DNA from: Saccharothrix sp. HUAS TT1
GTDB taxonomy: Bacteria > Actinomycetota > Actinomycetes > Mycobacteriales > Pseudonocardiaceae
Direction: 5' to 3'
Assembly (NCBI RefSeq): GCF_040744945.1
Contig: NZ_CP160453.1
Span: forward strand, 8,370,001-8,434,000
DNA: 64,000 nt
Part shown: positions 1-64,000 of the stretch, piece after piece
How positions within the stretch are numbered: the first letter of the stretch is position 1
How the letters are laid out: each line of letters starts with the position of its first letter
Position numbers and translations under genes: made by a program
Notes under the pieces: generated by a model
The model's database searches: none
The model's input: the letters and a program-made list of their open reading frames with translations, nothing else
What the model was told of the DNA's origin: nothing

Positions 1-1151
1 GACGTCCGGACCGGCACGTCACGCGGGCGCTGGAGCAGGTTGTGGTGCGCGTAGTCCTTGGTCAGCTTGCGCTCGATCCACGGGTACACGGCCGCGATGC
101 CGGTCAGCAGCGGCAGGCCCAGCATGAACGGCAGGAACGGCTCGGGCACCGTGTAGTTGCCCAGGTACAGCTCCCACGCGGGCCACAGCCGGATCAGGCC
201 GTCGGTCCAGCCCATGTACCAGTCGGGCTGCACGCCCGCGGACACCTGGCCCGCGTTGTACGGGCCGAGGTTCCAGATCGGGTTGATCTGGAAGACGCCG
301 CCCATGATGGCCGTGACCGCCACGACGACGGCGAAGAAGCCGCCGCCCTTGGCCGCGAACACCGGCATGATGCGCACGCCGACGACGTTGTTCTCCTTGC
401 GGCCCACCCCCGGGAACTGGGTGTGCTTCTGGTACCAGACCAGGCCGAGGTGCACCGCGATCAGCGCCAGGATGATGGCCGGGATGACCAGGATGTGCAG
501 CGTGTAGAGCCTCGGGATGATCTCCGTGCCGGGGAACTCGCCGCCGAACGCCAGCCAGTTGATCCAGGTGCCGACCACCGGGAACGACAGCATCAGCGCC
601 GCCATCACCCGCAGGCCGGTGCCGGACAGCAGGTCGTCGGGCAGCGAGTAGCCGAGGAAGCCCTCGATCGCGCCCAGCATGAACAGCAGGATGCCGATGA
701 CCCAGTTGATCTCACGCGGGCGCCGGAACGCGCCGGTGAAGAAGATCCGGAACATGTGCACGACGATCGCGGCCATGAACAGCAGCGCGGCCCAGTGGTG
801 CACCTGGCGGACGAACAGACCACCGCGGACCTCGAACGAGATCTCCAGGGTCGACTCGAACGCCCGGGACATCGGGATGCCCTGGAGGTTCGTGAACACG
901 CCGTCGTAGATGATCTCTTCCATCGACGGGTCGAAGAAGAGCGCGAGGTACGTGCCGGACAGCAGCAGGATGATGAAGCTGTACAGCGCGATCTCGCCCA
1001 GCAGGAACGACCAGTGCGTGGGGAAGACCTTGTTCAGCTGCTTCCGGATGCCACCGGCCATGTGGTACCGGTCATCGGCCCACTTGGCGGCGCCACCCGC
1101 CGCGCGGGCGCCCGCGCCCTGCCGCTTCGTCGGCGTGGTGATGCCGCTCAT
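1..1151 (-). CDS. qcrB: Cytochrome bc1 complex cytochrome b subunit QcrB (3' end outside window)
   Basis: Membrane cytochrome b of the menaquinol:cytochrome c oxidoreductase (complex III). It carries both b hemes and the quinol sites. The frame read on the minus strand stays open for 383 codons to the window edge, so the C-terminal part (the family is about 545 residues) is missing. Visible are the heme-ligand helices: a histidine-rich segment ([10 protein letters not shown]...VVHMFRIFF) and a second pair around [18 protein letters not shown]. The PRE(I)NW motif after the second helix is also present. Its ATG overlaps the qcrA stop by 4 nt (ATGA), so it is translationally coupled and is the last visible gene of ctaE-qcrC-qcrA-qcrB. 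Confidence 0.95.
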
Positions 1152-2272
1152 GACTTACGCTCCCAGAACGCCGGACCCACAGCCTCGATGAAATCGCTGC
1201 GGGCAATCAAGTATCCGTCCTCGTCCACCGTGATCGGAAGCTGCGGCAGGGCACGGGTCGCCGGGCCGAACCGGGGCTTGCCGTAGTGGAAGACGTCGAA
1301 CTGCGACTGGTGGCAGGGGCACAGGAGCAGGCCGGTCTGCTGCTCGTACAGCGAGGCCGGGCACCCGAGGTGGGTGCAGATCTTCGAGTACGCGTACAGG
1401 TCGCCGTAGTTGAAGTCTTCCTGGCCCGCGCGCTTCACGATCTGCTGGTTCGGGCGGAACTTGAGCAGCAGGACCGGGTTGTCGACCCGCTTGGTCGCCA
1501 CGATGAGCGCGTGCTCGTCCTCCCGCTCCGACTCCCGGAACGGGAAGACCGTCATGTAACCGCCCGCGTCCAGGTCCTCGGGGCGCACCAGGACGACCTC
1601 GTGCGGGTCGCCGGTGTAGTTGCGCAGGTAGACCTTCTCGCCGTTCTCCGACTTCCAGCCGGTGTGCCACAGCGAGTCCTTGGAGTCGCTGTCGGCCCAG
1701 GGGTCGCGGATCAGGCCGCCCAGCGGCACGGCCAGGACACCCAGGCCGAACACGCCGGCGCCGAGGCCCGCGGTGCGCTTGATGAGCGACCGGCGGCCGA
1801 GGGTGGACCGCTCGCCCGCGTCGGCCAGCTCGGCCAGCACGGTGGCCTTGTCGACCTCGGAGGACCCCCCGTCGTGGCGCTGCTGGACGGCCAGCTCCTC
1901 CGGGATGAACTTCTTCGTGTAGAGCAGCGCGCCGACGCCCAGGCCCAGGACCGCGATGCCCAGGGTCAGGCCGATGACCGGCGTGTACAGGCTGTACAGG
2001 AAGTGGTGCTCGGTGTTCGGGGCCTCGTACTTCCACGGCCACCAGATGAAGGCGACCAGGAACGCGATGCCGCCGAGGGCGGCGATGAGGAACCACAGCG
2101 CCACGAGGCGCTCCGCGCGCTTCTCCGCGCGCGTGCCCTTGACCGGCCAGCGCTCCTCGTAGTGGACCAGCTCCACGCCGTCCAGGTTCGTGCCGAGCTT
2201 GACCAGCTCGTCCCTGCTCATGCCGGCGAGTTCGGCCTCACCGGGCACGGTGGTCGGCTTCTCGCCGCTCAT
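1148..2272 (-). CDS. qcrA: Rieske iron-sulfur subunit QcrA
   Basis: Rieske [2Fe-2S] subunit of the actinobacterial bc1 complex, 374 residues. The cluster-binding loops are intact: CTHLGC at 299-304 and CPCHQSQF at 318-325 (ligands C299, H301, C318, H321; disulfide C304-C320). The N-terminal half holds three hydrophobic segments (about 57-79, 95-117 and 168-188), the three-helix form typical of Actinobacteria rather than the single helix of proteobacterial homologues. A twin-arginine-like RRSLIKR precedes the third helix. The ATG overlaps the qcrC stop (ATGA). Confidence 0.96.
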
Positions 2273-3078
2273 GCCTTGGCTCCGATCCAGAGGGTCACGC
2301 CGATCAGGGCGGCGATACCCACGATGAACGCGATCAGTCCCTCCGGTACCGGCCCGAAGCCGCCGAGGGAGGCACCGCCGGGGTTGTTGTTACCGTCGGT
2401 CACCGACTTGATGTACGCGATGATGTCTTCCTTCTCCTCCGGCGTGAGCTGCCGGTCGGAGAACTTCGGCATGTTCTGCGGACCCGAGAGCATCGCGGTG
2501 TAGATCTGCTCCTCGGTCACGCCGTCCAGCTCGGGTGCGAACTTGCCGGACGACAGCGCCCCGCCGCGACCGGTGAAGTTGTGGCACGCCGCGCAGTTCA
2601 ACCGGAACAGCTCGCCGCCGCGGGCCGGGTCCTCGCCGCGCAGCGCCTCACCGCGCTCCTCGGGGTTCTGCGGGCCGCCGCCGCGGGACTGGATGAACGC
2701 GCCGAGCGCGTCCACCTCCTCGGGCGTGAACTTGGCGGGCTTGCGCTGCGCCTGCGCCTCCTGGCGGGCCATCGGCATGCGGCCGGAGGACACCTGGAAG
2801 TACACGGCCGCCTCGCCGACGCCGATGAGGCTCGGGCCGCGGTCCTCGACGCCGTCGAGGTTCTTGCCGTGGCAGGTGATGCAGGCGTTGTTGTAGAGCT
2901 GCTCGCCCAGTCGCACCTGCGCCGGGTCGTCCTGCGCCTGCGCGGTCTGCGGCTGCGGCGCGAGGGCGCTGAACAGGAAGCCCGCGGCCAGCAGCGCGAA
3001 GCCCAGCGCGAGCAGGCCCGAGATCCGCCTGCGCAGCTTGGTGCCGCGCTTCCGGGCCCGTGTGGTGTTGGTGGTCAT
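2269..3078 (-). CDS. qcrC: Diheme cytochrome c subunit QcrC
   Basis: Diheme c-type cytochrome of the bc1 complex, 269 residues. It passes electrons directly to the aa3 oxidase in actinobacterial supercomplexes, replacing a soluble cytochrome c. Two CXXCH heme-attachment sites are at 66-70 (CITCH) and 162-166 (CAACH), with candidate Met ligands in the following segments (RMPMA, NMPKF). The N-terminal Arg-rich stretch and hydrophobic segment (21-42) act as signal anchor, and a C-terminal helix (about 247-266) anchors the tail. It lies 44 nt downstream of ctaE and is coupled to qcrA. Confidence 0.96.
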
Positions 3079-3122
3079 GTGTGCGGCAACCCTTGCTGGT
3101 GTGAGTTCGGGGTTCGAGCTGG

Positions 3123-3731
3123 TCAGGGCACGATGTAGATGATGGCGAACAGGCCGATCCAGACGACGTCGACGAAGTGCCAGTAGTACGACACGACGAT
3201 CGCGGAGGTCGCCTGCGCGGGCGTGAACTTGCTCAGCTTCGTGCGGACCAGCAGGTAGCCGAACGCGATCAGACCACCGATCACGTGCAGGCCGTGGAAG
3301 CCGGTCGTCAGGTAGAACACGGTGCCGTAGGCCGACGCCGGGATCGTCGTGCCCTCGCTCACGAGCGTGACGTACTCACCGGCCTGGCCGGCGACGAAGA
3401 TCGCACCCATCACCAGCGTCACGAAGTACCAGCGGCGCAGGCCGAACACGTCACCGCGCTCGGCGGCGAACACGCCCCACTGGCAGGTGAACGAGGAGGC
3501 CACCAGGATGATCGTGAAGAACAGTGCGTAGGGCACGTTCAGGTGGGTGGGTGCCGGTGGCCAGTGCCCCTCGTTCTGGGCCTTCACCGTGAAGAACATG
3601 GCGAAGAGCCCGGCGAAGAACATGAGCTCACTGGACAGCCAGACGATCGTGCCGACGCTGACCATGTTCGGGCGGTTCAGCGAGTGCACGCGCTGGCCGA
3701 TTGAGGGCGCTGCCGTTGTCACACGACGCAT
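3123..3731 (-). CDS. ctaE: Cytochrome c oxidase subunit III
   Basis: Membrane subunit III of the aa3-type cytochrome c oxidase, 202 residues from the chosen ATG, with five hydrophobic helices. The start of the mature region ([19 protein letters not shown]) and ending helix ([19 protein letters not shown]) match the family. The conserved Glu and His of the lipid-binding core ([20 protein letters not shown]) are visible. The frame is open further upstream, but those residues lie in the divergent promoter region. A GTG at 3722 is an alternative start; neither start has a strong Shine-Dalgarno. First gene of the ctaE-qcrCAB operon, divergent from the gene at 3816. Confidence 0.93.
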
Positions 3732-3815
3732 TATTGCTTGCAGGTTTTCGCTCCGCCCATCGGGTCCGGGGCACGTGCGCAGGTCATCTGGGTCACACAC
3801 GGGGTGAGGGTGGTC

Positions 3816-4208
3816 ATGGGGTGGTTGAGCCGGTTGCGCGATCGACGCGCACGACGGGGTGGACCCGCGCTGGAGGTCGATTCACCGGGGCTGGAGGTGG
3901 TGGTGGAGGCGTTCGACGTCGCCGAGGCCGACTCGGCCGCGCTGGCCAGGTCGCCGAGGTGGTCCCCGGACCGGCCCGCGGTGCTCCGGCACCACCTCGA
4001 ACTGCCCCCTGACCAGGTAGAACGCGCGCGCGAACTGCTCGCGCCGGACGGCTGGGAGCTGCGCCGGGACGATCACTGGCACGCGTTGCGGGTGCAGGAG
4101 CTGGACGCGCTGGGGTGCGCGCGGGAGCGGGCCCGGATGGCGGGCCTGGCCCAGCGGCTGGGCGGCGACTGGATCGGGTGGGACGCACTGCAAGTCACGC
4201 GGCGCTAG
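3816..4208 (+). CDS. Hypothetical protein, possible RraB-like fold
   Basis: Soluble 130-residue protein of unknown function, divergent from ctaE and upstream of the trpD pair. The N-terminus is Arg-rich. The C-terminal half ([14 protein letters not shown]..., [15 protein letters not shown]) resembles the end of RNase E inhibitor RraB family domains, where a GG-x-Y/W-x-GW segment closes the fold; this is a weak resemblance, not an identification. The ATG at 3816 has GAGGG a few bases upstream. An in-frame GTG at 3804 would add four residues. The 84-nt gap to ctaE must hold both divergent promoters. Confidence 0.6.
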
Positions 4209-4259
4209 CCGGATAGCATCAGTCCACCTGGCACCCCGACCCGCCGGAGGACCGCGCCG

Positions 4260-4670
4260 ATGAGCACGCAGACGACCAGGATCCTGGTGTTCAGCCACCG
4301 CCCCGAGGTGCGTGAGACGATCATCACTGCGGTGGGTCGCCGTCCCGCGCCGGACCTGGGCCGCGTCGAGTACGTCGAGGTCGGCGCCATCGCCGACGTG
4401 CTGTACGAGATGGACAACAACACCGTCGACCTGGCGATCCTGGACGGCGAGGCCCAGCCGACCGGTGGCATGGGGCTGTCCCGGCAGCTCAAGAACGAGA
4501 TCACCGACTGCCCGCCGATCGTCGTCGCGGTCCGCCGCAAGGACGACCGCTGGCTGGCCACGTGGTCGCAGGCGGACGCGGTGCTGGTGCACCCGCTCGA
4601 CCCGCTGGCCGCCGCCGAGACCGTGGCCGAGGTGCTGCGCTCGACGACGCTGCCCGTCGTCCGGGGCTGA
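4260..4670 (+). CDS. Orphan receiver-like (pseudo-REC) protein
   Basis: 136-residue single-domain protein with the alternating beta/alpha pattern of a response-regulator receiver domain. A central strand ends in LAILDGE, placing D62 at the phospho-acceptor position. The acidic pair that binds Mg2+ after strand 1 is absent (ILVFSHRPE), so it is probably not phosphorylated in the usual way. No output domain and no kinase are nearby. GGAGG at 4246-4250 sets the start. The stop is only 5 nt before the trpD GTG, so the two genes are cotranscribed. Function unknown. Confidence 0.72.
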   Translation: MSTQTTRILVFSHRPEVRETIITAVGRRPAPDLGRVEYVEVGAIADVLYEMDNNTVDLAILDGEAQPTGGMGLSRQLKNEITDCPPIVVAVRRKDDRWLATWSQADAVLVHPLDPLAAAETVAEVLRSTTLPVVRG

Positions 4671-4675
4671 CCGCC

Positions 4676-5731
4676 GTGGACGAACGCACCTGGCCGTTAC
4701 TGCTGAACCGGCTCATCGACCGGGTCGACCTGACCGAGGGCGACACCGGTTGGGCGATGGACCAGGTGATGTCGGGCGCCGCGACGCCCGCGCAGATCGC
4801 CGCGTTCGCGGTGGCGCTGCGGGCCAAGGGCGAGACGCCGGAGGAGGTCGACGGCATCGCGTCGATGATGCTCCGGCACGCCCGCCGGTTCACCGTGGAC
4901 GTGGGTGCGGCGGACATCGTCGGCACGGGCGGCGACAACTCCGGGTCGGTGAACATCTCGACCATGGCGGCGATCGTCACCGCCGCCGCCGGGGTGCCCG
5001 TGGTCAAGCACGGCAACCGCGCGGCGTCGTCGCAGTGCGGCACCGCGGACGTGCTCGAAGCGCTGGGCGTGGCCATCGACCTGCCGCCGGCGGGCGTGCA
5101 GCGGACGGTGGAGGAGGTCGGCATCGGGTTCTGCTTCGCCCCGGTGTTCCACCCCGGCTTCCGGCACGCGGGCGGGCCGCGGCGCGAGATCGGCATCCCG
5201 ACCTCGTTCAACCTGCTCGGGCCGCTGACCAACCCGGCGCAGCCGAAGGTCGGCCTGGTCGGGTGCGCGCGGGTGGCGTTCGCGCCGCTGATCGCGGGTG
5301 TTTTCGCACGTCGGGGCAACACCATGCTGGTCGTGCGCGGTGACGACGGGATGGACGAGATCACCACGACCACGACGACGTCGGTGTGGGTGGTCGACGG
5401 CGGCGAGGTGCGGACCGACCGGGTCGACCCGTCGGCGCTGGGCATCGCGCCGGCGCTGCCGCAGGACCTGAAGGGCGGCGACGCCTCGGTGAACGCCGAG
5501 GTGGTGCGCGACCTGGTGGCCGGGAAGCCGGGCGCGGTGCGGGACGCGGTGCTGCTCAACGCGGCGGGCGCGCTCGCCGCGCACGGCGGGCTCTCCGGCG
5601 ACCTGCACGCGGACCTGGCGGGCTCGATGGCCCGGGCCGCGGGCGCGATCGACTCGGGCGCGGCGGCGGACCTGCTGCGGCGGTGGGCGGCGCGGTCGTC
5701 GGAGCTGAAGGCAGCGCTCAGCGACGGGTGA
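4676..5731 (+). CDS. trpD: Anthranilate phosphoribosyltransferase
   Basis: Second step of tryptophan synthesis: anthranilate + PRPP to N-(5'-phosphoribosyl)anthranilate. 351 residues, full family length. The PRPP-binding GTGGD loop is at 83-87, the KHGNR loop at 111-115 and the family signature FNLLGPLTNPA near 178-188. The GTG at 4676 is chosen because it begins the conserved N-terminal helix (WPLLLNRL) and sits 5 nt after the preceding stop. No other trp genes are adjacent. The ctaE/trpD neighbourhood is also seen in mycobacteria. Confidence 0.95.
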   Translation: MDERTWPLLLNRLIDRVDLTEGDTGWAMDQVMSGAATPAQIAAFAVALRAKGETPEEVDGIASMMLRHARRFTVDVGAADIVGTGGDNSGSVNISTMAAIVTAAAGVPVVKHGNRAASSQCGTADVLEALGVAIDLPPAGVQRTVEEVGIGFCFAPVFHPGFRHAGGPRREIGIPTSFNLLGPLTNPAQPKVGLVGCARVAFAPLIAGVFARRGNTMLVVRGDDGMDEITTTTTTSVWVVDGGEVRTDRVDPSALGIAPALPQDLKGGDASVNAEVVRDLVAGKPGAVRDAVLLNAAGALAAHGGLSGDLHADLAGSMARAAGAIDSGAAADLLRRWAARSSELKAALSDG

Positions 5732-5874
5732 GCCCCGGCGGACCCGCCCCGTCAACGCTCGCCCCCGCCCTAAGGCAGCTCGCGCAGGTCCGTCACCAGG
5801 CGCGATACCCGCGAGGTATGGCCTGGTCGGCACCGGTTTGGACGCGCGGACCGGTGCCGGGGTCGACTGGTCGC

Positions 5875-6546
5875 ATGACCGAACCGACTCCCCGGCCCGA
5901 CCTGCCCCAGCACGCCCTGCCCGATCCCGCCGTCGACGCCACCGACGCCCGCCAGCTCGCCCGCGACCTGGTGGTCGTCCCGGACGGCGGCCTGCCGCTC
6001 GTGCCCGACATCGGCGTCATCGGCGGCACGCACTCGGTGCTCGTGGTCGAGACCTGACCACGACCCACTTCCACCCGGAGCACGCGTTCGGCGCAGGTGT
6101 TCGCCGGCGCGGCGACCTACCTGGTCAACCGGGACCAGGCCGACGACCTGGCCCGCAAGGGCCCCGGCTACCTGGAGATGTTCCGCGGCCTCGACCCGGC
6201 GGTGGCGCGCAGGCTCGCCGACGTCTCCGGCGCCCGCTGGCTCGCGGTGCTGGACCGCCTCGTCGCCGAGGGCGCGCGGACCGTCGTTCCCGGGCCCGGC
6301 GACGTGGGCGGCGCCCGGCTGCTGACCGAAGCCTGCGACCACCTCCGGCTGCTGCGCGACGAGACGTGGTCGCGCAGCGCCGCGGGCATGGCCGAGGAGG
6401 CGATCGCCGCCGAGGTCGCGGCGCCGGTGGTCGAGCGGCGCCCGGAGTGGTCCGGTCGCGAGTGGGTCGACAAGGGCATCGGCTGCCTGTGCGCGGAACT
6501 GCCCCACCCGGGCCGAGACGACGACCACCTTTTCACCGCCGGGTAA
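5875..6546 (+). pseudogene. Decayed MBL-fold metallo-hydrolase
   Basis: Three pieces of one metallo-beta-lactamase-fold protein lie in two reading frames. Piece 1 (5875-6057) ends at TGA just after the first core strand (IGVIGGTHSVLVVET). Piece 2, in the next frame from about 6054, gives LTTTHFHPEHAFGA, the metal-binding HxHxxH motif. Piece 3 (from about 6097 to 6546), back in the original frame, continues QVFAGAATYLV and runs to the C-terminus. The second junction is explained by loss of 2 nt in GGCGC(GC)AGGTG; the first must be a larger deletion, because the segment normally between the first strand and the HxHxxH motif is missing. A sequencing error could explain the 2-nt change but not the missing segment. 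Confidence 0.8.
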
Positions 6547-6569
6547 CAGCGACCGGTCATGCTGTGAGC

Positions 6570-7235
6570 ATGCTCTACACGGTCATGAAGCGAGTGGTGG
6601 CGCCCACGGCGCGGCTGGTCTACCGGCCGACGGTCGAGGGGTTGGAGAACGTGCCCGTCGACGGTCCGGTGATCCTCGCGCCGAACCACCTGTCGTTCAT
6701 CGACAGCATCGTCATCCCCATGGTGGTGCCGCGCCGCGTGTCGTTCCTGGCCAAGGCCGAGTACTTCGAGGGCAAGGGCGTCAAGGGCGCTCTCTCCCGC
6801 TACTTCTTCGGCTCGCTGGGCCACGTGCCGGTGCGCCGCGGCCTCGGCCGGGCCGCCAGGGCCTCGCTGGACACCGCGAAGGAGATCCTGGACGGCGGCG
6901 GCGCGTTCGCCATCTACCCGGAGGGCACGCGCTCGCTGGACGGCCGGCTGCACCGCGGCCGCACCGGCGTGGCCCGGATGGCGCTGGAGTCCGGCGCGCC
7001 AGTCGTCCCGGTCGGCCTCATCGGCACCGACCAGGTGCAGCCGGTCGACCGCAGGCTGCCGCGCGTCCACCCGGTGACCGTCCGGTTCGGCCGGCCGCTG
7101 CGCTTCGACCGCTACGCGGGCATGCAGGAGTCGCTGCCGGTGCTGCGCTCGGTCACCGACGAGATCGTCTACCGCATCCTGGAACTGTCCGAACAGGAGT
7201 ACGTGGACCGCTACCAGAACTCGAAAGCCGCCTGA
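6570..7235 (+). CDS. 1-acyl-sn-glycerol-3-phosphate acyltransferase family (PlsC-like)
   Basis: 221-residue lysophosphatidic acid acyltransferase-type enzyme acting at the membrane in phospholipid synthesis. The catalytic HX4D motif (NHLSFID, H40 and D45) and the glycerol-phosphate-binding YPEGTRS motif are intact, followed by the conserved VPVGLIGT. An in-frame GTG 6 nt upstream (6564) is an alternative start. No transmembrane helix is obvious beyond the short hydrophobic stretch near PVILAPNH. It lies just downstream of the broken MBL gene and ends at a bidirectional hairpin shared with ctaF. Confidence 0.88.
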   Translation: MLYTVMKRVVAPTARLVYRPTVEGLENVPVDGPVILAPNHLSFIDSIVIPMVVPRRVSFLAKAEYFEGKGVKGALSRYFFGSLGHVPVRRGLGRAARASLDTAKEILDGGGAFAIYPEGTRSLDGRLHRGRTGVARMALESGAPVVPVGLIGTDQVQPVDRRLPRVHPVTVRFGRPLRFDRYAGMQESLPVLRSVTDEIVYRILELSEQEYVDRYQNSKAA

Positions 7236-7242
7236 CACGCGA

Positions 7243-7272
7243 AAGGGGGCCACCCGACCGGGTGACCCCCTT
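7243..7272. terminator. Convergent hairpin terminator
   Basis: Arms AAGGGGGCCACCC and GGGTGACCCCCTT (13 bp, one mismatch) with a 4-nt loop lie between the stop of the acyltransferase and the stop of ctaF, so it can serve both strands. Confidence 0.75.
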
Positions 7273-7285
7273 CGACGATCAGTGC

Positions 7286-7702
7286 TCAGTCGTGGCTCGG
7301 ACCGGTGTGGTACTCGAACACCAGGCCGCCGACGGCGATCAGCAGCAGCACGACGGCGATCACCAGCAGCCACACGTGCCAGAACGCCATCGCCACGCCC
7401 GCCGTCGCGGCCGCCGCCGCCAGGCCGATCGGCCAGTAGCTGCCGGGGCTGAAGAAGCCCAGCTCACCGGCGCCGTCGCTGACCTCGGCGTCCGCGTTGT
7501 CCTCGGGCCGCACCTCGATGCGCCGGGCGACGAACCGGAAGTACGTGCCGACGATCAGCGCCAGGCCGCCGGTCAGGGCCAGCGCCACCGTGCCGGTCGG
7601 CTCGACGGCGCCGGTGTCCGCCCACGTCCAGTAGCCGTACACGACGGCCACCAGGAACGAGAACGCCATCACCAAGTCAAAAATGCGGGCTTCGACCTTC
7701 AT
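7286..7702 (-). CDS. ctaF: Cytochrome c oxidase subunit IV (actinobacterial type)
   Basis: 138-residue membrane subunit found in actinobacterial aa3 oxidases, with four hydrophobic segments (about 7-27, 35-55, 91-108 and 112-131). The N-terminus MKVEARIF and the charged loop between helices 2 and 3 are typical. It follows ctaC by 12 nt on the minus strand and is certainly cotranscribed with it. ctaD (subunit I) is not in the window. Confidence 0.92.
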   Translation of the reverse strand: MKVEARIFDLVMAFSFLVAVVYGYWTWADTGAVEPTGTVALALTGGLALIVGTYFRFVARRIEVRPEDNADAEVSDGAGELGFFSPGSYWPIGLAAAAATAGVAMAFWHVWLLVIAVVLLLIAVGGLVFEYHTGPSHD

Positions 7703-7714
7703 CGCAGCGTCCTC

Positions 7715-8647
7715 CTACTTCCCACCGTCGGACGCCTCGCGGACAGTCCGGTCGGTGTCGAAGGGCTTGGTCGTCACGGCGTGCGGCGTGCACAGCTCAC
7801 CGCAGTCCAGCTCGGTCAGCGCCTCGGCCGCCGTGTACGGCTGGCCGGTGTCGGCGTTCGTCTGCTGCCGCAGTTCGATGTAGCGGTCGAAGTCGGCCTG
7901 CTCCAGCGCCCTGACCTCGAAGTTCATCACCGCGTGGTAGACGCCGCACAGCTCGGCGCAGCGGCCGACGAAGGACCCGGTCCGGTCGATCTGGTCGATC
8001 TGGAACGCGTTGTCCTGGTTGTTCTTCTTCGGCTCCGGGAAGACGTCCCGCTTGAAGTGGAACTCGGGCACGTAGAACGAGTGGATGACGTCGGTCGACT
8101 CCAGGTTGAACCGGACCGACCTGCCCTGCGGCAGGACCAGCAGCGGGATCTCGCCGGACGTGCCGACGGTGCTCACCGGCAGGTCGCCTTCCTCGGTCTT
8201 GAACTCCGGGTACCGGAACTCCCAGTTCCACTGGAAGGCGATCACGTCGACCGTCACGTCCGGGTCCTCGGACTTGTCCGTGACGTAGTTCTGCGTCACG
8301 GCGGTGAAGTAGAACAGCACCGCGACGATGATCGTCGGCACGACCAGCAGCACGAGCTCCAGCGGCAGGTTGTAGGCGACCTGGCGGGGCAGCTCCTCGC
8401 TCTTCTTGCGGTGGAACGCGACCGACCAGAGGATCAGGCCCCACACGATCACGCCGACCGCCAGCGCCGCGACGACCGACCAGGTCCACAGCTCGCGCAT
8501 CGCCTCGGCCTGCGGCGTCACGGCCACCGGCCAGCCGAAGCGCAGCACCTCTTCCGTGGAGCAACCCGTGGCCCCGACGCCGACCAGGCCGACCAGCCCG
8601 CCGACCTTCGCCAGCCGGGCTGCCCTGGTGCCCTCCTTCAGGCCCAC
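7715..8647 (-). CDS. ctaC: Cytochrome c oxidase subunit II
   Basis: 310-residue CuA-bearing subunit of the aa3 oxidase, the electron entry point from QcrC. A lipobox-like GATGC places the lipidated Cys at 29. Two membrane helices follow (about 53-75 and 97-117). The CuA ligands are complete in the extracellular cupredoxin domain: H189, C230, C234, H238 and M241 (GRCAELCGVYHAVM), with E232 between the cysteines. An extra C-terminal extension with a CGELC pair is present, a feature of actinobacterial CtaC. Divergent from asnB across 209 nt. Confidence 0.95.
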   Translation of the reverse strand: MGLKEGTRAARLAKVGGLVGLVGVGATGCSTEEVLRFGWPVAVTPQAEAMRELWTWSVVAALAVGVIVWGLILWSVAFHRKKSEELPRQVAYNLPLELVLLVVPTIIVAVLFYFTAVTQNYVTDKSEDPDVTVDVIAFQWNWEFRYPEFKTEEGDLPVSTVGTSGEIPLLVLPQGRSVRFNLESTDVIHSFYVPEFHFKRDVFPEPKKNNQDNAFQIDQIDRTGSFVGRCAELCGVYHAVMNFEVRALEQADFDRYIELRQQTNADTGQPYTAAEALTELDCGELCTPHAVTTKPFDTDRTVREASDGGK

Positions 8648-8856
8648 TGCTCGCCGCCTCCTCAGTCGCCCTCAACCGCTACTCAAAGCTCGCAGGCAGG
8701 GGCCGCCTTGGGCCCCGTGCCGGATCATGCGGGAGCGTAGCTCAGCGCACGGCAGGTCACCCCTCGGGGGCCGTCCCCGTGGAGTGCAGTTTCGGTCACA
8801 CACGGGCACCCCGGCATACTGGACTCTTCTCCACACGACACGAAGGGTGTTACGGC

Positions 8857-10785
8857 GTGTGCGGCCTGGTAGGACTGGTTTGCCCTGGCGAGAACGAGGC
8901 CGAGCGGGCGCGCTCGGCGGTGGCGGGGGCACTGCGCTGCATGCGCCACCGCGGCCCCGACGAGAGCGGCACCTGGCAGGGCGGTGAGGTCGTCTTCGGC
9001 TTCAACCGGCTGTCCATCATCGACATCGAGCACTCGCACCAGCCCCTGCACTGGGGGCCGCACGACCAGCAGGGTCGGTACGCGATCCTGTTCAACGGCG
9101 AGATCTACAACTACGTGGAGCTGCGCGCGGAGCTGACCAAGCAGTTCGGCGCGGTGTTCGCCACCGACGGCGACACCGAGACGATCGTGGCGGCCTACCA
9201 CTACTGGGGCCCGGCCGCGGTGGCCCGGCTGCGCGGCATGTTCGCGTTCCTGATCTGGGACAAGGCGCGCCGGGTGGTGTTCGGCGCGCGCGACCCGTTC
9301 GGCATCAAGCCGCTGTACTACGCGGCCGGCCCGGGCGGCGTGGCGTTCTCCAGCGAGAAGAAGTCGGTGCTGGAGCTGGCGCCGGCGATCGGCATCCGGC
9401 CGCGGGTGGACGAGAAGGCGCTGCAGCACTACCTGATCCTGCAGTACGTGCCGGAGCCGGAGTCGCTGCAGACCGAGATCCACCGGATCGAGTCGGGCAC
9501 GTCGTTCACGCTCAAGCCGGGCGGCACGCCGGTGGTCGAGCGGTACTTCCCGGCCACGTTCCGGCCGCGCGCGGTGCGCGGCGACGCGGACGAGAACCGG
9601 CTGTACGACGAGATCACCGAGGCGCTGCGCGACTCGGTCGCCAAGCACATGCGGGCGGACGTGACGGTCGGCTCGTTCCTGTCCGGCGGCATCGACTCGA
9701 CCGTGGTCGCGGCGCTGGCCAAGGAGCACAACCCGGACCTGATCACGTTCACCACCGGGTTCGAGCGGCAGGGCTACTCCGAGATCGACGTGGCCGCCGA
9801 GTCGGCCGCCGCGATCGGGGTGAAGCACGTGGTCCGGGCGGTGACGGCGCAGGAGATGATGGACGCGCTGCCGCTGATCACCTGGTACCTGGACGACCCG
9901 GTGGCGGACCCGGCGCTGGTGCCGCTGTGGTTCATCGCCCGCGAGGCGCGCGAGCACGTGAAGGTCGTGCTGTCGGGCGAGGGCGCGGACGAGCTGTTCG
10001 GCGGCTACACGATCTACCGCGAGCCGCTGTCGCTGGCGCCGTTCGAGAAGGTGCCGGGCGCGCTGCGCAAGGCCATGGGCAAGGTGTCCACGAAGATCCC
10101 GCAGGGCGTGCGCGGCAAGGACCTGCTGCGGCGGGGCGCGCTCACGCTGGAGGAGCGCTACTACGGCAACGCGCGGATCTTCATGGACGACCAGCTGCGG
10201 CAGGTGCTGCGCACGTACGACCCGAACGTGTCGCACAAGGACGTGACCGCGCACGTGTACCGGGAGTCCGAGGGCTGGGACCCGGTGACGCGGATGCAGC
10301 ACGTCGACCTGTTCACCTGGTTGCGCGGCGACATCCTGGTCAAGGCCGACAAGATGACGATGGCGAACTCGCTGGAGCTGCGGGTGCCGTTCCTGGACCC
10401 CGAGGTGTTCCGGATCGCGTCGCAGGTGCCGTCGGAGCTGAAGCTGACCAGGGAGACCACCAAGCACGCGCTGCGCCGGGCGATCCGCGACATCGTGCCC
10501 GCGCACGTGCTCAACCGGCGCAAGCTCGGCTTCCCGGTGCCGATCCGGCACTGGCTGAAGGACGAGATGCACGAGTGGGCGGTGGACACCGTCCGCCAGT
10601 CGCAGACCGACCAGTACATCGACAAGAACGCGGTGCTGCGGGTCATCGAGGAGCACCGGTCCGGTGTCGCGGACCACAGCAGGCGGATCTGGGCGCTGCT
10701 GGTGTTCATGATCTGGCACGGGATCTTCGTGGAGGGCCGGATCCGCCCGGTCGTCCCGGAGCCGCACTACCCCGTCAAGCTCTAG
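8857..10785 (+). CDS. asnB: Asparagine synthase, glutamine-hydrolysing
   Basis: 642-residue class II asparagine synthetase: aspartate + glutamine + ATP to asparagine. The GTG start at 8857 is fixed by chemistry, because cleavage of the initiator Met exposes the catalytic Cys2 (MCGLVG); upstream open codons are not used. The N-terminal glutaminase domain shows RHRGPDE and the NGEIYN motif. The synthetase domain has the ATP-pyrophosphatase loop SGGIDS at 276-281. The C-terminus includes the conserved RRKLGFPVPIRHWL. In mycobacteria and relatives the homologue is linked to m-DAP amidation in peptidoglycan, so the true acceptor may not be free aspartate. A strong terminator follows. Confidence 0.94.
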   Translation: MCGLVGLVCPGENEAERARSAVAGALRCMRHRGPDESGTWQGGEVVFGFNRLSIIDIEHSHQPLHWGPHDQQGRYAILFNGEIYNYVELRAELTKQFGAVFATDGDTETIVAAYHYWGPAAVARLRGMFAFLIWDKARRVVFGARDPFGIKPLYYAAGPGGVAFSSEKKSVLELAPAIGIRPRVDEKALQHYLILQYVPEPESLQTEIHRIESGTSFTLKPGGTPVVERYFPATFRPRAVRGDADENRLYDEITEALRDSVAKHMRADVTVGSFLSGGIDSTVVAALAKEHNPDLITFTTGFERQGYSEIDVAAESAAAIGVKHVVRAVTAQEMMDALPLITWYLDDPVADPALVPLWFIAREAREHVKVVLSGEGADELFGGYTIYREPLSLAPFEKVPGALRKAMGKVSTKIPQGVRGKDLLRRGALTLEERYYGNARIFMDDQLRQVLRTYDPNVSHKDVTAHVYRESEGWDPVTRMQHVDLFTWLRGDILVKADKMTMANSLELRVPFLDPEVFRIASQVPSELKLTRETTKHALRRAIRDIVPAHVLNRRKLGFPVPIRHWLKDEMHEWAVDTVRQSQTDQYIDKNAVLRVIEEHRSGVADHSRRIWALLVFMIWHGIFVEGRIRPVVPEPHYPVKL

Positions 10786-10793
10786 TCCCACCG

Positions 10794-10821
10794 CGAAGGC
10801 CCCCGGCGACGGGGGCCTTCG
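10794..10821 (+). terminator. Hairpin terminator after asnB
   Basis: Perfect stem CGAAGGCCCC/GGGGCCTTCG with a short loop starts 9 nt after the asnB stop. Confidence 0.85.
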
Positions 10822-10882
10822 TCGTGCGATTACCGCCCGGTAAGGCTTTTGTCAAGGCCCGCACCCGAATACGGTCGAGCGG

Positions 10883-11053
10883 GTGAGGAACACCGAAGCG
10901 GACACGCTGGACCAGCTGATCGAGGACTGCACCGACCTGCCGCGGGAGCTGCGCGGCGAGGCCGAGCCCGTCCCCGACCCCGAGACCGCCGCGCCGTGGC
11001 AGGTGGACGACGCCAACTACGCGCAGGTCGCCGAGCTGGAGGTGTACGTCTGA
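10883..11053 (+). CDS. Small acidic hypothetical protein (56 aa)
   Basis: GTG-started frame of 56 residues between two terminators. Its composition is strongly acidic (many Asp/Glu, few basic residues) with no hydrophobic segment. Third codon positions are almost all G or C, as in real genes here, and the frame fills the space between the asnB terminator and the next hairpin. No family recognised. A weak GAGC upstream is the only Shine-Dalgarno candidate. Confidence 0.5.
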   Translation: MRNTEADTLDQLIEDCTDLPRELRGEAEPVPDPETAAPWQVDDANYAQVAELEVYV

Positions 11054-11098
11054 GCCCTGCGCTCGACCGTTCGACGTCGACGGACGCCCCACGGGAAC

Positions 11099-11134
11099 GG
11101 GAAGGGCCCCCGCCGCGTGGCGAGGGCCCTTCCC
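11099..11134. terminator. Convergent hairpin terminator
   Basis: Perfect 11-bp arms GGGAAGGGCCC and GGGCCCTTCCC lie between the small acidic ORF and the 3' end of the iron-sulfur carrier gene on the other strand. Confidence 0.82.
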
Positions 11135-11156
11135 GAACTGCGGTTCCAGCGGTCGA

Positions 11157-11531
11157 TCAGTGGAACGAGTCGCCGCAGGCGCACGAACCGCCGGCGTTCG
11201 GGTTGTCGATCGTGAAACCCTGCTTCTCGATCGTGTCGACGAAGTCGATCACGGCGCCCTCGACGTACGGGGCGCTCATGCGGTCCACGGCCACCTTCAG
11301 GCCGTCGAAGTCGCGCAGCGCGTCGCCGTCGAGCGTGCGCTCGTCGAAGAACAGCTGGTAGCGCAGCCCCGCGCAGCCACCGGGCTGGACGGCGATGCGC
11401 AGGTGCATGTCGTCGCGCCCCTCCTGGTCGAGCAGCGCCTTGGCCTTCACGGCAGCCGCGTCGGTCAGCTTCACGCCGTGGGTGGGCGGGGCTTCAGGAG
11501 TCGAGGTGACTGCGTCCTGAGCGGTCGTCAT
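11157..11531 (-). CDS. erpA: A-type iron-sulfur cluster carrier/insertion protein
   Basis: 124-residue HesB/IscA-family protein delivering Fe-S clusters to apoproteins. The three cluster-binding cysteines are present: one in PGGCAGLRY and two in the C-terminal CAC of GGSCACGDSFH. The ATG at 11531 follows a good GAGGAG site; the open frame upstream of it is not used. In Actinobacteria this gene is often near the qcr/cta genes and is needed for the Rieske and lipoyl synthase type enzymes, both of which are in this window. Confidence 0.92.
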   Translation of the reverse strand: MTTAQDAVTSTPEAPPTHGVKLTDAAAVKAKALLDQEGRDDMHLRIAVQPGGCAGLRYQLFFDERTLDGDALRDFDGLKVAVDRMSAPYVEGAVIDFVDTIEKQGFTIDNPNAGGSCACGDSFH

Positions 11532-11619
11532 GGCTCTCCTCAGAGGTCCTTTGCGGGCATCTGTTCCGGGCAACACGGGAAGTACCCGCTTTGTTCCTGC
11601 CCCCATGGTCGCACAGACG

Positions 11620-12633
11620 TCAGCGCCGGGGGTGTGACCAGTGCCTCGCCACGTGTTCGGCCAGGTCCGCCAGGGTGCCGGCCGGGTCGGCCAGGCTGCG
11701 CTCGACCGATCCGGCGTGCTCGGCCACCGCGTACGACTCCTGAACGCCCGCCGCCGCGGCCTCCCGCCTGCCGACGGCCACCTGGCCGGCCAGCACCACG
11801 CACGGCACGCCGCGCTCCGCCGCGCCGCCAGCCACGGCGGTGACCAGCTTCCCGCGCAGCGACTGCCAGTCGAAGCTGCCCTCGCCGGTGACGGCGAGGT
11901 CGGCGTGGTCCAGCGCCTCGTCCAGCCGGGTCAGCTCGCGCACCATCCCCGCCCCGGACGCGACGGTCGCGCCCAGGGCCAGCAGCGCGGCGCCCAGGCC
12001 GCCGGCGGCCCCTGCGCCGGGCAGGTCGCGCACGTCGGCCAGCTCGGTCATCGCGGCCAGCCGCGCCTCCAGCCGGTCCACCGCCTCGGGTGACGCGCCC
12101 TTCTGCGGGCCGAACGTGCGCGCGGCGCCGTGCGGGCCGAGCAGGGGGTTCTCCACGTCGGCCGCGGCCACCAGGCGCGCCGTGACCGGGAGCAGGGCCT
12201 CCCGCAGTCCCTCGCCACCGTCCGTGGTGCCCGAGCCGCCCAGGCCGACCACGATCGTGTGAGCGCCGCGAGCGGCGTTGACCAGCTCGCCGACGCCCCT
12301 GGTGGTGGCGGTCTCGGCGGTCGCCGACCGCCGGTCGGGCGGGACGAGGTGCAGGCCGCACGCCTGCGCCGACTCGACGTAGGCGGTGCCGTCGTGCTCC
12401 AGCCACCGCGCGTCGACGGGCGTGCCCAGCGGCCCCGTCACGGTCGTGGTGCGCAGGGCACCGCCCAGCGCGGCGTGCAGGACGTCCACGAACCCGGGCC
12501 CGCCGTCGGCCAGCGGGCGCAGGCTCAACTCGTCGTCGGGGGCGGTGCGGCGCCAGCCCCGGGCCACGGCCTCGGCGACCTCCCGCGCGGTCAGCGTTCC
12601 GCCGAAGCAGTCCGGCGCAATAACAACTCGCAC
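11620..12633 (-). CDS. Glycerate kinase
   Basis: 337-residue GlxK/GckA-family kinase phosphorylating D-glycerate (usually to 2-phosphoglycerate). It starts with the family signature VVIAPDCFGGTLTA and the PLADGGPGFVD motif (normally DGGEG, here PG, a mild change). Further family motifs are LGGSGTTDGGEG and FGPQKGA. GTG at 12633 is the natural start. Slightly shorter than the usual 370-380 residues. Divergent from the DUF3043 gene with only 42 nt between starts, so the two share a compact promoter region. Confidence 0.9.
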   Translation of the reverse strand: MRVVIAPDCFGGTLTAREVAEAVARGWRRTAPDDELSLRPLADGGPGFVDVLHAALGGALRTTTVTGPLGTPVDARWLEHDGTAYVESAQACGLHLVPPDRRSATAETATTRGVGELVNAARGAHTIVVGLGGSGTTDGGEGLREALLPVTARLVAAADVENPLLGPHGAARTFGPQKGASPEAVDRLEARLAAMTELADVRDLPGAGAAGGLGAALLALGATVASGAGMVRELTRLDEALDHADLAVTGEGSFDWQSLRGKLVTAVAGGAAERGVPCVVLAGQVAVGRREAAAAGVQESYAVAEHAGSVERSLADPAGTLADLAEHVARHWSHPRR

Positions 12634-12675
12634 CTGGCGAACAGTACTTATCGGGGCATCTCCTACTCTGGTGCG

Positions 12676-13308
12676 GTGAGGTTCCTGCGCCGCAACGCCG
12701 ACGAAGCCGCCGAGACCACCGCCGAGGACGCCCCCGCGGAGGTGGGCCCGGCCGATCCGTCGCGCACCCCCGGCAAGGGGCGGCCCACGCCGAAGCGGCG
12801 CGAGGCCGAGGGCAAGCGGCGCGGTCCCGTCCCACCGCCACCCCGCACGCAGCGCGAGGCGTTGAAGCGCTCGCGCGGCAGCAAGGTCTCCAAGGAGGAG
12901 CGCCGCGCGGCGGCGGTCGAGCGCCGGCAGCGGATGATGGCGGGCGAGGACAAGTACCTCCTGCCCCGCGACCGCGGCCCCGTGAAGGCCTACATCCGCG
13001 ACCTGGTCGACTCGCGGCGCAACCTCATGGGCCTGTTCATGCCGCTGGCCATCCTGGTGTTCGTCGCGCTGCTCGTGCCGATGCCCGCGATCCAGCAGTA
13101 CGCGACGCTGCTGACCACGTTCATGCTGCTGGCGATGATCGTGGAGGGCTTCTTCCTCGGCCGCCTGGTGAACAAGCGGGTGCGGCTGAAGTTCCCGACC
13201 GACACCACCCGCGGCCTGTCCATCGGCTGGTACTCGTTCATCAGGGCGAGCCAGCTGCGCAGGCTGCGCGTGCCCAAGCCCCGGGTCAGCCCCGGCGACA
13301 AGGTCTGA
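12676..13308 (+). CDS. DUF3043 membrane protein
   Basis: 210-residue protein of the actinobacterial DUF3043 family, function unknown. The first half is cytoplasmic, highly charged and Lys/Arg-rich (GKGRPTPKRREAE..., the family hallmark), then AGEDKYLLPRDRGPVKAYIRDLVDSR. Two membrane helices follow (about 116-135 and 139-162). The C-terminal tail is basic. The GTG at 12676 begins RFLRR. Divergent from glycerate kinase. Confidence 0.88.
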   Translation: MRFLRRNADEAAETTAEDAPAEVGPADPSRTPGKGRPTPKRREAEGKRRGPVPPPPRTQREALKRSRGSKVSKEERRAAAVERRQRMMAGEDKYLLPRDRGPVKAYIRDLVDSRRNLMGLFMPLAILVFVALLVPMPAIQQYATLLTTFMLLAMIVEGFFLGRLVNKRVRLKFPTDTTRGLSIGWYSFIRASQLRRLRVPKPRVSPGDKV

Positions 13309-13368
13309 CGGCCCCGGTCGACCGGAGTTCATTAGCAACCCGAACGACCCGGTACTAGGCTTGGCGGC

Positions 13369-14355
13369 ATGGAGTTCCGACGCCTCGGCCGCAGTGGCCT
13401 GAACATCAGCGAGATCTCGTACGGCAACTGGCTCACCCACGGATCGCAGGTCGAGGAGGACCAGGCGACGGCGTGCGTCCGGGCGGCGCTCGACGCGGGC
13501 ATCACCACGTTCGACACCGCGGACGTCTACGCGAACACCAAGGCCGAAGCGGTGCTCGGCCGCGCCCTGGCCGGGCAGCGCCGCGAGTCGCTGGAGATCT
13601 TCACCAAGGTCTTCTGGCCGACCGGCCCCGGCGGCCCCAACGACAAGGGCCTCGGCCGCAAGCACATCGCGGAGTCGATCAACGGCTCGCTCAAGCGCCT
13701 CCAGACCGACTACGTCGACCTCTACCAGGCCCACCGCTACGACAAGTCGGTGCCGCTGGAGGAGACGATGCTCGCCTTCGCCGACCTCGTGCGGCAGGGC
13801 AAGGTGCTCTACATCGGCGTCTCCGAGTGGAACGCCGACCAGATCGCCCGCGGCGCGGCGCTGGCGCGCGAGCTGAACGTCCCGTTCATCTCCAACCAGC
13901 CGCAGTACTCGATGCTGTGGCGGGTCATCGAGTCGCAGGTCGTGCCGACGTCCGAGCGCGAGGGCATCAGCCAGATCGTCTGGTCCCCCATCGCCCAGGG
14001 CGTGCTGACCGGCAAGTACCTGCCGGGCCAGCCGGTGCCCCAGGGTTCCCGGGCGACCGACGAGACCGGCTCGAAGTTCATCCAGCGCTTCCTGAACGAC
14101 GACGTGCTCACCAAGGTGCAGCAGCTCAAGCCGCTGGCCGACGAGGCGGGCCTGTCGCTCGCCCAGCTCGCCGTGGCGTGGGTGCTGCAGAACCCGAACG
14201 TGGCCAGCGCGATCATCGGCGCCTCGCGTCCCGAGCAGGTGCACGAGAACGTGAAGGCGGCCGGCGTGAAGCTGGACGAGGAGCTGCTGAAGAAGATCGA
14301 CGACGTGCTCGGGGACACCGTGGAGAGCGACCCGCGGTACACCATCACGCCGTGA
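13369..14355 (+). CDS. Aldo/keto reductase (Kv-beta-like)
   Basis: 328-residue NADPH-dependent aldo/keto reductase of the potassium-channel-beta-like subgroup. The catalytic tetrad is visible: D49, Y54, K80 and H122. The cofactor-binding end (IIGASRPEQVHEN) is intact. The physiological carbonyl substrate cannot be told from sequence. Single gene with its own promoter region; convergent with the small gene at 14376. Confidence 0.92.
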   Translation: MEFRRLGRSGLNISEISYGNWLTHGSQVEEDQATACVRAALDAGITTFDTADVYANTKAEAVLGRALAGQRRESLEIFTKVFWPTGPGGPNDKGLGRKHIAESINGSLKRLQTDYVDLYQAHRYDKSVPLEETMLAFADLVRQGKVLYIGVSEWNADQIARGAALARELNVPFISNQPQYSMLWRVIESQVVPTSEREGISQIVWSPIAQGVLTGKYLPGQPVPQGSRATDETGSKFIQRFLNDDVLTKVQQLKPLADEAGLSLAQLAVAWVLQNPNVASAIIGASRPEQVHENVKAAGVKLDEELLKKIDDVLGDTVESDPRYTITP

Positions 14356-14375
14356 CGACGCGCCCTCGCCCCGGT

Positions 14376-14576
14376 CTAGTCGGCCGGGGCGAGGGACATC
14401 GGGCCGTAGACCTCGGACTCGCTGCGCAGCAGCGTCACCTGCGCGACGCCCGCCTCCCGCAGCTCGACCCACGCCGAGCCGAACCAGTCCTCGGCCGCGG
14501 TCTGGTCCGGGAACGCGATACCCGGGCCGTCGACCTCGTGCCCCTGCTCGTCCTGGTACCGCCACCGGTACTCCAT
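14376..14576 (-). CDS. Small conserved hypothetical protein (66 aa)
   Basis: 66-residue soluble protein starting MEYRWRYQDEQG, with a GGAGGAGG site just upstream that decides this ATG over the longer open frame. Conserved-looking aromatic positions (YRWRY, DWFGSAWVEL) and a terminal VYGPMSL suggest a small beta-rich domain. Function unknown. Divergent from cobU across about 70 nt. Confidence 0.78.
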   Translation of the reverse strand: MEYRWRYQDEQGHEVDGPGIAFPDQTAAEDWFGSAWVELREAGVAQVTLLRSESEVYGPMSLAPAD

Positions 14577-14644
14577 GACGGCCTCCTCCCGCTGTGTAAC
14601 GTTCCCGGTCAGGCTATGTCCTCCCGGAACAGTTGGAGTGCGGT

Positions 14645-15202
14645 GTGACGCGTCGGACACTGGTGCTGGGCGGCGCCCGCTCGGGCAAGTCGGCGCACGC
14701 CGAGGGCCTGCTCACCGACGACGTCGTGACCTACGTCGCCACCGCGCGCCGGTACCCGGACGACGCGGACTGGGAGCTGCGGATCGCCCAGCACGTGGCC
14801 CGCCGTCCCACCACGTGGACGACGGTCGAAGCACCCGCCCCCCGCGACCTGATCGCCCTGCTCACCGCCACCAGCGAGACCGACCCGCCGATCCTGGTGG
14901 ACGACGTCGCCACCTGGCTCAGCGGAGTGCTGGACGACGCCGGCGCCTGGGAGGGCCACGGCCTCGGCCAGGTGGAGGACGAGTGCGCCGCGCTGGTCCA
15001 CGCCGTCGGCCAGGCCCGCGCCCGCCTGGTCCTGGTGTCGGCGGAGGTCGGCCTGGGCGTCGTGCCGAGCACCCGCTCTGGCAGGCTCTTCCGCGATCAC
15101 CTCGGCTCGCTCAACGCGCGGCTGGCCGAGGTCTGCGACGAGGTGCTGCTGGTCGTCGCCGGAATCCCACTGCGACTGCGCGAACCCGGAGGTAGTCGGT
15201 GA
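14645..15202 (+). CDS. cobU: Adenosylcobinamide kinase / adenosylcobinamide-phosphate guanylyltransferase
   Basis: 185-residue bifunctional enzyme of nucleotide loop assembly: it phosphorylates adenosylcobinamide and then makes adenosyl-GDP-cobinamide. The Walker A GGARSGKS opens the protein, the guanylylation-site His lies in the AQHVARRP region, and the DDVATWL Walker B-like strand is visible. GTG at 14645 follows GGAG. Its stop overlaps the cobT start by 4 nt (GTGA). First gene of cobU-cobT-cobS. Confidence 0.93.
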
Positions 15203-16236
15203 CCATCGAGTTCCCGCCCGTCGAGCCGCCCAGCGAGCACGCGCGCGCCGAGGCGACCGCCCGACAGGCCGTGCTCACCAAGCCCGTCGGCTCGCTCGGC
15301 AAGCTGGAGGAGCTGGGCGCCTGGGTGGCGGCGTGCCAGGGCGAGTGCCCGCCGAGGCCGTTCACCAGGCCCCGCGTCGTGGTGTTCGCGGGTGACCACG
15401 GCGTGGCCCAGCACGGCGTGTCGGCGTACCCGAGCGAGGTCACCGGTCAGATGGTGGCGAACATCCTCGCGGGCGGCGCGGCGGTGAACGTGCTGGCGAA
15501 CGTGGCGGGCGCGACGGTCCGCGTGGTCGACCTGGCGGTGGATTCAGAGACCGCCCTCGGGGACTTCAAGGTGCGCCGCGGCTCCGGTTCCATCGACCGC
15601 GAGGACGCCCTGACCGGCGAAGAGGCCGAGCAGGCGATCGAGATCGGCCGCAAGCTCGTGGACGACGAGGTCGACGGCGGCGCGGACCTGCTCATCGCCG
15701 GCGACATGGGCATCGGCAACACCACCCCCGCCGCGGTGCTCATCGCCGCCCTCACGGGCTCCGAACCGGTCGCCGTCGTCGGCCGCGGCACGGGCATCGA
15801 CGACCAGGGCTGGATGCGCAAGACCGCCGCCATCCGCGACGCCCTGCGCCGGGCGCGTCCCGTCATCAACGACCCGGTCGCCCTCCTCGCCACCGCGTCC
15901 GGCGCCGACATCGCCGCCATGGCGGGCTTCCTGGCCCAGGCGGCGATCCGCAAGACCCCCGTCATCCTCGACGGCGTCGTGGTCGGCGCCGCCGCCGTCG
16001 TCGCCGAGGAACTGGCCCCGGGCGCCCGCGACTGGTGGGTCGCCGGCCACCGCTCCGCCGAGCCCGCGCACGCGTTGGCACTGGGCCACCTGAGCCTGGA
16101 CCCGCTGCTGGAGTTCGACATGCGCCTGGGCGAGGGCTCCGGCGCCGCCGCCGCCCTGCCGCTGGTCGTGATGGCGACCCGCATCCTGGCCGAGATGGCG
16201 ACCTTCGACAGCGCGGGCGTCTCCGGACCGGCCTGA
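15199..16236 (+). CDS. cobT: Nicotinate-nucleotide--dimethylbenzimidazole phosphoribosyltransferase
   Basis: 345-residue enzyme activating the lower ligand base to its alpha-ribotide. The family signatures [16 protein letters not shown] and [12 protein letters not shown] are present, as is the catalytic Glu near the C-terminus ([13 protein letters not shown]). GTG start overlaps the cobU stop; the stop overlaps the cobS ATG by 1 nt. This coupling implies stoichiometric expression of the three late cobamide enzymes. Confidence 0.94.
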
Positions 16237-16940
16237 TGCGCCTGGCCCTGTCCTGGCTGACCGTCCTGCCGATCCGCGTCCACACCGACCAGGTGACCGC
16301 CCGTGCGGCGGGACGTGCGATCACGTTCGCCCCGCTGGTCGGCCTGCTCCTCGGTGCGGCGGCCGTCGCGCTCCTCCGGCTGCCGCTGCCCGACCTGGCA
16401 GCCGGCTTCCTCACCGTCGGCTTCCTGGCGCTGGCGACGCGCGGCATGCACCTGGACGGCCTGGCCGACACCGCCGACGGCCTGGGCTGCTACGGACCAC
16501 CCGAACGCGCCCTGGCCGTGATGAAGGACGGCGGAGCGGGCCCGTTCGCGGTCGTCGCGCTGATCATCGTGCTGGGCGCGGAAGCCGCCACCCTCCCCAC
16601 CGTCCACTGGGGCGCCGTCCTCCTGGCCCTGACCACCGGCCGGGCCGCCTTCATCCTCTGCTGCCTGCGCCCCATCCCCGCCGCCCGCCCGAACGGCCTG
16701 GGCGCACTGGTAGCCGGCACCCAACCACCGTGGATCGCCATCACCTGGTGGACAGCCCTCGCCACCGCCGGCTACTTCGTCCACCCCTGGCAAGGCCCAA
16801 CCGCCGTCGCCACCTCAGCAGCCCTCGTCCTGCTCCTGATCAACCACACCAAGAAGCGCTTCGGCGGCATCACCGGCGACGTCCTGGGCGCCGCCTGCGA
16901 AACCGCCACCCTGACCACCCTGATCGTCACCGCCCTCTAA
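16236..16940 (+). CDS. cobS: Adenosylcobinamide-GDP ribazoletransferase (cobalamin synthase)
   Basis: 234-residue polytopic membrane enzyme joining GDP-cobinamide and alpha-ribazole. Signatures: HLDGLADTADGLG with the Asp-rich Mg2+ site, MKDGGAGPFAV, and GGITGDVLGAACE near the C-terminus. Several hydrophobic helices. Last gene of cobUTS; no classical terminator follows, but the convergent junction with ilvE contains the composite repeat described below. Confidence 0.93.
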   Translation: MRLALSWLTVLPIRVHTDQVTARAAGRAITFAPLVGLLLGAAAVALLRLPLPDLAAGFLTVGFLALATRGMHLDGLADTADGLGCYGPPERALAVMKDGGAGPFAVVALIIVLGAEAATLPTVHWGAVLLALTTGRAAFILCCLRPIPAARPNGLGALVAGTQPPWIAITWWTALATAGYFVHPWQGPTAVATSAALVLLLINHTKKRFGGITGDVLGAACETATLTTLIVTAL

Positions 16941-16971
16941 CCCCCACAACACAACCGCACCAAGCCACCGA

Positions 16972-17019
16972 GGCTCGATTTGACATGGGGCCCTTACGGG
17001 TGCCATGTCAAATCGAGCC
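16972..17019. repeat. Perfect 17-bp inverted repeat, copy 1 of the composite junction element
   Basis: Arms GGCTCGATTTGACATGG (16972-16988) and CCATGTCAAATCGAGCC (17003-17019) with a 14-nt loop. The loop reads GGCCCTTACGGGTG. A second copy at 63202-63335 has the same arms with one compensatory pair change and an inserted inner palindrome. Unlike the local terminators, the arms are not GC-dominated. Confidence 0.93.
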
Positions 17020-17033
17020 GGACAGCACCACCG

Positions 17034-17163
17034 CCCTGAACGTAGAACTCACCGTCCCTGAGCGTTCGACTCGCGGCACTCCAACGTTCGACTCGCGCCC
17101 TGAACGTTGAACTCTCGCGCCCTGAACGTAGGACTCTCGCGCCCTGAACGTAGGACTCTCGCG
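17034..17163. repeat. Array of about 22-bp repeats in the cobS/ilvE junction
   Basis: Six units of about 22 bp. The last two (17120-17141 and 17142-17163) are identical (CCCTGAACGTAGGACTCTCG plus CG); the earlier ones diverge (GAACGTTGAACTC, GAGCGTTCGACTC, AACGTTCGACTC, GAACGTAGAACTC). No unique spacers separate the units. The array runs to within 3 nt of the ilvE stop codon. Related arrays are at 55826 and 63350. Confidence 0.93.
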
Positions 17164-17165
17164 GG

Positions 17166-18266
17166 TTAGTTGATTTTGGACATCCAGGAGTGGGGGTCGG
17201 CGGTCAGGCCCTGCTGGATGCTCGTCAGGTGGTTGCGCAACCGCATGGTCACGTCACCCGTCCGCCCACCCGACACGCTGAACTCGCCACCCGCGTGCTT
17301 CACGTGCCCCACCGGCGTGATCACCGCCGCCGTGCCGCACGCGAACACCTCCGTCAGCTCACCGGACTCCGCCTTCTTCTCCCACTCCTCCGTGGAGATC
17401 CGCCGCTCCTCCACCACGAGCCCGAAGTCGGCCGCCAACCGCAGCAGCGAGTTCCGCGTGATCCCGGGCAGCAGCGCACCGGACAGCTCCGGCGTCACCA
17501 CCCGCGCGTCGTCGCCCGACCCGAGGACGAAGAACAGGTTCATCCCGCCCATCTCCTCGACCCACCGGCGCTCCACCGCGTCCAGCCACACGACCTGGTC
17601 GCACCCCTGCTCGGCGGCCTGCGCCTGCGCCGCCAGCGACGCCGCGTAGTTGCCCGCGAACTTCGCCGCACCCGTGCCACCCGGCGCCGCCCGCACGTAC
17701 TCCGTCGACAACCACACCGTCACCGGCTTCAACCCGCCGGTGAAGTACGACCCCGCGGGTGACGCGATGAGCACGTACAGGTACTCCTTCGCCGGCCGCA
17801 CGCCCAGCCCCGCCTCCGTCGAGAAGAGGAACGGCCGCAGGTACAGCGACTCCTCGGGGACGGACGACACCCACCGGTCGTCCACCGCCAGCAGCTCCCG
17901 GATCGAGGCCAGGAACAGCTCGTCGGGCAGTTCGGGCATCGCCATCCGGCGGGCCGACGCGCGGAAGCGCTCGGCGTTGGCCGACGGGCGGAAGGACGCG
18001 ATCGTCCCGTCGGGCTGGCGGTAGGCCTTGAGCCCTTCGAAGATCGCCTGGCCGTAGTGCAGCACCATGGCCGCCGGGTCCAGCTCCAACGAGCGGTAGG
18101 GCCCCACGACGGCGTCGTGCCAGCCCTGCTCCTGGTTCCAGCGGATCGTCACCATGTGGTCGGTGAAGTGCTGCCCGAAGCCCGGCTGCGCGAGTACCTC
18201 CGCAACGCGCTCCGGGGTCGCCGGCTGCGGGTTGGGGGTCCGGGTGAAAGGCAACGCGGTCGTCAT
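17166..18266 (-). CDS. ilvE: Branched-chain-amino-acid aminotransferase
   Basis: 366-residue PLP-dependent fold type IV transaminase, last step of Val/Leu/Ile synthesis. The PLP lysine is K202 in [11 protein letters not shown]. The family motifs [12 protein letters not shown] (substrate side) and [12 protein letters not shown] (phosphate cup) are present. The ATG at 18266 begins [12 protein letters not shown]; the open frame further upstream is outside the conserved region. Its 3' end abuts the 22-bp repeat array. Confidence 0.95.
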
Positions 18267-18366
18267 GGCAGCACGATAGCCGCCACTGGGACGTCGGAAA
18301 ATCGCCGTCCCGACGCTCGGACATCCGACCATCCGGTCGGGTCAGCCGGTCGATCACCCGGTCGGG

Positions 18367-19581
18367 TCAGCCGACGGCCTGCCGCACCCGACCCAGCGCG
18401 AGCAGCCCGGTGCCCAGCGCGATGCCGATCCCCGTCACCACGAGGGCGTCCGCCGGGGCGCTCATCGCCAGCAGGACCGACAAACCCAGCCCCAGGCAGG
18501 CCGTGCGCATGGGCCACGTGCGGTCCTCCTGGAGCAGCACCCGCGCCGAAGCGTTCGTGAAGCCGTAGTAGAACGCCGTGCCGCACGCGCCGACCGCCAG
18601 CGCGGTCGACGGCGGCAGCGCCACCACGGCCGGCACCGCCAACCCCGCGCTGACCACTTCCAGCGGCCACCCCGCGCGCACCGCCGGCAGGTCGCCCGTC
18701 TCGGTCATCCCGACCAGCGTGCGCCGAGCCGACGCGAGCACGAAGAACAGCGTCGACACCGCCGCCACCGCCGCGCCGACCGCGAGCACCGGCAGCAGCC
18801 ACGCGCCGTCCGCCGCGACCAGCGCGTCCCGCAGCGGCGCCGGTGACAGCGCCAGCCGCGCCGACCCGAGCTGCCGCAGCACCGCCACGCCGACGCCGAT
18901 GCCGACCAGCAGCACGACACCGATCACCACCGGCACCGCGAAGTGCAGCACCCTGGCCGAGAACACCCGGTCGCCGGCTCCCGGCGCGGTGACCCTCTCG
19001 AACCCGACGAACAGCGCGAACAGCAGCAGCGCCGCGCCCATCAGCCCGTCGAACCCGGGCTCGTCGGCCACCTGCCCGCCCACCACCGGGTTCTCCGGCG
19101 GCGCCACCGAGAGGCACACCAGCACGACCAGCACGAGCACGCCGAGCACCACGACCGCGGCCGCCACGCTCAGCCCGGCGCCCCACCTGATCCCCGCCGC
19201 GCCCAGGGCCGCGGTCACCGCGATCAGGCCCAGCGCCGCCGCCACCCGGTGCTCCGGGACTGCGTACGCGCCGAACATCCCGGCGATCGCCGCCGCCATC
19301 CCGGCTCTGCCCACGAGGTGGGCGCTGGCGCCGAGCCGGGCGGGCCACGGCCCGAGCTGGTTGCGGATGTAGGCGTAGCCCCCGGCGGCTTCCGGGTAGG
19401 CGCGGTGCTGGTCGGCGGTCGAGAACGCGCAGCACAGCGCCGTCACCGCGGCCAGCGCGAGACCGGGGAGGAACCAGGGGCCGGCGATCGCCGCGGCGGG
19501 GGCGAAACCGGTGAAGACACCGGCCCCCAGGGTCGCGCCGAGAGCGAGCACCACGGCCCCCGCACGGGGCGTGATTGTCAC
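18367..19581 (-). CDS. APC-family amino acid permease
   Basis: 404-residue integral membrane transporter with about 12 hydrophobic helices. It begins with the unwound-helix motif GATLGAGVFTG characteristic of the APC superfamily, followed by PEAAGGYAYIRN in helix 2-3. Substrate cannot be assigned. The GTG at 19581 is chosen; an in-frame TTG at 19602 would add seven residues. Divergent from pepA over about 195 nt that contain an AT-rich stretch (GTGTTAATTGTTACTCATTG) likely to hold promoters. Confidence 0.85.
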   Translation of the reverse strand: MTITPRAGAVVLALGATLGAGVFTGFAPAAAIAGPWFLPGLALAAVTALCCAFSTADQHRAYPEAAGGYAYIRNQLGPWPARLGASAHLVGRAGMAAAIAGMFGAYAVPEHRVAAALGLIAVTAALGAAGIRWGAGLSVAAAVVVLGVLVLVVLVCLSVAPPENPVVGGQVADEPGFDGLMGAALLLFALFVGFERVTAPGAGDRVFSARVLHFAVPVVIGVVLLVGIGVGVAVLRQLGSARLALSPAPLRDALVAADGAWLLPVLAVGAAVAAVSTLFFVLASARRTLVGMTETGDLPAVRAGWPLEVVSAGLAVPAVVALPPSTALAVGACGTAFYYGFTNASARVLLQEDRTWPMRTACLGLGLSVLLAMSAPADALVVTGIGIALGTGLLALGRVRQAVG

Positions 19582-19776
19582 CGGTACACAGTCCCAGATC
19601 AACCAGGTGACTGCGAACGCCCGGTCGGTTGACCCCCAATCGTGTTAATTGTTACTCATTGCTATCGAAGGTGCGATCGCCATGTGTGTGAACGAGACCT
19701 TTAGCATTCGTCACGATCCACCTCGATCCCGCCGCACTACCAGAAAGCGCCGGGAGGACCCCGTCAAGGAGCCGCA

Positions 19777-21273
19777 GTGACCGCGCCCAAGCTGGCCATC
19801 ACCGACAGTGACCTGAGCAGCACCACCGCCGACGCCGTTGTGGTGGGCACGGTGCAGGGCCCGGACGGCCTCGCCCTCGCCGCCGGGTCGGAAGCGGTCG
19901 ACGCCGCGTTCGACGGCGGGCTGCTGGACGTGCTCGACGCCGTCGGCGCGAGCGGCAAGGCCGACGAGGTCGTGACCGTGCCCGCGCCCGGCAAGCTCGC
20001 CGCCCGCGTCGTGCTCGCCGTCGGCCTGGGCAAGCCCGCCGACGACGGCTCGGTCGGCGAGGACCAGGTGCGCCGCGCGTCCGGCGCCGCCGCCCGCTCG
20101 CTGGGCGGCCGGAAGCGCGCCATCACCACGTTGTCCGCGCTGCACCTCGGCCCCGCGGTCGAGGGCACGGTGATGGGCTCGTACTCGTTCACCGCCTACA
20201 AGTCGAACAAGGGCGACGGCCCGGTCGCGCGCGTCGACTTCGTCGCGCCCGCCGAGGGCAACACCCGGGCGCACCGCGCCACGCTCAAGGCGTCCACGGC
20301 GATCGCCGAGGCCGTCACCACGACCCGCGACCTCGTCAACACCCCGCCGAACGACCTGTTCCCGGCGTCGTTCGCGGACCGGGCCGCCGCCCTGGCCAGG
20401 GCCGAGGGGCTGGAGGTCGAGGTGCTGGACGAGAAGGCGCTGCGCAAGCAGGGCTTCGGCGGCATCCTGGGCGTCGGCGGCGGCTCCAGCCGTCCCCCGC
20501 GCCTGGTCCGCATCACCTACCGCGGCCCGAAGGCGGGCAAGAAGGTCGCGCTGGTCGGCAAGGGCATCACCTTCGACACCGGCGGCATCTCGATCAAGCC
20601 CGCCGCGGGCATGGACGAGATGACCTCGGACATGGGCGGCGCGGCGGCCGTGATCGCCACCGTCGTGCTGGCCGCGAAGCTGAAGATGCCGCTGGAGGTG
20701 ACCGCGTGGGCGCCGATGGCGGAGAACATGCCGTCCGGCACCGCCTACCGGCCGGGTGACGTGCTGACCATGTACGGCGGCAAGACCGTCGAGGTGCTGA
20801 ACACCGACGCCGAGGGCAGGCTGATCCTGTCCGACGCGATCGTGCGCGCCTGCGAGGACGCCCCGGACTACCTGATCGAGACGTCCACGCTGACCGGCGC
20901 GCAGGTCGTGTCGCTCGGCAAGCGGACCTCCGGCGTGATGGGCACCGAGGACTTCCGCGACCGGGTGGCCGCGCTGGGCCGCGCGGTCGGCGAGCAGGCG
21001 TGGGCCATGCCGCTGCCGGAGGAGCTGCGCGGCGACCTGGACTCGCGGGTGGCCGACCTCGCGAACGTGGCCGGCCACCGGTTCGGCGGCATGCTCACCG
21101 CGGGCGTGTTCCTGCGCGAGTTCGTCGCCGAGGGCGTGACCTGGGCGCACATCGACGTGGCCGGCCCGGCGTTCCACAGCGGCGGCCCGTACGGCTACAC
21201 CACCAAGGGCGGCACCGGCGTCCCGGTGCGCACCATGGCGGCCGTCCTCGCCGACATCGCGGCGAAGGGCTGA
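19777..21273 (+). CDS. pepA: Leucyl aminopeptidase
   Basis: 498-residue cytosolic M17 aminopeptidase needing two metal ions. The C-terminal catalytic domain contains the M17 signature NTDAEGRL, the metal-binding lysine/Asp segment ([15 protein letters not shown]) and the conserved [11 protein letters not shown] at 19777 is preceded by AAGGAG. It removes N-terminal residues from peptides; homologues can double as DNA-binding proteins but nothing here points to that. A 16-bp perfect hairpin follows the stop. Confidence 0.94.
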
Positions 21274-21286
21274 CCAGCGGTTCCCC

Positions 21287-21324
21287 GGGGCGGGGTGGCG
21301 GCACGAACGCCGCCACCCCGCCCC
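21287..21324. terminator. Hairpin terminator after pepA
   Basis: Arms GGGGCGGGGTGGCGGC and GCCGCCACCCCGCCCC pair perfectly over 16 bp around a 6-nt loop, 14 nt after the pepA stop. Confidence 0.85.
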
Positions 21325-21380
21325 GGCGCGCCGCCACGCCACCACACCCCGGAACGACCGTCCACTCCGGACCGCGCTGA

Positions 21381-21474
21381 GCCGCGCCGCCCAGCCGAAC
21401 CCAGCCACGCGCGCTCCGCCCAACACGGCCGCGCCGCCCAGCCGAACGCAGCCGCGCGCGCTCCGCCGAACACG
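21381..21474. repeat. Two tandem 47-bp repeats
   Basis: Units at 21381-21427 and 21428-21474 differ at only a few positions and a third partial unit follows (GCCGCGCTCAGCCGCG). They fill the convergent gap between the pepA terminator and the gene at 21496. The unit has no open frame of its own that extends out of the gap. Function unknown. Confidence 0.85.
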
Positions 21475-21495
21475 GCCGCGCTCAGCCGCGACCGC

Positions 21496-21813
21496 TCAGG
21501 CTTGGCCCTTGCGCCGCGAGTAGTCGCGCATCCGCTTCGGGTAGCCGACGATGCCCGCGTCGTAGATCGGGATGCCGAGCTTCTTCGCCAGGCGCTTGGC
21601 GCCCTCCGTGCCGTCGATCCGGCGTCGCGTCCACTCGCCGTCGTGCGCGACGAGCACGACCGTGGTCTCCGTCACGGTCGTCTTCGGTTCGACGTACGCC
21701 TCCACGCCGCGCCGTGCGGCGGCCCACTGCTCCAGGTGACCGGTGTCCGTGGACGTGGACGCGCGCAGCACGCCGGGGCGCTGCTTCCTGCGGAAACGGT
21801 CGAACAGGCCCAC
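21496..21813 (-). CDS. Hypothetical protein (105 aa)
   Basis: 105-residue soluble protein. GTG at 21813 with AGGAGG upstream is preferred over the longer open frame. The N-terminus GLFDRFRRKQRPGVLR is basic, the middle is a beta-rich segment (VTETTVVLVAHDGEWTRR) and the C-terminus KLGIPIYDAGIVGYPKRMRDY is tightly patterned, suggesting a folded conserved domain. Function unknown. Divergent from lpdA. Confidence 0.72.
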   Translation of the reverse strand: MGLFDRFRRKQRPGVLRASTSTDTGHLEQWAAARRGVEAYVEPKTTVTETTVVLVAHDGEWTRRRIDGTEGAKRLAKKLGIPIYDAGIVGYPKRMRDYSRRKGQA

Positions 21814-21988
21814 CGGGCCACCTCCTGCCGGGAATTCTCGGGACCATGGTGCCGGCGCGGGTGTGAAGGCGGGGCCAAATCCTCCGAACAGGACACCGCG
21901 TCGCCGCCGCCCGCGCGGTAGTGACAAGATGGCAACCACACGCGCGCACCCGCGCGGAGTAAGGCATCAAGCTCTCCAGGGAGAACCC

Positions 21989-23359
21989 GTGACCGACACC
22001 TCCGCCGACCTTGTGATCCTCGGTGGCGGCTCGGGCGGCTACGCCTGCGCGTTCCGCGCGGCCGAGCTCGGCCTGTCCGTCATCCTGGTCGAGAAGGACA
22101 AGCTGGGTGGCACGTGCCTGCACCGCGGCTGCATCCCCACCAAGGCGCTGCTGCACGCGGCGGAGGTCGCGGACAACGCGCGCGAGGGTGACCAGTTCGG
22201 CGTGAAGTCCTCGCTGGAGGGCATCGACATCGCGGGCGTCAACTCCTACAAGGACGGCGTGGTCAGCCGGCTCTACAAGGGCCTGCAGGGCCTGGTCAAG
22301 GCCAACAAGGTGACCCTGGTCGAGGGCGCGGGCACGTTCATCGGCCCGAACACCGTCGAGGTCGACGGCCAGCGCTACACCGGCCGGAACGTGGTGCTGG
22401 CGACCGGTTCCTACGCCCGCAGCCTGCCCGGCCTGGAGATCGGCGGCCGGGTCATCACCAGCGACCAGGCGCTCAACCTGGACTTCGTCCCGGAGAAGGT
22501 CGTGGTGCTCGGCGGCGGCGTCATCGGCGTCGAGTTCGCCAGCGTGTGGGCCTCCTTCGGCGCCGACGTGACCATCGTGGAGGCGCTGCCCCGCCTGGTC
22601 CCGGCCGAGGACGAGTACGCGTCCAAGCAGCTGGAGCGCGCGTTCCGCCGGCGCGGCATCAAGTTCAAGACCGGCGTGAAGTTCACCGGCGCCACCCAGG
22701 GCGAGTCCGGCGTGTCGGTCACCCTGGAGTCCGGCGACGTGCTGGAGGCCGACCTGCTGCTGGTCGCCGTCGGTCGCGGCCCCAACACCGCGGGCCACGG
22801 CTACGAGGAGGCCGGCGTGCGGATCGAGCGCGGCTTCGTGGTCACCGACGAGCGGCTGCGCACCAGCGTGCCCGGCGTCTACGCGGTCGGCGACATCGTG
22901 CCCGGCCTGCAGCTCGCGCACCGCGGCTTCCAGCAGGGCATCTTCGTCGCCGAGGACATCGCCGGGCAGGACCCGAAGGTCATCGACGAGGCGGGCATCC
23001 CGCGCGTCACCTACTGCAAGCCCGAGGTCGCCTCGGTCGGCCTGTCCGAGGCCGCGGCCAAGGAGAAGTACGGCTCGGTGGAGACGTTCGTCTACGACCT
23101 CGCGGGCAACGGCAAGAGCCAGATCCTGAAGACCGCCGGCGGTGTCAAGCTGGTGAAGGCGCCTGACGGCCCGGTGGTCGGTGTCACCATGGTCGGCGAG
23201 CGGGTCGGCGAGCTGATCGGAGAGGCCCAGCTCATCTACAGCTGGGAGGCTTACCCCGAGGACGTGGCTCCGCTGATCCACGCCCACCCGACCCAGACAG
23301 AAGCCCTCGGCGAGGCTTTCCTCGCCTTGGCCGGCAAGCCGCTGCACGTGCACGGCTGA
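21989..23359 (+). CDS. lpdA: Dihydrolipoamide dehydrogenase (E3)
   Basis: 456-residue FAD flavoprotein that reoxidises the dihydrolipoyl arms of the 2-oxoacid dehydrogenase complexes. N-terminal FAD-binding GGGSGGYACA; redox disulfide C43/C48 in GTCLHRGCIPTK; NAD-binding GGGVIGVEFASVW; catalytic H433/E438 pair in HPTQTE. GTG at 21989 follows GGGAG. It is 54 nt upstream of sucB, so E3 and E2 are coexpressed. It serves the complexes built with aceE (38.3 kb) and sucB. Confidence 0.95.
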   Translation: MTDTSADLVILGGGSGGYACAFRAAELGLSVILVEKDKLGGTCLHRGCIPTKALLHAAEVADNAREGDQFGVKSSLEGIDIAGVNSYKDGVVSRLYKGLQGLVKANKVTLVEGAGTFIGPNTVEVDGQRYTGRNVVLATGSYARSLPGLEIGGRVITSDQALNLDFVPEKVVVLGGGVIGVEFASVWASFGADVTIVEALPRLVPAEDEYASKQLERAFRRRGIKFKTGVKFTGATQGESGVSVTLESGDVLEADLLLVAVGRGPNTAGHGYEEAGVRIERGFVVTDERLRTSVPGVYAVGDIVPGLQLAHRGFQQGIFVAEDIAGQDPKVIDEAGIPRVTYCKPEVASVGLSEAAAKEKYGSVETFVYDLAGNGKSQILKTAGGVKLVKAPDGPVVGVTMVGERVGELIGEAQLIYSWEAYPEDVAPLIHAHPTQTEALGEAFLALAGKPLHVHG

Positions 23360-23413
23360 CCGTCGCACCCCAGTCAGCCGATCACCGACCCACGCACGAG
23401 GAGTCAGCGAACG

Positions 23414-25219
23414 ATGGCCTTCTCCGTCCAAATGCCCGCACTCGGCGAGAGCGTCACCGAGGGCACGGTCACCCGCTGGTTGAAGCAGGAGGGTGACCGC
23501 GTCGAGGTCGACGAGCCCTTGCTGGAGGTGTCCACCGACAAGGTCGACACCGAGATCCCGTCCCCCGCGGCGGGCGTGCTCCAGAAGATCGTCGCCCAGG
23601 AGGACGAGACCGTCGAGGTCGGCGCCGAGCTCGCCGTCATCGGCGACGGCTCCGGCTCCGGCTCCGGCTCCGGCGACGAGACCTCGTCCGACTCGTCGGC
23701 CGGCGACGCCACGCCGCCCGCCGAGGAGGCTCAGCCCGAGCCGCAGTCCGCGCCCGAGCCCCAGTCCGCGCCCCAGGCCGAGGCCGCTCCCGCCCAGCCG
23801 GAGGCGCCCGCGCAGTCCGGCGGCGGTTCGGCCGAGGGCACCCCGGTGACCATGCCCGCGCTGGGCGAGAGCGTCACCGAGGGCACCGTGACCCGGTGGC
23901 TCAAGGCCGTCGGCGACTCGGTCGAGGTGGACGAGCCGCTGCTGGAGGTGTCCACCGACAAGGTCGACACCGAGATCCCGTCGCCGGTGGCGGGCACCCT
24001 GCTGGAGATCGCCGCGGGCGAGGACGAGACCGTCGAGGTCGGCGGCAAGCTCGCGGTGATCGGCTCGGGCTCGCCCGCGCCCGCCGCGCAGGAAGCCCCC
24101 GCCCCCGAGCCCGAGGCCCCGAAGCAGGAAGCGCCCCAGCAGGAGGCGCCCAAGCAGGAAGCCCCGAAGCAGGAGGCGCCCAAGCAAGAAGCGCCCAAGC
24201 AGGAGGCTCCGAAGCAGGAAGCCCCCAAGCAGGAAGCGCCGAAGCAGGACTCCGACGACTCGGCCAACGGCGCGCCGTACGTGACGCCGCTGGTGCGCAA
24301 GCTCGCGTCGGAGAACGGCATCGACCTGAACACCCTGAAGGGCACCGGCGTCGGCGGCCGGATCCGCAAGCAGGACGTGCTGGCCGCGGTCGAGGCCGCC
24401 AAGGCCCCGGAGCCGGAGGCCCCCAAGCCCGCCGCCGCCACCGCGTCCGCCCCCGCCCAGCGGGTCGCCTCCGCGCCCGCCGCGGACACCAGCGGCAAGC
24501 GCGGCACGGTGCAGAAGCTGCCGCGGCTGCGGCAGATCGTCGCCCAGCGCACGCGCGAGTCGCTGCAGGTCTCGGCCCAGCTCACCCAGGTGTTCGAGGT
24601 GGACGTCACCAAGATCGCCCGACTGCGCAACCGGGCCAAGGCGGCGTTCGAGCAGCGCGAGGGCACGAAGCTGACGTTCCTGCCGTTCTTCGCCAAGGCG
24701 GCGGTCGAGGCGCTGAAGCAGCACCCGGTGCTGAACGCCTCGATCGACGAGGAGAAGAAGGAGGTCGTCTACCACGGCGCCGAGCACCTGGGCATCGCGA
24801 TCGACACCGAGCGCGGCCTGCTCAACGCGGTCATCGCGAACGCGGGCGACCTGAACCTGGCCGGCCTGTCGCACAAGATCGGCGACCTGGCGGCGCGGGC
24901 GCGGGCCAACAAGCTCACCCCGGACGAGCTGACCGGCGGCACGTTCTCGCTGACCAACCTGGGCAGCAACGGCGCGCTGTTCGACACGCCGATCATCCAG
25001 CAGCCGCAGGTCGGCATCCTGGGCGTCGGCGTGGTCAAGAAGCGCCCGGTGGTGATCACGGACGAGAACGGCGACGACACGATCGCCATCCGGTCCATGG
25101 CCTACCTGGCGCTGACCTACGACCACCGCCTGGTGGACGGCGCCGACGCGGGCCGCTTCCTCTCCACGGTGAAGAACCGCCTGGAAGAGGGCTCGTTCGA
25201 GGCCGACCTCGGTCTCTGA
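23414..25219 (+). CDS. sucB: Dihydrolipoyl acyltransferase E2 with two lipoyl domains
   Basis: 601-residue E2 core of a 2-oxoacid dehydrogenase. Two near-identical lipoyl domains (residues about 3-78 and 140-215) carry lipoyl lysines K43 and K183 ([12 protein letters not shown]). A Pro/Glu-rich linker follows, with about ten KQEAP-type repeats, then the E3/E1-binding domain ([22 protein letters not shown]). The catalytic domain has H571 and D575 in [15 protein letters not shown]. In Actinobacteria this protein is named SucB (annotated for 2-oxoglutarate dehydrogenase) but serves as E2 of pyruvate dehydrogenase with AceE in mycobacteria and corynebacteria. Start ATG with GAGGAG upstream. Confidence 0.93.
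24115..24250 (+). repeat. In-frame 15-bp repeats encoding the KQEAP linker
   Basis: About ten 15-bp units (AAGCAGGAAGCGCCC and close variants) inside sucB encode Lys-Gln-Glu-Ala-Pro. Synonymous differences between units show the array is not newly expanded. Such flexible linkers let lipoyl domains swing between active sites; unit number is expected to vary between strains. Confidence 0.9.
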
Positions 25220-25232
25220 AGAGTGACGCGCT

Positions 25233-25266
25233 GAAAGCCGCTCCCGGTCCGCCGGGGGCGGCTTTC
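25233..25266 (+). terminator. Hairpin terminator after sucB
   Basis: Arms GAAAGCCGCTCCCGG and CCGGGGGCGGCTTTC (15 bp with one G-T wobble) around a 4-nt loop, 13 nt after the sucB stop. Confidence 0.82.
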
Positions 25267-25366
25267 GCCGTTCACGGGGCTACCCCCGCCGGCCACCGAA
25301 CCCACGTGGTGCGGGTGACACGCCCGCCGCTGTGCAACCGGCACCCCGCTGCGAGACGATCAACGC

Positions 25367-26251
25367 ATGCGGGTTGTCATCGCGGGGTCGTCCGGCTTGA
25401 TCGGCACCAGTCTGGTCGCCGCGTTGCGCGGCGCCGAGCACGAGGTGCTGCGGTTGGTCCGGCGGCGGCCCTCGGCCCCGGACGAGCGCGGCTGGGACCC
25501 GCCCGCCGGCCGGATCGACGCGGGGGCGCTGGACGGCGTCGACGCGGTGGTCAACCTGTGCGGCGCCGGCGTCGCGGACCGGCGGTGGAGCGACGCGCGC
25601 AAGCAGGTGCTGCTGGACAGCCGCACGGTGCCGACCGAGGTGCTGGCCGCGGCCGTCGTCGAGCACGGCGTCCCGGTGCTGGTGAACTCCAGCGCGATCG
25701 GCTACTACGGCGACACCGGCGACGAGGTGGTGGACGAGTCGAGCCCGTCGGGCGCCGGGTTCCTGGCCGGGCTGTGCCGGCAGTGGGAGGCCGCCACCGC
25801 GGTCGCCGACCAGCGCGCCAGGGTCGTCCGGCTGCGCACCGGCCTGGTCATCAGCCCGTCCGGCGGCCTGTTCGGCAAGATCAAGCCGCTGTTCTCGTTC
25901 TTCCTCGGCGGACGCCTCGGCGACGGCCGCCAGTACATGCCGTGGATCTCGCTGGACGACGCCGTCGCGGCCATCCGGTTCGTGATCGAGCACGACGTCT
26001 CCGGCCCGGTGAACCTGACCGCGCCCAGCCCGGTCACCAACGCCGAGTTCACCCGGACGGTCGGGCACGCGCTGCACCGCCCCGCGCCGTGGATCGCGCC
26101 CGCGTTCGCGTTGAAGGCGGTGCTGGGCGAGGTCGCCGAGGAGGGCCTGCTGGCCGGGCAGCGCGCGGTGCCCAGGGTGCTGGAGCAGCGCGGCTTCCAG
26201 TTCCTGCACCCGGCGCTGGGGGCCGCCGTCGCGGCGGCCGTCGACGGGTGA
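25367..26251 (+). CDS. TIGR01777-family SDR epimerase-like protein
   Basis: 294-residue extended short-chain dehydrogenase-like protein (SDR39U1/YfcH type). The N-terminal Rossmann motif VIAGSSGLIGTSL and the family-specific stretches SSAIGYYGDTGDE and MPWISLDDAV are visible. The catalytic reaction is not known for this family. The stop overlaps the ATG of the PAP2 gene (TGATG). The gene leads a run ending in lipB, an arrangement common in Actinobacteria (sucB - TIGR01777 - lipB - lipA). Confidence 0.88.
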   Translation: MRVVIAGSSGLIGTSLVAALRGAEHEVLRLVRRRPSAPDERGWDPPAGRIDAGALDGVDAVVNLCGAGVADRRWSDARKQVLLDSRTVPTEVLAAAVVEHGVPVLVNSSAIGYYGDTGDEVVDESSPSGAGFLAGLCRQWEAATAVADQRARVVRLRTGLVISPSGGLFGKIKPLFSFFLGGRLGDGRQYMPWISLDDAVAAIRFVIEHDVSGPVNLTAPSPVTNAEFTRTVGHALHRPAPWIAPAFALKAVLGEVAEEGLLAGQRAVPRVLEQRGFQFLHPALGAAVAAAVDG

Positions 26252-26847
26252 TGAGCGTGCTGGTCGGCGTCGTGCTGGCGCTGGCCTCGGTGGTCCTGGG
26301 CTTCACCGTCCGGCACGAGCCGCCGGGCGTCGACCGGGGTCTGCACCTGGCCGCGGTCGACCTGGGCCCGAACTTCGTGCACTCGGCGGCGGTGGTGAGC
26401 TTCGTGCTCAGCCCCGGCCTGGCCACGATCGCGCTGCTGTCGCTGGGGCTGCGCGCGCTGCTGGCGCGGGACGCTCTGGTGGCGCGGTCCGCCGTGCTGC
26501 TCGCCGCCTGCTGGGCGACGGTGCTGGCGCGGTACGCCTACCAGCGGGTCCGGCCGATCGAGTTCCCGAAGTGGGCGTACCCGAGCGGGCACGTCACGGC
26601 GGTGACGTCGATCGCGTTCACCGGCGTGGTGCTGTGCGCGTGGCTGGCGCGCCGGCACCTCAGGCTCGCGGTCGCGCTGGCCTGCGCGGCGGTGGTGGTG
26701 ACCGCGGCCAGCCGGGTCGTGCTGGAGATGCACTGGTTCACCGACACGGTCGGCGCCGTGCTGGCCGTGGTGGGGGTGGGTCTGGTCGTCGCCCGCGCCC
26801 TGCGGTTGCTGCCGGTGGGCGTAATGTCGAGACGTGAGCAGTCTTGA
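26251..26847 (+). CDS. PAP2-family membrane phosphatase
   Basis: 198-residue type 2 phosphatidic acid phosphatase-like membrane protein. The phosphatase signature is complete but short: YQRVRP (C1), YPSGH with the transition-state His (C2), and [12 protein letters not shown] with nucleophilic His and Asp (C3). Five to six hydrophobic helices. Possible substrates are phosphatidate or undecaprenyl diphosphate. The start overlaps the upstream stop by 1 nt and the end overlaps lipB by 14 nt, so it is embedded in the lipB operon. Confidence 0.88.
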
Positions 26848-27577
26848 CCTTTCCTGCCGCACCTCGACGGAACCGATCGAGGTGCGCGAGCTGGGCACCA
26901 TCGACTACTTGGCCGCGTGGGACCTGCAGCGGGAGCTCGCCGAGTCCCGCGCGGACGGCGCGGTCGGCGACACGATGCTGCTGCTGGAGCACCCTCCGGT
27001 CTACACCTGCGGTCGGCGCACCGAGCCCGAGGAGCGGCCGAGGGGCGGCGACACCCCGGTCATCGACGTCGACCGGGGCGGGAAGATCACCTGGCACGGG
27101 CCGGGCCAGCTGGTGGGTTACCCGATCGTGGGGCTGGCCGAGCCGCTGGACGTCGTGCAGTACGTCCGCAGGCTGGAGCAGGCCCTGATCCACGTGTGCG
27201 ACCAGCTCGGCGTGCGCACGGGACGGGTGGAGGGCCGCAGCGGCGTGTGGATCGCGGCCGACGACAAGGGCGGCGAGCGCAAGGTCGCGGCGATCGGCAT
27301 CCGGGTGCAGCGCGGCGTCACGATGCACGGGTTCGAGATCAACTGCAACGCCGACCTGGCCGCGTTCGGCGACATCATCCCGTGCGGGATCAGGGACGCC
27401 GGGGTGGCGTCGCTGTCGCACGAGCTGGGTCGGGACGTGACCGTGGCCGAGGTGCTGCCGCTGGCCCGCGACGCGGTCGTCGACGCGTTGAACGGCGACC
27501 TGCCGCTGACCGACCGGACGCTGGTGCGCGAGCAGCCGGTGGCGGCGGGCGTGACCTTCGCGGTGCGCACCGGCTGA
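26834..27577 (+). CDS. lipB: Octanoyl-[ACP]:protein octanoyltransferase
   Basis: 247-residue transferase that moves octanoyl from acyl carrier protein to lipoyl-domain lysines, the first step of de novo lipoylation. Signatures: [24 protein letters not shown], catalytic K150 (RKVAAIGI) and acyl-accepting C184 (IIPCGIRD). GTG start inside the 3' end of the PAP2 gene. Its usual partner lipA is displaced to 32369 by an accessory block. Its acceptor, SucB, is encoded 1.6 kb upstream. Confidence 0.94.
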
Positions 27578-27638
27578 CAAGCACGACCCCTCCCCTCTAG
27601 TATTCCGTAATTCCGGACCACCAGAGGGGAGATCCGTC

Positions 27639-28664
27639 GTGCTCCTGACCCGACGGCGCCTTTTCCACGCGTGCGGGGTGGCGGGCGCGGTCGCGCTGCT
27701 ACCTGCCGCGACCGCCACCGCCGAACCGAGCACCACCGAACCGGAGGACTGGCTCGCCTGGTTCCGCGCCCACCGGCAGCACGTCGCCGTGGTGCTGGAC
27801 GACGGCCGGGGCGGCCGGTTCGCGCACCGGGCGCACGAGCGGCAGCCGCTGGCGTCGGCGGTGAAGGTCGTGCACCTGGCCGCGTACGCGAAGGCCGTCG
27901 ACCTCGGCCTGGTCCGGCCGGACGAGCAGGTGCGGGTCGGCGACTGGGAGCAGTACTACCTGGGCCTGGACGGCGGCGCGCACCAGGCGGCCCTGACCGC
28001 GCTGGGCATCCCGTTCGCCAACGGCGTCACGGCCGACGACCCGAACCACCGGGTCACCCTGGACGACCTGGCCGCCGCGATGATCCGGCAGAGCGACAAC
28101 GCGGCCACCGACTTCCTGCGGCACCGGCTGGGCGAGGGGTTGGTCCGGGCCACCGCGGCGAGGTGGCCGACCCTGGAGGCGCCGGAGATCCTGGCGGAGG
28201 TCCTGCACTTCGTGCTCGGCCGCCGGGTGAGCGTGCGGCGGTACCTGAGCGACCCGCAGCTGCAGCTGGAGGTGATCGGGCGGTTCCCCGACATCCCGAA
28301 GACCTACGAGGGCCAGCGGCCGTGGGCGCGCGGCACGTGGGCGGGCACGGCGGCGGCGCTGAACCGGGCGCACCGGGCGCTGACCGAGGTCCCGCTCGCC
28401 CGCGACCACCTCGAACACGGCTACCGGACACCACCGGATGTGGCGGGTGTGGCGGGCATCGGGTTCAAGGGCGGTTCGCTGCCGGGGATCGTCACCCTGG
28501 GGTTCAGCGTGCGCTGGGAGGACGGCCGCGTCGGCAGCGCCGCGGTGCTGACCGAGGAGGTCGACGAGCCGTGGTCCGGCCGCGCCGGCGAGCTGGTGCG
28601 GCTGGTCCTGGACGCCCTGCTGGAGCCCGCTGCGCTGCGGAGATTCCACACGACGCTCTCGTAG
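27639..28664 (+). CDS. Secreted class A beta-lactamase-like serine hydrolase
   Basis: 341-residue serine hydrolase of the penicillin-binding/beta-lactamase superfamily. N-terminal TRRRLFHACGVAG with a hydrophobic core and AxA-like end looks like a Tat signal peptide. Catalytic motifs: S73-x-x-K76 (SAVK), S152-D153-N154 (SDN) and K277-G-G (KGG). The Glu166 region of true class A beta-lactamases is not evident, so antibiotic hydrolysis is not assured. GTG at 27639 with GGGGAG upstream. The next gene, a wHTH regulator, begins 2 nt after its stop. Confidence 0.87.
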   Translation: MLLTRRRLFHACGVAGAVALLPAATATAEPSTTEPEDWLAWFRAHRQHVAVVLDDGRGGRFAHRAHERQPLASAVKVVHLAAYAKAVDLGLVRPDEQVRVGDWEQYYLGLDGGAHQAALTALGIPFANGVTADDPNHRVTLDDLAAAMIRQSDNAATDFLRHRLGEGLVRATAARWPTLEAPEILAEVLHFVLGRRVSVRRYLSDPQLQLEVIGRFPDIPKTYEGQRPWARGTWAGTAAALNRAHRALTEVPLARDHLEHGYRTPPDVAGVAGIGFKGGSLPGIVTLGFSVRWEDGRVGSAAVLTEEVDEPWSGRAGELVRLVLDALLEPAALRRFHTTLS

Positions 28665-28665
28665 G

Positions 28666-29148
28666 ATGACCGCGGTGGACCTGGTGCAGCGACTTGCCGA
28701 GCTGGAACAGCGCGTGGCCGCGTTGGAGGGCGACGTGCGGGAGGTCCCGCTGCCCGGGACCGAGGACGACGGCGGCGCGTTCGGCTACGGCGGTCAGGTC
28801 GCCCTCGCGGACGGCCGGGTCTCGTGGCGGATCGACGTGACGCCGGAGCGCGCGCTGTCGTTGCCGGACCGGCCGCGGATCGAGGTGCTGTCCGCGCTGG
28901 CCCACCCGGTGCGGGTCGACCTGGTCCGCACGCTGCTGGCGCAGGGCGCGCAGCCCGCGACGGCGTTGCAGGAGGCGGCCCGGCTCGGGTCGACCGGCCA
29001 GCTGTACCACCACCTCAAGGCGCTGACCGCGTCCGGCGTGGTGGAGCAGGACAAGCGCGGGAGCTACCGGCTGCGGCCGGAGGCCACCGTCCCCGTGCTC
29101 GTCCTGCTCACCGCCGCGTCGGACGTCGCCGGTCAGCTGCGCGGCTGA
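28666..29148 (+). CDS. ArsR-like winged-helix transcriptional regulator
   Basis: 160-residue protein with an N-terminal coiled-coil-like heptad (LVQRLAELEQRVAALE) and a C-terminal winged helix. The recognition region reads ALAHPVRVDLVRTLL...STGQLYHHLKALTASGVVEQDKRGSYRL, typical of HTH_20/ArsR-like repressors. No metal-binding Cys motif, so not a metal sensor of the classic kind. Directly downstream of the serine hydrolase (1-nt gap), suggesting it regulates that unit. Convergent with the LLM gene, 9 nt apart. Confidence 0.85.
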   Translation: MTAVDLVQRLAELEQRVAALEGDVREVPLPGTEDDGGAFGYGGQVALADGRVSWRIDVTPERALSLPDRPRIEVLSALAHPVRVDLVRTLLAQGAQPATALQEAARLGSTGQLYHHLKALTASGVVEQDKRGSYRLRPEATVPVLVLLTAASDVAGQLRG

Positions 29149-29157
29149 AGCCCGCCC

Positions 29158-30090
29158 TCAGCCGCGCAGCTGGGGCGCGACCGAGGCGGCGATCAGCTCC
29201 ACGTGGTCGAGGTCGGCCAGGTCGAGGACCTGGAGGTAGGCGCGGCTGATGCCGGTCCTCTCCCGCCACGAGCCGAGCACGTCCACCACCTCGTCGGGCG
29301 TGCCGGCCAGGCCGTCCCGCCGCAGCTCCCCGACCTCGCGGCCGATGGCGGCGGCCCGGCGGGCGATCTCGGCGTCGTCCCGCCCGACGCACACCACGAG
29401 CGCCGCCGAACGGGTGATCCCGGCCGGGTCGCGGCCGATCTCGGCGCACGCCGCGTCGACCCGGGCGAGCACGTCGACCGCGGTGTCCACGCCGACGAAC
29501 GGCAGGTTGAACTCGTCGGCGAACCTCGCCGCGAGCGCGGGCGTCCGCTTGCGGCCCTTGCCGCCGACCAGCACCGGGATCTTCCCGGCCGGCTTGGGCA
29601 GCGCGGGCGAGTCGGCCAGCCGGTAGTGCTTGCCGGCGAAGTCGTAGGTCTGCCCGGCCGGGGTGCCCCACAGGCCGGTGACGATCTCCAGCTGCTCCTC
29701 GTACCGCTCGAAGCGCTCGACCGTGGACGGGAACGGCAGGCCGTACGCGGTGTGCTCGGCCTCGTACCAGCCCGCGCCCAGGCCGAACTCGACCCGGCCA
29801 CCGGACATCCGGTCGACCTGCGCCACCGAGATGGCCAGCGGGCCGGGGTGGCGGAACGTCGCGGCGGTCATCAGCGTGCCGAGCCGGATGGTCTCGGTGT
29901 CCCTGGCCAGCCCGGCGAGGGTGATCCAGGCGTCGGTCGGGCCGGGCAGGCCGTCGCCGTCACCCATCTTGAGGTAGTGGTCGGAGCGGAAGAACGCGCC
30001 GTAGCCGGCGGCCTCGGCGGTGCGCGCCACGGCCAGCAGCTCGTCGTAGGAGGCCCCCTGCTGAGGCTCGGTGAAGATCCGGAGTTCCAC
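29158..30090 (-). CDS. LLM-class F420-dependent oxidoreductase
   Basis: 310-residue luciferase-like TIM-barrel oxidoreductase. Features of the family: SDHYLKM near the N-terminus, FRHPGPLAISVAQVDRMSGGRVEFGLGAG(W), and KIPVLVGGKGRKRTPALAARFADEFN. Actinobacteria use F420 in this subfamily; FMN is possible. Substrate unknown. Single gene on the minus strand, followed upstream by the TetR gene on the same strand with 57 nt between. Confidence 0.87.
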   Translation of the reverse strand: MELRIFTEPQQGASYDELLAVARTAEAAGYGAFFRSDHYLKMGDGDGLPGPTDAWITLAGLARDTETIRLGTLMTAATFRHPGPLAISVAQVDRMSGGRVEFGLGAGWYEAEHTAYGLPFPSTVERFERYEEQLEIVTGLWGTPAGQTYDFAGKHYRLADSPALPKPAGKIPVLVGGKGRKRTPALAARFADEFNLPFVGVDTAVDVLARVDAACAEIGRDPAGITRSAALVVCVGRDDAEIARRAAAIGREVGELRRDGLAGTPDEVVDVLGSWRERTGISRAYLQVLDLADLDHVELIAASVAPQLRG

Positions 30091-30147
30091 CGCGCCAACG
30101 CTAGTCGGCAGGGCGGCCGGGCCGCGATCCGAGCGGCGTGACGACGG

Positions 30148-30807
30148 CTAGCGGCGGCGTGACCTCGACCGCTTCGCCTCCGGGGGCGGTGCGACCGGGC
30201 CTGGCGCCCCGGGCGCGACCCGCAGGCCCTCGACCACCCGCACGATCGTGCGCTCGACCTCGACGCTGGCCTTGCGCGGCTCGGACGCGGCGGCGATCGT
30301 GCTTGCGCCCGCCGACAGCGCGCCGAACAGCAGCCTGCTCATCGTCTCCACCGGCAGCTGCTCCAGCTCGCCGGAGGTCACCAGCACCTCGATGGTGGAG
30401 CGCAGCAGGCCGTAGCTGAAGTGCTCCTCGGCCTCGCGCCACCGCTCCCAGCCCATTACCACCGGCGCCTCGTGGATGACGATCCGCTGGTAGGCGGGCT
30501 CCAGGCAGGTGCGGACGTACGCGCGCAGGCCCGCGATGGCGGTCTCCCACGGGTCGCCGGGCGCGCTGACGATCTCGCCGAGCTTGTGCACGAACTCGGT
30601 CTCGACCGCGTCGAAGGCGGCCTCGAACAACGCCTGCTTGCCGCTGAAGTGGTGGTAGAGCGCGCCCTTGGTGAGCCGGGCCCGCTTGGCCACCTCGTCC
30701 AGCGACGTGCCCGCGTACCCCCGTTTGGTGAACAGCTCCACGGCGCTGTCCACGAGGGCGCGCCTCGTGGACTCCGAGTACTCCAACCGCCTCGACCGCA
30801 CTGTCAC
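30148..30807 (-). CDS. TetR-family transcriptional regulator
   Basis: 219-residue TetR regulator. N-terminal helix-turn-helix: STRRALVDSAVELFTKRGYAGTSLDEVAKRARLTKGALYHHFSGKQALFEAAF. The C-terminal ligand domain is unassigned; the tail is basic (EAKRSRSRRR). Start taken as the GTG (VTVRSRR) at 30807; GTGs at 30810 and 30816 are alternatives. Directly upstream, the divergent intergenic region holds a cluster of 15-bp palindromes, which predicts autorepression and control of the 30934-32353 operon. Confidence 0.9.
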   Translation of the reverse strand: MTVRSRRLEYSESTRRALVDSAVELFTKRGYAGTSLDEVAKRARLTKGALYHHFSGKQALFEAAFDAVETEFVHKLGEIVSAPGDPWETAIAGLRAYVRTCLEPAYQRIVIHEAPVVMGWERWREAEEHFSYGLLRSTIEVLVTSGELEQLPVETMSRLLFGALSAGASTIAAASEPRKASVEVERTIVRVVEGLRVAPGAPGPVAPPPEAKRSRSRRR

Positions 30808-30826
30808 CACGTTCACAACCGTACGA

Positions 30827-30883
30827 CATACCGGCGGTACGTACCCGTGGTATGTTCGGCTCATCGGCCATACCGGCGGTATG
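30827..30883. promoter_or_regulatory. Operator cluster for the divergent TetR/SDR genes
   Basis: Three related sites: CATACCGGCGGTACG (30827-30841), CGTACCCGTGGTATG (30840-30854) and the perfect palindrome CATACCGGCGGTATG (30869-30883; 7-bp arms around one central base). They lie between the TetR start and the gene at 30934, where a self-regulating TetR would bind. Confidence 0.82.
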
Positions 30884-30933
30884 CGAAAGACCTGAGGTAT
30901 GACGCCGGTCACCACGAGACGGAGGGCGTGATC

Positions 30934-31392
30934 ATGGGCTGGTCCGACTTCTACCGGCGGCGCGACGCTCTGGACGCCGTGCTCCGGGCCGCGGCGGCGG
31001 ACCCCGCGGCCCCCCTGGCGTTCGACCGCGACCTGTTCACCGCCGACGAACTGCTCCTGGCCCTGCACCACCGCTGGTCGCACCAGCTCACCGGGCGGCT
31101 CGGCGCGGCGCTGGAGGACGGCGACGACGACCGGGTGGAGATCGTCGCGCGCACGTGGCGCGCGCTGGCCGCCGAGCAGCCGGTGCTGCGCGCGGTGCTG
31201 GACGCGCACCTGACGTCGACCGAGGCCGTCGAGGGCGAGCAGCGCCTGCTGGCGCTCACCGCGGGCCTGGCCGAGCTGTCCGAGCCCGCCGCGGAGGTCG
31301 CCCGCGTCGGCGCGGCGTTCGTGAACCTGATCCGCACCCGTCCGGCCGCCGTCGTGCCCGGCAGGCGCCGCGGACTCGCCAAGAGCGCCTGA
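30934..31392 (+). CDS. Hypothetical protein in the TetR-controlled operon
   Basis: 152-residue soluble, helix-rich protein (many Ala, Leu, Arg, Asp) with no recognised family. GGAGGG at 30921-30926 favours ATG 30934 over GTG 30928. The stop is about 20 nt from the SDR start, so both are one operon under the TetR operators. Its C-terminus is basic (PGRRRGLAKSA). Confidence 0.75.
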   Translation: MGWSDFYRRRDALDAVLRAAAADPAAPLAFDRDLFTADELLLALHHRWSHQLTGRLGAALEDGDDDRVEIVARTWRALAAEQPVLRAVLDAHLTSTEAVEGEQRLLALTAGLAELSEPAAEVARVGAAFVNLIRTRPAAVVPGRRRGLAKSA

Positions 31393-31411
31393 CCACCTGT
31401 AGGTGTTGAGC

Positions 31412-32353
31412 ATGCCGAAGTGGATTGCCCGGAAGTGGGACACCGCCGACATCCCCGACCAGCACGGGCGCACCGCGCTGGTCACCGGGGCCAACTCCGG
31501 CCTCGGCCTGCGCACCGCCGAGGTGCTGGCCGAGAAGGGCGCGCACGTCCTGCTCGCCTGCCGCTCCCCCGAACGCGGCCAGCGCGCGCTGGACCGCGTC
31601 CTCGCGACCGGCGCCAAGGCCGAACTGGTGCCGCTGGACCTGGCCGACCTGTCGTCGGTCCGCGCGGCCGCCGCGCTGGTCCGCGAGCGCACCGGTGACG
31701 CGCTGGACGTGCTGGTCAACAACGCGGGCGTGATGGCGGTGCCGCTGGGGCGCACCGCCGACGGCTTCGAGCGCCAGTTCGGCACCAACCACCTCGGCCA
31801 CGCCGCGCTGACGTGGCTGCTCATGCCCGCGCTGCGCACGAGGCCGGGCGCGCGCGTGGTCACCGTGTCCAGCCTGGCCCACCAGGCCGGTCGGCTCGAC
31901 CTGGCCGACCCGAACTACGAGGCGCGCAAGTACACCGCGTGGGGCGCCTACGGCCAGTCCAAGCTGGCCAACCTGCTGTTCGCCAGGGAGCTGGACCGGC
32001 GCACCAGGGCCGCGGGCCTGGACGTGACGTCCGTCGCCGCGCACCCCGGCATCACCGCCACCGAGCTGAGCGCCAACATGGCGCGGGCCCGCGGCAACCC
32101 GCTGCTCGGCCTCGGCACGAAGATCAGCGACTTCTTCTCGCAGTCGGTCCAGGTCGGGGCGTTGCCGCAGCTCTACGCGGCGACGTCGCCGGACGTCGAA
32201 CCGGGCGGTTACTACGGGCCGGACGGCTTCCGCGGCACGCGCGGCCACCCGACGCGGGTCGGGTCCACCACGGCCGCCCGCGACGACCTCGCGGCCAGCC
32301 GGTTGTGGGACTTGACGGCCAAGCTCACGGCCGTCGCACCGGACCCCTCGTGA
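31412..32353 (+). CDS. Short-chain dehydrogenase/reductase
   Basis: 313-residue SDR of the retinol-dehydrogenase/WWOX-like type. Motifs: cofactor loop TGANSGLG, NNAG, catalytic Ser in VSSLAHQ and Y-x-x-x-K (YGQSK). The Arg after the second strand (CRSPERG) indicates NADP(H). Typical substrates are lipophilic alcohols/ketones; the real one is unknown. ATG 31412 with AGGTG seven bases upstream is preferred to GTG 31403. With the TetR upstream this could be a xenobiotic-responsive unit (inference). Confidence 0.88.
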   Translation: MPKWIARKWDTADIPDQHGRTALVTGANSGLGLRTAEVLAEKGAHVLLACRSPERGQRALDRVLATGAKAELVPLDLADLSSVRAAAALVRERTGDALDVLVNNAGVMAVPLGRTADGFERQFGTNHLGHAALTWLLMPALRTRPGARVVTVSSLAHQAGRLDLADPNYEARKYTAWGAYGQSKLANLLFARELDRRTRAAGLDVTSVAAHPGITATELSANMARARGNPLLGLGTKISDFFSQSVQVGALPQLYAATSPDVEPGGYYGPDGFRGTRGHPTRVGSTTAARDDLAASRLWDLTAKLTAVAPDPS

Positions 32354-32368
32354 CGTAGGGTTGAGGCC

Positions 32369-33373
32369 GTGACCGTCGTACCTGAAGGTCGGAAGCTGCT
32401 GCGGCTGGAAGTCCGCAACAGCCAAACGCCCATCGAGAAGAAGCCCTCGTGGATCAAGACCAAGGCGAAGATGGGCCCCGAGTACCGGGAGCTCAAGGGC
32501 CTGGTCAAACGCGAGGGCTTGCACACGGTGTGCGAAGAAGCCGGTTGTCCCAACATCTACGAGTGCTGGGAAGACCGCGAGGCCACCTTCCTCATCGGTG
32601 GCGAGCAGTGCACCCGACGCTGCGACTTCTGCCAGATCGACACCGGCAAGCCCGCCGACCTCGACCGCGATGAACCGCGGCGGGTGGCGGAGTCCGTGCA
32701 GGCCATGGGCCTGCGCTACTCGACCGTGACCGGCGTGGCCCGGGACGACCTGGAGGACGGCGGGGCCTGGCTGTACGCCGAGACCGTCCGCCGCATCCAC
32801 GAGATCAACCCGGGCACCGGCGTCGAGCTGCTGATCCCGGACTTCAACGCGGTGCCCGAGCAGCTGGCCGAGGTGTTCTCGTCGCGGCCCGAGGTGCTGG
32901 CGCACAACCTGGAGACCGTGCCGCGCATCTTCAAGCGCATCCGGCCGGGGTTCCGCTACGAGCGGTCCCTGGAGGTCATCACCGCCGCCCGCGAGGCCGG
33001 CCTGGTGACCAAGTCCAACCTGATCCTGGGCATGGGCGAGACGCCGGACGAGGTCACCGAGGCGCTGAGCGACCTGCACGACGCCGGCTGCGAGATCATC
33101 ACGATCACGCAGTACCTGCGGCCCTCGCCCCGGCACCACCCGGTGGAGCGCTGGGTGAAGCCGGAGGAGTTCGTGGCGCACAAGGAGACCGCCGAGGGCA
33201 TCGGGTTCTCCGGCGTCATGGCCGGTCCCCTGGTCCGCTCGTCCTACCGCGCCGGGCGGCTGTACGCGCAGGCCGTGCAGAAGCGCGGCGACGTGCTGCC
33301 GGAGAACCTGCGCCACCTGCTCGAAGCCGGTGGCGCGGCGCAGGAGATCACCTCACTGCTGTCGTCCCGCTGA
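32369..33373 (+). CDS. lipA: Lipoyl synthase
   Basis: 334-residue radical SAM enzyme inserting two sulfurs into octanoyl-lipoyl domains. Both clusters are bound by intact motifs: auxiliary C55-x4-C60-x5-C66 and radical SAM C81-x3-C85-x2-C88. The C-terminal [11 protein letters not shown] contains the Ser ligand of the auxiliary cluster. GTG at 32369, 15 nt after the SDR stop. The last 21 nt overlap the convergent saccharopine-dehydrogenase-like gene. Confidence 0.96.
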
Positions 33374-34390
33374 GGGTTCGTCGACCACCACGCCGTCCAG
33401 CGCCCGGACGTAGTCCGCTCCGAACGCGCTGGACGGCGTGTGCGCGCCCGGGGTCGCCTCCTGGAGGCGTTGGACGGCCCTGATCACCGAGTCGGCGGTG
33501 AGGTCGTAGGCGTTCGGACCGGTGAGCGCGGCCCGGACCCGGTTGCCGTCGGCGTCCCACACCTCGCCGAACACCTCGCAGCGCGTCTTCGCCCTGGTGG
33601 CCTCGCTCGGCCCGCCGATGCGCTTGACCACCGCCCGGCCCAGCTTCTGGGCCAGGCCCGTGCGCAGCAGCGGCGCGGTGACCGGCTGGAGCTTGCCCAG
33701 CAGGGCGGGGAACGCGGTGAACGTGGTGATGTTCGGGATGCCGGTGGACCGGTAGGCCGTGCTGACGTCGCCCCACGGGATCGCGCCGACGTCGCGGGGC
33801 CGGTCGCGGAAGTGCGCCGTCCGCCGCCGGTGACCGAGCGGGACGCCGCGGATCACGCCGTCGACCCTGGCCCGACCGCCCCCGCCCGAGCCCTCGACGG
33901 CCGTCCGCGCCGTGCCCGTGCTGGCGCCGCCCTGGACCAGGAACGCGAGGTCGAGGTGGGTGGCCGTGGGCAGGGCGGCGTGCAGCATGGCGGCCAGGCA
34001 GTCGGTGGGGACGACGTCGAACCCGGCGCCGGGCAGCAGCACCACGCCGGCGGCCTTCGCGTCGGCGTCGCGCCGGCCCACCGCCTCGAAGACGTCGATC
34101 TCGCCGGTGATGTCGAGGTAGTGGGTCCCGCTGGTGAGGCACGCGTCCACCATCGGGCCGGAGGTGGCCGAGAACGGGCCGGCGCAGTGCGCGACCGCGT
34201 CCACGTCCCGGAGCGCCTTCGCAGCGTCCTCAAGGGCGAAGACGCGGTGCTCCAGGCCCAGTCGCTCGGCCAGGGGGCGCACCTTCGCCTCGTCGCGCCC
34301 GGCCAGCACCGGTCGCAGTCCCCGTCGCACCGCCAGCTCGGCGACGAGCGTGCCGGTGAACCCGTTGGCGCCGTAGATCATCCACGTCAT
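33353..34390 (-). CDS. Saccharopine dehydrogenase-like / trans-acting enoyl reductase family protein
   Basis: 345-residue NAD(P)-binding protein: the N-terminus [21 protein letters not shown] is the Rossmann motif of the saccharopine dehydrogenase-like oxidoreductase family, followed by [29 protein letters not shown]. In mycobacteria members act as trans-acting enoyl reductases in lipid synthesis; role here unknown. Its 3' end overlaps the lipA 3' end by 21 nt (tail-to-tail). Confidence 0.87.
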
Positions 34391-34414
34391 GGGGTAGAAG
34401 CTACTCGCAGGTAG

Positions 34415-34705
34415 CTACCCGGACGACCTCCGCCGCACCACGAGGCTCCCGACCACGAGCAACAACCCCACCACGGCGACCGGGGCGGCCCACGCCAACC
34501 GCTCCAACCGCAGCCGTCCGCAGATCTCGACGAACGCCGCGCCCTCCGCCTCGACCCCGACCCGGTCGAACCCCATCCCCGCGCCGTTGCCGCAGGAGAT
34601 CGGGAGGCCCGACGGGGAGTCGGTGGTCAGGGGCAGCAGCACGATCAGCAGACCGGCCAGGAAGAACGCGACACCGACCACCGCGGTGACGACCCTGGGC
34701 GACAT
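34415..34705 (-). CDS. Small two-helix membrane protein (96 aa)
   Basis: 96 residues with two hydrophobic helices (about 5-26 and 70-89) and an extracellular loop holding two cysteines (PISCGNG, VEICGRL) that could form a disulfide. C-terminus basic. No family recognised. Upstream of its ATG lies the 540-nt gap described next. Confidence 0.65.
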   Translation of the reverse strand: MSPRVVTAVVGVAFFLAGLLIVLLPLTTDSPSGLPISCGNGAGMGFDRVGVEAEGAAFVEICGRLRLERLAWAAPVAVVGLLLVVGSLVVRRRSSG

Positions 34706-35249
34706 GTGAGGAAGTTACGTCTTCGGCGGGCTCCGGCATAGGGGCACGTCCCAGTTGGCAACCCCCGCCCGACCATCCGGCCCATCGGGGACCGCAGGTC
34801 CACAAGGGCAAAACCGGGGGATGAACGGCACACCCAGAGCGCCGAACGGCAGCCTTTATCACTCCGCAGATCAGCCAAACAGATCACACGACCAGTGGTT
34901 CGTCACCAACGGTAGTGATTTTCCGAGTCACCGGGAATTGCCGTCTTTCCACAAACGCTTGCGTCACACGATCGAGTGAATAATCGCCCCGCCGGGGCGC
35001 TGACCACGGACTTCCCGCCGGGTTGTCGAAGATCACCGCTGGCCCCGAAGAAGGAACCGTTCGCCGACCGGGCGTTTCGAGTGACCCGATCAGTCGTTGC
35101 GGTGCGCCACACTGATTACAGCGTCACCGAACAACGACGCGAACGAAACCGGGCATGTGAACGCGGCCTCCTGCGCGAACAGGAGACCGCGTGCGTCCCA
35201 CCCGTCTCCGTGGCCTCAGAAACCAGAAGAACGTTCGGAGGAACAACTG
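34706..35249. other. Gene-poor, lower-GC intergenic region
   Basis: About 540 nt between divergent genes, visibly less GC-rich than its surroundings (runs such as CTTTATCACTCC and GAATAATCG). No convincing coding frame: short open frames lack Shine-Dalgarno sites and have random third-position composition. It contains the 16-bp palindrome at 34964 and a half-site TCGAGTGA at 35077-35084. Confidence 0.7.
34964..34979. promoter_or_regulatory. 16-bp palindromic site A (TCACAC-GATC-GAGTGA)
   Basis: TCACACGATCGAGTGA matches the site at 35975-35990 (TCACTCTATCGAGTGA) at 14 of 16 positions. It is 271 nt upstream of the start at 35250. Confidence 0.55.
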
Positions 35250-35615
35250 TTGAGTCTAGAGTTGTCCCCTTGGTCCCGACCAGGGGTCGAGCAGGCACAT
35301 CCGAGTGATGGTGCGGCTACACCCGTTCGGCGCAGCCTCCCCGTGCACCGACTGCCGTCCGCGCACCGGTCGCCGACCGCGCCGCGAGGGGTTACCGGGA
35401 CCGGACCGGCCGCACCGCAGCCGCCGACCGGCGCCCACCGCCTGCCGACCGTCGCCGCCCTCCACCACCGGGTCCGGGTCCTGCTCGGCCTGGCCGTGCT
35501 CGGCGCGCTGGTGGTGCTGCTCGCGCTGGGCGCGCAAGCGGTCGTGCCCCTGGCCGTCTGCGCCGCGGCCGCCGCGACGACCTACCTCCTGCCGCCCGTG
35601 CGCTTCGCCGCCTAG
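35250..35615 (+). CDS. Two-helix membrane protein with disordered N-terminus (121 aa)
   Basis: TTG-started frame decided by GGAGG at 35237-35241. 121 residues: residues 1-65 are Pro/Arg/His-rich and probably disordered; residues about 73-93 and 96-115 form two hydrophobic helices joined by a very short turn. C-terminus PPVRFAA. No family recognised. The next small gene begins 32 nt later and both precede a strong terminator, so they form a two-gene unit. Confidence 0.58.
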   Translation: MSLELSPWSRPGVEQAHPSDGAATPVRRSLPVHRLPSAHRSPTAPRGVTGTGPAAPQPPTGAHRLPTVAALHHRVRVLLGLAVLGALVVLLALGAQAVVPLAVCAAAAATTYLLPPVRFAA

Positions 35616-35647
35616 CGGCACGCGGGCAACGACCTGAAGGGGCACCT

Positions 35648-35761
35648 GTGACGTTGTGGCTGGAACTCGCCACGGCAACGCTGCAAGCAGCGGTCGCGGC
35701 ACTGGGCGTGGCGTCGGCGGTCAGGCGGGCACGCCGACCACCTCGGCTCGACGAGGACTGA
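35648..35761 (+). CDS. Small single-helix protein (37 aa)
   Basis: GTG start with AAGGGG upstream. The 37-residue product is one hydrophobic helix (LWLELATATLQAAVAALGVASAV) followed by a basic-then-acidic tail (RRARRPPRLDED), the pattern of small membrane proteins. Lies between the 121-residue protein and a 14-bp terminator. Confidence 0.48.
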   Translation: MTLWLELATATLQAAVAALGVASAVRRARRPPRLDED

Positions 35762-35776
35762 CCGAGCACGCGGAAG

Positions 35777-35820
35777 CACCTCCCGGCCGCCGATCCGCGC
35801 GGCGACGCGGCCGGGAGGTG
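35777..35820 (+). terminator. Hairpin terminator
   Basis: Arms CACCTCCCGGCCGC and GCGGCCGGGAGGTG pair perfectly over 14 bp with a 16-nt loop, 15 nt after the 37-residue ORF. Confidence 0.8.
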
Positions 35821-36219
35821 TTCGCACTTGATGGACCACCCGGCCCACTCGGGGCGAGCGGATGTCGTCGCGCGCCGAACGGTCCCGCGGCTGCCGAATC
35901 CGACCGGCCGGGCCATTCACGGCGCCGGCAATTTCAGGAACTCTTCAGGTCTCGATCACTGAGAAAGAGGATAATCACTCTATCGAGTGACTTGTTCCCT
36001 CGCGCCTCCACCCGATCCGCCCAATACCCCACCCCGCCGGGCACGAACAGCGGTCTTCGCACTTCAACGCCCGCCTAAAACCGTCTCCGCCGCTGGGCTC
36101 AAGCCACTCGCCGCTCGCCGACCGAGTCGGCTGTTCCACCCGTTCGTGGGTCATGGTCGATGCACCGAACGAACTCTTCCCACCGTTCCGCCGCGCATGA
36201 GAAGGAGTTCCAGCCCACC
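35821..36219. other. Intergenic region, lower GC
   Basis: About 400 nt without a convincing gene. Holds palindromic site B (35975-35990) in an AT-richer stretch (GAGAAAGAGGATAATCACTC) and a GAAGGAG Shine-Dalgarno (36201-36207) for the gene at 36220. Confidence 0.65.
35975..35990. promoter_or_regulatory. 16-bp palindromic site B (TCACTC-TATC-GAGTGA)
   Basis: 6-bp perfect arms TCACTC/GAGTGA around TATC; 14 of 16 positions match site A. It is 230 nt upstream of the start at 36220, a similar distance to that of site A from 35250. Confidence 0.55.
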
Positions 36220-36741
36220 GTGAACGCCATCGAGGACGACACACTGCTGACCGCCCTGGAACGCCGCCTGGCCGCCGCTCTCGGCGGCAGCACCCGCTTC
36301 GGCCGCCTGGCCCTGCGCTGGCCGACCGCCGCCCGGCGCCGGGCCGCCGACACGGTCGCGTTCCGCACCAACGACGTGGGCGGCTACGGCCCGGTGCCCC
36401 TCGACCGGAGCTTGGACGTCACCGTCATCACCACCCGGTTCGCCAAGATCCCGGAGTTCGCCCGCACCGACGAGCTCAAGCAGTCCCGCCTGATCCCCTG
36501 CGCCGACCAGGAGCGCGAGGAACTGCTGACCGCCCCGATCCCGATGGACCACTGGCTGACCTTCGAGACCACCGTCGCGGGCCGGTCCTACCACCTCCAC
36601 GAGGGCCGCTGGCACGAGACCGGGCCGTCCCGGAGCGGCTACGCCCGGCCGACGAACGCCACCTCGCCGGACCCGAAGCCGGGCCGCAGGGTGATCTGGA
36701 GCTCGACGGGCTGGGCGCCGACGGCGCAGACCACGTCGTAG
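36220..36741 (+). CDS. Hypothetical protein, possible DUF6119/TIGR04141-like fragment
   Basis: 173-residue protein from GTG 36220 (ATG 36160 is an alternative start). Segments such as LALRWPTAARRR, LDVTVITTRFAKIPEF and YHLHEGRWHET recall the sporadically distributed DUF6119/TIGR04141 proteins, which are about 500 residues and often lie near defence loci, but the likeness is weak. If correct, this copy keeps only a central part. The last 40 residues (SPDPKPGRRVIWSSTGWAPTAQTTS) are low-complexity and may be read-through after truncation. Lies in a lower-GC area beside a tRNA gene. Confidence 0.45.
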   Translation: MNAIEDDTLLTALERRLAAALGGSTRFGRLALRWPTAARRRAADTVAFRTNDVGGYGPVPLDRSLDVTVITTRFAKIPEFARTDELKQSRLIPCADQEREELLTAPIPMDHWLTFETTVAGRSYHLHEGRWHETGPSRSGYARPTNATSPDPKPGRRVIWSSTGWAPTAQTTS

Positions 36742-36791
36742 GCGAAGGCCACGCCACAGGGGCGGGTCTTGCCGGGCAGCCACGAGCACCG

Positions 36792-36815
36792 GGTGCGGGG
36801 CTGCACCCCCGCACC
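36792..36815 (-). terminator. Hairpin terminator downstream of tRNA-Val
   Basis: Arms GGTGCGGGG and CCCCGCACC (9 bp) around a 6-nt loop, 8 nt beyond the 3' end of the tRNA on the minus strand. Confidence 0.7.
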
Positions 36816-36823
36816 GGGCGCAG

Positions 36824-36895
36824 TGGGCGCGGCAGGGTTCGAACCTGCGACCGCTCGGGTGTAAACCGAGTGCTCTTCCGCTGAGCTACGCGCCC
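36824..36895 (-). tRNA. tRNA-Val (UAC)
   Basis: Minus-strand 72-nt cloverleaf: acceptor GGGCGCG/CGCGCCC plus discriminator A, D arm GTAGCTCAGCGG..AGAGC, anticodon stem CTCGG/CCGAG with loop TTTACAC giving anticodon TAC, and T arm CGCAGGTTCGAACCCTGCG. The 3' CCA is not encoded. It reads the rare GUA valine codon. Confidence 0.95.
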
Positions 36896-36933
36896 CCGAA
36901 GTGCCGGCGGGACCCGGCCGGCGACAGAAGGTA

Positions 36934-37392
36934 TCAGGCCAGGGCGGCCACGGCCTTCTTCCACGCCTCCTGGTCACGGGGTTCGCCAGGGGCGTTCACC
37001 TCGGCGTAGCGGACCACGCCGGTGGTGTCGATCAGGAACGTGCCGCGGTTGGCCAGGCCGGCCTTCTCGTTGAACACGCCGTACGCCCGCGCGACCTGCC
37101 CGTGCGGCCAGAAGTCGGACAGCAGCGGGAACTGGTAGCCCTCCTGGGCGGCCCACGCCTTCAGGCTGAACGGTGTGTCCACGGACACACCGACGACCTG
37201 CACGTTCCCGTCCTCGTACGCCGCCAGCTCGTCGCGCACCTGGCACAGCTCACCGGTGCAGATGCCGCTGAACGCGAACGGGTAGAAGACCAGCAGGACG
37301 TTGCGCTCGCCGCGGAACGAGGAGAGCGTCACGGGCTGCTTGTTGTAGTCGCTGAGCGTGAAGTCCGGTGCCTGCGCGCCGACCTCGACCAT
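36934..37392 (-). CDS. Peroxiredoxin (AhpE/Bcp-like)
   Basis: 152-residue thioredoxin-fold peroxidase reducing peroxides and peroxynitrite. The peroxidatic Cys is C45 in YPFAFSGICTGELC. A second Cys, C50, five residues later is in the position of the resolving Cys of BCP-type enzymes, whereas mycobacterial AhpE lacks it; it may thus be a 2-Cys enzyme. Arg in the active site is at SVDTPFSLKAW..., and NRGTFLIDTTG is conserved. 40 nt downstream of the tRNA start on the same strand. Confidence 0.91.
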   Translation of the reverse strand: MVEVGAQAPDFTLSDYNKQPVTLSSFRGERNVLLVFYPFAFSGICTGELCQVRDELAAYEDGNVQVVGVSVDTPFSLKAWAAQEGYQFPLLSDFWPHGQVARAYGVFNEKAGLANRGTFLIDTTGVVRYAEVNAPGEPRDQEAWKKAVAALA

Positions 37393-37554
37393 GACGAACC
37401 CCCCACCGACACCCGGACGGACCGGACCGGATCAGCGCAACCCGAAGAACGGGCTCACCCGTCGGGGAGCCCGCCGTCGAGCCTAGGGCATGGCGGTCGA
37501 CGTGCGCGCCGCGACCGGCGGCCGGCGACCACCGCAGCGGCCGGCGGCCGGTGG

Positions 37555-37986
37555 TCAGCGCTTCGTCTTGGCCGACTTCGGGGACACGAGCCTGGTCGCC
37601 GACCAGTCACCGCTCACGTTGATGTTGGAGGTCTGGGCGAGCCCCGCGGTGCTCACGGCCTCGGCGATGTCACTCGGCTCGACGTGACCGGCCCGACCGG
37701 TCTTCGGCGTCAGCACCCAGATCACGCCGTCGTCGGCCAGGCCTGTGGTGGCGTTGATCAAGGCGTCGGCGAGGTCGCCGTCCTCCTCGCGCCACCACAG
37801 CAGGACCACGTCCATGACCTCGTCGGAGTCCTCATCGAGCAGATCACCGCCCACCCGCTCCTCGATCGCGGCGCGCAGGTCGTCGTCGACGTCCTCGTCC
37901 CAGCCGATCTCCTGGACCACGTTGCCCGGTTCGATCCCGAGCCTGTCGGCGACACCGATCTTGCCGGCGTCTTCCGCGGCGACCAC
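37555..37986 (-). CDS. DUF3052 family protein
   Basis: 143-residue acidic cytosolic protein of the actinobacterial DUF3052 family. Characteristic segments: VADRLGIEPGNVVQEIGWDEDVDDDLRAAIEE, VMDVVLLWWREEDGDLADALI and GVIWVLTPKTGRAGHVEPSDI. GTG at 37986 sits 10 nt after GGAGG; the GTG at 37995 is too close to that site. Often located next to aceE and the peroxiredoxin gene, as here. Function unknown. Confidence 0.9.
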   Translation of the reverse strand: MVAAEDAGKIGVADRLGIEPGNVVQEIGWDEDVDDDLRAAIEERVGGDLLDEDSDEVMDVVLLWWREEDGDLADALINATTGLADDGVIWVLTPKTGRAGHVEPSDIAEAVSTAGLAQTSNINVSGDWSATRLVSPKSAKTKR

Positions 37987-38281
37987 GGCTTCCACTCCTC
38001 CAAGTACACAAGAGCGGCAGCCGGGGTACGACTGCCGCGCGATGTCACTACCAGTCGCGGCTAGCGAACACTGTCAGCCCCGCCACGCGCAACCGTAAGA
38101 GCCAAGACACGCCGCATCGGGTACCCCCGGATGCAGTCCTCCGAACGGATGAGGCACGCTCTACACACCTCCTATCCGCGCGCGCGAGAGACACGATCCA
38201 GAACTACTCACCGGTAGCGGTGACGGGAACGCGTTCGTGCGGCGACCATGGAGTCAGCAGACACCGGAACGAGGAGATCCC

Positions 38282-41032
38282 TTGGCCCCGCAGAACACCC
38301 CCGAGCGGGTACGCGTCATCCGTGACGGTCTGGCCGCCCACCTCCCGGACATCGACCCGGAGGAGACCGCGGAGTGGCTGGAGTCGTTCGACGCCGCGCT
38401 CAAGGGCGGCGGGCAGCAGCGCGCCCGCTACCTGATGCTGCGGCTGCTCGAGCGGGCCAGGGAGAGCCACGTCGGCGTCCCCTCGCTGACCAGCACGGAC
38501 TACGTGAACACCATCCCCACCGAGCGCGAGCCGTGGTTCCCCGGCGACGAGGAGGTGGAGCGCCGCTACCGGGCCTGGATCCGGTGGAACGCGGCGATGA
38601 CGGTGCACCGCGCGCAGCGGCCCGGCGTCGGCGTCGGCGGGCACATCTCGACCTACGCGTCGTCGGCGAGCCTCTACGAGGTCGGCTTCAACCACTTCTT
38701 CCGGGGCAAGGACCACCCCGGCGGCGGCGACCACGTGTTCATCCAGGGCCACGCCTCCCCCGGCGTCTACGCCCGCGCCTTCCTCGAGGGCCGGCTGAGC
38801 GCCGACCAGCTCGACGGCTTCCGCCAGGAGTTCTCGCACGCCGGACCGGGTGGCGGCCTGCCGTCGTACCCGCACCCGCGGCTGATGCCGGACTTCTGGG
38901 AGTTCCCCACCGTGTCCATGGGCCTCGGCCCGATGAACGCGATCTACCAGGCGCGGTTCAACCGCTACCTGCACGACCGCGGCATCAAGGACACCTCCGA
39001 CCAGCAGGTCTGGGCGTTCCTCGGCGACGGCGAGATGGACGAGCCGGAGTCGCGCGGCCTGCTCCAGGTCGCGGCGAACGAGCAGCTGGACAACCTGAAC
39101 TTCGTGGTCAACTGCAACCTGCAGCGCCTCGACGGCCCGGTCCGCGGCAACGGCAAGATCATCCAGGAGCTGGAGTCGTTCTTCCGCGGCGCGGGCTGGA
39201 ACGTCATCAAGGTCATCTGGGGCCGTGAGTGGGACACCCTGCTGCACGCCGACCGCGACGGCGCGCTGGTCAACCTGATGAACACCACGCCGGACGGCGA
39301 CTACCAGACGTACAAGGCCAACGACGGCGCGTACGTCCGGGAGCACTTCTTCGGCCGCGACCCGCGGACGAAGGACCTGGTCCTGCCGATGACCGACGAC
39401 GAGGTGTGGAACCTCAAGCGCGGCGGCCACGACTACCGCAAGGTCTACGCGGCCTACAAGGCGGCGGTGGAGCACCACGGCCAGCCGACGGTCATCCTCG
39501 CCAAGACCATCAAGGGCTACGGCCTGGGCCCGCACTTCGCGGCGCGCAACGCCACGCACCAGATGAAGAAGATGACCCACGAGGACCTGAAGCTCTTCCG
39601 GGACAGCCTGCGCATCCCGATCGAGGACAAGGACCTGGACCCGTACCTGCCGCCGTACTACCACCCCGGCGAGGACTCCCCGGAGATCCAGTACCTGCAG
39701 GAGCGGCGCAAGCAGCTCGGCGGGTACGTGCCGGAGCGGCGGACCAAGTCCAAGGCGCTGGTGCTGCCCGGCGACAAGGTCTACGACGTGATCAAGCGCG
39801 GCTCGGGCAAGCAGGAGGTCGCCACCACGATGGCGTTCGTCCGGCTGGTCCGCGACCTGGCCAAGGACCCGGAGATCGGCAGCCGGATCGTGCCGATCAT
39901 CCCGGACGAGGCGCGCACGTTCGGCATGGACTCGATGTTCCCGGCGCAGAAGATCTACAACCCGAACGGGCAGATGTACACCTCCGTGGACGCCCAGCTG
40001 ATGCTGGCGTACAAGGAGAGCGAGCAGGGCCAGATCCTGCACGAGGGCATCAACGAGGCCGGTTCGACGGCGTCGTTCACCGCGGCGGGCACGTCGTACG
40101 CCACGCACGGCGAGCCGATGATCCCGATCTACATCTTCTACTCGATGTTCGGCTTCCAGCGGACCGGCGACGGCCTGTGGGCGGCGGCGGACCAGATGGC
40201 GCGCGGTTTCGTGCTCGGCGCGACGGCCGGCCGCACCACGCTGACCGGTGAGGGCCTGCAGCACGCGGACGGGCACTCGCTGCTGCTCGCGCACACCAAC
40301 CCCGCGGTGGTGGCGTACGACCCGGCGTGGTCGTTCGAGGTGGCGCACATCGTCCGGGACGGCCTGCGGCGGATGTACGGCGAGAACGCCGAGAACATCT
40401 TCTACTACATGACCGTCTACAACGAGCCGTACCAGCAGCCGGCCGAGCCGGAGGGCTTGGACGTCGAGGGCCTGCTCAAGGGTCTTTACCGGTACCAGGC
40501 GGCGTCCTCGCAGAGCGGTCCGCGGGTGCAGCTGCTCGCGTCCGGCGTGGCGATGCCGTGGGCGATCAACGCGCAGCGCATGCTCGCCGAGGAGTGGGGC
40601 GTGCAGGCGGACGTGTGGTCCGCGACGTCGTACTCGGAGCTGCGGCGCGAGGCGGTCGAGGTCGACCGGCACAACCTGCTGCACCCCGACCAGGAACCGC
40701 GCGTGCCGTACGTCACGCAGGCGCTGGCGGGCGCGGCCGGCCCGGTGGTGGCGGTGTCGGACTGGATGAGCGCCGTGCCGGACCTGATCCGGCCGTACGT
40801 GCCGACCGACATGACCACGCTGGGCACCGACGGGTTCGGGTTCTCCGACACCCGGCCGGCGGCGCGGCGGCACTTCCTGGTCGACGCCGAGTCGGTCGTG
40901 GTCGCCACCCTGGCCGCGCTGGCCAAGCGCGGTGAGATCCAGCAGTCGCTGGTGGTGCAGGCGGCCCGGAAGTACAAGATCGACGACGTCGGCGCGGCGG
41001 GCCCGTCCACCTCGGACGCCGGCCTGGCCTGA
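38282..41032 (+). CDS. aceE: Pyruvate dehydrogenase E1 component (homodimeric type)
   Basis: 916-residue thiamine diphosphate enzyme decarboxylating pyruvate and acetylating the E2 lipoyl arms. The TPP/Mg2+ motif is [10 protein letters not shown] starting at G248. The N-terminal region ([29 protein letters not shown]) and the [15 protein letters not shown] segment are typical AceE. A TTG start is chosen: GAGGAG at 38271-38276 is 5 nt upstream, while the open frame before it has no such site. AceE works with E2 (SucB at 23.4 kb) and E3 (LpdA at 22 kb), which are not adjacent to it. Confidence 0.95.
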
Positions 41033-41045
41033 TCGCACGACACCT

Positions 41046-41083
41046 CCTCGGGGGCGGTTCCGGCGCCGGAACCGCCCCCGAGG
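41046..41083. terminator. 38-bp self-complementary terminator after aceE
   Basis: A fully self-complementary sequence (arms CCTCGGGGGCGGTTCCGGC and its complement, no loop bases) 13 nt after the aceE stop. Confidence 0.85.
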
Positions 41084-41193
41084 TGTGTCCGCAGTAATGC
41101 GGCTGCCAGCGGAAATGCCCACCTCCCCGGTGCGGCGCGTGATCCAGCGCATAGACTTGGCGGACAAACCCGGCGTTCCAACGAGGGGTCGGC

Positions 41194-43224
41194 TTGGGGA
41201 CGCAGCCGCAGCACGCGGTGCACCGCACCGTGGTGGTCGTGGACGTGGTCGCGTTCAGCGGGCGGCCTCGGTTGCCGCAGGAGGAGATCCGACGCGGGCT
41301 CTACGCGGCGCTGGCGTCCGCCTTCGACGACAGCGGGCTGGACTGGTCGGCCGTCCACCACGAGGACCGCGGCGACGGCGTGTTCGTGCTGGTGCCCGCC
41401 GACGCGCCCAAGAGCCGGGTGGTCGGCGGCCTGCCGCACGCCCTGCTCGGCGAGCTGCGCCGGTACAACGCCAGCCGCAACGAGGACGCCCGGCTGCGGC
41501 TGCGGATGGCGGTCACCGCGGGCGAGGTGCAGCACGACGAGCACGGCGTGGTCGGCGACGAGGTGACGCTGGCGTTCCGGCTGCTCGACTCGGACCCGGT
41601 GCGGACCGCGCTGCAGCGGTCGACCGCGCTGATCGCGCTGATCGTCTCCGACCGGATCCACGACGAGGTGGTCCGGCCCGACCCGGCGATGGAGCCGGAC
41701 TCGTTCCGCCGGGTCGACGTGCACGTCAAGGAGGTCCGCGGGCACGCCTGGCTGCACGTGCCGAGCACCGGCGCGCCGCCGCCGGCGGCCGATCGCCGCC
41801 CGCCCCGGCACCGCAGGAAGCGCCGCGAGGAGCGCCGCGAGCCGCGCTGGGCGCCCGTGCTGCTGGTGGCGCCGCTGCTGTTCGTCGGCGTCACGAACGG
41901 CGCCGGGGCCGCGCCGCCGGGCGTGCCGCCCTGCCCTCCCCCGGTGCAGCTGAACGTGGTGGTGTCGGCGGAGAAGGAGGAGGTCGTCCGCTCGCTCCTG
42001 CTGGAGCTGGAGGACGACTCCGGCCGGCACAACGAGCTGGGCTGCAAGGAGTTCAACTCGCTGGTGTACACCGGCGGGTCCGCCGAGGCGACGGCCGGCG
42101 CGCTGGGCCGGGGCTGGCAGCCGAGCGACCTGGTGGACGTCGGCGCCGAGCCGCACGTGTGGCTGCCGGACACCACCGCCGAGGTCGAGGCGGTGCGGGC
42201 GGCGCTGCTGGAGCGCACCGACGTGCGGCTGCACCTGCGCCGGCAGGTGGCGGTGTCGCCGGTGGTGCTCGGCGCGTCGGCGGAGCTGGCCGCGCAGATC
42301 GCGCCGGACGGCGAGTTCGACTGGCAGCACGTGCGGCGGCCGGCCGCGGTGGACGCGTCGTCCGGTTCGGGCGTGATCGCGGCCGCCGCGCTGGCGCGGG
42401 CCGGGTTGGGCGGGCTGGACCTGTCCGGTCCGGGCGTGCCGCGCGCGCTGCACGACATCACCCGGCGCACGACCACCGCGGCGCCGTGCGTCGGCGACGT
42501 GGCGCTGGTCGGGTCGGAGAAGGCGGTGGCGGGCGCCGAGGGCTGCCGGGTGCTCTACCCGAAGGACGGCGCGCTGGTGCTGGACCACCCGTTCGTCGAG
42601 GTGGAGCGGCCGAACCGGCCGCCCAACCAGCGGCGGCTGCGGATCGTGGACCGGTTCCTGGAGCACCTGGTCTCGGCTCCCGCCCAGGAGCAGTTCAAGC
42701 GGGCCGACTTCCGCGACGTGGCCTGGAACGTCGGTCCCCGGACCGGACCGGGCGTCCGCCCCGACCGGCCGCGCACGCTGCCCGTCCAGCCGGACGTGCG
42801 GGCCGTGCGCGACGCGTGGCAGGCGGCGAGCAGGCAGCGGCGGATCGGGATCGCCGGGGACGGCTCGGCCGACGCGGACCGGTTCGCCGACGAGGTGCGG
42901 CGGCTGGCCGGCCCGCGGGACGAGGTGGTCGACCTGCCGCTGTCGGAGGGCGTGGCCGAGGAGGGCTTCGGCCGGGGCGCGAACGTCGTGGTGCTGCTGT
43001 CGGCGACGCCGATCGCCCCACTCTCGAAGGGCGTCAGCGGCCCCGTACGGGTGGTGGCGATCGGGTTCGGTGACGGGGCGTGCGCGCCCTCAACGGCTCT
43101 CTACGCCGCCGCGACGGCCCACGGCGGTCTCTGCCACCAGATCGGTGGATCGAACGGTTCCGGCGGCGCTGAGGGCCGGGAACGCGCCCTGGACGACATC
43201 GCGCGCGCCGCGTGGGGAGGCTGA
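41194..43224 (+). CDS. Cyclase-like / solute-binding / degenerate vWA transmembrane fusion protein
   Basis: 676 residues in three parts. (1) Cytoplasmic domain 1-200, like the class III nucleotide-cyclase homology domain used in actinobacterial signalling proteins: the two metal-Asp positions are D17 (VVVVDVVAFSG) and D61 (DRGDGVFVLVP), 44 residues apart as in active cyclases. (2) Basic linker (RRKRREERREPR) and one helix (about 219-240). (3) Exterior: a periplasmic-binding-protein-like region from CPPPVQLNVVVSAEKEE to about 510, then a vWA-like end (VVVLLSATPI, VRVVAIGFG, ATAHGG) in which the DxSxS metal site is replaced by IAGDGSADA. The next gene, a solute-binding lipoprotein, starts 1 nt after its stop. 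Role unknown; signal transduction across the membrane is inference. Confidence 0.72.
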   Translation: MGTQPQHAVHRTVVVVDVVAFSGRPRLPQEEIRRGLYAALASAFDDSGLDWSAVHHEDRGDGVFVLVPADAPKSRVVGGLPHALLGELRRYNASRNEDARLRLRMAVTAGEVQHDEHGVVGDEVTLAFRLLDSDPVRTALQRSTALIALIVSDRIHDEVVRPDPAMEPDSFRRVDVHVKEVRGHAWLHVPSTGAPPPAADRRPPRHRRKRREERREPRWAPVLLVAPLLFVGVTNGAGAAPPGVPPCPPPVQLNVVVSAEKEEVVRSLLLELEDDSGRHNELGCKEFNSLVYTGGSAEATAGALGRGWQPSDLVDVGAEPHVWLPDTTAEVEAVRAALLERTDVRLHLRRQVAVSPVVLGASAELAAQIAPDGEFDWQHVRRPAAVDASSGSGVIAAAALARAGLGGLDLSGPGVPRALHDITRRTTTAAPCVGDVALVGSEKAVAGAEGCRVLYPKDGALVLDHPFVEVERPNRPPNQRRLRIVDRFLEHLVSAPAQEQFKRADFRDVAWNVGPRTGPGVRPDRPRTLPVQPDVRAVRDAWQAASRQRRIGIAGDGSADADRFADEVRRLAGPRDEVVDLPLSEGVAEEGFGRGANVVVLLSATPIAPLSKGVSGPVRVVAIGFGDGACAPSTALYAAATAHGGLCHQIGGSNGSGGAEGRERALDDIARAAWGG

Positions 43225-43225
43225 C

Positions 43226-44446
43226 GTGATCCGAGTGCTCGTGCCGCTGCTGGTGCTCCTGGCCGGCTGCGCTCCCCCGGTCGAGGACGGGGCGAAGGAC
43301 GGGACCGGGCCGATCACGTTCGTGGAGAGCCACGACATCACTGCGGGCGGCCAGGTGGCGAAGATGGTCGACCGCTGGAACGAGCGCGCCAGCCCGCGCG
43401 AGCAGGTGTCGTTCGTGGAGATGCCGGGTTCCACCGACGCGCACCGCGCCCACCTGACCGCCCGCGCCCAGGACCTGGCGGGCGTGCGCGACAGCGCGGA
43501 GTGCTACGACGTGATCGCCGTCGACAACGTGTGGACGGCCGAGTTCGCCGCCGCCGGGCACCTGGTGCCGCTGGACCCGGCGGAGTTCGGCGTCGACCGG
43601 ATGCTGCCGCAGGCGGTGGCGGCGGCCGGGTCGCCGGGCGACGAGCGGCTGTGGGCGGTCCCGTGGCGCAGCGACGCCGGGCTGCTCTACTACCGCAAGG
43701 ACGTGCTCGACGGCGAGGGCGAGCGCCCGCCGACGACGTGGGCCGAGCTGAGGCGGCAGGCGGTCGAGATCGCGCCGCGGCACGAGCTCCAGGGTTACGT
43801 GGGCCAGTTCAAGCGGTACGAGGGCCTGATCGTGAACATGGCCGAGGTGATCTGGGCGCACGGCGGCGACCTGGAGCGCCCGGACGACCCGAGGACCGCG
43901 GCGGGCGTGCAGGCGGTGGCGGACGGCGTCGAGCAGGGCTGGGTGCCGCGCGCGGCGCTCGACTACGACGAGAACGCGTCCCTGGACGAGTTCCGGGCCG
44001 GGCGGGCGCTGTTCATGCGCAACTGGCCGTACGCCCGGCCGCTGCTGGACGGCGCGGACTCGCGGGTGGCCGGGCGGTGGGCGGTGACCGCCCTGCCCGG
44101 CCCCAGCACGCTGGGCGGCTGGAACCTGGCCGTGTCGCGGTGCTCGGCGAACCAGAAGACCGCCCGCGAGTTCATCAAGTTCGTCACCGGTGACGCGAAC
44201 CAGTGGGAGATGTTCGAGCACGCCGGGTTCGCGCCGGTGTCCACCGACCTGTACCGGGAGCCGGCGACGGCCGACCTGGGCGAGACCGTGCTGAACGCCC
44301 GCGTCCGGCCGCTGTCCGCGCACTACGACGAGCTGACCAGCGTGATGCAGGAGAACCTGCACCACGCGCTGGACAACCCCAAGTCCGTCGACGAGTCGTT
44401 GCGGGCGCTGGCGGAGGACCTGGCGCGGGCCAAGGGCGGCCGCTAG
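43226..44446 (+). CDS. Solute-binding lipoprotein (family 1 SBP)
   Basis: 406-residue extracellular solute-binding protein of the carbohydrate-type ABC family. The signal peptide ends in the lipobox LLAGC (Cys15). Conserved features: AVPWRSDAGLLYYRKDVL, PPTTWAEL, and the hinge/ligand region FMRNWPYARPLL. No permease or ATPase genes are nearby; instead the gene is fused operonically to the cyclase-like/SBP protein (GGGGAGG then GTG, 1-nt gap). It may therefore act as a ligand-presenting partner instead of a transporter subunit (inference). Its stop overlaps the convergent ribM stop. Confidence 0.86.
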   Translation: MIRVLVPLLVLLAGCAPPVEDGAKDGTGPITFVESHDITAGGQVAKMVDRWNERASPREQVSFVEMPGSTDAHRAHLTARAQDLAGVRDSAECYDVIAVDNVWTAEFAAAGHLVPLDPAEFGVDRMLPQAVAAAGSPGDERLWAVPWRSDAGLLYYRKDVLDGEGERPPTTWAELRRQAVEIAPRHELQGYVGQFKRYEGLIVNMAEVIWAHGGDLERPDDPRTAAGVQAVADGVEQGWVPRAALDYDENASLDEFRAGRALFMRNWPYARPLLDGADSRVAGRWAVTALPGPSTLGGWNLAVSRCSANQKTAREFIKFVTGDANQWEMFEHAGFAPVSTDLYREPATADLGETVLNARVRPLSAHYDELTSVMQENLHHALDNPKSVDESLRALAEDLARAKGGR

Positions 44447-45087
44447 TTGGCGGCCGCCTCGGCGCGGGCCGTCGTCTGCTTGGCGGCGCGGTTCCAGTCG
44501 ATCCAGCCCCGGACCACCAGGACGGCGAAGATCGAGTAGACGAACGCGCTGAAGTACAGCCCGGAGCCGATCTGCAGCGGCACGCCGATCGCGTCCACCA
44601 CCAGCCAGACCAGCCAGAACTCGACCAGGCCGAAGCCCTGGAGGGTGAAGGCGAGGACGGTGCCGACGAACAGCGCCGCGTCCGGCCACGGCGCCCACGA
44701 GGCGTCCAGCGCGTCCAGCAGCAGCGCGAACCCGACCGTGCCCAGGACGAACGCGACCACCACCGCGACGCGCTCCTTCGCGGTGCCCTTGCGGACGACC
44801 ACGCCGAACACCGGGTCGCGCCGCCGGCTCCAGGCCCACCAGCCGTAGAACGTGATCGCCGCGATCACCACCTGGCGCGCGGCCGTGCCGCCGAGCTGCG
44901 CGGACACGTAGACCACGAACAGCAGGGCAACCGAGACCAGTTGCACGGGCCAGGTCCAGATCGTGCGCTTCTGCGCCAGGTAGACCACCACCAGCGCGAA
45001 GACCTGGCCGGTGAACTCCGCCCAGGACACCTTCTGCCCGAAGACCGTGAAGCCCTGCTCCAACAAGACGTGCACCGCGTCCTCCAT
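44443..45087 (-). CDS. ribM: Riboflavin transporter of the PnuC family (RibM)
   Basis: 214-residue polytopic membrane protein of the PnuC/RibM (NMN/riboflavin facilitator) family with about seven helices. The motifs ITFYGWWAWSRRRD and VEFWLVWLVVDAIGVPLQI are diagnostic of PnuC-type transporters. The 5' untranslated region carries a complete FMN riboswitch, so the substrate is riboflavin rather than nicotinamide riboside. ATG at 45087; its Shine-Dalgarno (CGGGG) lies inside the sequestering hairpin 45088-45107. Confidence 0.92.
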   Translation of the reverse strand: MEDAVHVLLEQGFTVFGQKVSWAEFTGQVFALVVVYLAQKRTIWTWPVQLVSVALLFVVYVSAQLGGTAARQVVIAAITFYGWWAWSRRRDPVFGVVVRKGTAKERVAVVVAFVLGTVGFALLLDALDASWAPWPDAALFVGTVLAFTLQGFGLVEFWLVWLVVDAIGVPLQIGSGLYFSAFVYSIFAVLVVRGWIDWNRAAKQTTARAEAAAN

Positions 45088-45107
45088 CCCCGACAGGCGT
45101 TCCGGGG
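45088..45107 (-). promoter_or_regulatory. Ribosome-binding-site sequestering hairpin of ribM
   Basis: CCCCG/CGGGG arms place the GGGG Shine-Dalgarno of ribM, directly before the ATG, in a stem. Together with the upstream riboswitch this argues for control of translation initiation. Confidence 0.6.
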
Positions 45108-45124
45108 CACGGCGAGCAGACGCG

Positions 45125-45243
45125 ACGCGCGCCTCCCATCCGGACTTTCACCGTCGGCCCCGGAGTTCCACCGGGTCAACCGCCCTGGTGGGCGGGTCGC
45201 GGGCTGTCACCGCCGGTTCGGATTTCCACCGAGCCCCGGAGCG
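45125..45243 (-). promoter_or_regulatory. FMN riboswitch (RFN element) upstream of ribM
   Basis: Read on the minus strand, the leader contains the invariant RFN blocks in order: CTCGGTGGAAATCCGAACCGGCGGTGACAGCCCGCGA (split here: GGTGGAAATCCGAACCGG then CGGTGACAGCCCGCGA), then GGGCGGTTGACCCGGTGGAACTCCGGGGCCGACGGTGAAAGTCCGGATGGGAG (blocks TTGACCCGGTGGAACTCCGG, CCGACGGTGAAAGTCCGGAT, GGGAG). It ends about 44 nt before the ribM ATG. FMN binding is expected to shut ribM expression. Confidence 0.96.
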
Positions 45244-45391
45244 CATGTCTTTCATCGCGTCCGAACATCATGGACCGCCGACCTGTTCCTGGGGTGAGCG
45301 ATGGCACACATCCGCAAGAACCGAGAACCCGCGGGCGGGACGTCACCGCGACTTCAGCCCGGGTACACCGGGGCTCGGTAGCTTCCGCCGA

Positions 45392-46669
45392 ATGCGAATC
45401 CTGCTCGCGGTCGCGGTGGCGCCGCTGCTCCTCGGTTCCTCTCCCGGGCACCCCTCGCCCGGTCCCGCCGCGGTGGCGCCCGCCGTGGTGGCGCCCGTCG
45501 CCCAGACCCGCGCGTTCGTGGACGACGCGTCCGCGTCGCCCGCCAACGCCGACGCCGACGACCCGGCGATCTGGGCGCACCCGCGCTCGGCCCGGCAGAG
45601 CGTCGTGCTCGGCACGCTGAAGGAGGGCGGGCTGGCCGCGTTCGACCTGGCCGGCCGGACCTTGGGCGCCTACCCGGCGCCCGTGCCGCCGACGCCGGAC
45701 GCCAAGCCCGGCCGGTTCAACAACGTCGACGTGCTGAGCCGGGTCCCGGTCGGCGGGCGGGCGCGCGACCTGGCGTTCGTCAGCGACCGCGGTCGGGACC
45801 GGATCCGGGTCTACGAGCTCGACCACCGCGGCGCGGCGGCGGGCGCGGCGGTCGTGCGCGACGTGACCGACCCCGGCGCGCGACCGGTGTTCTCCGCGTC
45901 GGAGGAGGAGGTGGACGACCAGCGCACGGCGTACGGGTTGGCGACCGGGTTCGTCGGGCGGACGCCGGTGGTCGTGACCAACCGGCGCGGCGAGACCCGG
46001 TTGGCGCTGCTGCGCGTGACGGCCGGTCCGGCGGGCTCGGTCGGCACGTCGGTGGTGGCGACCCTGGACCTGCCGTCGACGTTCCGGCTGCCGGACGGGA
46101 CCTCGTGGACGCCGTGCGGCGAGCCGGGCGAGCGGCCCCAGCTGGAGGGCATGGTGGTCGACTCGGCGCACGGCGTGCTGTACGCGGCGCAGGAGGACGT
46201 CGGCATCTGGCGGGTGCCGCTGCGGGCGGGCGGGTTCGGCGAGCCCGTGCTGATCGACGAGGTGCGGTCGTTCGGCGTGCCGCAGACCTACGACCCCGTC
46301 GCCGACGAGTGCGCGGTCTCCGGCGCCGACCCCGGCTTCGGCGGCGAGCACCTGACCGCCGACGCCGAGGGGCTGACCGTCGGCGACGGGTACCTGGTCG
46401 CGTCCAGCCAGGGCGACTCGCGGTTCGTGGTCTACGAGCGCACCGGCCGCAACCGGCACGTCGGCGGGTTCGCGGTGGGCCGCGGCCGGGGCAACGACTC
46501 GGTCGAGCACTCCGACGGCGCGCACCTGGTGACCGCCGACCTCGGGCCGGGCTACCGGCGCGGGCTGCTGGTCGTGCACGACGGCGAGCGGACGCCGGCC
46601 CCCGGCGGCCTGCCCGCCACCGGGTTCGCCTACGTGAGCTGGGCGGACGTGCTGGCCGGGCTGGACTGA
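45392..46669 (+). CDS. Secreted beta-propeller phytase-like protein
   Basis: 425-residue exported protein: signal peptide (RILLAVAVAPLLLGSSPG), then a Pro/Ala/Val linker and a six-bladed beta-propeller phytase (BPP) domain. Diagnostic segments: DADDPAIWAHP, VLGTLKEGGLAAFDLAG, FNNVDVL, LEGMVVD, YAAQEDVGIWRVPL, DAEGLTV and VASSQGDSRFVVYER. The Asp/Glu residues in these blades bind Ca2+. It likely releases phosphate from phytate outside the cell. ATG at 45392 is the first start after the divergent riboswitch; the frame is open upstream but would run antisense through the RFN element. Confidence 0.9.
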   Translation: MRILLAVAVAPLLLGSSPGHPSPGPAAVAPAVVAPVAQTRAFVDDASASPANADADDPAIWAHPRSARQSVVLGTLKEGGLAAFDLAGRTLGAYPAPVPPTPDAKPGRFNNVDVLSRVPVGGRARDLAFVSDRGRDRIRVYELDHRGAAAGAAVVRDVTDPGARPVFSASEEEVDDQRTAYGLATGFVGRTPVVVTNRRGETRLALLRVTAGPAGSVGTSVVATLDLPSTFRLPDGTSWTPCGEPGERPQLEGMVVDSAHGVLYAAQEDVGIWRVPLRAGGFGEPVLIDEVRSFGVPQTYDPVADECAVSGADPGFGGEHLTADAEGLTVGDGYLVASSQGDSRFVVYERTGRNRHVGGFAVGRGRGNDSVEHSDGAHLVTADLGPGYRRGLLVVHDGERTPAPGGLPATGFAYVSWADVLAGLD

Positions 46670-46683
46670 CCCCTTGAAGAGGT

Positions 46684-46721
46684 GACAGGCCCCTGCCCGT
46701 GGTGCCGGGCGGGGGCCTGTC
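46684..46721. terminator. Hairpin terminator after the phytase gene
   Basis: Arms GACAGGCCCC.TGCCCG and CGGGCGGGGGCCTGTC around TGGTGC, 15 nt after the phytase stop. Confidence 0.8.
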
Positions 46722-46726
46722 GGTTT

Positions 46727-46817
46727 CCGCGGTGCGCCTGCCACGCGCGTCACAGGCGGACGCACCTCGGCCTCCGCGGTGCGCTCGCCACACGCGTCAC
46801 AGGCGAACGCACCTCGG
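46727..46817. repeat. Two tandem 44-bp hairpin repeats (period 47)
   Basis: Copies at 46727-46770 and 46774-46817, starting CCGCGGTGCG and ending CGCACCTCGG. Each copy is itself an imperfect inverted repeat, so each can fold into a hairpin. They fill the convergent junction between the phytase terminator and the channel gene. Confidence 0.85.
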
Positions 46818-46852
46818 CTCGGGGGATGGGCCGTCTCGGGGGTCCCGGTGGG

Positions 46853-47644
46853 TCAGCGCCCGCCGGCGGGTGGCATCCGCGTGCCGGCCGGCGGCGTCGG
46901 GGGGTCCACCGGTCCCTGCCTGGCCGCGCGGGCCGCCGCCGTCACCGGTTCCTGCGAGCGGCGCGGCGCGGGCGCGAGGTCGGCCGACTCCTGCTGGATG
47001 CGGTTGAGCCAGCCCTCCCAGCGCTGCTGCATCGGCCGCACCAGACCGCCGCCGACGCCGATCACGATCACGCCGGCGAGCGTGGCCAACACCGTGATCA
47101 GGACCGGCATGGTGACCGCGACCGCGATGCCCAGCTGGTTCAGCGCGGCGATCACGCCGAGCGCGACGATGAAGCCGTAGGTGATGGTGCCCAGCATCCT
47201 GGTGTAGGGCCGCTGGCCCAGCGCGCCGGTGACCAGTCCGCGCACCGCCTTGCCGATGGCCGCGGCGACCAGGACCAGCACGATGGCCACGACGATCCGG
47301 GGCAGGTACGCGATCACGTCGTTGAGCAGGGCGCTGACCGCGTTGCCGGTGCCGAACACGCCGAACGCGAGCTGCAGCGCGATCAGCAGCACGAAGTAGT
47401 ACACCAGCTTGACGATCAGGCCGGAGGCGTCGATCGGCGACTTCGCCATCGCACCGCCCAGGCCGGAGCGCTCCACCAGGCGGTCGAAGCCGACCCGCTT
47501 GAGCAGGAAGCCCACCGCCTTCGCCAGGGCCTTGGCGATCAGCCAGCCGATGAGCAGGACGAGCAGGAAGCCCAGGAGCTTCGGGACGAACGTGGCCACC
47601 ATCGCCCACGCCTGCCCGAGTCCGTCGGTGATCTGGGAGCCCAC
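46853..47644 (-). CDS. Mechanosensitive ion channel-related membrane protein
   Basis: 263 residues with five or six hydrophobic helices and a Pro-rich cytoplasmic tail (about 225-263). The repeated short helix pattern (PKLLGFLLVLLIGWLIAKALAKAVG; LPRIVVAIVLVLVAAAIGKAVRGLV) is the conserved TM-helix repeat found in CmpX/MscS-like small channels. The beta domain of classical MscS is absent. A role in osmotic release is inferred from family only. Confidence 0.82.
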   Translation of the reverse strand: MGSQITDGLGQAWAMVATFVPKLLGFLLVLLIGWLIAKALAKAVGFLLKRVGFDRLVERSGLGGAMAKSPIDASGLIVKLVYYFVLLIALQLAFGVFGTGNAVSALLNDVIAYLPRIVVAIVLVLVAAAIGKAVRGLVTGALGQRPYTRMLGTITYGFIVALGVIAALNQLGIAVAVTMPVLITVLATLAGVIVIGVGGGLVRPMQQRWEGWLNRIQQESADLAPAPRRSQEPVTAAARAARQGPVDPPTPPAGTRMPPAGGR

Positions 47645-47797
47645 GACACCCCTCCTCCGTTTTCGCTTCTGATCGGGATCGTTTCTCAGGGCGCATCACC
47701 CGGCAACCTGAAGTGGTGGCACGAAAGGGTGACTGACGTGGCGGTTCTCGCGCCGGCGGTCCAGAGTGGAATCACCGGTGGGGACCGGGGAGAGGGA

Positions 47798-47830
47798 AAC
47801 GCCCGGCGCGATGTTCTCGCGCCGGGCGTT
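47798..47830. terminator. Hairpin terminator for the peptidase gene
   Basis: Arms AACGCCCGGCGCG and CGCGCCGGGCGTT pair over 13 bp around a 7-nt loop, 20 nt past the stop of the minus-strand hydrolase. Confidence 0.82.
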
Positions 47831-47850
47831 TTCGCGTGCCGTGCCACGGT

Positions 47851-49383
47851 TCACGGCAGCGCGGACAACCCCCGGCCGTCCAGGTAGGTCTGCACGTGCT
47901 GGGCCGTGGTCTGCGACTGCTGCAGCGCCGTGCCCTGGCCGACCTCGGGCCGCGCGTCGCCGGGGCAGGTGGAGCTGCTGGGCGGCAGCACGCCGTGCAC
48001 CAGGTAGCGGTTGACGGCCCGGTCGACGCACGCGTTGCCGCTGCCGTAGATGCCGTGCTTGCCCTCGTCCAGCACGGTGACCAGGTTGTGCCTGAGCCGT
48101 TCGGCCATGGCCGGGCCGCCCTCGTACTGGGTCTGCGTGTCGCCCTCGGCCTGCACGACCACGCCGATCGGGTAGCCGTCCCGCTTCAGCTCCACCGGTG
48201 GCTCGGGCGGGGTGAACGTGCGGAACGCGCAGGTCGTCGGCGCCACCCGGAGCAGGCCGAAGCCGTACGGGTAGCGGTCCCGGAAGACCCTCATGTCCTC
48301 GTAGTACGTCTCCATGTCGGTCGGCCAGTCGGCCTCGCACCGGACCGTGTTGAACACGCCGGACACCAGGTCGTCGTGCGCCTCGCCGGCCATCAGCGCG
48401 CTCGCCTCGGACGTCACGCCCGTCTGCAGGTCGGCCACCGTGGTGGCCAGGTCCGCCCACAGTGGACGGTAGCGCGCGCCGACGCCGACCGCCGCGTCGA
48501 ACCGGGTGCGGCTCTGGGTGCCGACCGGCTTCGCCGCGAGGGCCGTCGCGACGCCCTCGACGGTGGCCAGCACCGCGTCGGGGGTCGCGCCGAGGGTGAA
48601 CCGGTCGTGGTGCTGCGCGACCCAGGCCGCCCACAGGTCGACGTTGCGCCGCAGCGCCACCGCCTGCTGCCGGAACTGCTCGCGCCAGATCCACTCCGGG
48701 TGCACGGACGAGTCGAGCACGCTGCGGTCCAGCCTCGACGGGAACAGGCTGCCGTACACCGCGCCCAGGTAGGTGCCGTAGGAGTAGCCCAGGTAGTTGA
48801 GCTTGTCCTCGCCCAGCACCGCCCGCACCACGTCCATGTCCCGCGCGGTGTTCGCGGTGTTGACGAACTGCCGGATGCCGCCCGCCGCGCGCTGGCAGGC
48901 GTCCTCGGCGGCGTGCGCCTCGGCGGCCCACTTCGGGAACTCGGAATCAGCCGGTCGGGTGTCGAGGGTGGCCAGTTCCGGGACCGTGCGGCAGGTGAGC
49001 GCGGTCGAGCTGCCGACCCCGCGCGGGTCGAACCCGATCAGGTCGTAGACCTTGGCGGGCTCGCTGCCCGCCAGGAACAGCGGCATGCCCAGGCCCGAAC
49101 CGCCCGGACCGCCGGGGTTGAGCAGCAGGACGCCGCGCCTGCGCGCCGGGTCGGTCGCCTTCTTGCGGCTGATCACCAGCGAGATCCGCTCGGCCTCCGG
49201 TCGCGCGTAGTCCAGCGGCAGCACCAGCTCGGCGCACTCCAGGAGCTGCTTGCACGGCGTCCAGGTGATGGGCTGCGCGTGGAACTCCGCGAGCGGATCG
49301 CTGCGCGCCGACCCGAACGACGGCACCGCCGCCGTCGCGAGCACGGCGGCCACCACCAGGCCGACTGACATGTACCTGCGCAC
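47851..49383 (-). CDS. Secreted alpha/beta-hydrolase, tripeptidyl aminopeptidase (TAP) type
   Basis: 510-residue exported S33 serine peptidase. Signal peptide in residues about 1-27 (VGLVVAAVLATAAVPSFGSA). N-terminal hydrolase motifs: NPGGPGGSG oxyanion loop, FDPRGVGSS and nucleophile S201 in GYSYG. The C-terminal TAP-like domain has the catalytic Asp (VVQAEGDTQTQYEG) and His (DEGKHGIYG). GTG 49383 is spaced correctly from GGGGAGGG; GTG 49389 is too near. Cleaves N-terminal tripeptides or small-molecule esters. Divergent from fasR. Confidence 0.9.
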   Translation of the reverse strand: MRRYMSVGLVVAAVLATAAVPSFGSARSDPLAEFHAQPITWTPCKQLLECAELVLPLDYARPEAERISLVISRKKATDPARRRGVLLLNPGGPGGSGLGMPLFLAGSEPAKVYDLIGFDPRGVGSSTALTCRTVPELATLDTRPADSEFPKWAAEAHAAEDACQRAAGGIRQFVNTANTARDMDVVRAVLGEDKLNYLGYSYGTYLGAVYGSLFPSRLDRSVLDSSVHPEWIWREQFRQQAVALRRNVDLWAAWVAQHHDRFTLGATPDAVLATVEGVATALAAKPVGTQSRTRFDAAVGVGARYRPLWADLATTVADLQTGVTSEASALMAGEAHDDLVSGVFNTVRCEADWPTDMETYYEDMRVFRDRYPYGFGLLRVAPTTCAFRTFTPPEPPVELKRDGYPIGVVVQAEGDTQTQYEGGPAMAERLRHNLVTVLDEGKHGIYGSGNACVDRAVNRYLVHGVLPPSSSTCPGDARPEVGQGTALQQSQTTAQHVQTYLDGRGLSALP

Positions 49384-49503
49384 GAGCACCCTCCCCGAAC
49401 GAGCCGGTCACGAACGCCACCGACCGTAGGACGATCGGCGCGGAGCGTCCTGATGTGTCACTCGTTGGTGTCGACCTTCCGAGCCCGTGCGATCGTGGTG
49501 GGT

Positions 49504-50679
49504 ATGACCAGCTCAACCGCGTTGTCGCGGGCCACCTTGCGAGCGCTGCGACGGGCGTCGGGCGACCTGGCCGCGGCGAGCGTGGCCGAGATGGAGGAGC
49601 GCCTGCCCTGGTTCCGGCGGATGCCCGCCGACCAGCGGGCCGGGGTGCAGCTGCTGATCCAGAACGGCGTCTCCGGGTTCGTGTCCTGGCTGCACGACCC
49701 GCAGCAGGCGATCCGGCTGACCGCCGAGGCGTTCCGCTCCGCGCCCAAGGACATCTCCCGCTGGGTGAGCCTGCGGCAGACCGTGGAGCTGGTGCGGATC
49801 GCGCTGGAGCTGTTCGAGCAGTTGCTGCCGAGGCTGGCCGAGAACGAGGCCGAGCGCGCGCTGCTGAACGAGGGCGTGCTGCGGTACGGCCGGGAGATCG
49901 CGTTCTCGGCGGCCACCTCGTACGCGGCGGCGGCCGAGGCGCGCGGCGCGTGGGACGCCCGGCTGGAGGCGTTGGTGGTCGACGGCATCGTTCGTGGCGA
50001 CGGGGAGGAGTCGCTGCTGTCGCGGGCGACCGCGCTGGGCTGGGACCCGGCGGCGGAGGCGACCGTGCTGGTGGGCAACCCGCCGTCGGACGACCCGCCC
50101 GCGGTGGTGTTCGAGGTGCGCAGCCGGGCGGCCCGGATCGGCCGGCCGGTGCTGCTGAGCGTGCAGGGCTCGCGGCTGGTCGTGGTGCTGGGCGGTGAGA
50201 CCCAGCGCGGCGAGGCGCTGGTCCGGATCTCCGACGCGTTCGGGCCGGGTCCGGTGGTGGCCGGGCCGACCGTGACCAGCCTGGGCGACGCGCACCGCAG
50301 CGCGGGCGACGCGCTGTCCGGGCTGCGCGCGGTGGTGGGGTGGCCCGCCGCGCCGCGGCCGGTGCGGTCGCTGGACCTGCTGCCGGAGCGGGCGCTGGCG
50401 GGCGACCCGGAGGCGGAGTGGCAGCTGGTGGACCGGGTGGCCCGGCCGCTGGAGGAGGCGGGCGGCGCGCTGCTGGAGACGGTGGACGGGTTCCTGGAGG
50501 TGGGCGGCGTGCTGGAGGCGTGCGCGCGGAAGCTGTTCGTGCACCCGAACACGGTCCGCTACCGGCTCAAGCGGGCCACCGAGCTGACCGGGCGCAACGC
50601 CAACGACCCCCGTGACGCTCTGGTGCTGCGCGTCGCACTCTCCGTGGGCAGGCTGGCCCGCGCTCGCGGTCTGTGGTGA
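49504..50679 (+). CDS. fasR: FasR-type activator of fatty acid synthesis (PucR/CdaR family)
   Basis: 391-residue regulator with a C-terminal PucR-type helix-turn-helix (VGGVLEACARKLFVHPNTVRYRLKRATELTG) and a large N-terminal sensory domain. Located directly upstream of fabD-fabH-acpP-fabF, the defining context of streptomycete FasR, which activates that operon. Identification rests on context plus the HTH class. ATG 49504. About 190 nt separate it from fabD, containing a candidate operator. Confidence 0.88.
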   Translation: MTSSTALSRATLRALRRASGDLAAASVAEMEERLPWFRRMPADQRAGVQLLIQNGVSGFVSWLHDPQQAIRLTAEAFRSAPKDISRWVSLRQTVELVRIALELFEQLLPRLAENEAERALLNEGVLRYGREIAFSAATSYAAAAEARGAWDARLEALVVDGIVRGDGEESLLSRATALGWDPAAEATVLVGNPPSDDPPAVVFEVRSRAARIGRPVLLSVQGSRLVVVLGGETQRGEALVRISDAFGPGPVVAGPTVTSLGDAHRSAGDALSGLRAVVGWPAAPRPVRSLDLLPERALAGDPEAEWQLVDRVARPLEEAGGALLETVDGFLEVGGVLEACARKLFVHPNTVRYRLKRATELTGRNANDPRDALVLRVALSVGRLARARGLW

Positions 50680-50782
50680 CCCGACCGGGCGATCACGACC
50701 GGGTGTGACGGAAGACGCATGTCCGATTTGGGGCAGCATCGACAACGCGTGACGTCGTTCTACGTTCATCTACGGGTCACAT

Positions 50783-50799
50783 TTGTAGAGACCCTACAA
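50783..50799. promoter_or_regulatory. Candidate FasR operator upstream of fabD
   Basis: Inverted repeat TTGTAG-AGACC-CTACAA, 68 nt before the fabD start, in the least GC-rich part of the fasR-fabD gap. Location and dyad symmetry fit an activator site for the fab operon; not proven. Confidence 0.55.
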
Positions 50800-50866
50800 C
50801 GCTGGGTCCCTCGTTTCGTCAGTGGCGGCATCACGTCAAGCCGCCGGAAGCGTGTTCAGTGAACGC

Positions 50867-51802
50867 GTGATCGCGCTCCTCGCCCCCGGACAGGGCTCCC
50901 AGACACCCGGCATGCTCACCCCGTGGCTCGCCCTCGACGGTGCTGCCGAGCGCGTCGGCGCGTGGTCCGAGGCGACCGGGCTCGACCTCGTCCGGCTGGG
51001 CACCGAGGCCGACGCGGACGAGATCAAGGACACCGCCGTCACCCAGCCGCTGGTCGTCGCCCTCGCGCTGCTCGCGTTCGAGGAGCTGCGCCGCCGGGTC
51101 GAGCTGCCCGCCGACACGATCATCGCCGGCCACTCCGTCGGCGAGCTGGCCGCCGCCGCCATCGCGGGCGTGCTGAGCAGCGACGACGCCGTGGCGCTCG
51201 CCGCCGTGCGCGGCGCCGAGATGGCCGCCGCCTGCGCGCTGGCGCCGACCGGCATGGCCGCGGTGCTCGGCGGCGAGGAGGACGAGGTGCTGGCCCGGCT
51301 GGACGACCTCGGCCTGGTCGGCGCGAACCGCAACGGCGCGGGCCAGATCGTGGCCGCGGGCCCGCTGGACGCGCTGGACGAACTGGTCGAGGCCCCGCCG
51401 TCCCGGGCCAAGATCCGCAAGCTGCAGGTCGCGGGCGCCTTCCACACCAGGTTCATGGCGCCCGCCGAAGAGGCGCTGCGCGCCCGTGCCGCCGGGATCG
51501 CGGTCTCGGACCCCGCGCTGCCGCTGCTGTCCAACGCCGACGGCGCGGTGGTGACCGACGGCGCCGAGGTGCTGGGCCGACTGATCTCCCAGGTGACCCG
51601 CCCCGTGCGGTGGGACGCCTGCCAGGCAACCCTGGCCGGCCACGCCGTGACCGCGGTGGTGGAACTGCCGCCCGCGGGCGCGCTGACCGGCCTGGCCAAG
51701 CGCGAACTGAAGGGCACACCCACCTTGGGCCTCAAGACCCCGGACCAGCTCGACCAGGCCGTCGAGAAGATCGCCGCGACACCCGCGGGGGTGGCCGAGT
51801 GA
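50867..51802 (+). CDS. fabD: Malonyl-CoA:ACP transacylase
   Basis: 311-residue acyltransferase loading malonyl onto acyl carrier protein. Catalytic S90 in GHSVGE and H193 in AFHTRFM; the GQGSQ motif opens the protein. GTG at 50867 begins IALLAPGQGSQ; a GTG at 50852 is an alternative with a very close GGAAG. Stop overlaps the fabH GTG by 4 nt. First gene of the FAS II operon. Confidence 0.94.
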   Translation: MIALLAPGQGSQTPGMLTPWLALDGAAERVGAWSEATGLDLVRLGTEADADEIKDTAVTQPLVVALALLAFEELRRRVELPADTIIAGHSVGELAAAAIAGVLSSDDAVALAAVRGAEMAAACALAPTGMAAVLGGEEDEVLARLDDLGLVGANRNGAGQIVAAGPLDALDELVEAPPSRAKIRKLQVAGAFHTRFMAPAEEALRARAAGIAVSDPALPLLSNADGAVVTDGAEVLGRLISQVTRPVRWDACQATLAGHAVTAVVELPPAGALTGLAKRELKGTPTLGLKTPDQLDQAVEKIAATPAGVAE

Positions 51803-52776
51803 GCACCTTCTCGGTCCCCGCGAGCGCGGCGGGCACCCGCATCCTCGGCCTGGGCAGCTACCAGCCCGAGACCATCGTCAGCAACCACGACCTCAGCCTG
51901 CGGATGGACACCTCCGACGAGTGGATCCGCGACCGGGTCGGCATCGCCAACCGCCGGGTGGCCAAGCCGGACGAGCGGTTGGTCGACATGGCGATCGAGG
52001 CGGGCGCCAAGGCCGTCGCCGACGCCGGGCTCACCCCGTCGGACATCGGCGCGGTCATCGTGGCCACCTGCACCATGCCGTCCCAGATCCCCAACGCGGC
52101 GGCGCAGGTCGCCCACCGGATCGGGATCAAGGCCGCGGCCGCGTTCGACCTCAACGCCGCGTGCGCGGGCTTCTGCTACGCCCTGGGCACCGCGTCCGAC
52201 CTGGTCCGCGGCGGCACCGCGGAGCACGTGCTGGTCATCGGCGCGGAGAAGCTGACCGACTGGGTCGACCCCGACGACCGGTCCACCGCGATCATCTTCG
52301 CCGACGGCGCGGGCGCGGCGGTCGTCGGACCGGCCGACGAGCCGGGCATCGGCCCGGTGTCGTGGGGCAGCGCGGGCGACCTGGTGGACATGATCCACGT
52401 CGCCGACCGGCACTCGTCCATCTTCCAGGAGGGCCAGTCGGTCTTCCGCTGGGCGACCACGCAGATCGCCCCGATCGCGCTCAAGGCGATCGAGCTGGCC
52501 GGTCTGCAGGTGTCCGACGTGGACGTCTTCGTGCCGCACCAGGCGAACCTGCGGATCATCGAGGCCATCGCGAAGCGGTTGCGCGCCAAGGGCGCCCGTG
52601 AAGACCTGGTGATCGCGCGTGACATCGTGGAATCCGGCAACACCTCGTCCGCTTCGATCCCGCTCGCGCTGGACCACATGCGCGCGGCGGGAGAGGTGCG
52701 CAGCGGCGACGTGGCGCTGCTCGTCGGCTTCGGCGCCGGCCTGTCCTACGCGGGACAGGTCGTCCGGCTGCCGTGA
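51799..52776 (+). CDS. fabH: 3-oxoacyl-ACP synthase III
   Basis: 325-residue initiating ketosynthase condensing acyl-CoA (branched starter units in Actinobacteria) with malonyl-ACP. Catalytic triad C122 (NAACAGF), H247 (PHQAN) and N281 (ESGNTSS). Typical N-terminus ILGLGSYQPETIVSN. GTG overlapped with the fabD stop. Confidence 0.96.
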   Translation: MSTFSVPASAAGTRILGLGSYQPETIVSNHDLSLRMDTSDEWIRDRVGIANRRVAKPDERLVDMAIEAGAKAVADAGLTPSDIGAVIVATCTMPSQIPNAAAQVAHRIGIKAAAAFDLNAACAGFCYALGTASDLVRGGTAEHVLVIGAEKLTDWVDPDDRSTAIIFADGAGAAVVGPADEPGIGPVSWGSAGDLVDMIHVADRHSSIFQEGQSVFRWATTQIAPIALKAIELAGLQVSDVDVFVPHQANLRIIEAIAKRLRAKGAREDLVIARDIVESGNTSSASIPLALDHMRAAGEVRSGDVALLVGFGAGLSYAGQVVRLP

Positions 52777-52840
52777 CCGCAACCCCAGACCCCGGTGGGA
52801 CCAACCAGCCGGTTGAGCAAGAAGAAGGAAGGGATTTTCA

Positions 52841-53080
52841 GTGAGCAACGAGGACATCCAGAAGGGGCTCGCCGAGATCGTCGAGGAGGTCGCCGGTGTC
52901 GAGGCGGCCGACGTGACGGTTGACAAGTCCTTTGTGGACGACCTGGACATCGACTCGCTGTCCATGGTGGAGATCGCCGTGCAGGCCGAGGACAAGTTCG
53001 GCGTGAAGATCCCGGACGACGAGCTGGCCAACCTCAAGACCGTGGGCGATGCGGTCAACTACATCGCCAGCAACGCATGA
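52841..53080 (+). CDS. acpP: Acyl carrier protein
   Basis: 79-residue acidic carrier protein. The phosphopantetheine attachment site is S39 in DIDSLSMVE. Preceded by a purine-rich Shine-Dalgarno (GAAGGAAGGG). Its stop overlaps the fabF ATG (ATGA). Donor of the octanoyl group used by LipB. Confidence 0.97.
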   Translation: MSNEDIQKGLAEIVEEVAGVEAADVTVDKSFVDDLDIDSLSMVEIAVQAEDKFGVKIPDDELANLKTVGDAVNYIASNA

Positions 53081-54312
53081 CCAGTAGCAACGACGTCGTC
53101 GTCACCGGGCTGGGTGCCACCACCCCGCTCGGTGGCGATGTCGCCTCCACCTGGGACGCGCTCCTGGCCGGCCGCAGCGGTGTGCGCACCCTGACGGCCG
53201 ACTTCGTCGAGCGCTTCGAACTGCCGGTCAAGATCGGCGCGCCGCTCGCGGTCGAGCCGACCGAGGTGCTGCCGCGCGTCGAGGCCCGCCGGCTGGACCG
53301 CTGCGAGCAGGTCGCCGTGGTCGCCGCGCGCCAGGCGTGGGCGGACGCCGGGTTCGGCGAGGACGACGTCGACCCCGAACGGCTCGGTGTCGTGGTGGGC
53401 ACCGGCATCGGCGGCGCGATGACGCTGCTGGACCAGGACGACCTGATCGAGGCGTCCGGCCTGCGCAAGGTGTCGCCGCTGACCGTGCCGATGCTCATGC
53501 CGAACGGCCCGGCCGCGCACGTCGGCCTGGACCTGAAGGCGCGCGCGGGCGTGCACGCGCCGGTGTCGGCCTGCGCGTCCGGCGCCGAGGCGCTGGCCTG
53601 GGCGTACCGGATGCTGAAGTCGGGCGAGGCGGACGTGGTCGTGGCCGGTGGCGCGGAGGCGTGCATCACCACCATCACCATGGCCGGCTTCATCCAGGCC
53701 CGGACCATGAGCACCCGCAACGACGACCCGGAAGCCGCCTCGCGGCCGTTCGACGTCCACCGGGACGGGTTCGTGCTCGGCGAGGGCGCCGGCATCCTGG
53801 TGCTGGAGCGCGAGGACTTCGCCCGCGCCCGCGGCGCGCGGATCTACGGCAAGCTCGCGGGCATCGGCACCACCTCCGACGGCCACCACATCACCGCGGC
53901 CGACCCGGAGGGCATCGGCCAGTCCCGGGCCATCACGAAGGCGATCCGCACCGCGGGCGTCGACCCGGCCGACGTCGGCCACGTCAACTGCCACGCGACG
54001 TCCACCCCGGTGGGCGACGTGATCGAGCCGCAGGCCGTGCGCCGGGCGATCGGTGAGCACGCCGTGCTGACCGCGCCCAAGGGCAACCACGGGCACCTGC
54101 TGGGCGCCTCGGGCGCGGTGGAGGCGATCACCACGCTGCTGTCGGTCCGCGACGGCATCGTGCCGCCGACGCTGAACCTGCAGGAGCAGGACCCGAGGGT
54201 GCAGCTGGAGGTCGTCACGGGTGAGCCGCGCAAGATCGACCTGATCGCGGCGGTCAACAACTCGTTCGGGTTCGGCGGGCACAACGTCTCGCTCGTCTTC
54301 ACCCAAGCCTGA
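53077..54312 (+). CDS. fabF: 3-oxoacyl-ACP synthase II
   Basis: 411-residue elongating ketosynthase. Catalytic C166 (SACASG), H306 (CHATSTPVGD) and H340 (NHGHLLGASGA). N-terminus VVVTGLGATTPLG is canonical. Translationally coupled to acpP. Confidence 0.96.
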   Translation: MTSSNDVVVTGLGATTPLGGDVASTWDALLAGRSGVRTLTADFVERFELPVKIGAPLAVEPTEVLPRVEARRLDRCEQVAVVAARQAWADAGFGEDDVDPERLGVVVGTGIGGAMTLLDQDDLIEASGLRKVSPLTVPMLMPNGPAAHVGLDLKARAGVHAPVSACASGAEALAWAYRMLKSGEADVVVAGGAEACITTITMAGFIQARTMSTRNDDPEAASRPFDVHRDGFVLGEGAGILVLEREDFARARGARIYGKLAGIGTTSDGHHITAADPEGIGQSRAITKAIRTAGVDPADVGHVNCHATSTPVGDVIEPQAVRRAIGEHAVLTAPKGNHGHLLGASGAVEAITTLLSVRDGIVPPTLNLQEQDPRVQLEVVTGEPRKIDLIAAVNNSFGFGGHNVSLVFTQA

Positions 54313-54345
54313 CCACCCCCGAACGTCCACACGAGGAGCTTCGCG

Positions 54346-55773
54346 ATGACTGCCCTGGCGTCCCCACCGGTGAGCCCGGAGGCGGACGGCGAGACCGATC
54401 CGCGCGATCCGGAGTTCCGGTTGGCGCAGCTGCTCGACCCCGGTTCGATCGTGCCGCTGCGTCCGCGTGATGACAGCGGCATGTTCGCGGTGCGGGGACG
54501 CATCGACGGCGCGAGGGTCGTGGCCTACTGCAGTGATGCCACGCGGATGGGTGGCGCGTTGGGGTCACAGGGGTGTGGGCACATCGTGGAGGCGATCGAC
54601 ACCGCGGTGCGTGAGCGCGTCCCGGTGATCGGGGTGTGGCACTCCGGCGGCGCGAGGCTGCCGGAGGGGGTGGAGTCGCTGGACGGCATGGGCCGGATGT
54701 TCGCGGCGATGATCCGGGCCTCGGGGCGGGTGCCGCAGGTCTCGGTCGTGGTCGGCCCCGCCGCCGGCGGCGGCGCGTACGGGCCGGCGTTGACCGACGT
54801 GGTCGTGATGGCCCCGGCCGGGAAGGTGTTCGTGACCGGGCCGGACGTGGTGCGGTCGGTGACCGGCGAGCGGATCGACATGGACGGTCTGGGCGGGGCG
54901 GAGGCGCACGGGCGCAGGTCCGGTGTGGTGCACGTGGTGGCCGAGGACGAGCCCGACGCCTACCTGCGGGCGCGGCGGATCACCGGGCTGTTCGCCCGGC
55001 CGGGGGTGTTCGACCTGCAGTCGGTGCCCGACGGGGAGGACCTGCGGGCGTTGCTGCCGGACCGGCCGCGGCGGGCCTACGACGTCAAGCCGCTGGTGCG
55101 GGCGATCCTGGACGAGGACTCGTTGGAGGAGTTGCAGGCGCGGTGGGCGCCCAACGTCGTGGTCGGCCTGGGCCGGTTGGGCGGGCGCGCGGTGGGGGTG
55201 ATCGCGAACAACCCGATCCGCAAGGGCGGCTGCCTGGACTCGTTGTCGGCGGAGAAGGCGGCGCGGTTCGTGCGGATGTGCGACGCGTTCGGGGTGCCGT
55301 TGCTGGTGCTGGTGGACGTGCCGGGGTATCTGCCCGGGGTGGGGCAGGAGTGGGACGGGGTGGTGCGGCGGGGCGCGAAGCTGCTGCACGCCTTCGGCGA
55401 GGCCGTCGTGCCGCGGGTGACGCTGGTGACGCGCAAGTCCTACGGCGGGGCCTACATCGCGATGAACTCGCGGTCGCTGGGCGCCACGGCGGTGTTCGCG
55501 TGGCCGGAGGCGGAGGTGGCCGTGATGGGTGCGGGGGCCGCGGTGGGCATCCTGCACCGCAGGAAGCTCGCGGCCGTGCCCGACGAGGAGCGCGAGGCGC
55601 TGCACGCCGAGTTGGTGCGGGAGCACGAGCGGATCGCCGGCGGCGTGGACCGGGCGATCGCGATCGGCGTCGTGGACGAGGTCGTCGACCCCACCCGAAC
55701 CCGCCGGGCACTGGCCCGGGCCCTCGCCGCGGCCCCCGCCGGCCGCGGCGCGCACGGCAACATCCCGCTGTAG
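54346..55773 (+). CDS. Acyl-CoA carboxylase carboxyltransferase subunit (AccD6-like)
   Basis: 475-residue carboxyltransferase beta-type subunit of an acetyl/propionyl-CoA carboxylase making malonyl-CoA for the fab enzymes. Two crotonase-like halves: N-terminal CGHIVEAIDTAVRERVPVIGVWHSGGARLPEG and VVGPAAGGGAYGPAL; C-terminal VDVPGYLPGVGQEWDGVVRRGAKLL and KSYGGAYIAMNS. Position after fabF matches accD6 of mycobacteria. ATG preceded by GAGGAG. The biotin-carrier alpha subunit is not in the window. Confidence 0.92.
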   Translation: MTALASPPVSPEADGETDPRDPEFRLAQLLDPGSIVPLRPRDDSGMFAVRGRIDGARVVAYCSDATRMGGALGSQGCGHIVEAIDTAVRERVPVIGVWHSGGARLPEGVESLDGMGRMFAAMIRASGRVPQVSVVVGPAAGGGAYGPALTDVVVMAPAGKVFVTGPDVVRSVTGERIDMDGLGGAEAHGRRSGVVHVVAEDEPDAYLRARRITGLFARPGVFDLQSVPDGEDLRALLPDRPRRAYDVKPLVRAILDEDSLEELQARWAPNVVVGLGRLGGRAVGVIANNPIRKGGCLDSLSAEKAARFVRMCDAFGVPLLVLVDVPGYLPGVGQEWDGVVRRGAKLLHAFGEAVVPRVTLVTRKSYGGAYIAMNSRSLGATAVFAWPEAEVAVMGAGAAVGILHRRKLAAVPDEEREALHAELVREHERIAGGVDRAIAIGVVDEVVDPTRTRRALARALAAAPAGRGAHGNIPL

Positions 55774-55784
55774 CGGCCGAGTCT

Positions 55785-55819
55785 TCGGTGGGGTCGCTCT
55801 GTCGGGGGGCGACCCCACC
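55785..55819. terminator. Hairpin terminator after the accD gene
   Basis: Arms GGTGGGGTCGC and GCGACCCCACC pair perfectly over 11 bp around a 13-nt loop, 11 nt after the stop. Confidence 0.82.
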
Positions 55820-55825
55820 GCCATG

Positions 55826-55932
55826 TCCGAACGTTCAACTCACCCCTCCTGAACGCAGGACTCTCGCGTCCTGAACGTAGGACTCTCGCGAGAGTCGTAC
55901 CTCCAGCCCACGCGTGTCCTACGTTCAGCAGG
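55826..55932. repeat. GAACGTAGGACTCTCGCG repeat array, second locus
   Basis: Direct units CGAACGTTCAACTC (about 55828), CCTGAACGCAGGACTCTCG (from 55849) and CCTGAACGTAGGACTCTCG (from 55870), then a perfect palindrome GACTCTCGCGAGAGTC (55881-55896), then one unit inverted (CGTGTCCTACGTTCAGCAGG, 55912-55932). The inverted unit overlaps the last codons and stop of the minus-strand gene at 55925. No copy of the 17-bp inverted repeat is complete here, though CCATGTCCGAACG at 55821 resembles a remnant of its right arm. Confidence 0.88.
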
Positions 55933-56503
55933 CGGTGAACTGGGAGGTCGAGCCCTCGGTGCCCAGGTCAACCCGGAGCGCCCCGCGCTCCTCCTGCAAC
56001 GGGTAGACGACGCGCCAGTGGATGCAGTCGGCCTGGAGCTCGGCGGGCGCCTTGGCCACGTCCTGCGTGCTGGTGAACGTCATCAGCACCCGCAGCCTGG
56101 TCGGCGTGACCGACTCGATCCGGTGCACCACGATCGACCCGTCGCGGCTGCTCTCGTAGTCCGACAGCCACCGCGACCTCGGCGTCTGGCCGACCCGGTG
56201 CGCGGTCACCGTCCTGGCCCACGCCTCGTAGTCGTGGCTGTTGATCGCGTCGAAGAACTGCTGGAACACGTCCCGCACGCGCTGGTTGTCGGGGTGCTGC
56301 GACGCGTCGATGCTCAGCTGCACCGTCCCGCCACCCGGCTGCGCGCTGCGCGGCACGGAGCTGGACGGCCCCGAATCGGGTCCGGCGATCTGGTCGCCCT
56401 GGGCCAGCGCCGGTCGCTGGTAGACCTCGCGAGCCAGCACGCCGACACCCGCCGTGGCGGCGGCGACCACGAGCACGACGGGCAGCAGCAGACGTGCGGA
56501 CAC
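55925..56503 (-). CDS. Membrane-anchored exported protein of unknown function
   Basis: 192 residues from GTG 56503: N-terminal hydrophobic anchor (LLLPVVLVVAAATAGVGVLA), a Gly/Ser/Pro-rich linker, then a soluble domain beginning QLSIDASQHPDNQRVRDVFQQFFDAINSHDYEAWARTVT, a pattern seen in NTF2-like/Mce-associated-type domains; two cysteines (DCIHW and the terminal TAC) could pair. Function unknown. The C-terminal codons are formed by an inverted copy of the 22-bp repeat, so the tail may have been rewritten by the repeat. Confidence 0.72.
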   Translation of the reverse strand: MSARLLLPVVLVVAAATAGVGVLAREVYQRPALAQGDQIAGPDSGPSSSVPRSAQPGGGTVQLSIDASQHPDNQRVRDVFQQFFDAINSHDYEAWARTVTAHRVGQTPRSRWLSDYESSRDGSIVVHRIESVTPTRLRVLMTFTSTQDVAKAPAELQADCIHWRVVYPLQEERGALRVDLGTEGSTSQFTAC

Positions 56504-57002
56504 ACCTGGAGCGTGCCACAGCGCCACTACGCGCGGGTAATCACCCGGACGGTGTAGCAGATCACCCGCACTTTGCGGTTTGACCGGGCGGCATAGCCAC
56601 TGCCAATAGTTCCGTTGTGAAGCAACCACCCCATTCCCACCATATTGCGGGTCAACCGCGTCCCGAATTGCGACCAGTCCGTCCGACCACCTGGTGGGAC
56701 ACCGTCAGTGATGTAACCCGCAATACAGCGGTCTCCCGATATAACCGCAGGTCGAGCCGCTAGAATGCGAAGAACGATCGCGTTTCGTTTAGGCTGACCG
56801 AGTGGTCGGTTTCCCCTCACCGGCGCGCTCAAACCTCGCGTTCGGGTGACTCTCTTGGTCCTATAGGTACGTGCAGTGCAGATCCGACGAACAGCTACTC
56901 GCACGAACGGACGCAGAGCGCCCCCGAAATGGTGGATTGGCTTCTCAGAGGTTGCCGTGCGGAAATATTCCGGTCGGAAAAATCGCGAGGAGGCGAAAAC
57001 CC
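56504..57002. promoter_or_regulatory. AT-richer upstream region of the lanthipeptide cluster
   Basis: About 500 nt of lower GC than the flanking genes, without a convincing ORF. Contains a 10-bp inverted repeat TATTGCGGGT (56643-56652) and ACCCGCAATA (56716-56725), and direct elements AATCACCCG / GATCACCCG near 56539 and 56560. A promoter for lanKC is likely close to CTTGGTCCTATAGG (about 56854-56867). GAGGAGG at 56987-56993 is the Shine-Dalgarno for lanKC. Confidence 0.6.
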
Positions 57003-59534
57003 GTGGACCTCCGCTATGAGGCCTACTGCTTCGCGGACCGTCTGTTCTACGACGTGCAAAGCCACGCGGAAACCGCCGAAGACGATTTCTCGCAGGTGCT
57101 TCCCCCGTTGCCGGACGGTTGGCGGCAAGGCGACCGCAACATCTGGCGGCACCTCCACCCCGACGGGGTGGAACTGCCCCGCCAGGGCTGGAAGGTGCAC
57201 GTTTCGGCGACCGTGCTGAACGCGGGCGACGTGCTGCTCAAGTCCTACGAGTACCTGATCGCGCGCCGCATCCCGTTCAAGTACCTGCGCACCCGGTCGA
57301 TCGTGCTGGCCCGCAACTCGAAGTACGCGCCACGCGAGGGCAGCGGCAAGCTCATCACGATCTACCCGGCCGACGACGCCGAACTCGAATCGACGCTGAC
57401 CGAGTTGTCCGAGGTCTTGAAAGGCCAATCGGGCGCGTACATCCTCAGCGACCTCCGCTATGGCGCCGGTCCCCTGTTCGTCCGCTACGGCGGATTCGTC
57501 GAGCAGTGGCTGGAGCGGGACGGCAAGCGCGTGCTGGCCATCGAGGGCCCGGACGGCGCGCTCGTGCCCGACCAGCGCAAGCCGACGTTCTGGGTGCCGG
57601 ACTGGGTGAAGCTGCCCGCGTGCCTGGACGAGCACCTGGCCGCGCGCCGCGCCGGCTCCGCCGACGAGTTCCCCTACCGCGTGGTCCAGTCGCTGCACTT
57701 CTCCAACGGCGGCGGCGTGTACGAGGCCGTGCGCAAGTCCGACGGCCGCGAGGTCGTGCTCAAGGAGGCCAGGCCGCACGCGGGCCTGGACCGGGAGAAC
57801 GTCGACGCCGTGGCCCGCCTGCGCCGCGAGCACGAGATGCTGACCAGGGTGGCCGGGGTGCCCGGCGTGCCCGAGGTGCACGAGCACTTCACCGCGTGGG
57901 AGCACGAGTTCATGGCCATGGAGCGGGTGCCCGGCCGCCCGCTCGGCCAGTGGCTCGGCCACAACTACCCGCTGACCCACCACGTGGTCACCGACGACGA
58001 CATCACCGCCTACACCGAGCGCGCGCTGAAGCTGATCGCCGACGTCGAGCGGATCATGGCCGCGGTGCACGAGCGCGGTGTCGTCTTCACCGACCTGCAC
58101 CCGCTCAACGTCCTGGTGGACGACGACGACGCGGTGTCGCTGATCGACTTCGAGCTGGCGTTCGGCATCGAGGAGAACCGCAGGCCCACGCTCGGCGCGC
58201 CCGGTTTCCAGGCGCCGCCGGACCGCTCCGGGTTCGAGATCGACGAGCACGCGATGGCCGCGCTGCGCCTCTACGTCTTCCTGCCGCTCAACGCGGTGAT
58301 CGAGCTGGCGCCGGTGAAGCTGCGCGCCCACGTCGACTTCATCCAGCGGCGGTTCGGCCTGTCCGACGAGTACTGCGCCAGGATCCTCGACGTCCTGACC
58401 TCGCGCGTCGACGTGCCGACCGGCCCGACGACGACCGCGCTGGACGTGCCGGAGCCGGACTGGGACGTGGTGCGCAAGTCGATCGCGGCGGGCATCCTGG
58501 CCAGCGCCACGCCCCAGCGCGCGGACCGGCTGTTCCCCGGCGACGTGGAGCAGTTCGAGATCGGCGGCGCGGGGTTCGGCTACGGCGCCGCGGGCGTGCT
58601 GCACGCGTTGGACGTCACCGGCATGGGCCGGTTCCCCGACCACGAGCAGTGGCTGCTGGACGCGGTGCGCCGCGACCCACCGAAGGAGCCCGGCTTCTAC
58701 ACCGGCGGTCACGGCATCGCCCACGTGCTGGAGAACTTCGGCCACCACGACCTGGCCGAGGAGCTGGTCCGCTCCTACGGGCAGATGGTGCCCGACACGC
58801 AGGACCACAGCCTCAAGGCGGGCCTGGCCGGCATCGGCCTGAACCTGCTGCACTTCGCGGGCACCCGCGACGACGAGACCTACGCCGACCAGGCGCTGGC
58901 GCTGGGCGAGCGGCTGGACACCGCGCTCGCCGAGGCCGAGCCGCCCGGACCGAAGGCGCGGGCCGGCTTCGAGCACGGCTGGTCCGGCCCGGCGCTGCTG
59001 TTCCTGCGGCTGTTCCAGCACACCGACGACCGCCGCTGGCTCGACCTCGGCGCCCGGGCGCTGGAGCGGGACCTGGCCGAGACGATGACCGCGCTGGACG
59101 GCTCGACCCAGGTCCGGGACGGCAACTTCCGCACCCTGCCGTACGTCGGCGTGGGCAGCGCGGGCATCGCCCTGGTGCTCAACGAGTTCCGCCTCGCCGC
59201 GCCGGACCTGCCGGTCGTCGAACGGCTGCCGGAACTGGTCGGCAGCGCGACCGGCGAGTTCGTGATCCAACCGGCGCTCATGCTCGGTCGGGCAGGTCTG
59301 CTGGCGACCCTCGTCCACGCGGGCGGGTCACCGGAGGCGATCGACCGGCACCTCGCCGCGCTGGCCTGGCACGCCGTGCCCTACCAGGAGGGCCTGGCGT
59401 TCCCCGGCATCCAGTTGCGGCGGCTCTCGATGGACGTCGACACCGGCAGCGCGGGCGTGCTGCTGGCGCTCGGCTCGCTGAACGGCACACCCGTGCTGCC
59501 GTTCCTCACAGCCCCGGCCCTCACCGGCCGGTAG
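57003..59534 (+). CDS. lanKC: Class III lanthipeptide synthetase (LanKC)
   Basis: 843-residue trifunctional lanthionine/labionin synthetase. Starts VDLRYEAYCFADRLFYD, the canonical LanKC opening; GTG 57003 with GAGGAGG upstream. Order: N-terminal phospho-Ser/Thr lyase domain (about 1-200); Ser/Thr kinase domain (about 220-480) with ATP lysine K254 (VVLKEAR), catalytic D364 (FTDLHPLNVL) and DFE at D382; C-terminal LanC-like cyclase. The cyclase keeps the Gly-rich alpha-toroid repeats (GFGYGAAGVLHAL, GFYTGGHGIAHVL, GFEHGWSGPALLFL, YVGVGSAGIALVL) but lacks the Cys-His-Cys zinc ligands, as in other class III enzymes. It phosphorylates, eliminates and cyclises the precursor encoded 37 nt downstream. 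Confidence 0.96.
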   Translation: MDLRYEAYCFADRLFYDVQSHAETAEDDFSQVLPPLPDGWRQGDRNIWRHLHPDGVELPRQGWKVHVSATVLNAGDVLLKSYEYLIARRIPFKYLRTRSIVLARNSKYAPREGSGKLITIYPADDAELESTLTELSEVLKGQSGAYILSDLRYGAGPLFVRYGGFVEQWLERDGKRVLAIEGPDGALVPDQRKPTFWVPDWVKLPACLDEHLAARRAGSADEFPYRVVQSLHFSNGGGVYEAVRKSDGREVVLKEARPHAGLDRENVDAVARLRREHEMLTRVAGVPGVPEVHEHFTAWEHEFMAMERVPGRPLGQWLGHNYPLTHHVVTDDDITAYTERALKLIADVERIMAAVHERGVVFTDLHPLNVLVDDDDAVSLIDFELAFGIEENRRPTLGAPGFQAPPDRSGFEIDEHAMAALRLYVFLPLNAVIELAPVKLRAHVDFIQRRFGLSDEYCARILDVLTSRVDVPTGPTTTALDVPEPDWDVVRKSIAAGILASATPQRADRLFPGDVEQFEIGGAGFGYGAAGVLHALDVTGMGRFPDHEQWLLDAVRRDPPKEPGFYTGGHGIAHVLENFGHHDLAEELVRSYGQMVPDTQDHSLKAGLAGIGLNLLHFAGTRDDETYADQALALGERLDTALAEAEPPGPKARAGFEHGWSGPALLFLRLFQHTDDRRWLDLGARALERDLAETMTALDGSTQVRDGNFRTLPYVGVGSAGIALVLNEFRLAAPDLPVVERLPELVGSATGEFVIQPALMLGRAGLLATLVHAGGSPEAIDRHLAALAWHAVPYQEGLAFPGIQLRRLSMDVDTGSAGVLLALGSLNGTPVLPFLTAPALTGR

Positions 59535-59571
59535 CAGTAACCCTTTCCAATCCCCCGAATGAGGAGTCACC

Positions 59572-59733
59572 ATGGACTTCATCCTCGACCTCCAGGACCT
59601 CGAGACCCCCGAGGCCCAGTCCAACGCCATGGCGAGCGGCGGCAGCAGCGGCGGCGGCGGCAGCACCACGGCCTCCAACGCCTCCCTGCTGCTCCCCTGC
59701 AGCCACTCGACCGTCAGCCTGGTCCTCTGCTGA
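59572..59733 (+). CDS. lanA: Class III lanthipeptide precursor peptide (53 aa)
   Basis: 53-residue SapB/AmfS-like precursor. ATG with GAGGAG 5-6 nt upstream. The leader MDFILDLQDLETPEAQSN carries the LxLQ-type recognition motif (LDLQ, 6-8 region). A Gly/Ser-rich spacer (SGGSSGGGGS) follows, then the core. Ring motifs: S35-x2-S38-x4-C43 and S46-x2-S49-x3-C53, both labionin/lanthionine Ser-x2-Ser-x(3-5)-Cys patterns. The core contains the AmfS/SapB-like SLLL before the first Cys. The Pro at 42 enlarges the first ring by one residue compared with SapB. Expected product: a two-ring amphipathic peptide, possibly a morphogen for aerial growth (inference from SapB). Confidence 0.95.
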   Translation: MDFILDLQDLETPEAQSNAMASGGSSGGGGSTTASNASLLLPCSHSTVSLVLC

Positions 59734-59751
59734 CAGGTCTTCACGCGGTCC

Positions 59752-59826
59752 GGGTGAGCGGCGCAGGCGAAGTGCGCCGCTCACCCGGCCAAGCGGGGGT
59801 CCGACGGCACGCCGTCGGACCCCCGC
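59752..59826 (+). terminator. Two tandem perfect hairpins between lanA and the exporter genes
   Basis: Hairpin 1: 14-bp arms 59752-59765 (GGGTGAGCGGCGCA) and 59773-59786. Hairpin 2: 16-bp arms 59793-59808 (GCGGGGGTCCGACGGC) and 59811-59826 with a 2-nt loop. No U-tract. They lie between the lanA stop and the first ABC gene, where they can attenuate read-through and stabilise the lanKC-lanA message. Confidence 0.88.
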
Positions 59827-59872
59827 ACACATGATGCGCCCGACCACGGCAATCGCATAGGAGCCCGGGACC

Positions 59873-61462
59873 ATGTTGCTGGCCGTGGTGCGGCACGACC
59901 TCAGGTGGGTGCTGCTGGCGTTGAACGCCCTGCCCGCCACCCTGGCCGGGCTGCTGCTGCCCACCGCGCTCGCCTCGGCGGTCGACATGGCGCTGAACGG
60001 CCGGCTGGACAGCGGCACCGTGCTGTGGCTGGTCGGCCTGGCGGGCGTGGAAGTCCTCGGTGACGCGATCGGCGTCATCCTCGCCGCGGCGATCACCGCC
60101 CGCGGCGCCGTGTTCCTGCGGCGCAAGCTGACCTCGCACCTGCTGGAGCTGGGCCACCCGGCCAGGTTCGAGCCCGGTGACGCGGTGAGCAGGCTGACCG
60201 GCGACAGCGCGATCGCCGGCGGCATCACCGTCCTCGCGGTGAACCTCGGGATCTCCGCGCTCACCGCCGTCGGCGCGATCACCGCGCTGGCCCTGCTGGA
60301 CTGGCGGCTCGCCGCGGTGTTCCTGGTGAGCGTCCCCCTGGCCGCGCTGCTGGTGCGCTCGCACCTGCGCCTCACCGCCGCCGACGTGGCGACCTACCAG
60401 GAGGTGTCCGGCGAGTTGTCCGCGCGACTGGTGGACGCGGTCGGCGGGCTGCGCACGATCGCCGCGTCCGGCCGAGCGGACCAGGAGGCGGACCGGGTCC
60501 TGCGCCCGCTGTCCCGCCTCACCGCCGCCGGCGTCGGCATGTGGACCACGCAGGCCAGGATGATCTGGCGGGCCGGCCTGCTGCTGCCCGCCGTGGAACT
60601 GGCCGTGCTCACCGCCGCCGGTTTCGGCGTGATGGCGGGCCGGTTGAGCGTCGGCGACGTCCTCGCCGCCCTCGGTTACGCGGCGCTGGGCATGTCGGTG
60701 GTCGGGCAGACGACCCTGCTGACCGCCCTCCAACGCGCCCGCGCGTCCGCCCGACGCCTCGAGGAAGTGCTCGCGACCCCCGTGCCGCCGCAGGAGCGGC
60801 CGGGCTACGCGAAGTCCGGCGAAGTCGTGCTGGCCGCCGTGAACGTCCCCGGCGCCCTCCACGACGTCGACCTCACCGTGCCGACCGGGACCTTCGTGGC
60901 CGTCGTCGGCCGGTCCGGCTCGGGCAAGTCCGCGCTGGCCTCCGTGATCGGCGGCCTGGTCCGACCGACCACCGGCGAGGTCCGCCGGGGCGGCTCCGTC
61001 GGGTACGCGTTCGAACGCCCGGCGCTGGTGGGCACCACCGTCGCCGACGCCGTCCGCTACGGCACCACCCTCGACCGCGCCGACGTGGAAGCCGCCTGCC
61101 GGGCCGCCCAGGTGCACGACGTCGTCGTGCGGTTGCCGCAGGGCTACGACACGCCCATGGCGACCGCCCCGATGTCCGGCGGCGAGGCCCAACGCCTCGG
61201 CCTGGCCCGCGCGTTCGTCCGCGACCCGGCCGTCCTGGTGCTGGACGACGCCACCGCGAGCCTCGACATGGTCACCGAGTCCACTGTGGAGCGTGCGGTG
61301 GAGTCCGCCCTGCCGGGCCGGACGAGGGTCGTGGTGACCCACCGCGCCGCCACCGCCCGACGTGCGGACGTCGTCGTCTGGTTGGACGACGGGCGGGTGC
61401 GGAAAGTGGGGCCGCACGCCGAGCTGTGGGACGACGACGAGTACCGGGCGGTGTTCGGCTGA
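59873..61462 (+). CDS. ABC exporter subunit 1 of the lanthipeptide cluster (degenerate ATPase site)
   Basis: 529-residue half-transporter: six membrane helices (about 1-310), then the ATPase domain with Walker A GRSGSGKSA, signature MSGGEAQRLG and H-loop VVVTHRAAT. The residue after the Walker B Asp is Asp instead of the catalytic Glu (LVLDDATASLD), and the Q-loop Gln is replaced in GYAFERPAL. It thus forms the non-hydrolysing site of a heterodimer with the next gene. Homologous to AmfA/RamA-type exporters. No peptidase domain, so leader removal is not done here. ATG at 59873 with GGAG upstream. Confidence 0.92.
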   Translation: MLLAVVRHDLRWVLLALNALPATLAGLLLPTALASAVDMALNGRLDSGTVLWLVGLAGVEVLGDAIGVILAAAITARGAVFLRRKLTSHLLELGHPARFEPGDAVSRLTGDSAIAGGITVLAVNLGISALTAVGAITALALLDWRLAAVFLVSVPLAALLVRSHLRLTAADVATYQEVSGELSARLVDAVGGLRTIAASGRADQEADRVLRPLSRLTAAGVGMWTTQARMIWRAGLLLPAVELAVLTAAGFGVMAGRLSVGDVLAALGYAALGMSVVGQTTLLTALQRARASARRLEEVLATPVPPQERPGYAKSGEVVLAAVNVPGALHDVDLTVPTGTFVAVVGRSGSGKSALASVIGGLVRPTTGEVRRGGSVGYAFERPALVGTTVADAVRYGTTLDRADVEAACRAAQVHDVVVRLPQGYDTPMATAPMSGGEAQRLGLARAFVRDPAVLVLDDATASLDMVTESTVERAVESALPGRTRVVVTHRAATARRADVVVWLDDGRVRKVGPHAELWDDDEYRAVFG

Positions 61463-63162
61463 TGACCTACCTGCGCGCCTTGCGCGAGCAGCGACGCGGC
61501 ATCGTGGTCCTGCTCGGCTGGTCGGTCCTGGAGGGCATCCCGGCCCTGCTGTCGGGACGGCTGGTGGGGATGGCCGTCGACCAGGGCTTCGCCGCCGGCA
61601 GGCCCGGCGTCGGCATCACCTGGCTGCTGGTCTTCGCGGCTGTAGCGGTCCTCGGCGGCTTCGGCCTGCGCCAGGTCTTCATGCGCCTGGGAGCCGTAGT
61701 GGAGCCGCTGCGCGACTCCTTGGTGCGCGAAGTCGTGCGCGGCGTCCTGCACGCCGGCTCCCAAACCCGCCAACCGGACGCCAGCGCCGTCGCCAGGATC
61801 ACCCGCCACGTCGAAGTCGTCCGCGACGCCACCGCCGGCGTCCTGGTGCAGGCCCGCGCCCTGCTGGTCACCACCACCGCCGCCCTCATCGGCCTCGCCA
61901 CCACGGTCTCCTCGCTGGCCTGGCTCGTGGTCCTGCCGGTGATCGCCGCGTTGGTCCTCTTCGGCCTCCTCCTCCCCTCCCTGGCCCGCCGCCAACGCCA
62001 CCTGGTCATGGCCGACGAGGACGCCGCCGCCGTGGCCGGCACCGTCTTCCTGGGCGTGCGCGACGTAACGGCCGCCGGCGGTGCGGACCACGCGCTGCAC
62101 GACGTGATGGCACAGGTGGAGCGCCAGGCGTCCGCCACCGTGCGGATGGCCTACGCCACCGCGCTGCGCGGCGTCGTCATCGCCCTGGGCGGGTTCGCCC
62201 CCATCGTCCTGCTGCTCTTGCTCGCGCCGGCGATGGTGCGCGCGGGCACGTTGACCGTCGGCGAAGTCCTCGGCGCCATCGTCTACCTGAGCACCAGCGT
62301 CCAACCCGCCCTGCGCCGCCTCGCCGACACGACCAGCACCGTCGTCCTGCGCCTGGTCGTGGCCCTGCGCCGGCTCGCGGAAGCCGCGCCACCGATCGAA
62401 CCGCCGACCGGCGACGGAACCCCCGAGGGCGCCGAGCTGGAACTGCGCGACGTGACGTTCGGCTGGAGCCCCACCGCCGAACCCGTGGTGCGATCGCTCG
62501 ACCTGACCCTCCCGGCGGGCACCCACCTGGCCGTCATCGGCCCCAGCGGCATCGGCAAGTCCACCCTGGCCGGCCTGGTGACCGGCATGGTGGAACCCCA
62601 GACCGGAACCGTCCGCTTCGGCGGCGTCCCCGTGCGATCGCTCAAGCCGGAGATCCGCCACGACCAGATCGCCCTGGTGCCCCAGGAGACCTACCTCTTC
62701 ACCGGCACGGTCAGGGAAAACCTGGCCCTCTTCGCCCCCACCGCCTCCGACGCCACCCTCCTGCGCGCCGTCGAAGCGGTCGGTGCCTCCGACCTCGTCA
62801 CCAGACTGGGCGGCCTCGCGGGCACCGTGGGCCACTCCGGCAACGGCCTCTCAGGCGGCGAATCCCAACTACTGGCCGCCGCCCGCGTCTACGCCTCGCA
62901 AGCCACCGTCGTGATCCTCGACGAAGCCGCCTCCGCCCTGGACCCCGCCGCCGAAGCCACTGTCGAACAAGCCTTCGCCGCCCGCGGCGGCACCCTGATC
63001 GTCATCGCCCACCGCCTCTCCTCAGCCCTGCGAGCAGACCTCGTCCTGCTGATGGACGGCGGCCCACCCCTCCTGGGCAACCACACCGACCTACTTGCCA
63101 CCTCACCGCTCTACAAAGACCTCATGGCCGCCTGGCAACCCGCACCAACCTCCACCACCTGA
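61462..63162 (+). CDS. ABC exporter subunit 2 of the lanthipeptide cluster (canonical ATPase site)
   Basis: 566-residue half-transporter with complete ATPase motifs: Walker A GPSGIGKSTL, Q-loop LVPQETYLFTGT, signature LSGGESQLL, Walker B VVILDEAASALD with the catalytic Glu, and H-loop VIAHRLSSAL. The ATG overlaps the upstream stop by 1 nt (TGATG). AmfB/RamB-type partner of subunit 1. The last kilobase uses more C-rich codons than the rest of the cluster. Followed by the composite inverted-repeat/array element. Confidence 0.94.
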   Translation: MTYLRALREQRRGIVVLLGWSVLEGIPALLSGRLVGMAVDQGFAAGRPGVGITWLLVFAAVAVLGGFGLRQVFMRLGAVVEPLRDSLVREVVRGVLHAGSQTRQPDASAVARITRHVEVVRDATAGVLVQARALLVTTTAALIGLATTVSSLAWLVVLPVIAALVLFGLLLPSLARRQRHLVMADEDAAAVAGTVFLGVRDVTAAGGADHALHDVMAQVERQASATVRMAYATALRGVVIALGGFAPIVLLLLLAPAMVRAGTLTVGEVLGAIVYLSTSVQPALRRLADTTSTVVLRLVVALRRLAEAAPPIEPPTGDGTPEGAELELRDVTFGWSPTAEPVVRSLDLTLPAGTHLAVIGPSGIGKSTLAGLVTGMVEPQTGTVRFGGVPVRSLKPEIRHDQIALVPQETYLFTGTVRENLALFAPTASDATLLRAVEAVGASDLVTRLGGLAGTVGHSGNGLSGGESQLLAAARVYASQATVVILDEAASALDPAAEATVEQAFAARGGTLIVIAHRLSSALRADLVLLMDGGPPLLGNHTDLLATSPLYKDLMAAWQPAPTSTT

Positions 63163-63201
63163 CCAACCCTCACCACATCGGACCCGCCGCCCACCCACCG
63201 A

Positions 63202-63335
63202 GGTTCGATTTGACATGGGTTCGGGTGCCATAGGCTGGACGAAGCCGGCAGGCCTGGCGGGACGCTCTTCCCCGCCGGGCCTGCCGGCTTTGGCCTGCAT
63301 AGGGTGCCCGTAAGGGCCCCATGTCAAATCGAACC
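63202..63335. repeat. 17-bp inverted repeat with nested palindrome, copy 2 of the composite junction element
   Basis: Outer arms GGTTCGATTTGACATGG (63202-63218) and CCATGTCAAATCGAACC (63319-63335). Between them is a 20-bp near-perfect inner stem (AAGCCGGCAGGCCTGGCGGG at 63242-63261 with 63271-63290). The right part, GCCCGTAAGGGCCCC then the arm, is the reverse complement of copy 1's loop, so the two copies share more than their arms. Confidence 0.92.
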
Positions 63336-63349
63336 GGACCCAACCACCG

Positions 63350-63459
63350 CCCTGAACGTAGAACTCAGGACTCCCGAACGTAGGACTCTCGCACCCTGAA
63401 CGTAGGACTCTCGCGTCCCGAACGTAGGACACGCGGGACGTGAGGGTTCGACACGCGGG
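63350..63459. repeat. GAACGTAGGACTCTCGCG repeat array, third locus
   Basis: Units begin at about 63350 (CCCTGAACGTAGAACTCAGG), 63371 (CTCCCGAACGTAGGACTCTCG), 63393 (CCCTGAACGTAGGACTCTCG), 63416 (CCCGAACGTAGGACACGCGG) and a degenerate one ending at 63459. Same order as at 17.0 kb: inverted repeat first, then a unit reading GAACGTAGAACTC, then GAACGTAGGACTCTCGCG units. It ends 21 nt before the DUF3145 stop. Confidence 0.9.
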
Positions 63460-63480
63460 AGGGGAGGGGGCGGCTCGCGG

Positions 63481-63984
63481 TCAGCCGACGCGGTGGAGCC
63501 AGGTGACGGGGGCGCCGTCACCGGCTCGTCGGAACGGCTCCAGGGCGTCGTCCCAGGCCGCGCCCAGGATCTCGTCCACGCCGTGCGCGAACGACTCACC
63601 GCCCCGACTGCGCGCTGCCAACGCGCGCAGCTGGTCCTCCGACACGACGATGTCGCCGTTGGCGCTGGTCCGCGCGTGCCACAAACCCAGCACGGGCGCG
63701 AAGCAGTACCGCGTGCCGTCCACGCCAGGGCTCGGGTCCTCCGTCACCTCGAACCTGAGCATCGGCCACGCCCTGAGCGCGGACACGAGTCTGGCCCCGG
63801 TGCCGGCTTCGCCGGTCCAGTTGCACTCGGCGCGCAACTGCCCCGGCGCCGCTGGCTGGGCCGCCCACTTGAGGTCCGCTCGCTCGCCGAGGGTGCCCGA
63901 GATCGCCCACTCGACGTGCGGACAGACCGCAGACGGCGACGAGTGGACGTAGACCACGCCACTGGTGCTGCCACGGGTGCTCAC
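63481..63984 (-). CDS. DUF3145 family protein
   Basis: 167-residue cytosolic protein of the actinobacterial DUF3145 family, function unknown. Characteristic segments: GVVYVHSSPSAVCPHVEWAI near the N-terminus, LKWAAQPAAPGQLRAECNW, FEVTEDPSPGVDG(T)RYCFAP and ALEPFRRAGDGAPVTWL. GTG start at 63984 with GGAGG upstream. Convergent with the lanthipeptide exporter operon. Confidence 0.93.
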   Translation of the reverse strand: MSTRGSTSGVVYVHSSPSAVCPHVEWAISGTLGERADLKWAAQPAAPGQLRAECNWTGEAGTGARLVSALRAWPMLRFEVTEDPSPGVDGTRYCFAPVLGLWHARTSANGDIVVSEDQLRALAARSRGGESFAHGVDEILGAAWDDALEPFRRAGDGAPVTWLHRVG

Positions 63985-64000
63985 AGCTGACCTCCGCTAC

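Follow-up and report, generated by a model that had tools for sequence, protein, structure and literature searches.

The SapB/AmfS family comprises class III lanthipeptides; those of its members that have been studied assist the formation of aerial hyphae in filamentous soil bacteria. In the systems that produce SapB/RamS (Streptomyces coelicolor, ramCSAB) and AmfS (S. griseus), the genes run in the order LanKC, precursor, two ABC half-exporters (PMC4255298). NCBI holds more than 4,000 sequences of the family, and the precursors of the subgroup treated in the durhapeptin paper carry two tandem SXXSXXXC motifs (PMC13380574). Durhapeptin itself, from Streptomyces durhamensis, is a hydrophobic SapB/AmfS-family product with two such motifs, for which two labionins are supported, and its cluster has one transporter gene (PMC13380574). 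On the enzyme side, a close comparison is ThurKC of Bacillus thuringiensis (PDB 8sao), a three-domain, metal-independent LanKC for which the lyase lysines Lys108 and Lys117 and the glutamate of a DFE motif are named (PMC10604976).

We analyzed a 64,000-nucleotide stretch of Saccharothrix sp. HUAS TT1 (contig NZ_CP160453.1, positions 8,370,001 to 8,434,000; hereafter the window, with positions counted from its first letter). It contains an operon of four frames, all present and intact:

57003..59534, + strand: LanKC, class III lanthionine synthetase (lyase, kinase, zinc-less cyclase), 843 aa from the most likely start, a GTG
59572..59733, + strand: precursor peptide of the SapB/AmfS family, 53 aa (Pfam RamS, NCBIfam SapB_AmfS_lanti)
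59873..61462, + strand: ABC half-exporter 1, 529 aa (Pfam ABC_membrane and ABC_tran)
61462..63162, + strand: ABC half-exporter 2, 566 aa (Pfam ABC_membrane and ABC_tran)

The precursor begins 37 nt past the LanKC stop (59534 to 59572), and the start of exporter 2 overlaps the end of exporter 1 by one base (61462). This gene order is that of the SapB/AmfS family, as a preliminary description of this DNA had recognized in naming a ram/amf (SapB) layout. LanKC scored 1032.8 bits against the NCBIfam class III equivalog NF038151 (cut-off: 575) and 374.7 bits against the class IV model, below its cut-off of 650, which favors class III over class IV; the precursor scored 42.6 against Pfam RamS (cut-off: 24.3) and 51.4 bits against NCBIfam SapB_AmfS_lanti (cut-off: 25). 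Because LanKC and precursor reach 1032.8 and 51.4 bits against curated models, the operon is not a chance arrangement; as a class III lanthipeptide operon, the cassette belongs to the known SapB/AmfS family and is ordinary in kind. Neither a tRNA nor an Rfam match at gathering score was found inside the cluster.

GTG 57003 was taken as the most likely start of LanKC, giving 843 aa, because GAGGAGG precedes this codon and the match to most relatives begins at the first residue of the protein that starts there. The start at 56871 in the preliminary description, an extension of 44 codons without support, was corrected on the same grounds. This single protein carries the Pfam domains RamC_N, Pkinase and LANC_like and matches LanKC chains in the PDB (E 7.7e-90). 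Its kinase motifs, previously described as intact, were located at K254 (in VVLKEARP), D364 (in TDLHPLN) and D382-F383-E384. The three Cys of LanKC stand at 9, 207 and 458, with none after residue 458; the cyclase domain is therefore one in which no Cys-Cys-His zinc site is possible, and the earlier call of a zinc-less cyclase holds. The ThurKC lyase lysines 108/117 (PMC10604976) correspond in the alignment to K107 and K116, and the glutamate of its DFE motif to E384, given a numbering offset of 3 deduced here. ThurKC differs in being a Firmicute system with another precursor and a two-part protease (PMC10604976).

The precursor starts with MDFILDLQ, in which LDLQ (residues 5-8) is the LxLQ leader motif of class III, and continues through a Gly/Ser-rich stretch into ASNASLLLPCSHSTVSLVLC, where two ring motifs, S35-x2-S38-x4-C43 and S46-x2-S49-x3-C53, lie in a very hydrophobic segment (residues 34-53, GRAVY 1.15). 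The length, the 37-nt distance, the leader motif and the two Ser-x2-Ser-xn-Cys motifs were thus all as first described. If the leader were cut before residue 34, the core (residues 34-53) would have a monoisotopic mass of 1941.98 Da once four waters are lost. Its labeling as a precursor of unannotated size did not survive the family search: besides passing both cut-offs above, the peptide has 98 database relatives (99 sequences with the query), many of them already named SapB/AmfS family lanthipeptide, and Saccharothrix sp. S26 (locus L010) encodes exactly this precursor over its full length despite 8 nucleotide differences. We rejected a new, unannotated precursor for these reasons. Named relatives occur in Saccharothrix, Lentzea, Actinosynnema and Umezawaea. 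The exact core is present in 4/99 precursors (query included) and in 2/51 relative operons, SLLLPCSHS in 86/99 (query included), and two Sx2Sx3-4C motifs in the precursors of 50 of the 51 relatives (53 loci minus L046 and L054, where no precursor was found). The suggestion that the core equals no named product and may be new is compatible with the open-licence literature, which, searched by name and by the letters SLLLPCSHS, yielded no characterized product with this core; against it, the core is shared with relatives. The molecule is probably undescribed, of a known kind.

Set beside SapB and AmfS, the window's precursor shares the LDLQ-type leader, the two Ser-x2-Ser-xn-Cys motifs and the RamS and SapB_AmfS_lanti matches, and differs in the Gly/Ser-rich stretch before the core and in ending on Cys. 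SapB's own core has three residues before its Cys. The first motif of the window's precursor has four (SNASLLLPC), as against the three of SXXSXXXC (PMC13380574). From durhapeptin, which is likewise of the family, hydrophobic and built on two SXXSXXXC motifs, the operon is set apart by its second transporter gene, its core and the labionins supported there (PMC13380574). The precursors of Saccharothrix, Lentzea, Actinosynnema and Umezawaea have a near-identical core, with small changes only, and the loci examined have the same operon in the same place; for none of these precursors did the literature searches yield a described product.

The operon also differs from SapB/AmfS in its regulatory surroundings. 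RamR carries a GerE domain, and all 73 LuxR-type GerE domains are at least about 297 kb away from the operon (measured the shorter way, with the contig taken as circular). The Streptomyces-type ram/amf regulon, a sub-layout and not the family, has an adjacent ramR and a TTA codon in a ramR-like or ramC gene; here no ramR-like gene is nearby and none of the four operon genes contains TTA. With neither feature present, regulation therefore differs from that in Streptomyces; a 2013 review gives ramR as found only in streptomycetes (PMC4255298).

Of 53 LanKC loci, 28 (from Saccharothrix, Actinosynnema, Lentzea and Umezawaea) have the operon flanked by a g55925 homologue on one side and DUF3145 on the other; the remaining 25, which include Amycolatopsis, showed no such pair within the flanks retrieved (up to 6 kb). 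A LanKC ortholog is present in 21/24 same-genus genomes, and from the remaining three (G007, G014 and G018) the whole unit is cleanly absent, the matches to the flanking genes lying 61, 238 and 86 nt apart, respectively. The operon has apparently been kept vertically in its lineage.

Several features were recorded around the operon. To its left, 49453-55773 encodes a PucR-type regulator, an acyltransferase (50822), a ketoacyl synthase (53077) and a carboxyltransferase (54346), which by their sequences form a fatty-acid synthesis cluster, and an FMN riboswitch (98.8 bits) lies on the minus strand at 45124-45247. Repeats around TGAACGTAGGACTCTCGCG flank the operon at 55845-55932 and 63350-63437, with a spacing of 22 bp in the right-hand array. 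Just after exporter 2, at 63202-63335, a perfect 18-bp inverted repeat (GGTTCGATTTGACATGGG) encloses a 40-nt imperfect palindrome; this segment resembles a small mobile or REP-type element, and stretches of 29-59 nt from it are common to the same spacer of four Saccharothrix relatives.

The spacer between precursor and exporter 1 contains three elements:

59750..59788, + strand: conserved stem-loop (hairpin 1), 16 pairs and a 7-nt loop, from fold, alignment, covariation and genome search
59793..59826, + strand: second hairpin, variable in sequence among relatives and missing from this position in Amycolatopsis spacers
59830..59841, + strand: conserved block CATGATGCGCCC, whose 9-mers occur in 19-24 of 28 syntenic spacers

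The segment 59730-59880 folds with a z of -7.2 into the two hairpins listed above. The first of them, hairpin 1, was found once per locus in 47/53 relatives by a regular expression fixing GAGCGGC..A/T..GCCGCTC with a loop of 6-8 nt, by which the invariant pairs of the resulting alignment (A1) are partly imposed; the six loci outside the pattern are L046, L048 and L051-L054. Across 41 distinct rows, 8 of the 16 pairs are changed on both sides. Doubly changed cells number 79, compared with 29 +/- 4 in shuffles and at most 14 in slid versions; two of five measures are weaker, namely doubly changed pairs (8 versus 6.2 in shuffles, reached by 5 of 500) and the number of pair types (reached by 42 of 500). 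One compensatory change falls within the pattern-fixed part of the stem, at L169, a locus found by covariance model. Judged from these alignments, hairpin 1 covaries across genera. Its core is constant at 27 bp, with nearly invariant half-sites of seven bases whose centres are separated by 20 bp, and its loop is not kept in more distant genera.

Hairpin 1 and CATGATGCGCCC were the only stretches, by shared 9-mers, present in at least half of the 28 syntenic loci, and no such stretch was found in the spacers before LanKC (28 loci) or after exporter 2 (23 loci). Rfam gave no match at gathering score for hairpin 1, and three sub-threshold matches at 59500-59900 were taken as chance. Literature searches for a terminator at ramS/ramA or amfS, or for a hairpin associated with lanthipeptides, returned nothing relevant; some of them are weak negatives, as they brought up mostly unrelated papers. 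In most loci of Saccharothrix, Lentzea, Actinosynnema and Umezawaea, CATGATGCGCCC is conserved downstream of the hairpins, and Amycolatopsis has CATTTTGCC or a similar block instead; CATGATGCGCCC is possibly a -10-like promoter element or a processing site.

A search of 199 genomes with a covariance model of hairpin 1, in which 32 candidates were scored for each genome, gave 44 places with E < 1e-5, every one of them next to an operon of this type: 43 lie 198-317 nt after a LanKC, and the 44th follows a SapB-type precursor whose LanKC is on another contig. These matches are not independent, since many have scores identical to those of A1 rows and apparently represent the same species. The hairpin accompanies 39 of the best 40 LanKC matches, the exception being G064, and is absent at the more distant matches G053, G043 (C6), G038, G100, G087 and G114. 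The spacers of G064, G053, G043 (C6) and G038 have no hairpin or a shorter, displaced or different one. Of ten weaker model matches (E 1e-5 to 1e-3), one sits after a LanKC (G043, C10). The three same-genus genomes that have no operon have no hairpin 1 either. We considered a genome-wide repeat or a generic terminator for hairpin 1: in an eight-genome search (about 11,800-22,000 first-look candidates per genome, 150 scored), the five operon-bearing genomes had no other place with E < 1e-5, and in the three operon-free genomes no match went below E 0.27.

In a class-wide search of 394 genomes, 17 genomes besides that of the window had matches between 27.8 and 44.4 bits; where a RamS match was listed for the genome, none of these was close to it. 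Since 16 candidates were scored in each genome under stricter filters, this is a weak negative. A RamS match exceeded the cut-off in 47 of the 394, the window's genome included. Similar stems outside the operon were found in G021 (1.2e-4), G003 (7.7e-4) and G509 (1.7e-6), with GTGAGCGGC/GCCGCTCAC near unrelated ORFs in G021 and G509; they lie directly after an open frame in G021 and G003 and between open frames in G509, and no link to the operon was seen. Ordinary hairpins with such a stem can therefore arise outside these operons, and their standing near unrelated ORFs, as ordinary terminators might, counts against a dedicated element. Of the best 30 RamS loci elsewhere in the class (L110-L139), 27 were read, three without a precursor being set aside; 21 of the 27 have a hairpin of at least 10 pairs behind the precursor, and in many of these the stem is of the CCCGGGCGG type. 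Against these 30 loci the model gave one weak match beside a RamS match (L121, 22.8 bits, E 0.0038), which could be a distant relative of hairpin 1, and another that was not beside one (L135, E 0.16). With one weak precursor-side match among 30 loci, most hairpins there therefore differ from hairpin 1.

Hairpin 1 probably acts by partial termination or by protecting the upstream mRNA, leaving more precursor than exporter. A U-run of at least four follows the stem in 13/48 elements (11 from Amycolatopsis and two from Saccharothrix), which in sequence look like intrinsic terminators; the window's copy has no U-run and is followed by the second hairpin. A more specific proposal, to which we give slightly less than even odds, is that hairpin 1 is an undescribed, lineage-specific cis element dedicated to the SapB/AmfS-type operons of the window's family. 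Its near-invariant GAGCGGC/GCCGCTC stem would be bound by an RNase, an RNA-binding protein or a regulator that controls the precursor/exporter ratio, and other actinomycete families would mostly have a different hairpin at that position.

The inverted repeat could instead be a DNA operator dyad for a regulator driving the exporter genes, and not an RNA hairpin at all, a reading that we consider unlikely. Such a dyad would fit the constant 27-bp core with its nearly invariant half-sites, the lack of conservation of the loop in more distant genera and the -10-like CATGAT block downstream. The mismatch cells point the same way, comprising 13 G-U and 19 A-C (11 of the A-C in one column): since A-C is not rarer than G-U and the core is constant, an operator keeps some weight against a purely RNA reading. 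It accounts poorly for compensatory changes that extend into the outer stem, transversions included, for the distance to the CATGAT block, which differs between genera, and for the U-runs in 13/48 elements.

Taken as a whole, the locus is best explained, with a probability of about 0.75, as a SapB/AmfS operon, apparently inherited vertically, whose enzyme would form rings without zinc, whose exported product would probably be a morphogen, and whose hairpin 1 would keep precursor above exporter. LanKC would bind the LDLQ leader of the precursor, phosphorylate core Ser, eliminate phosphate to give Dha and, independently of zinc, close two thioether rings. Secretion of the hydrophobic product would fall to the two half-exporters, and a protease encoded elsewhere in the genome would trim the leader. 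Hairpin 1, by lowering read-through into the exporter genes or protecting the upstream mRNA, would let precursor outnumber exporter. By analogy with SapB and AmfS, the product would most likely be surface-active and serve as a morphogen in aerial growth. We counted against this explanation the lack of a nearby RamR-like regulator and of TTA, the absence from 3/24 same-genus genomes and the missing U-run of the window's hairpin.

As to the product, a labionin-bearing or mixed Lan/Lab peptide with antimicrobial or signaling activity, in place of a SapB-like surfactant morphogen, is a less probable outcome, of which we are doubtful. Lanthionine and labionin are indistinguishable from sequence, and the Sx2Sx3C motif gives lanthionine in some class III peptides and labionin in others (PMC7268733, PMC13380574). 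The family membership of the precursor and the hydrophobicity of residues 34-53 speak for the morphogen, as does the conservation of sequence and position across genera, which suits a developmental factor more than a variable antibiotic. Labionin and morphogen activity are moreover compatible, as a variant of the labionin-bearing durhapeptin induces aerial hyphae in some species (PMC13380574). That the operon is a decayed or silent cassette, as its absence from three of 24 same-genus genomes might suggest, is very improbable given four intact frames, intact catalytic motifs and a precursor protein unchanged in Saccharothrix sp. S26 across the 8 nucleotide differences.

A conserved, probably developmental SapB/AmfS-type operon is thereby added to a rare-actinomycete lineage for which we found no such product described; in several genera it keeps to a single position on the chromosome, and the Streptomyces regulator is missing. 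We found no description of the operon-bound hairpin, which is the part that deserves a specialist's second look: placed after the precursor, it offers a testable handle on the balance of precursor and exporter in such operons.
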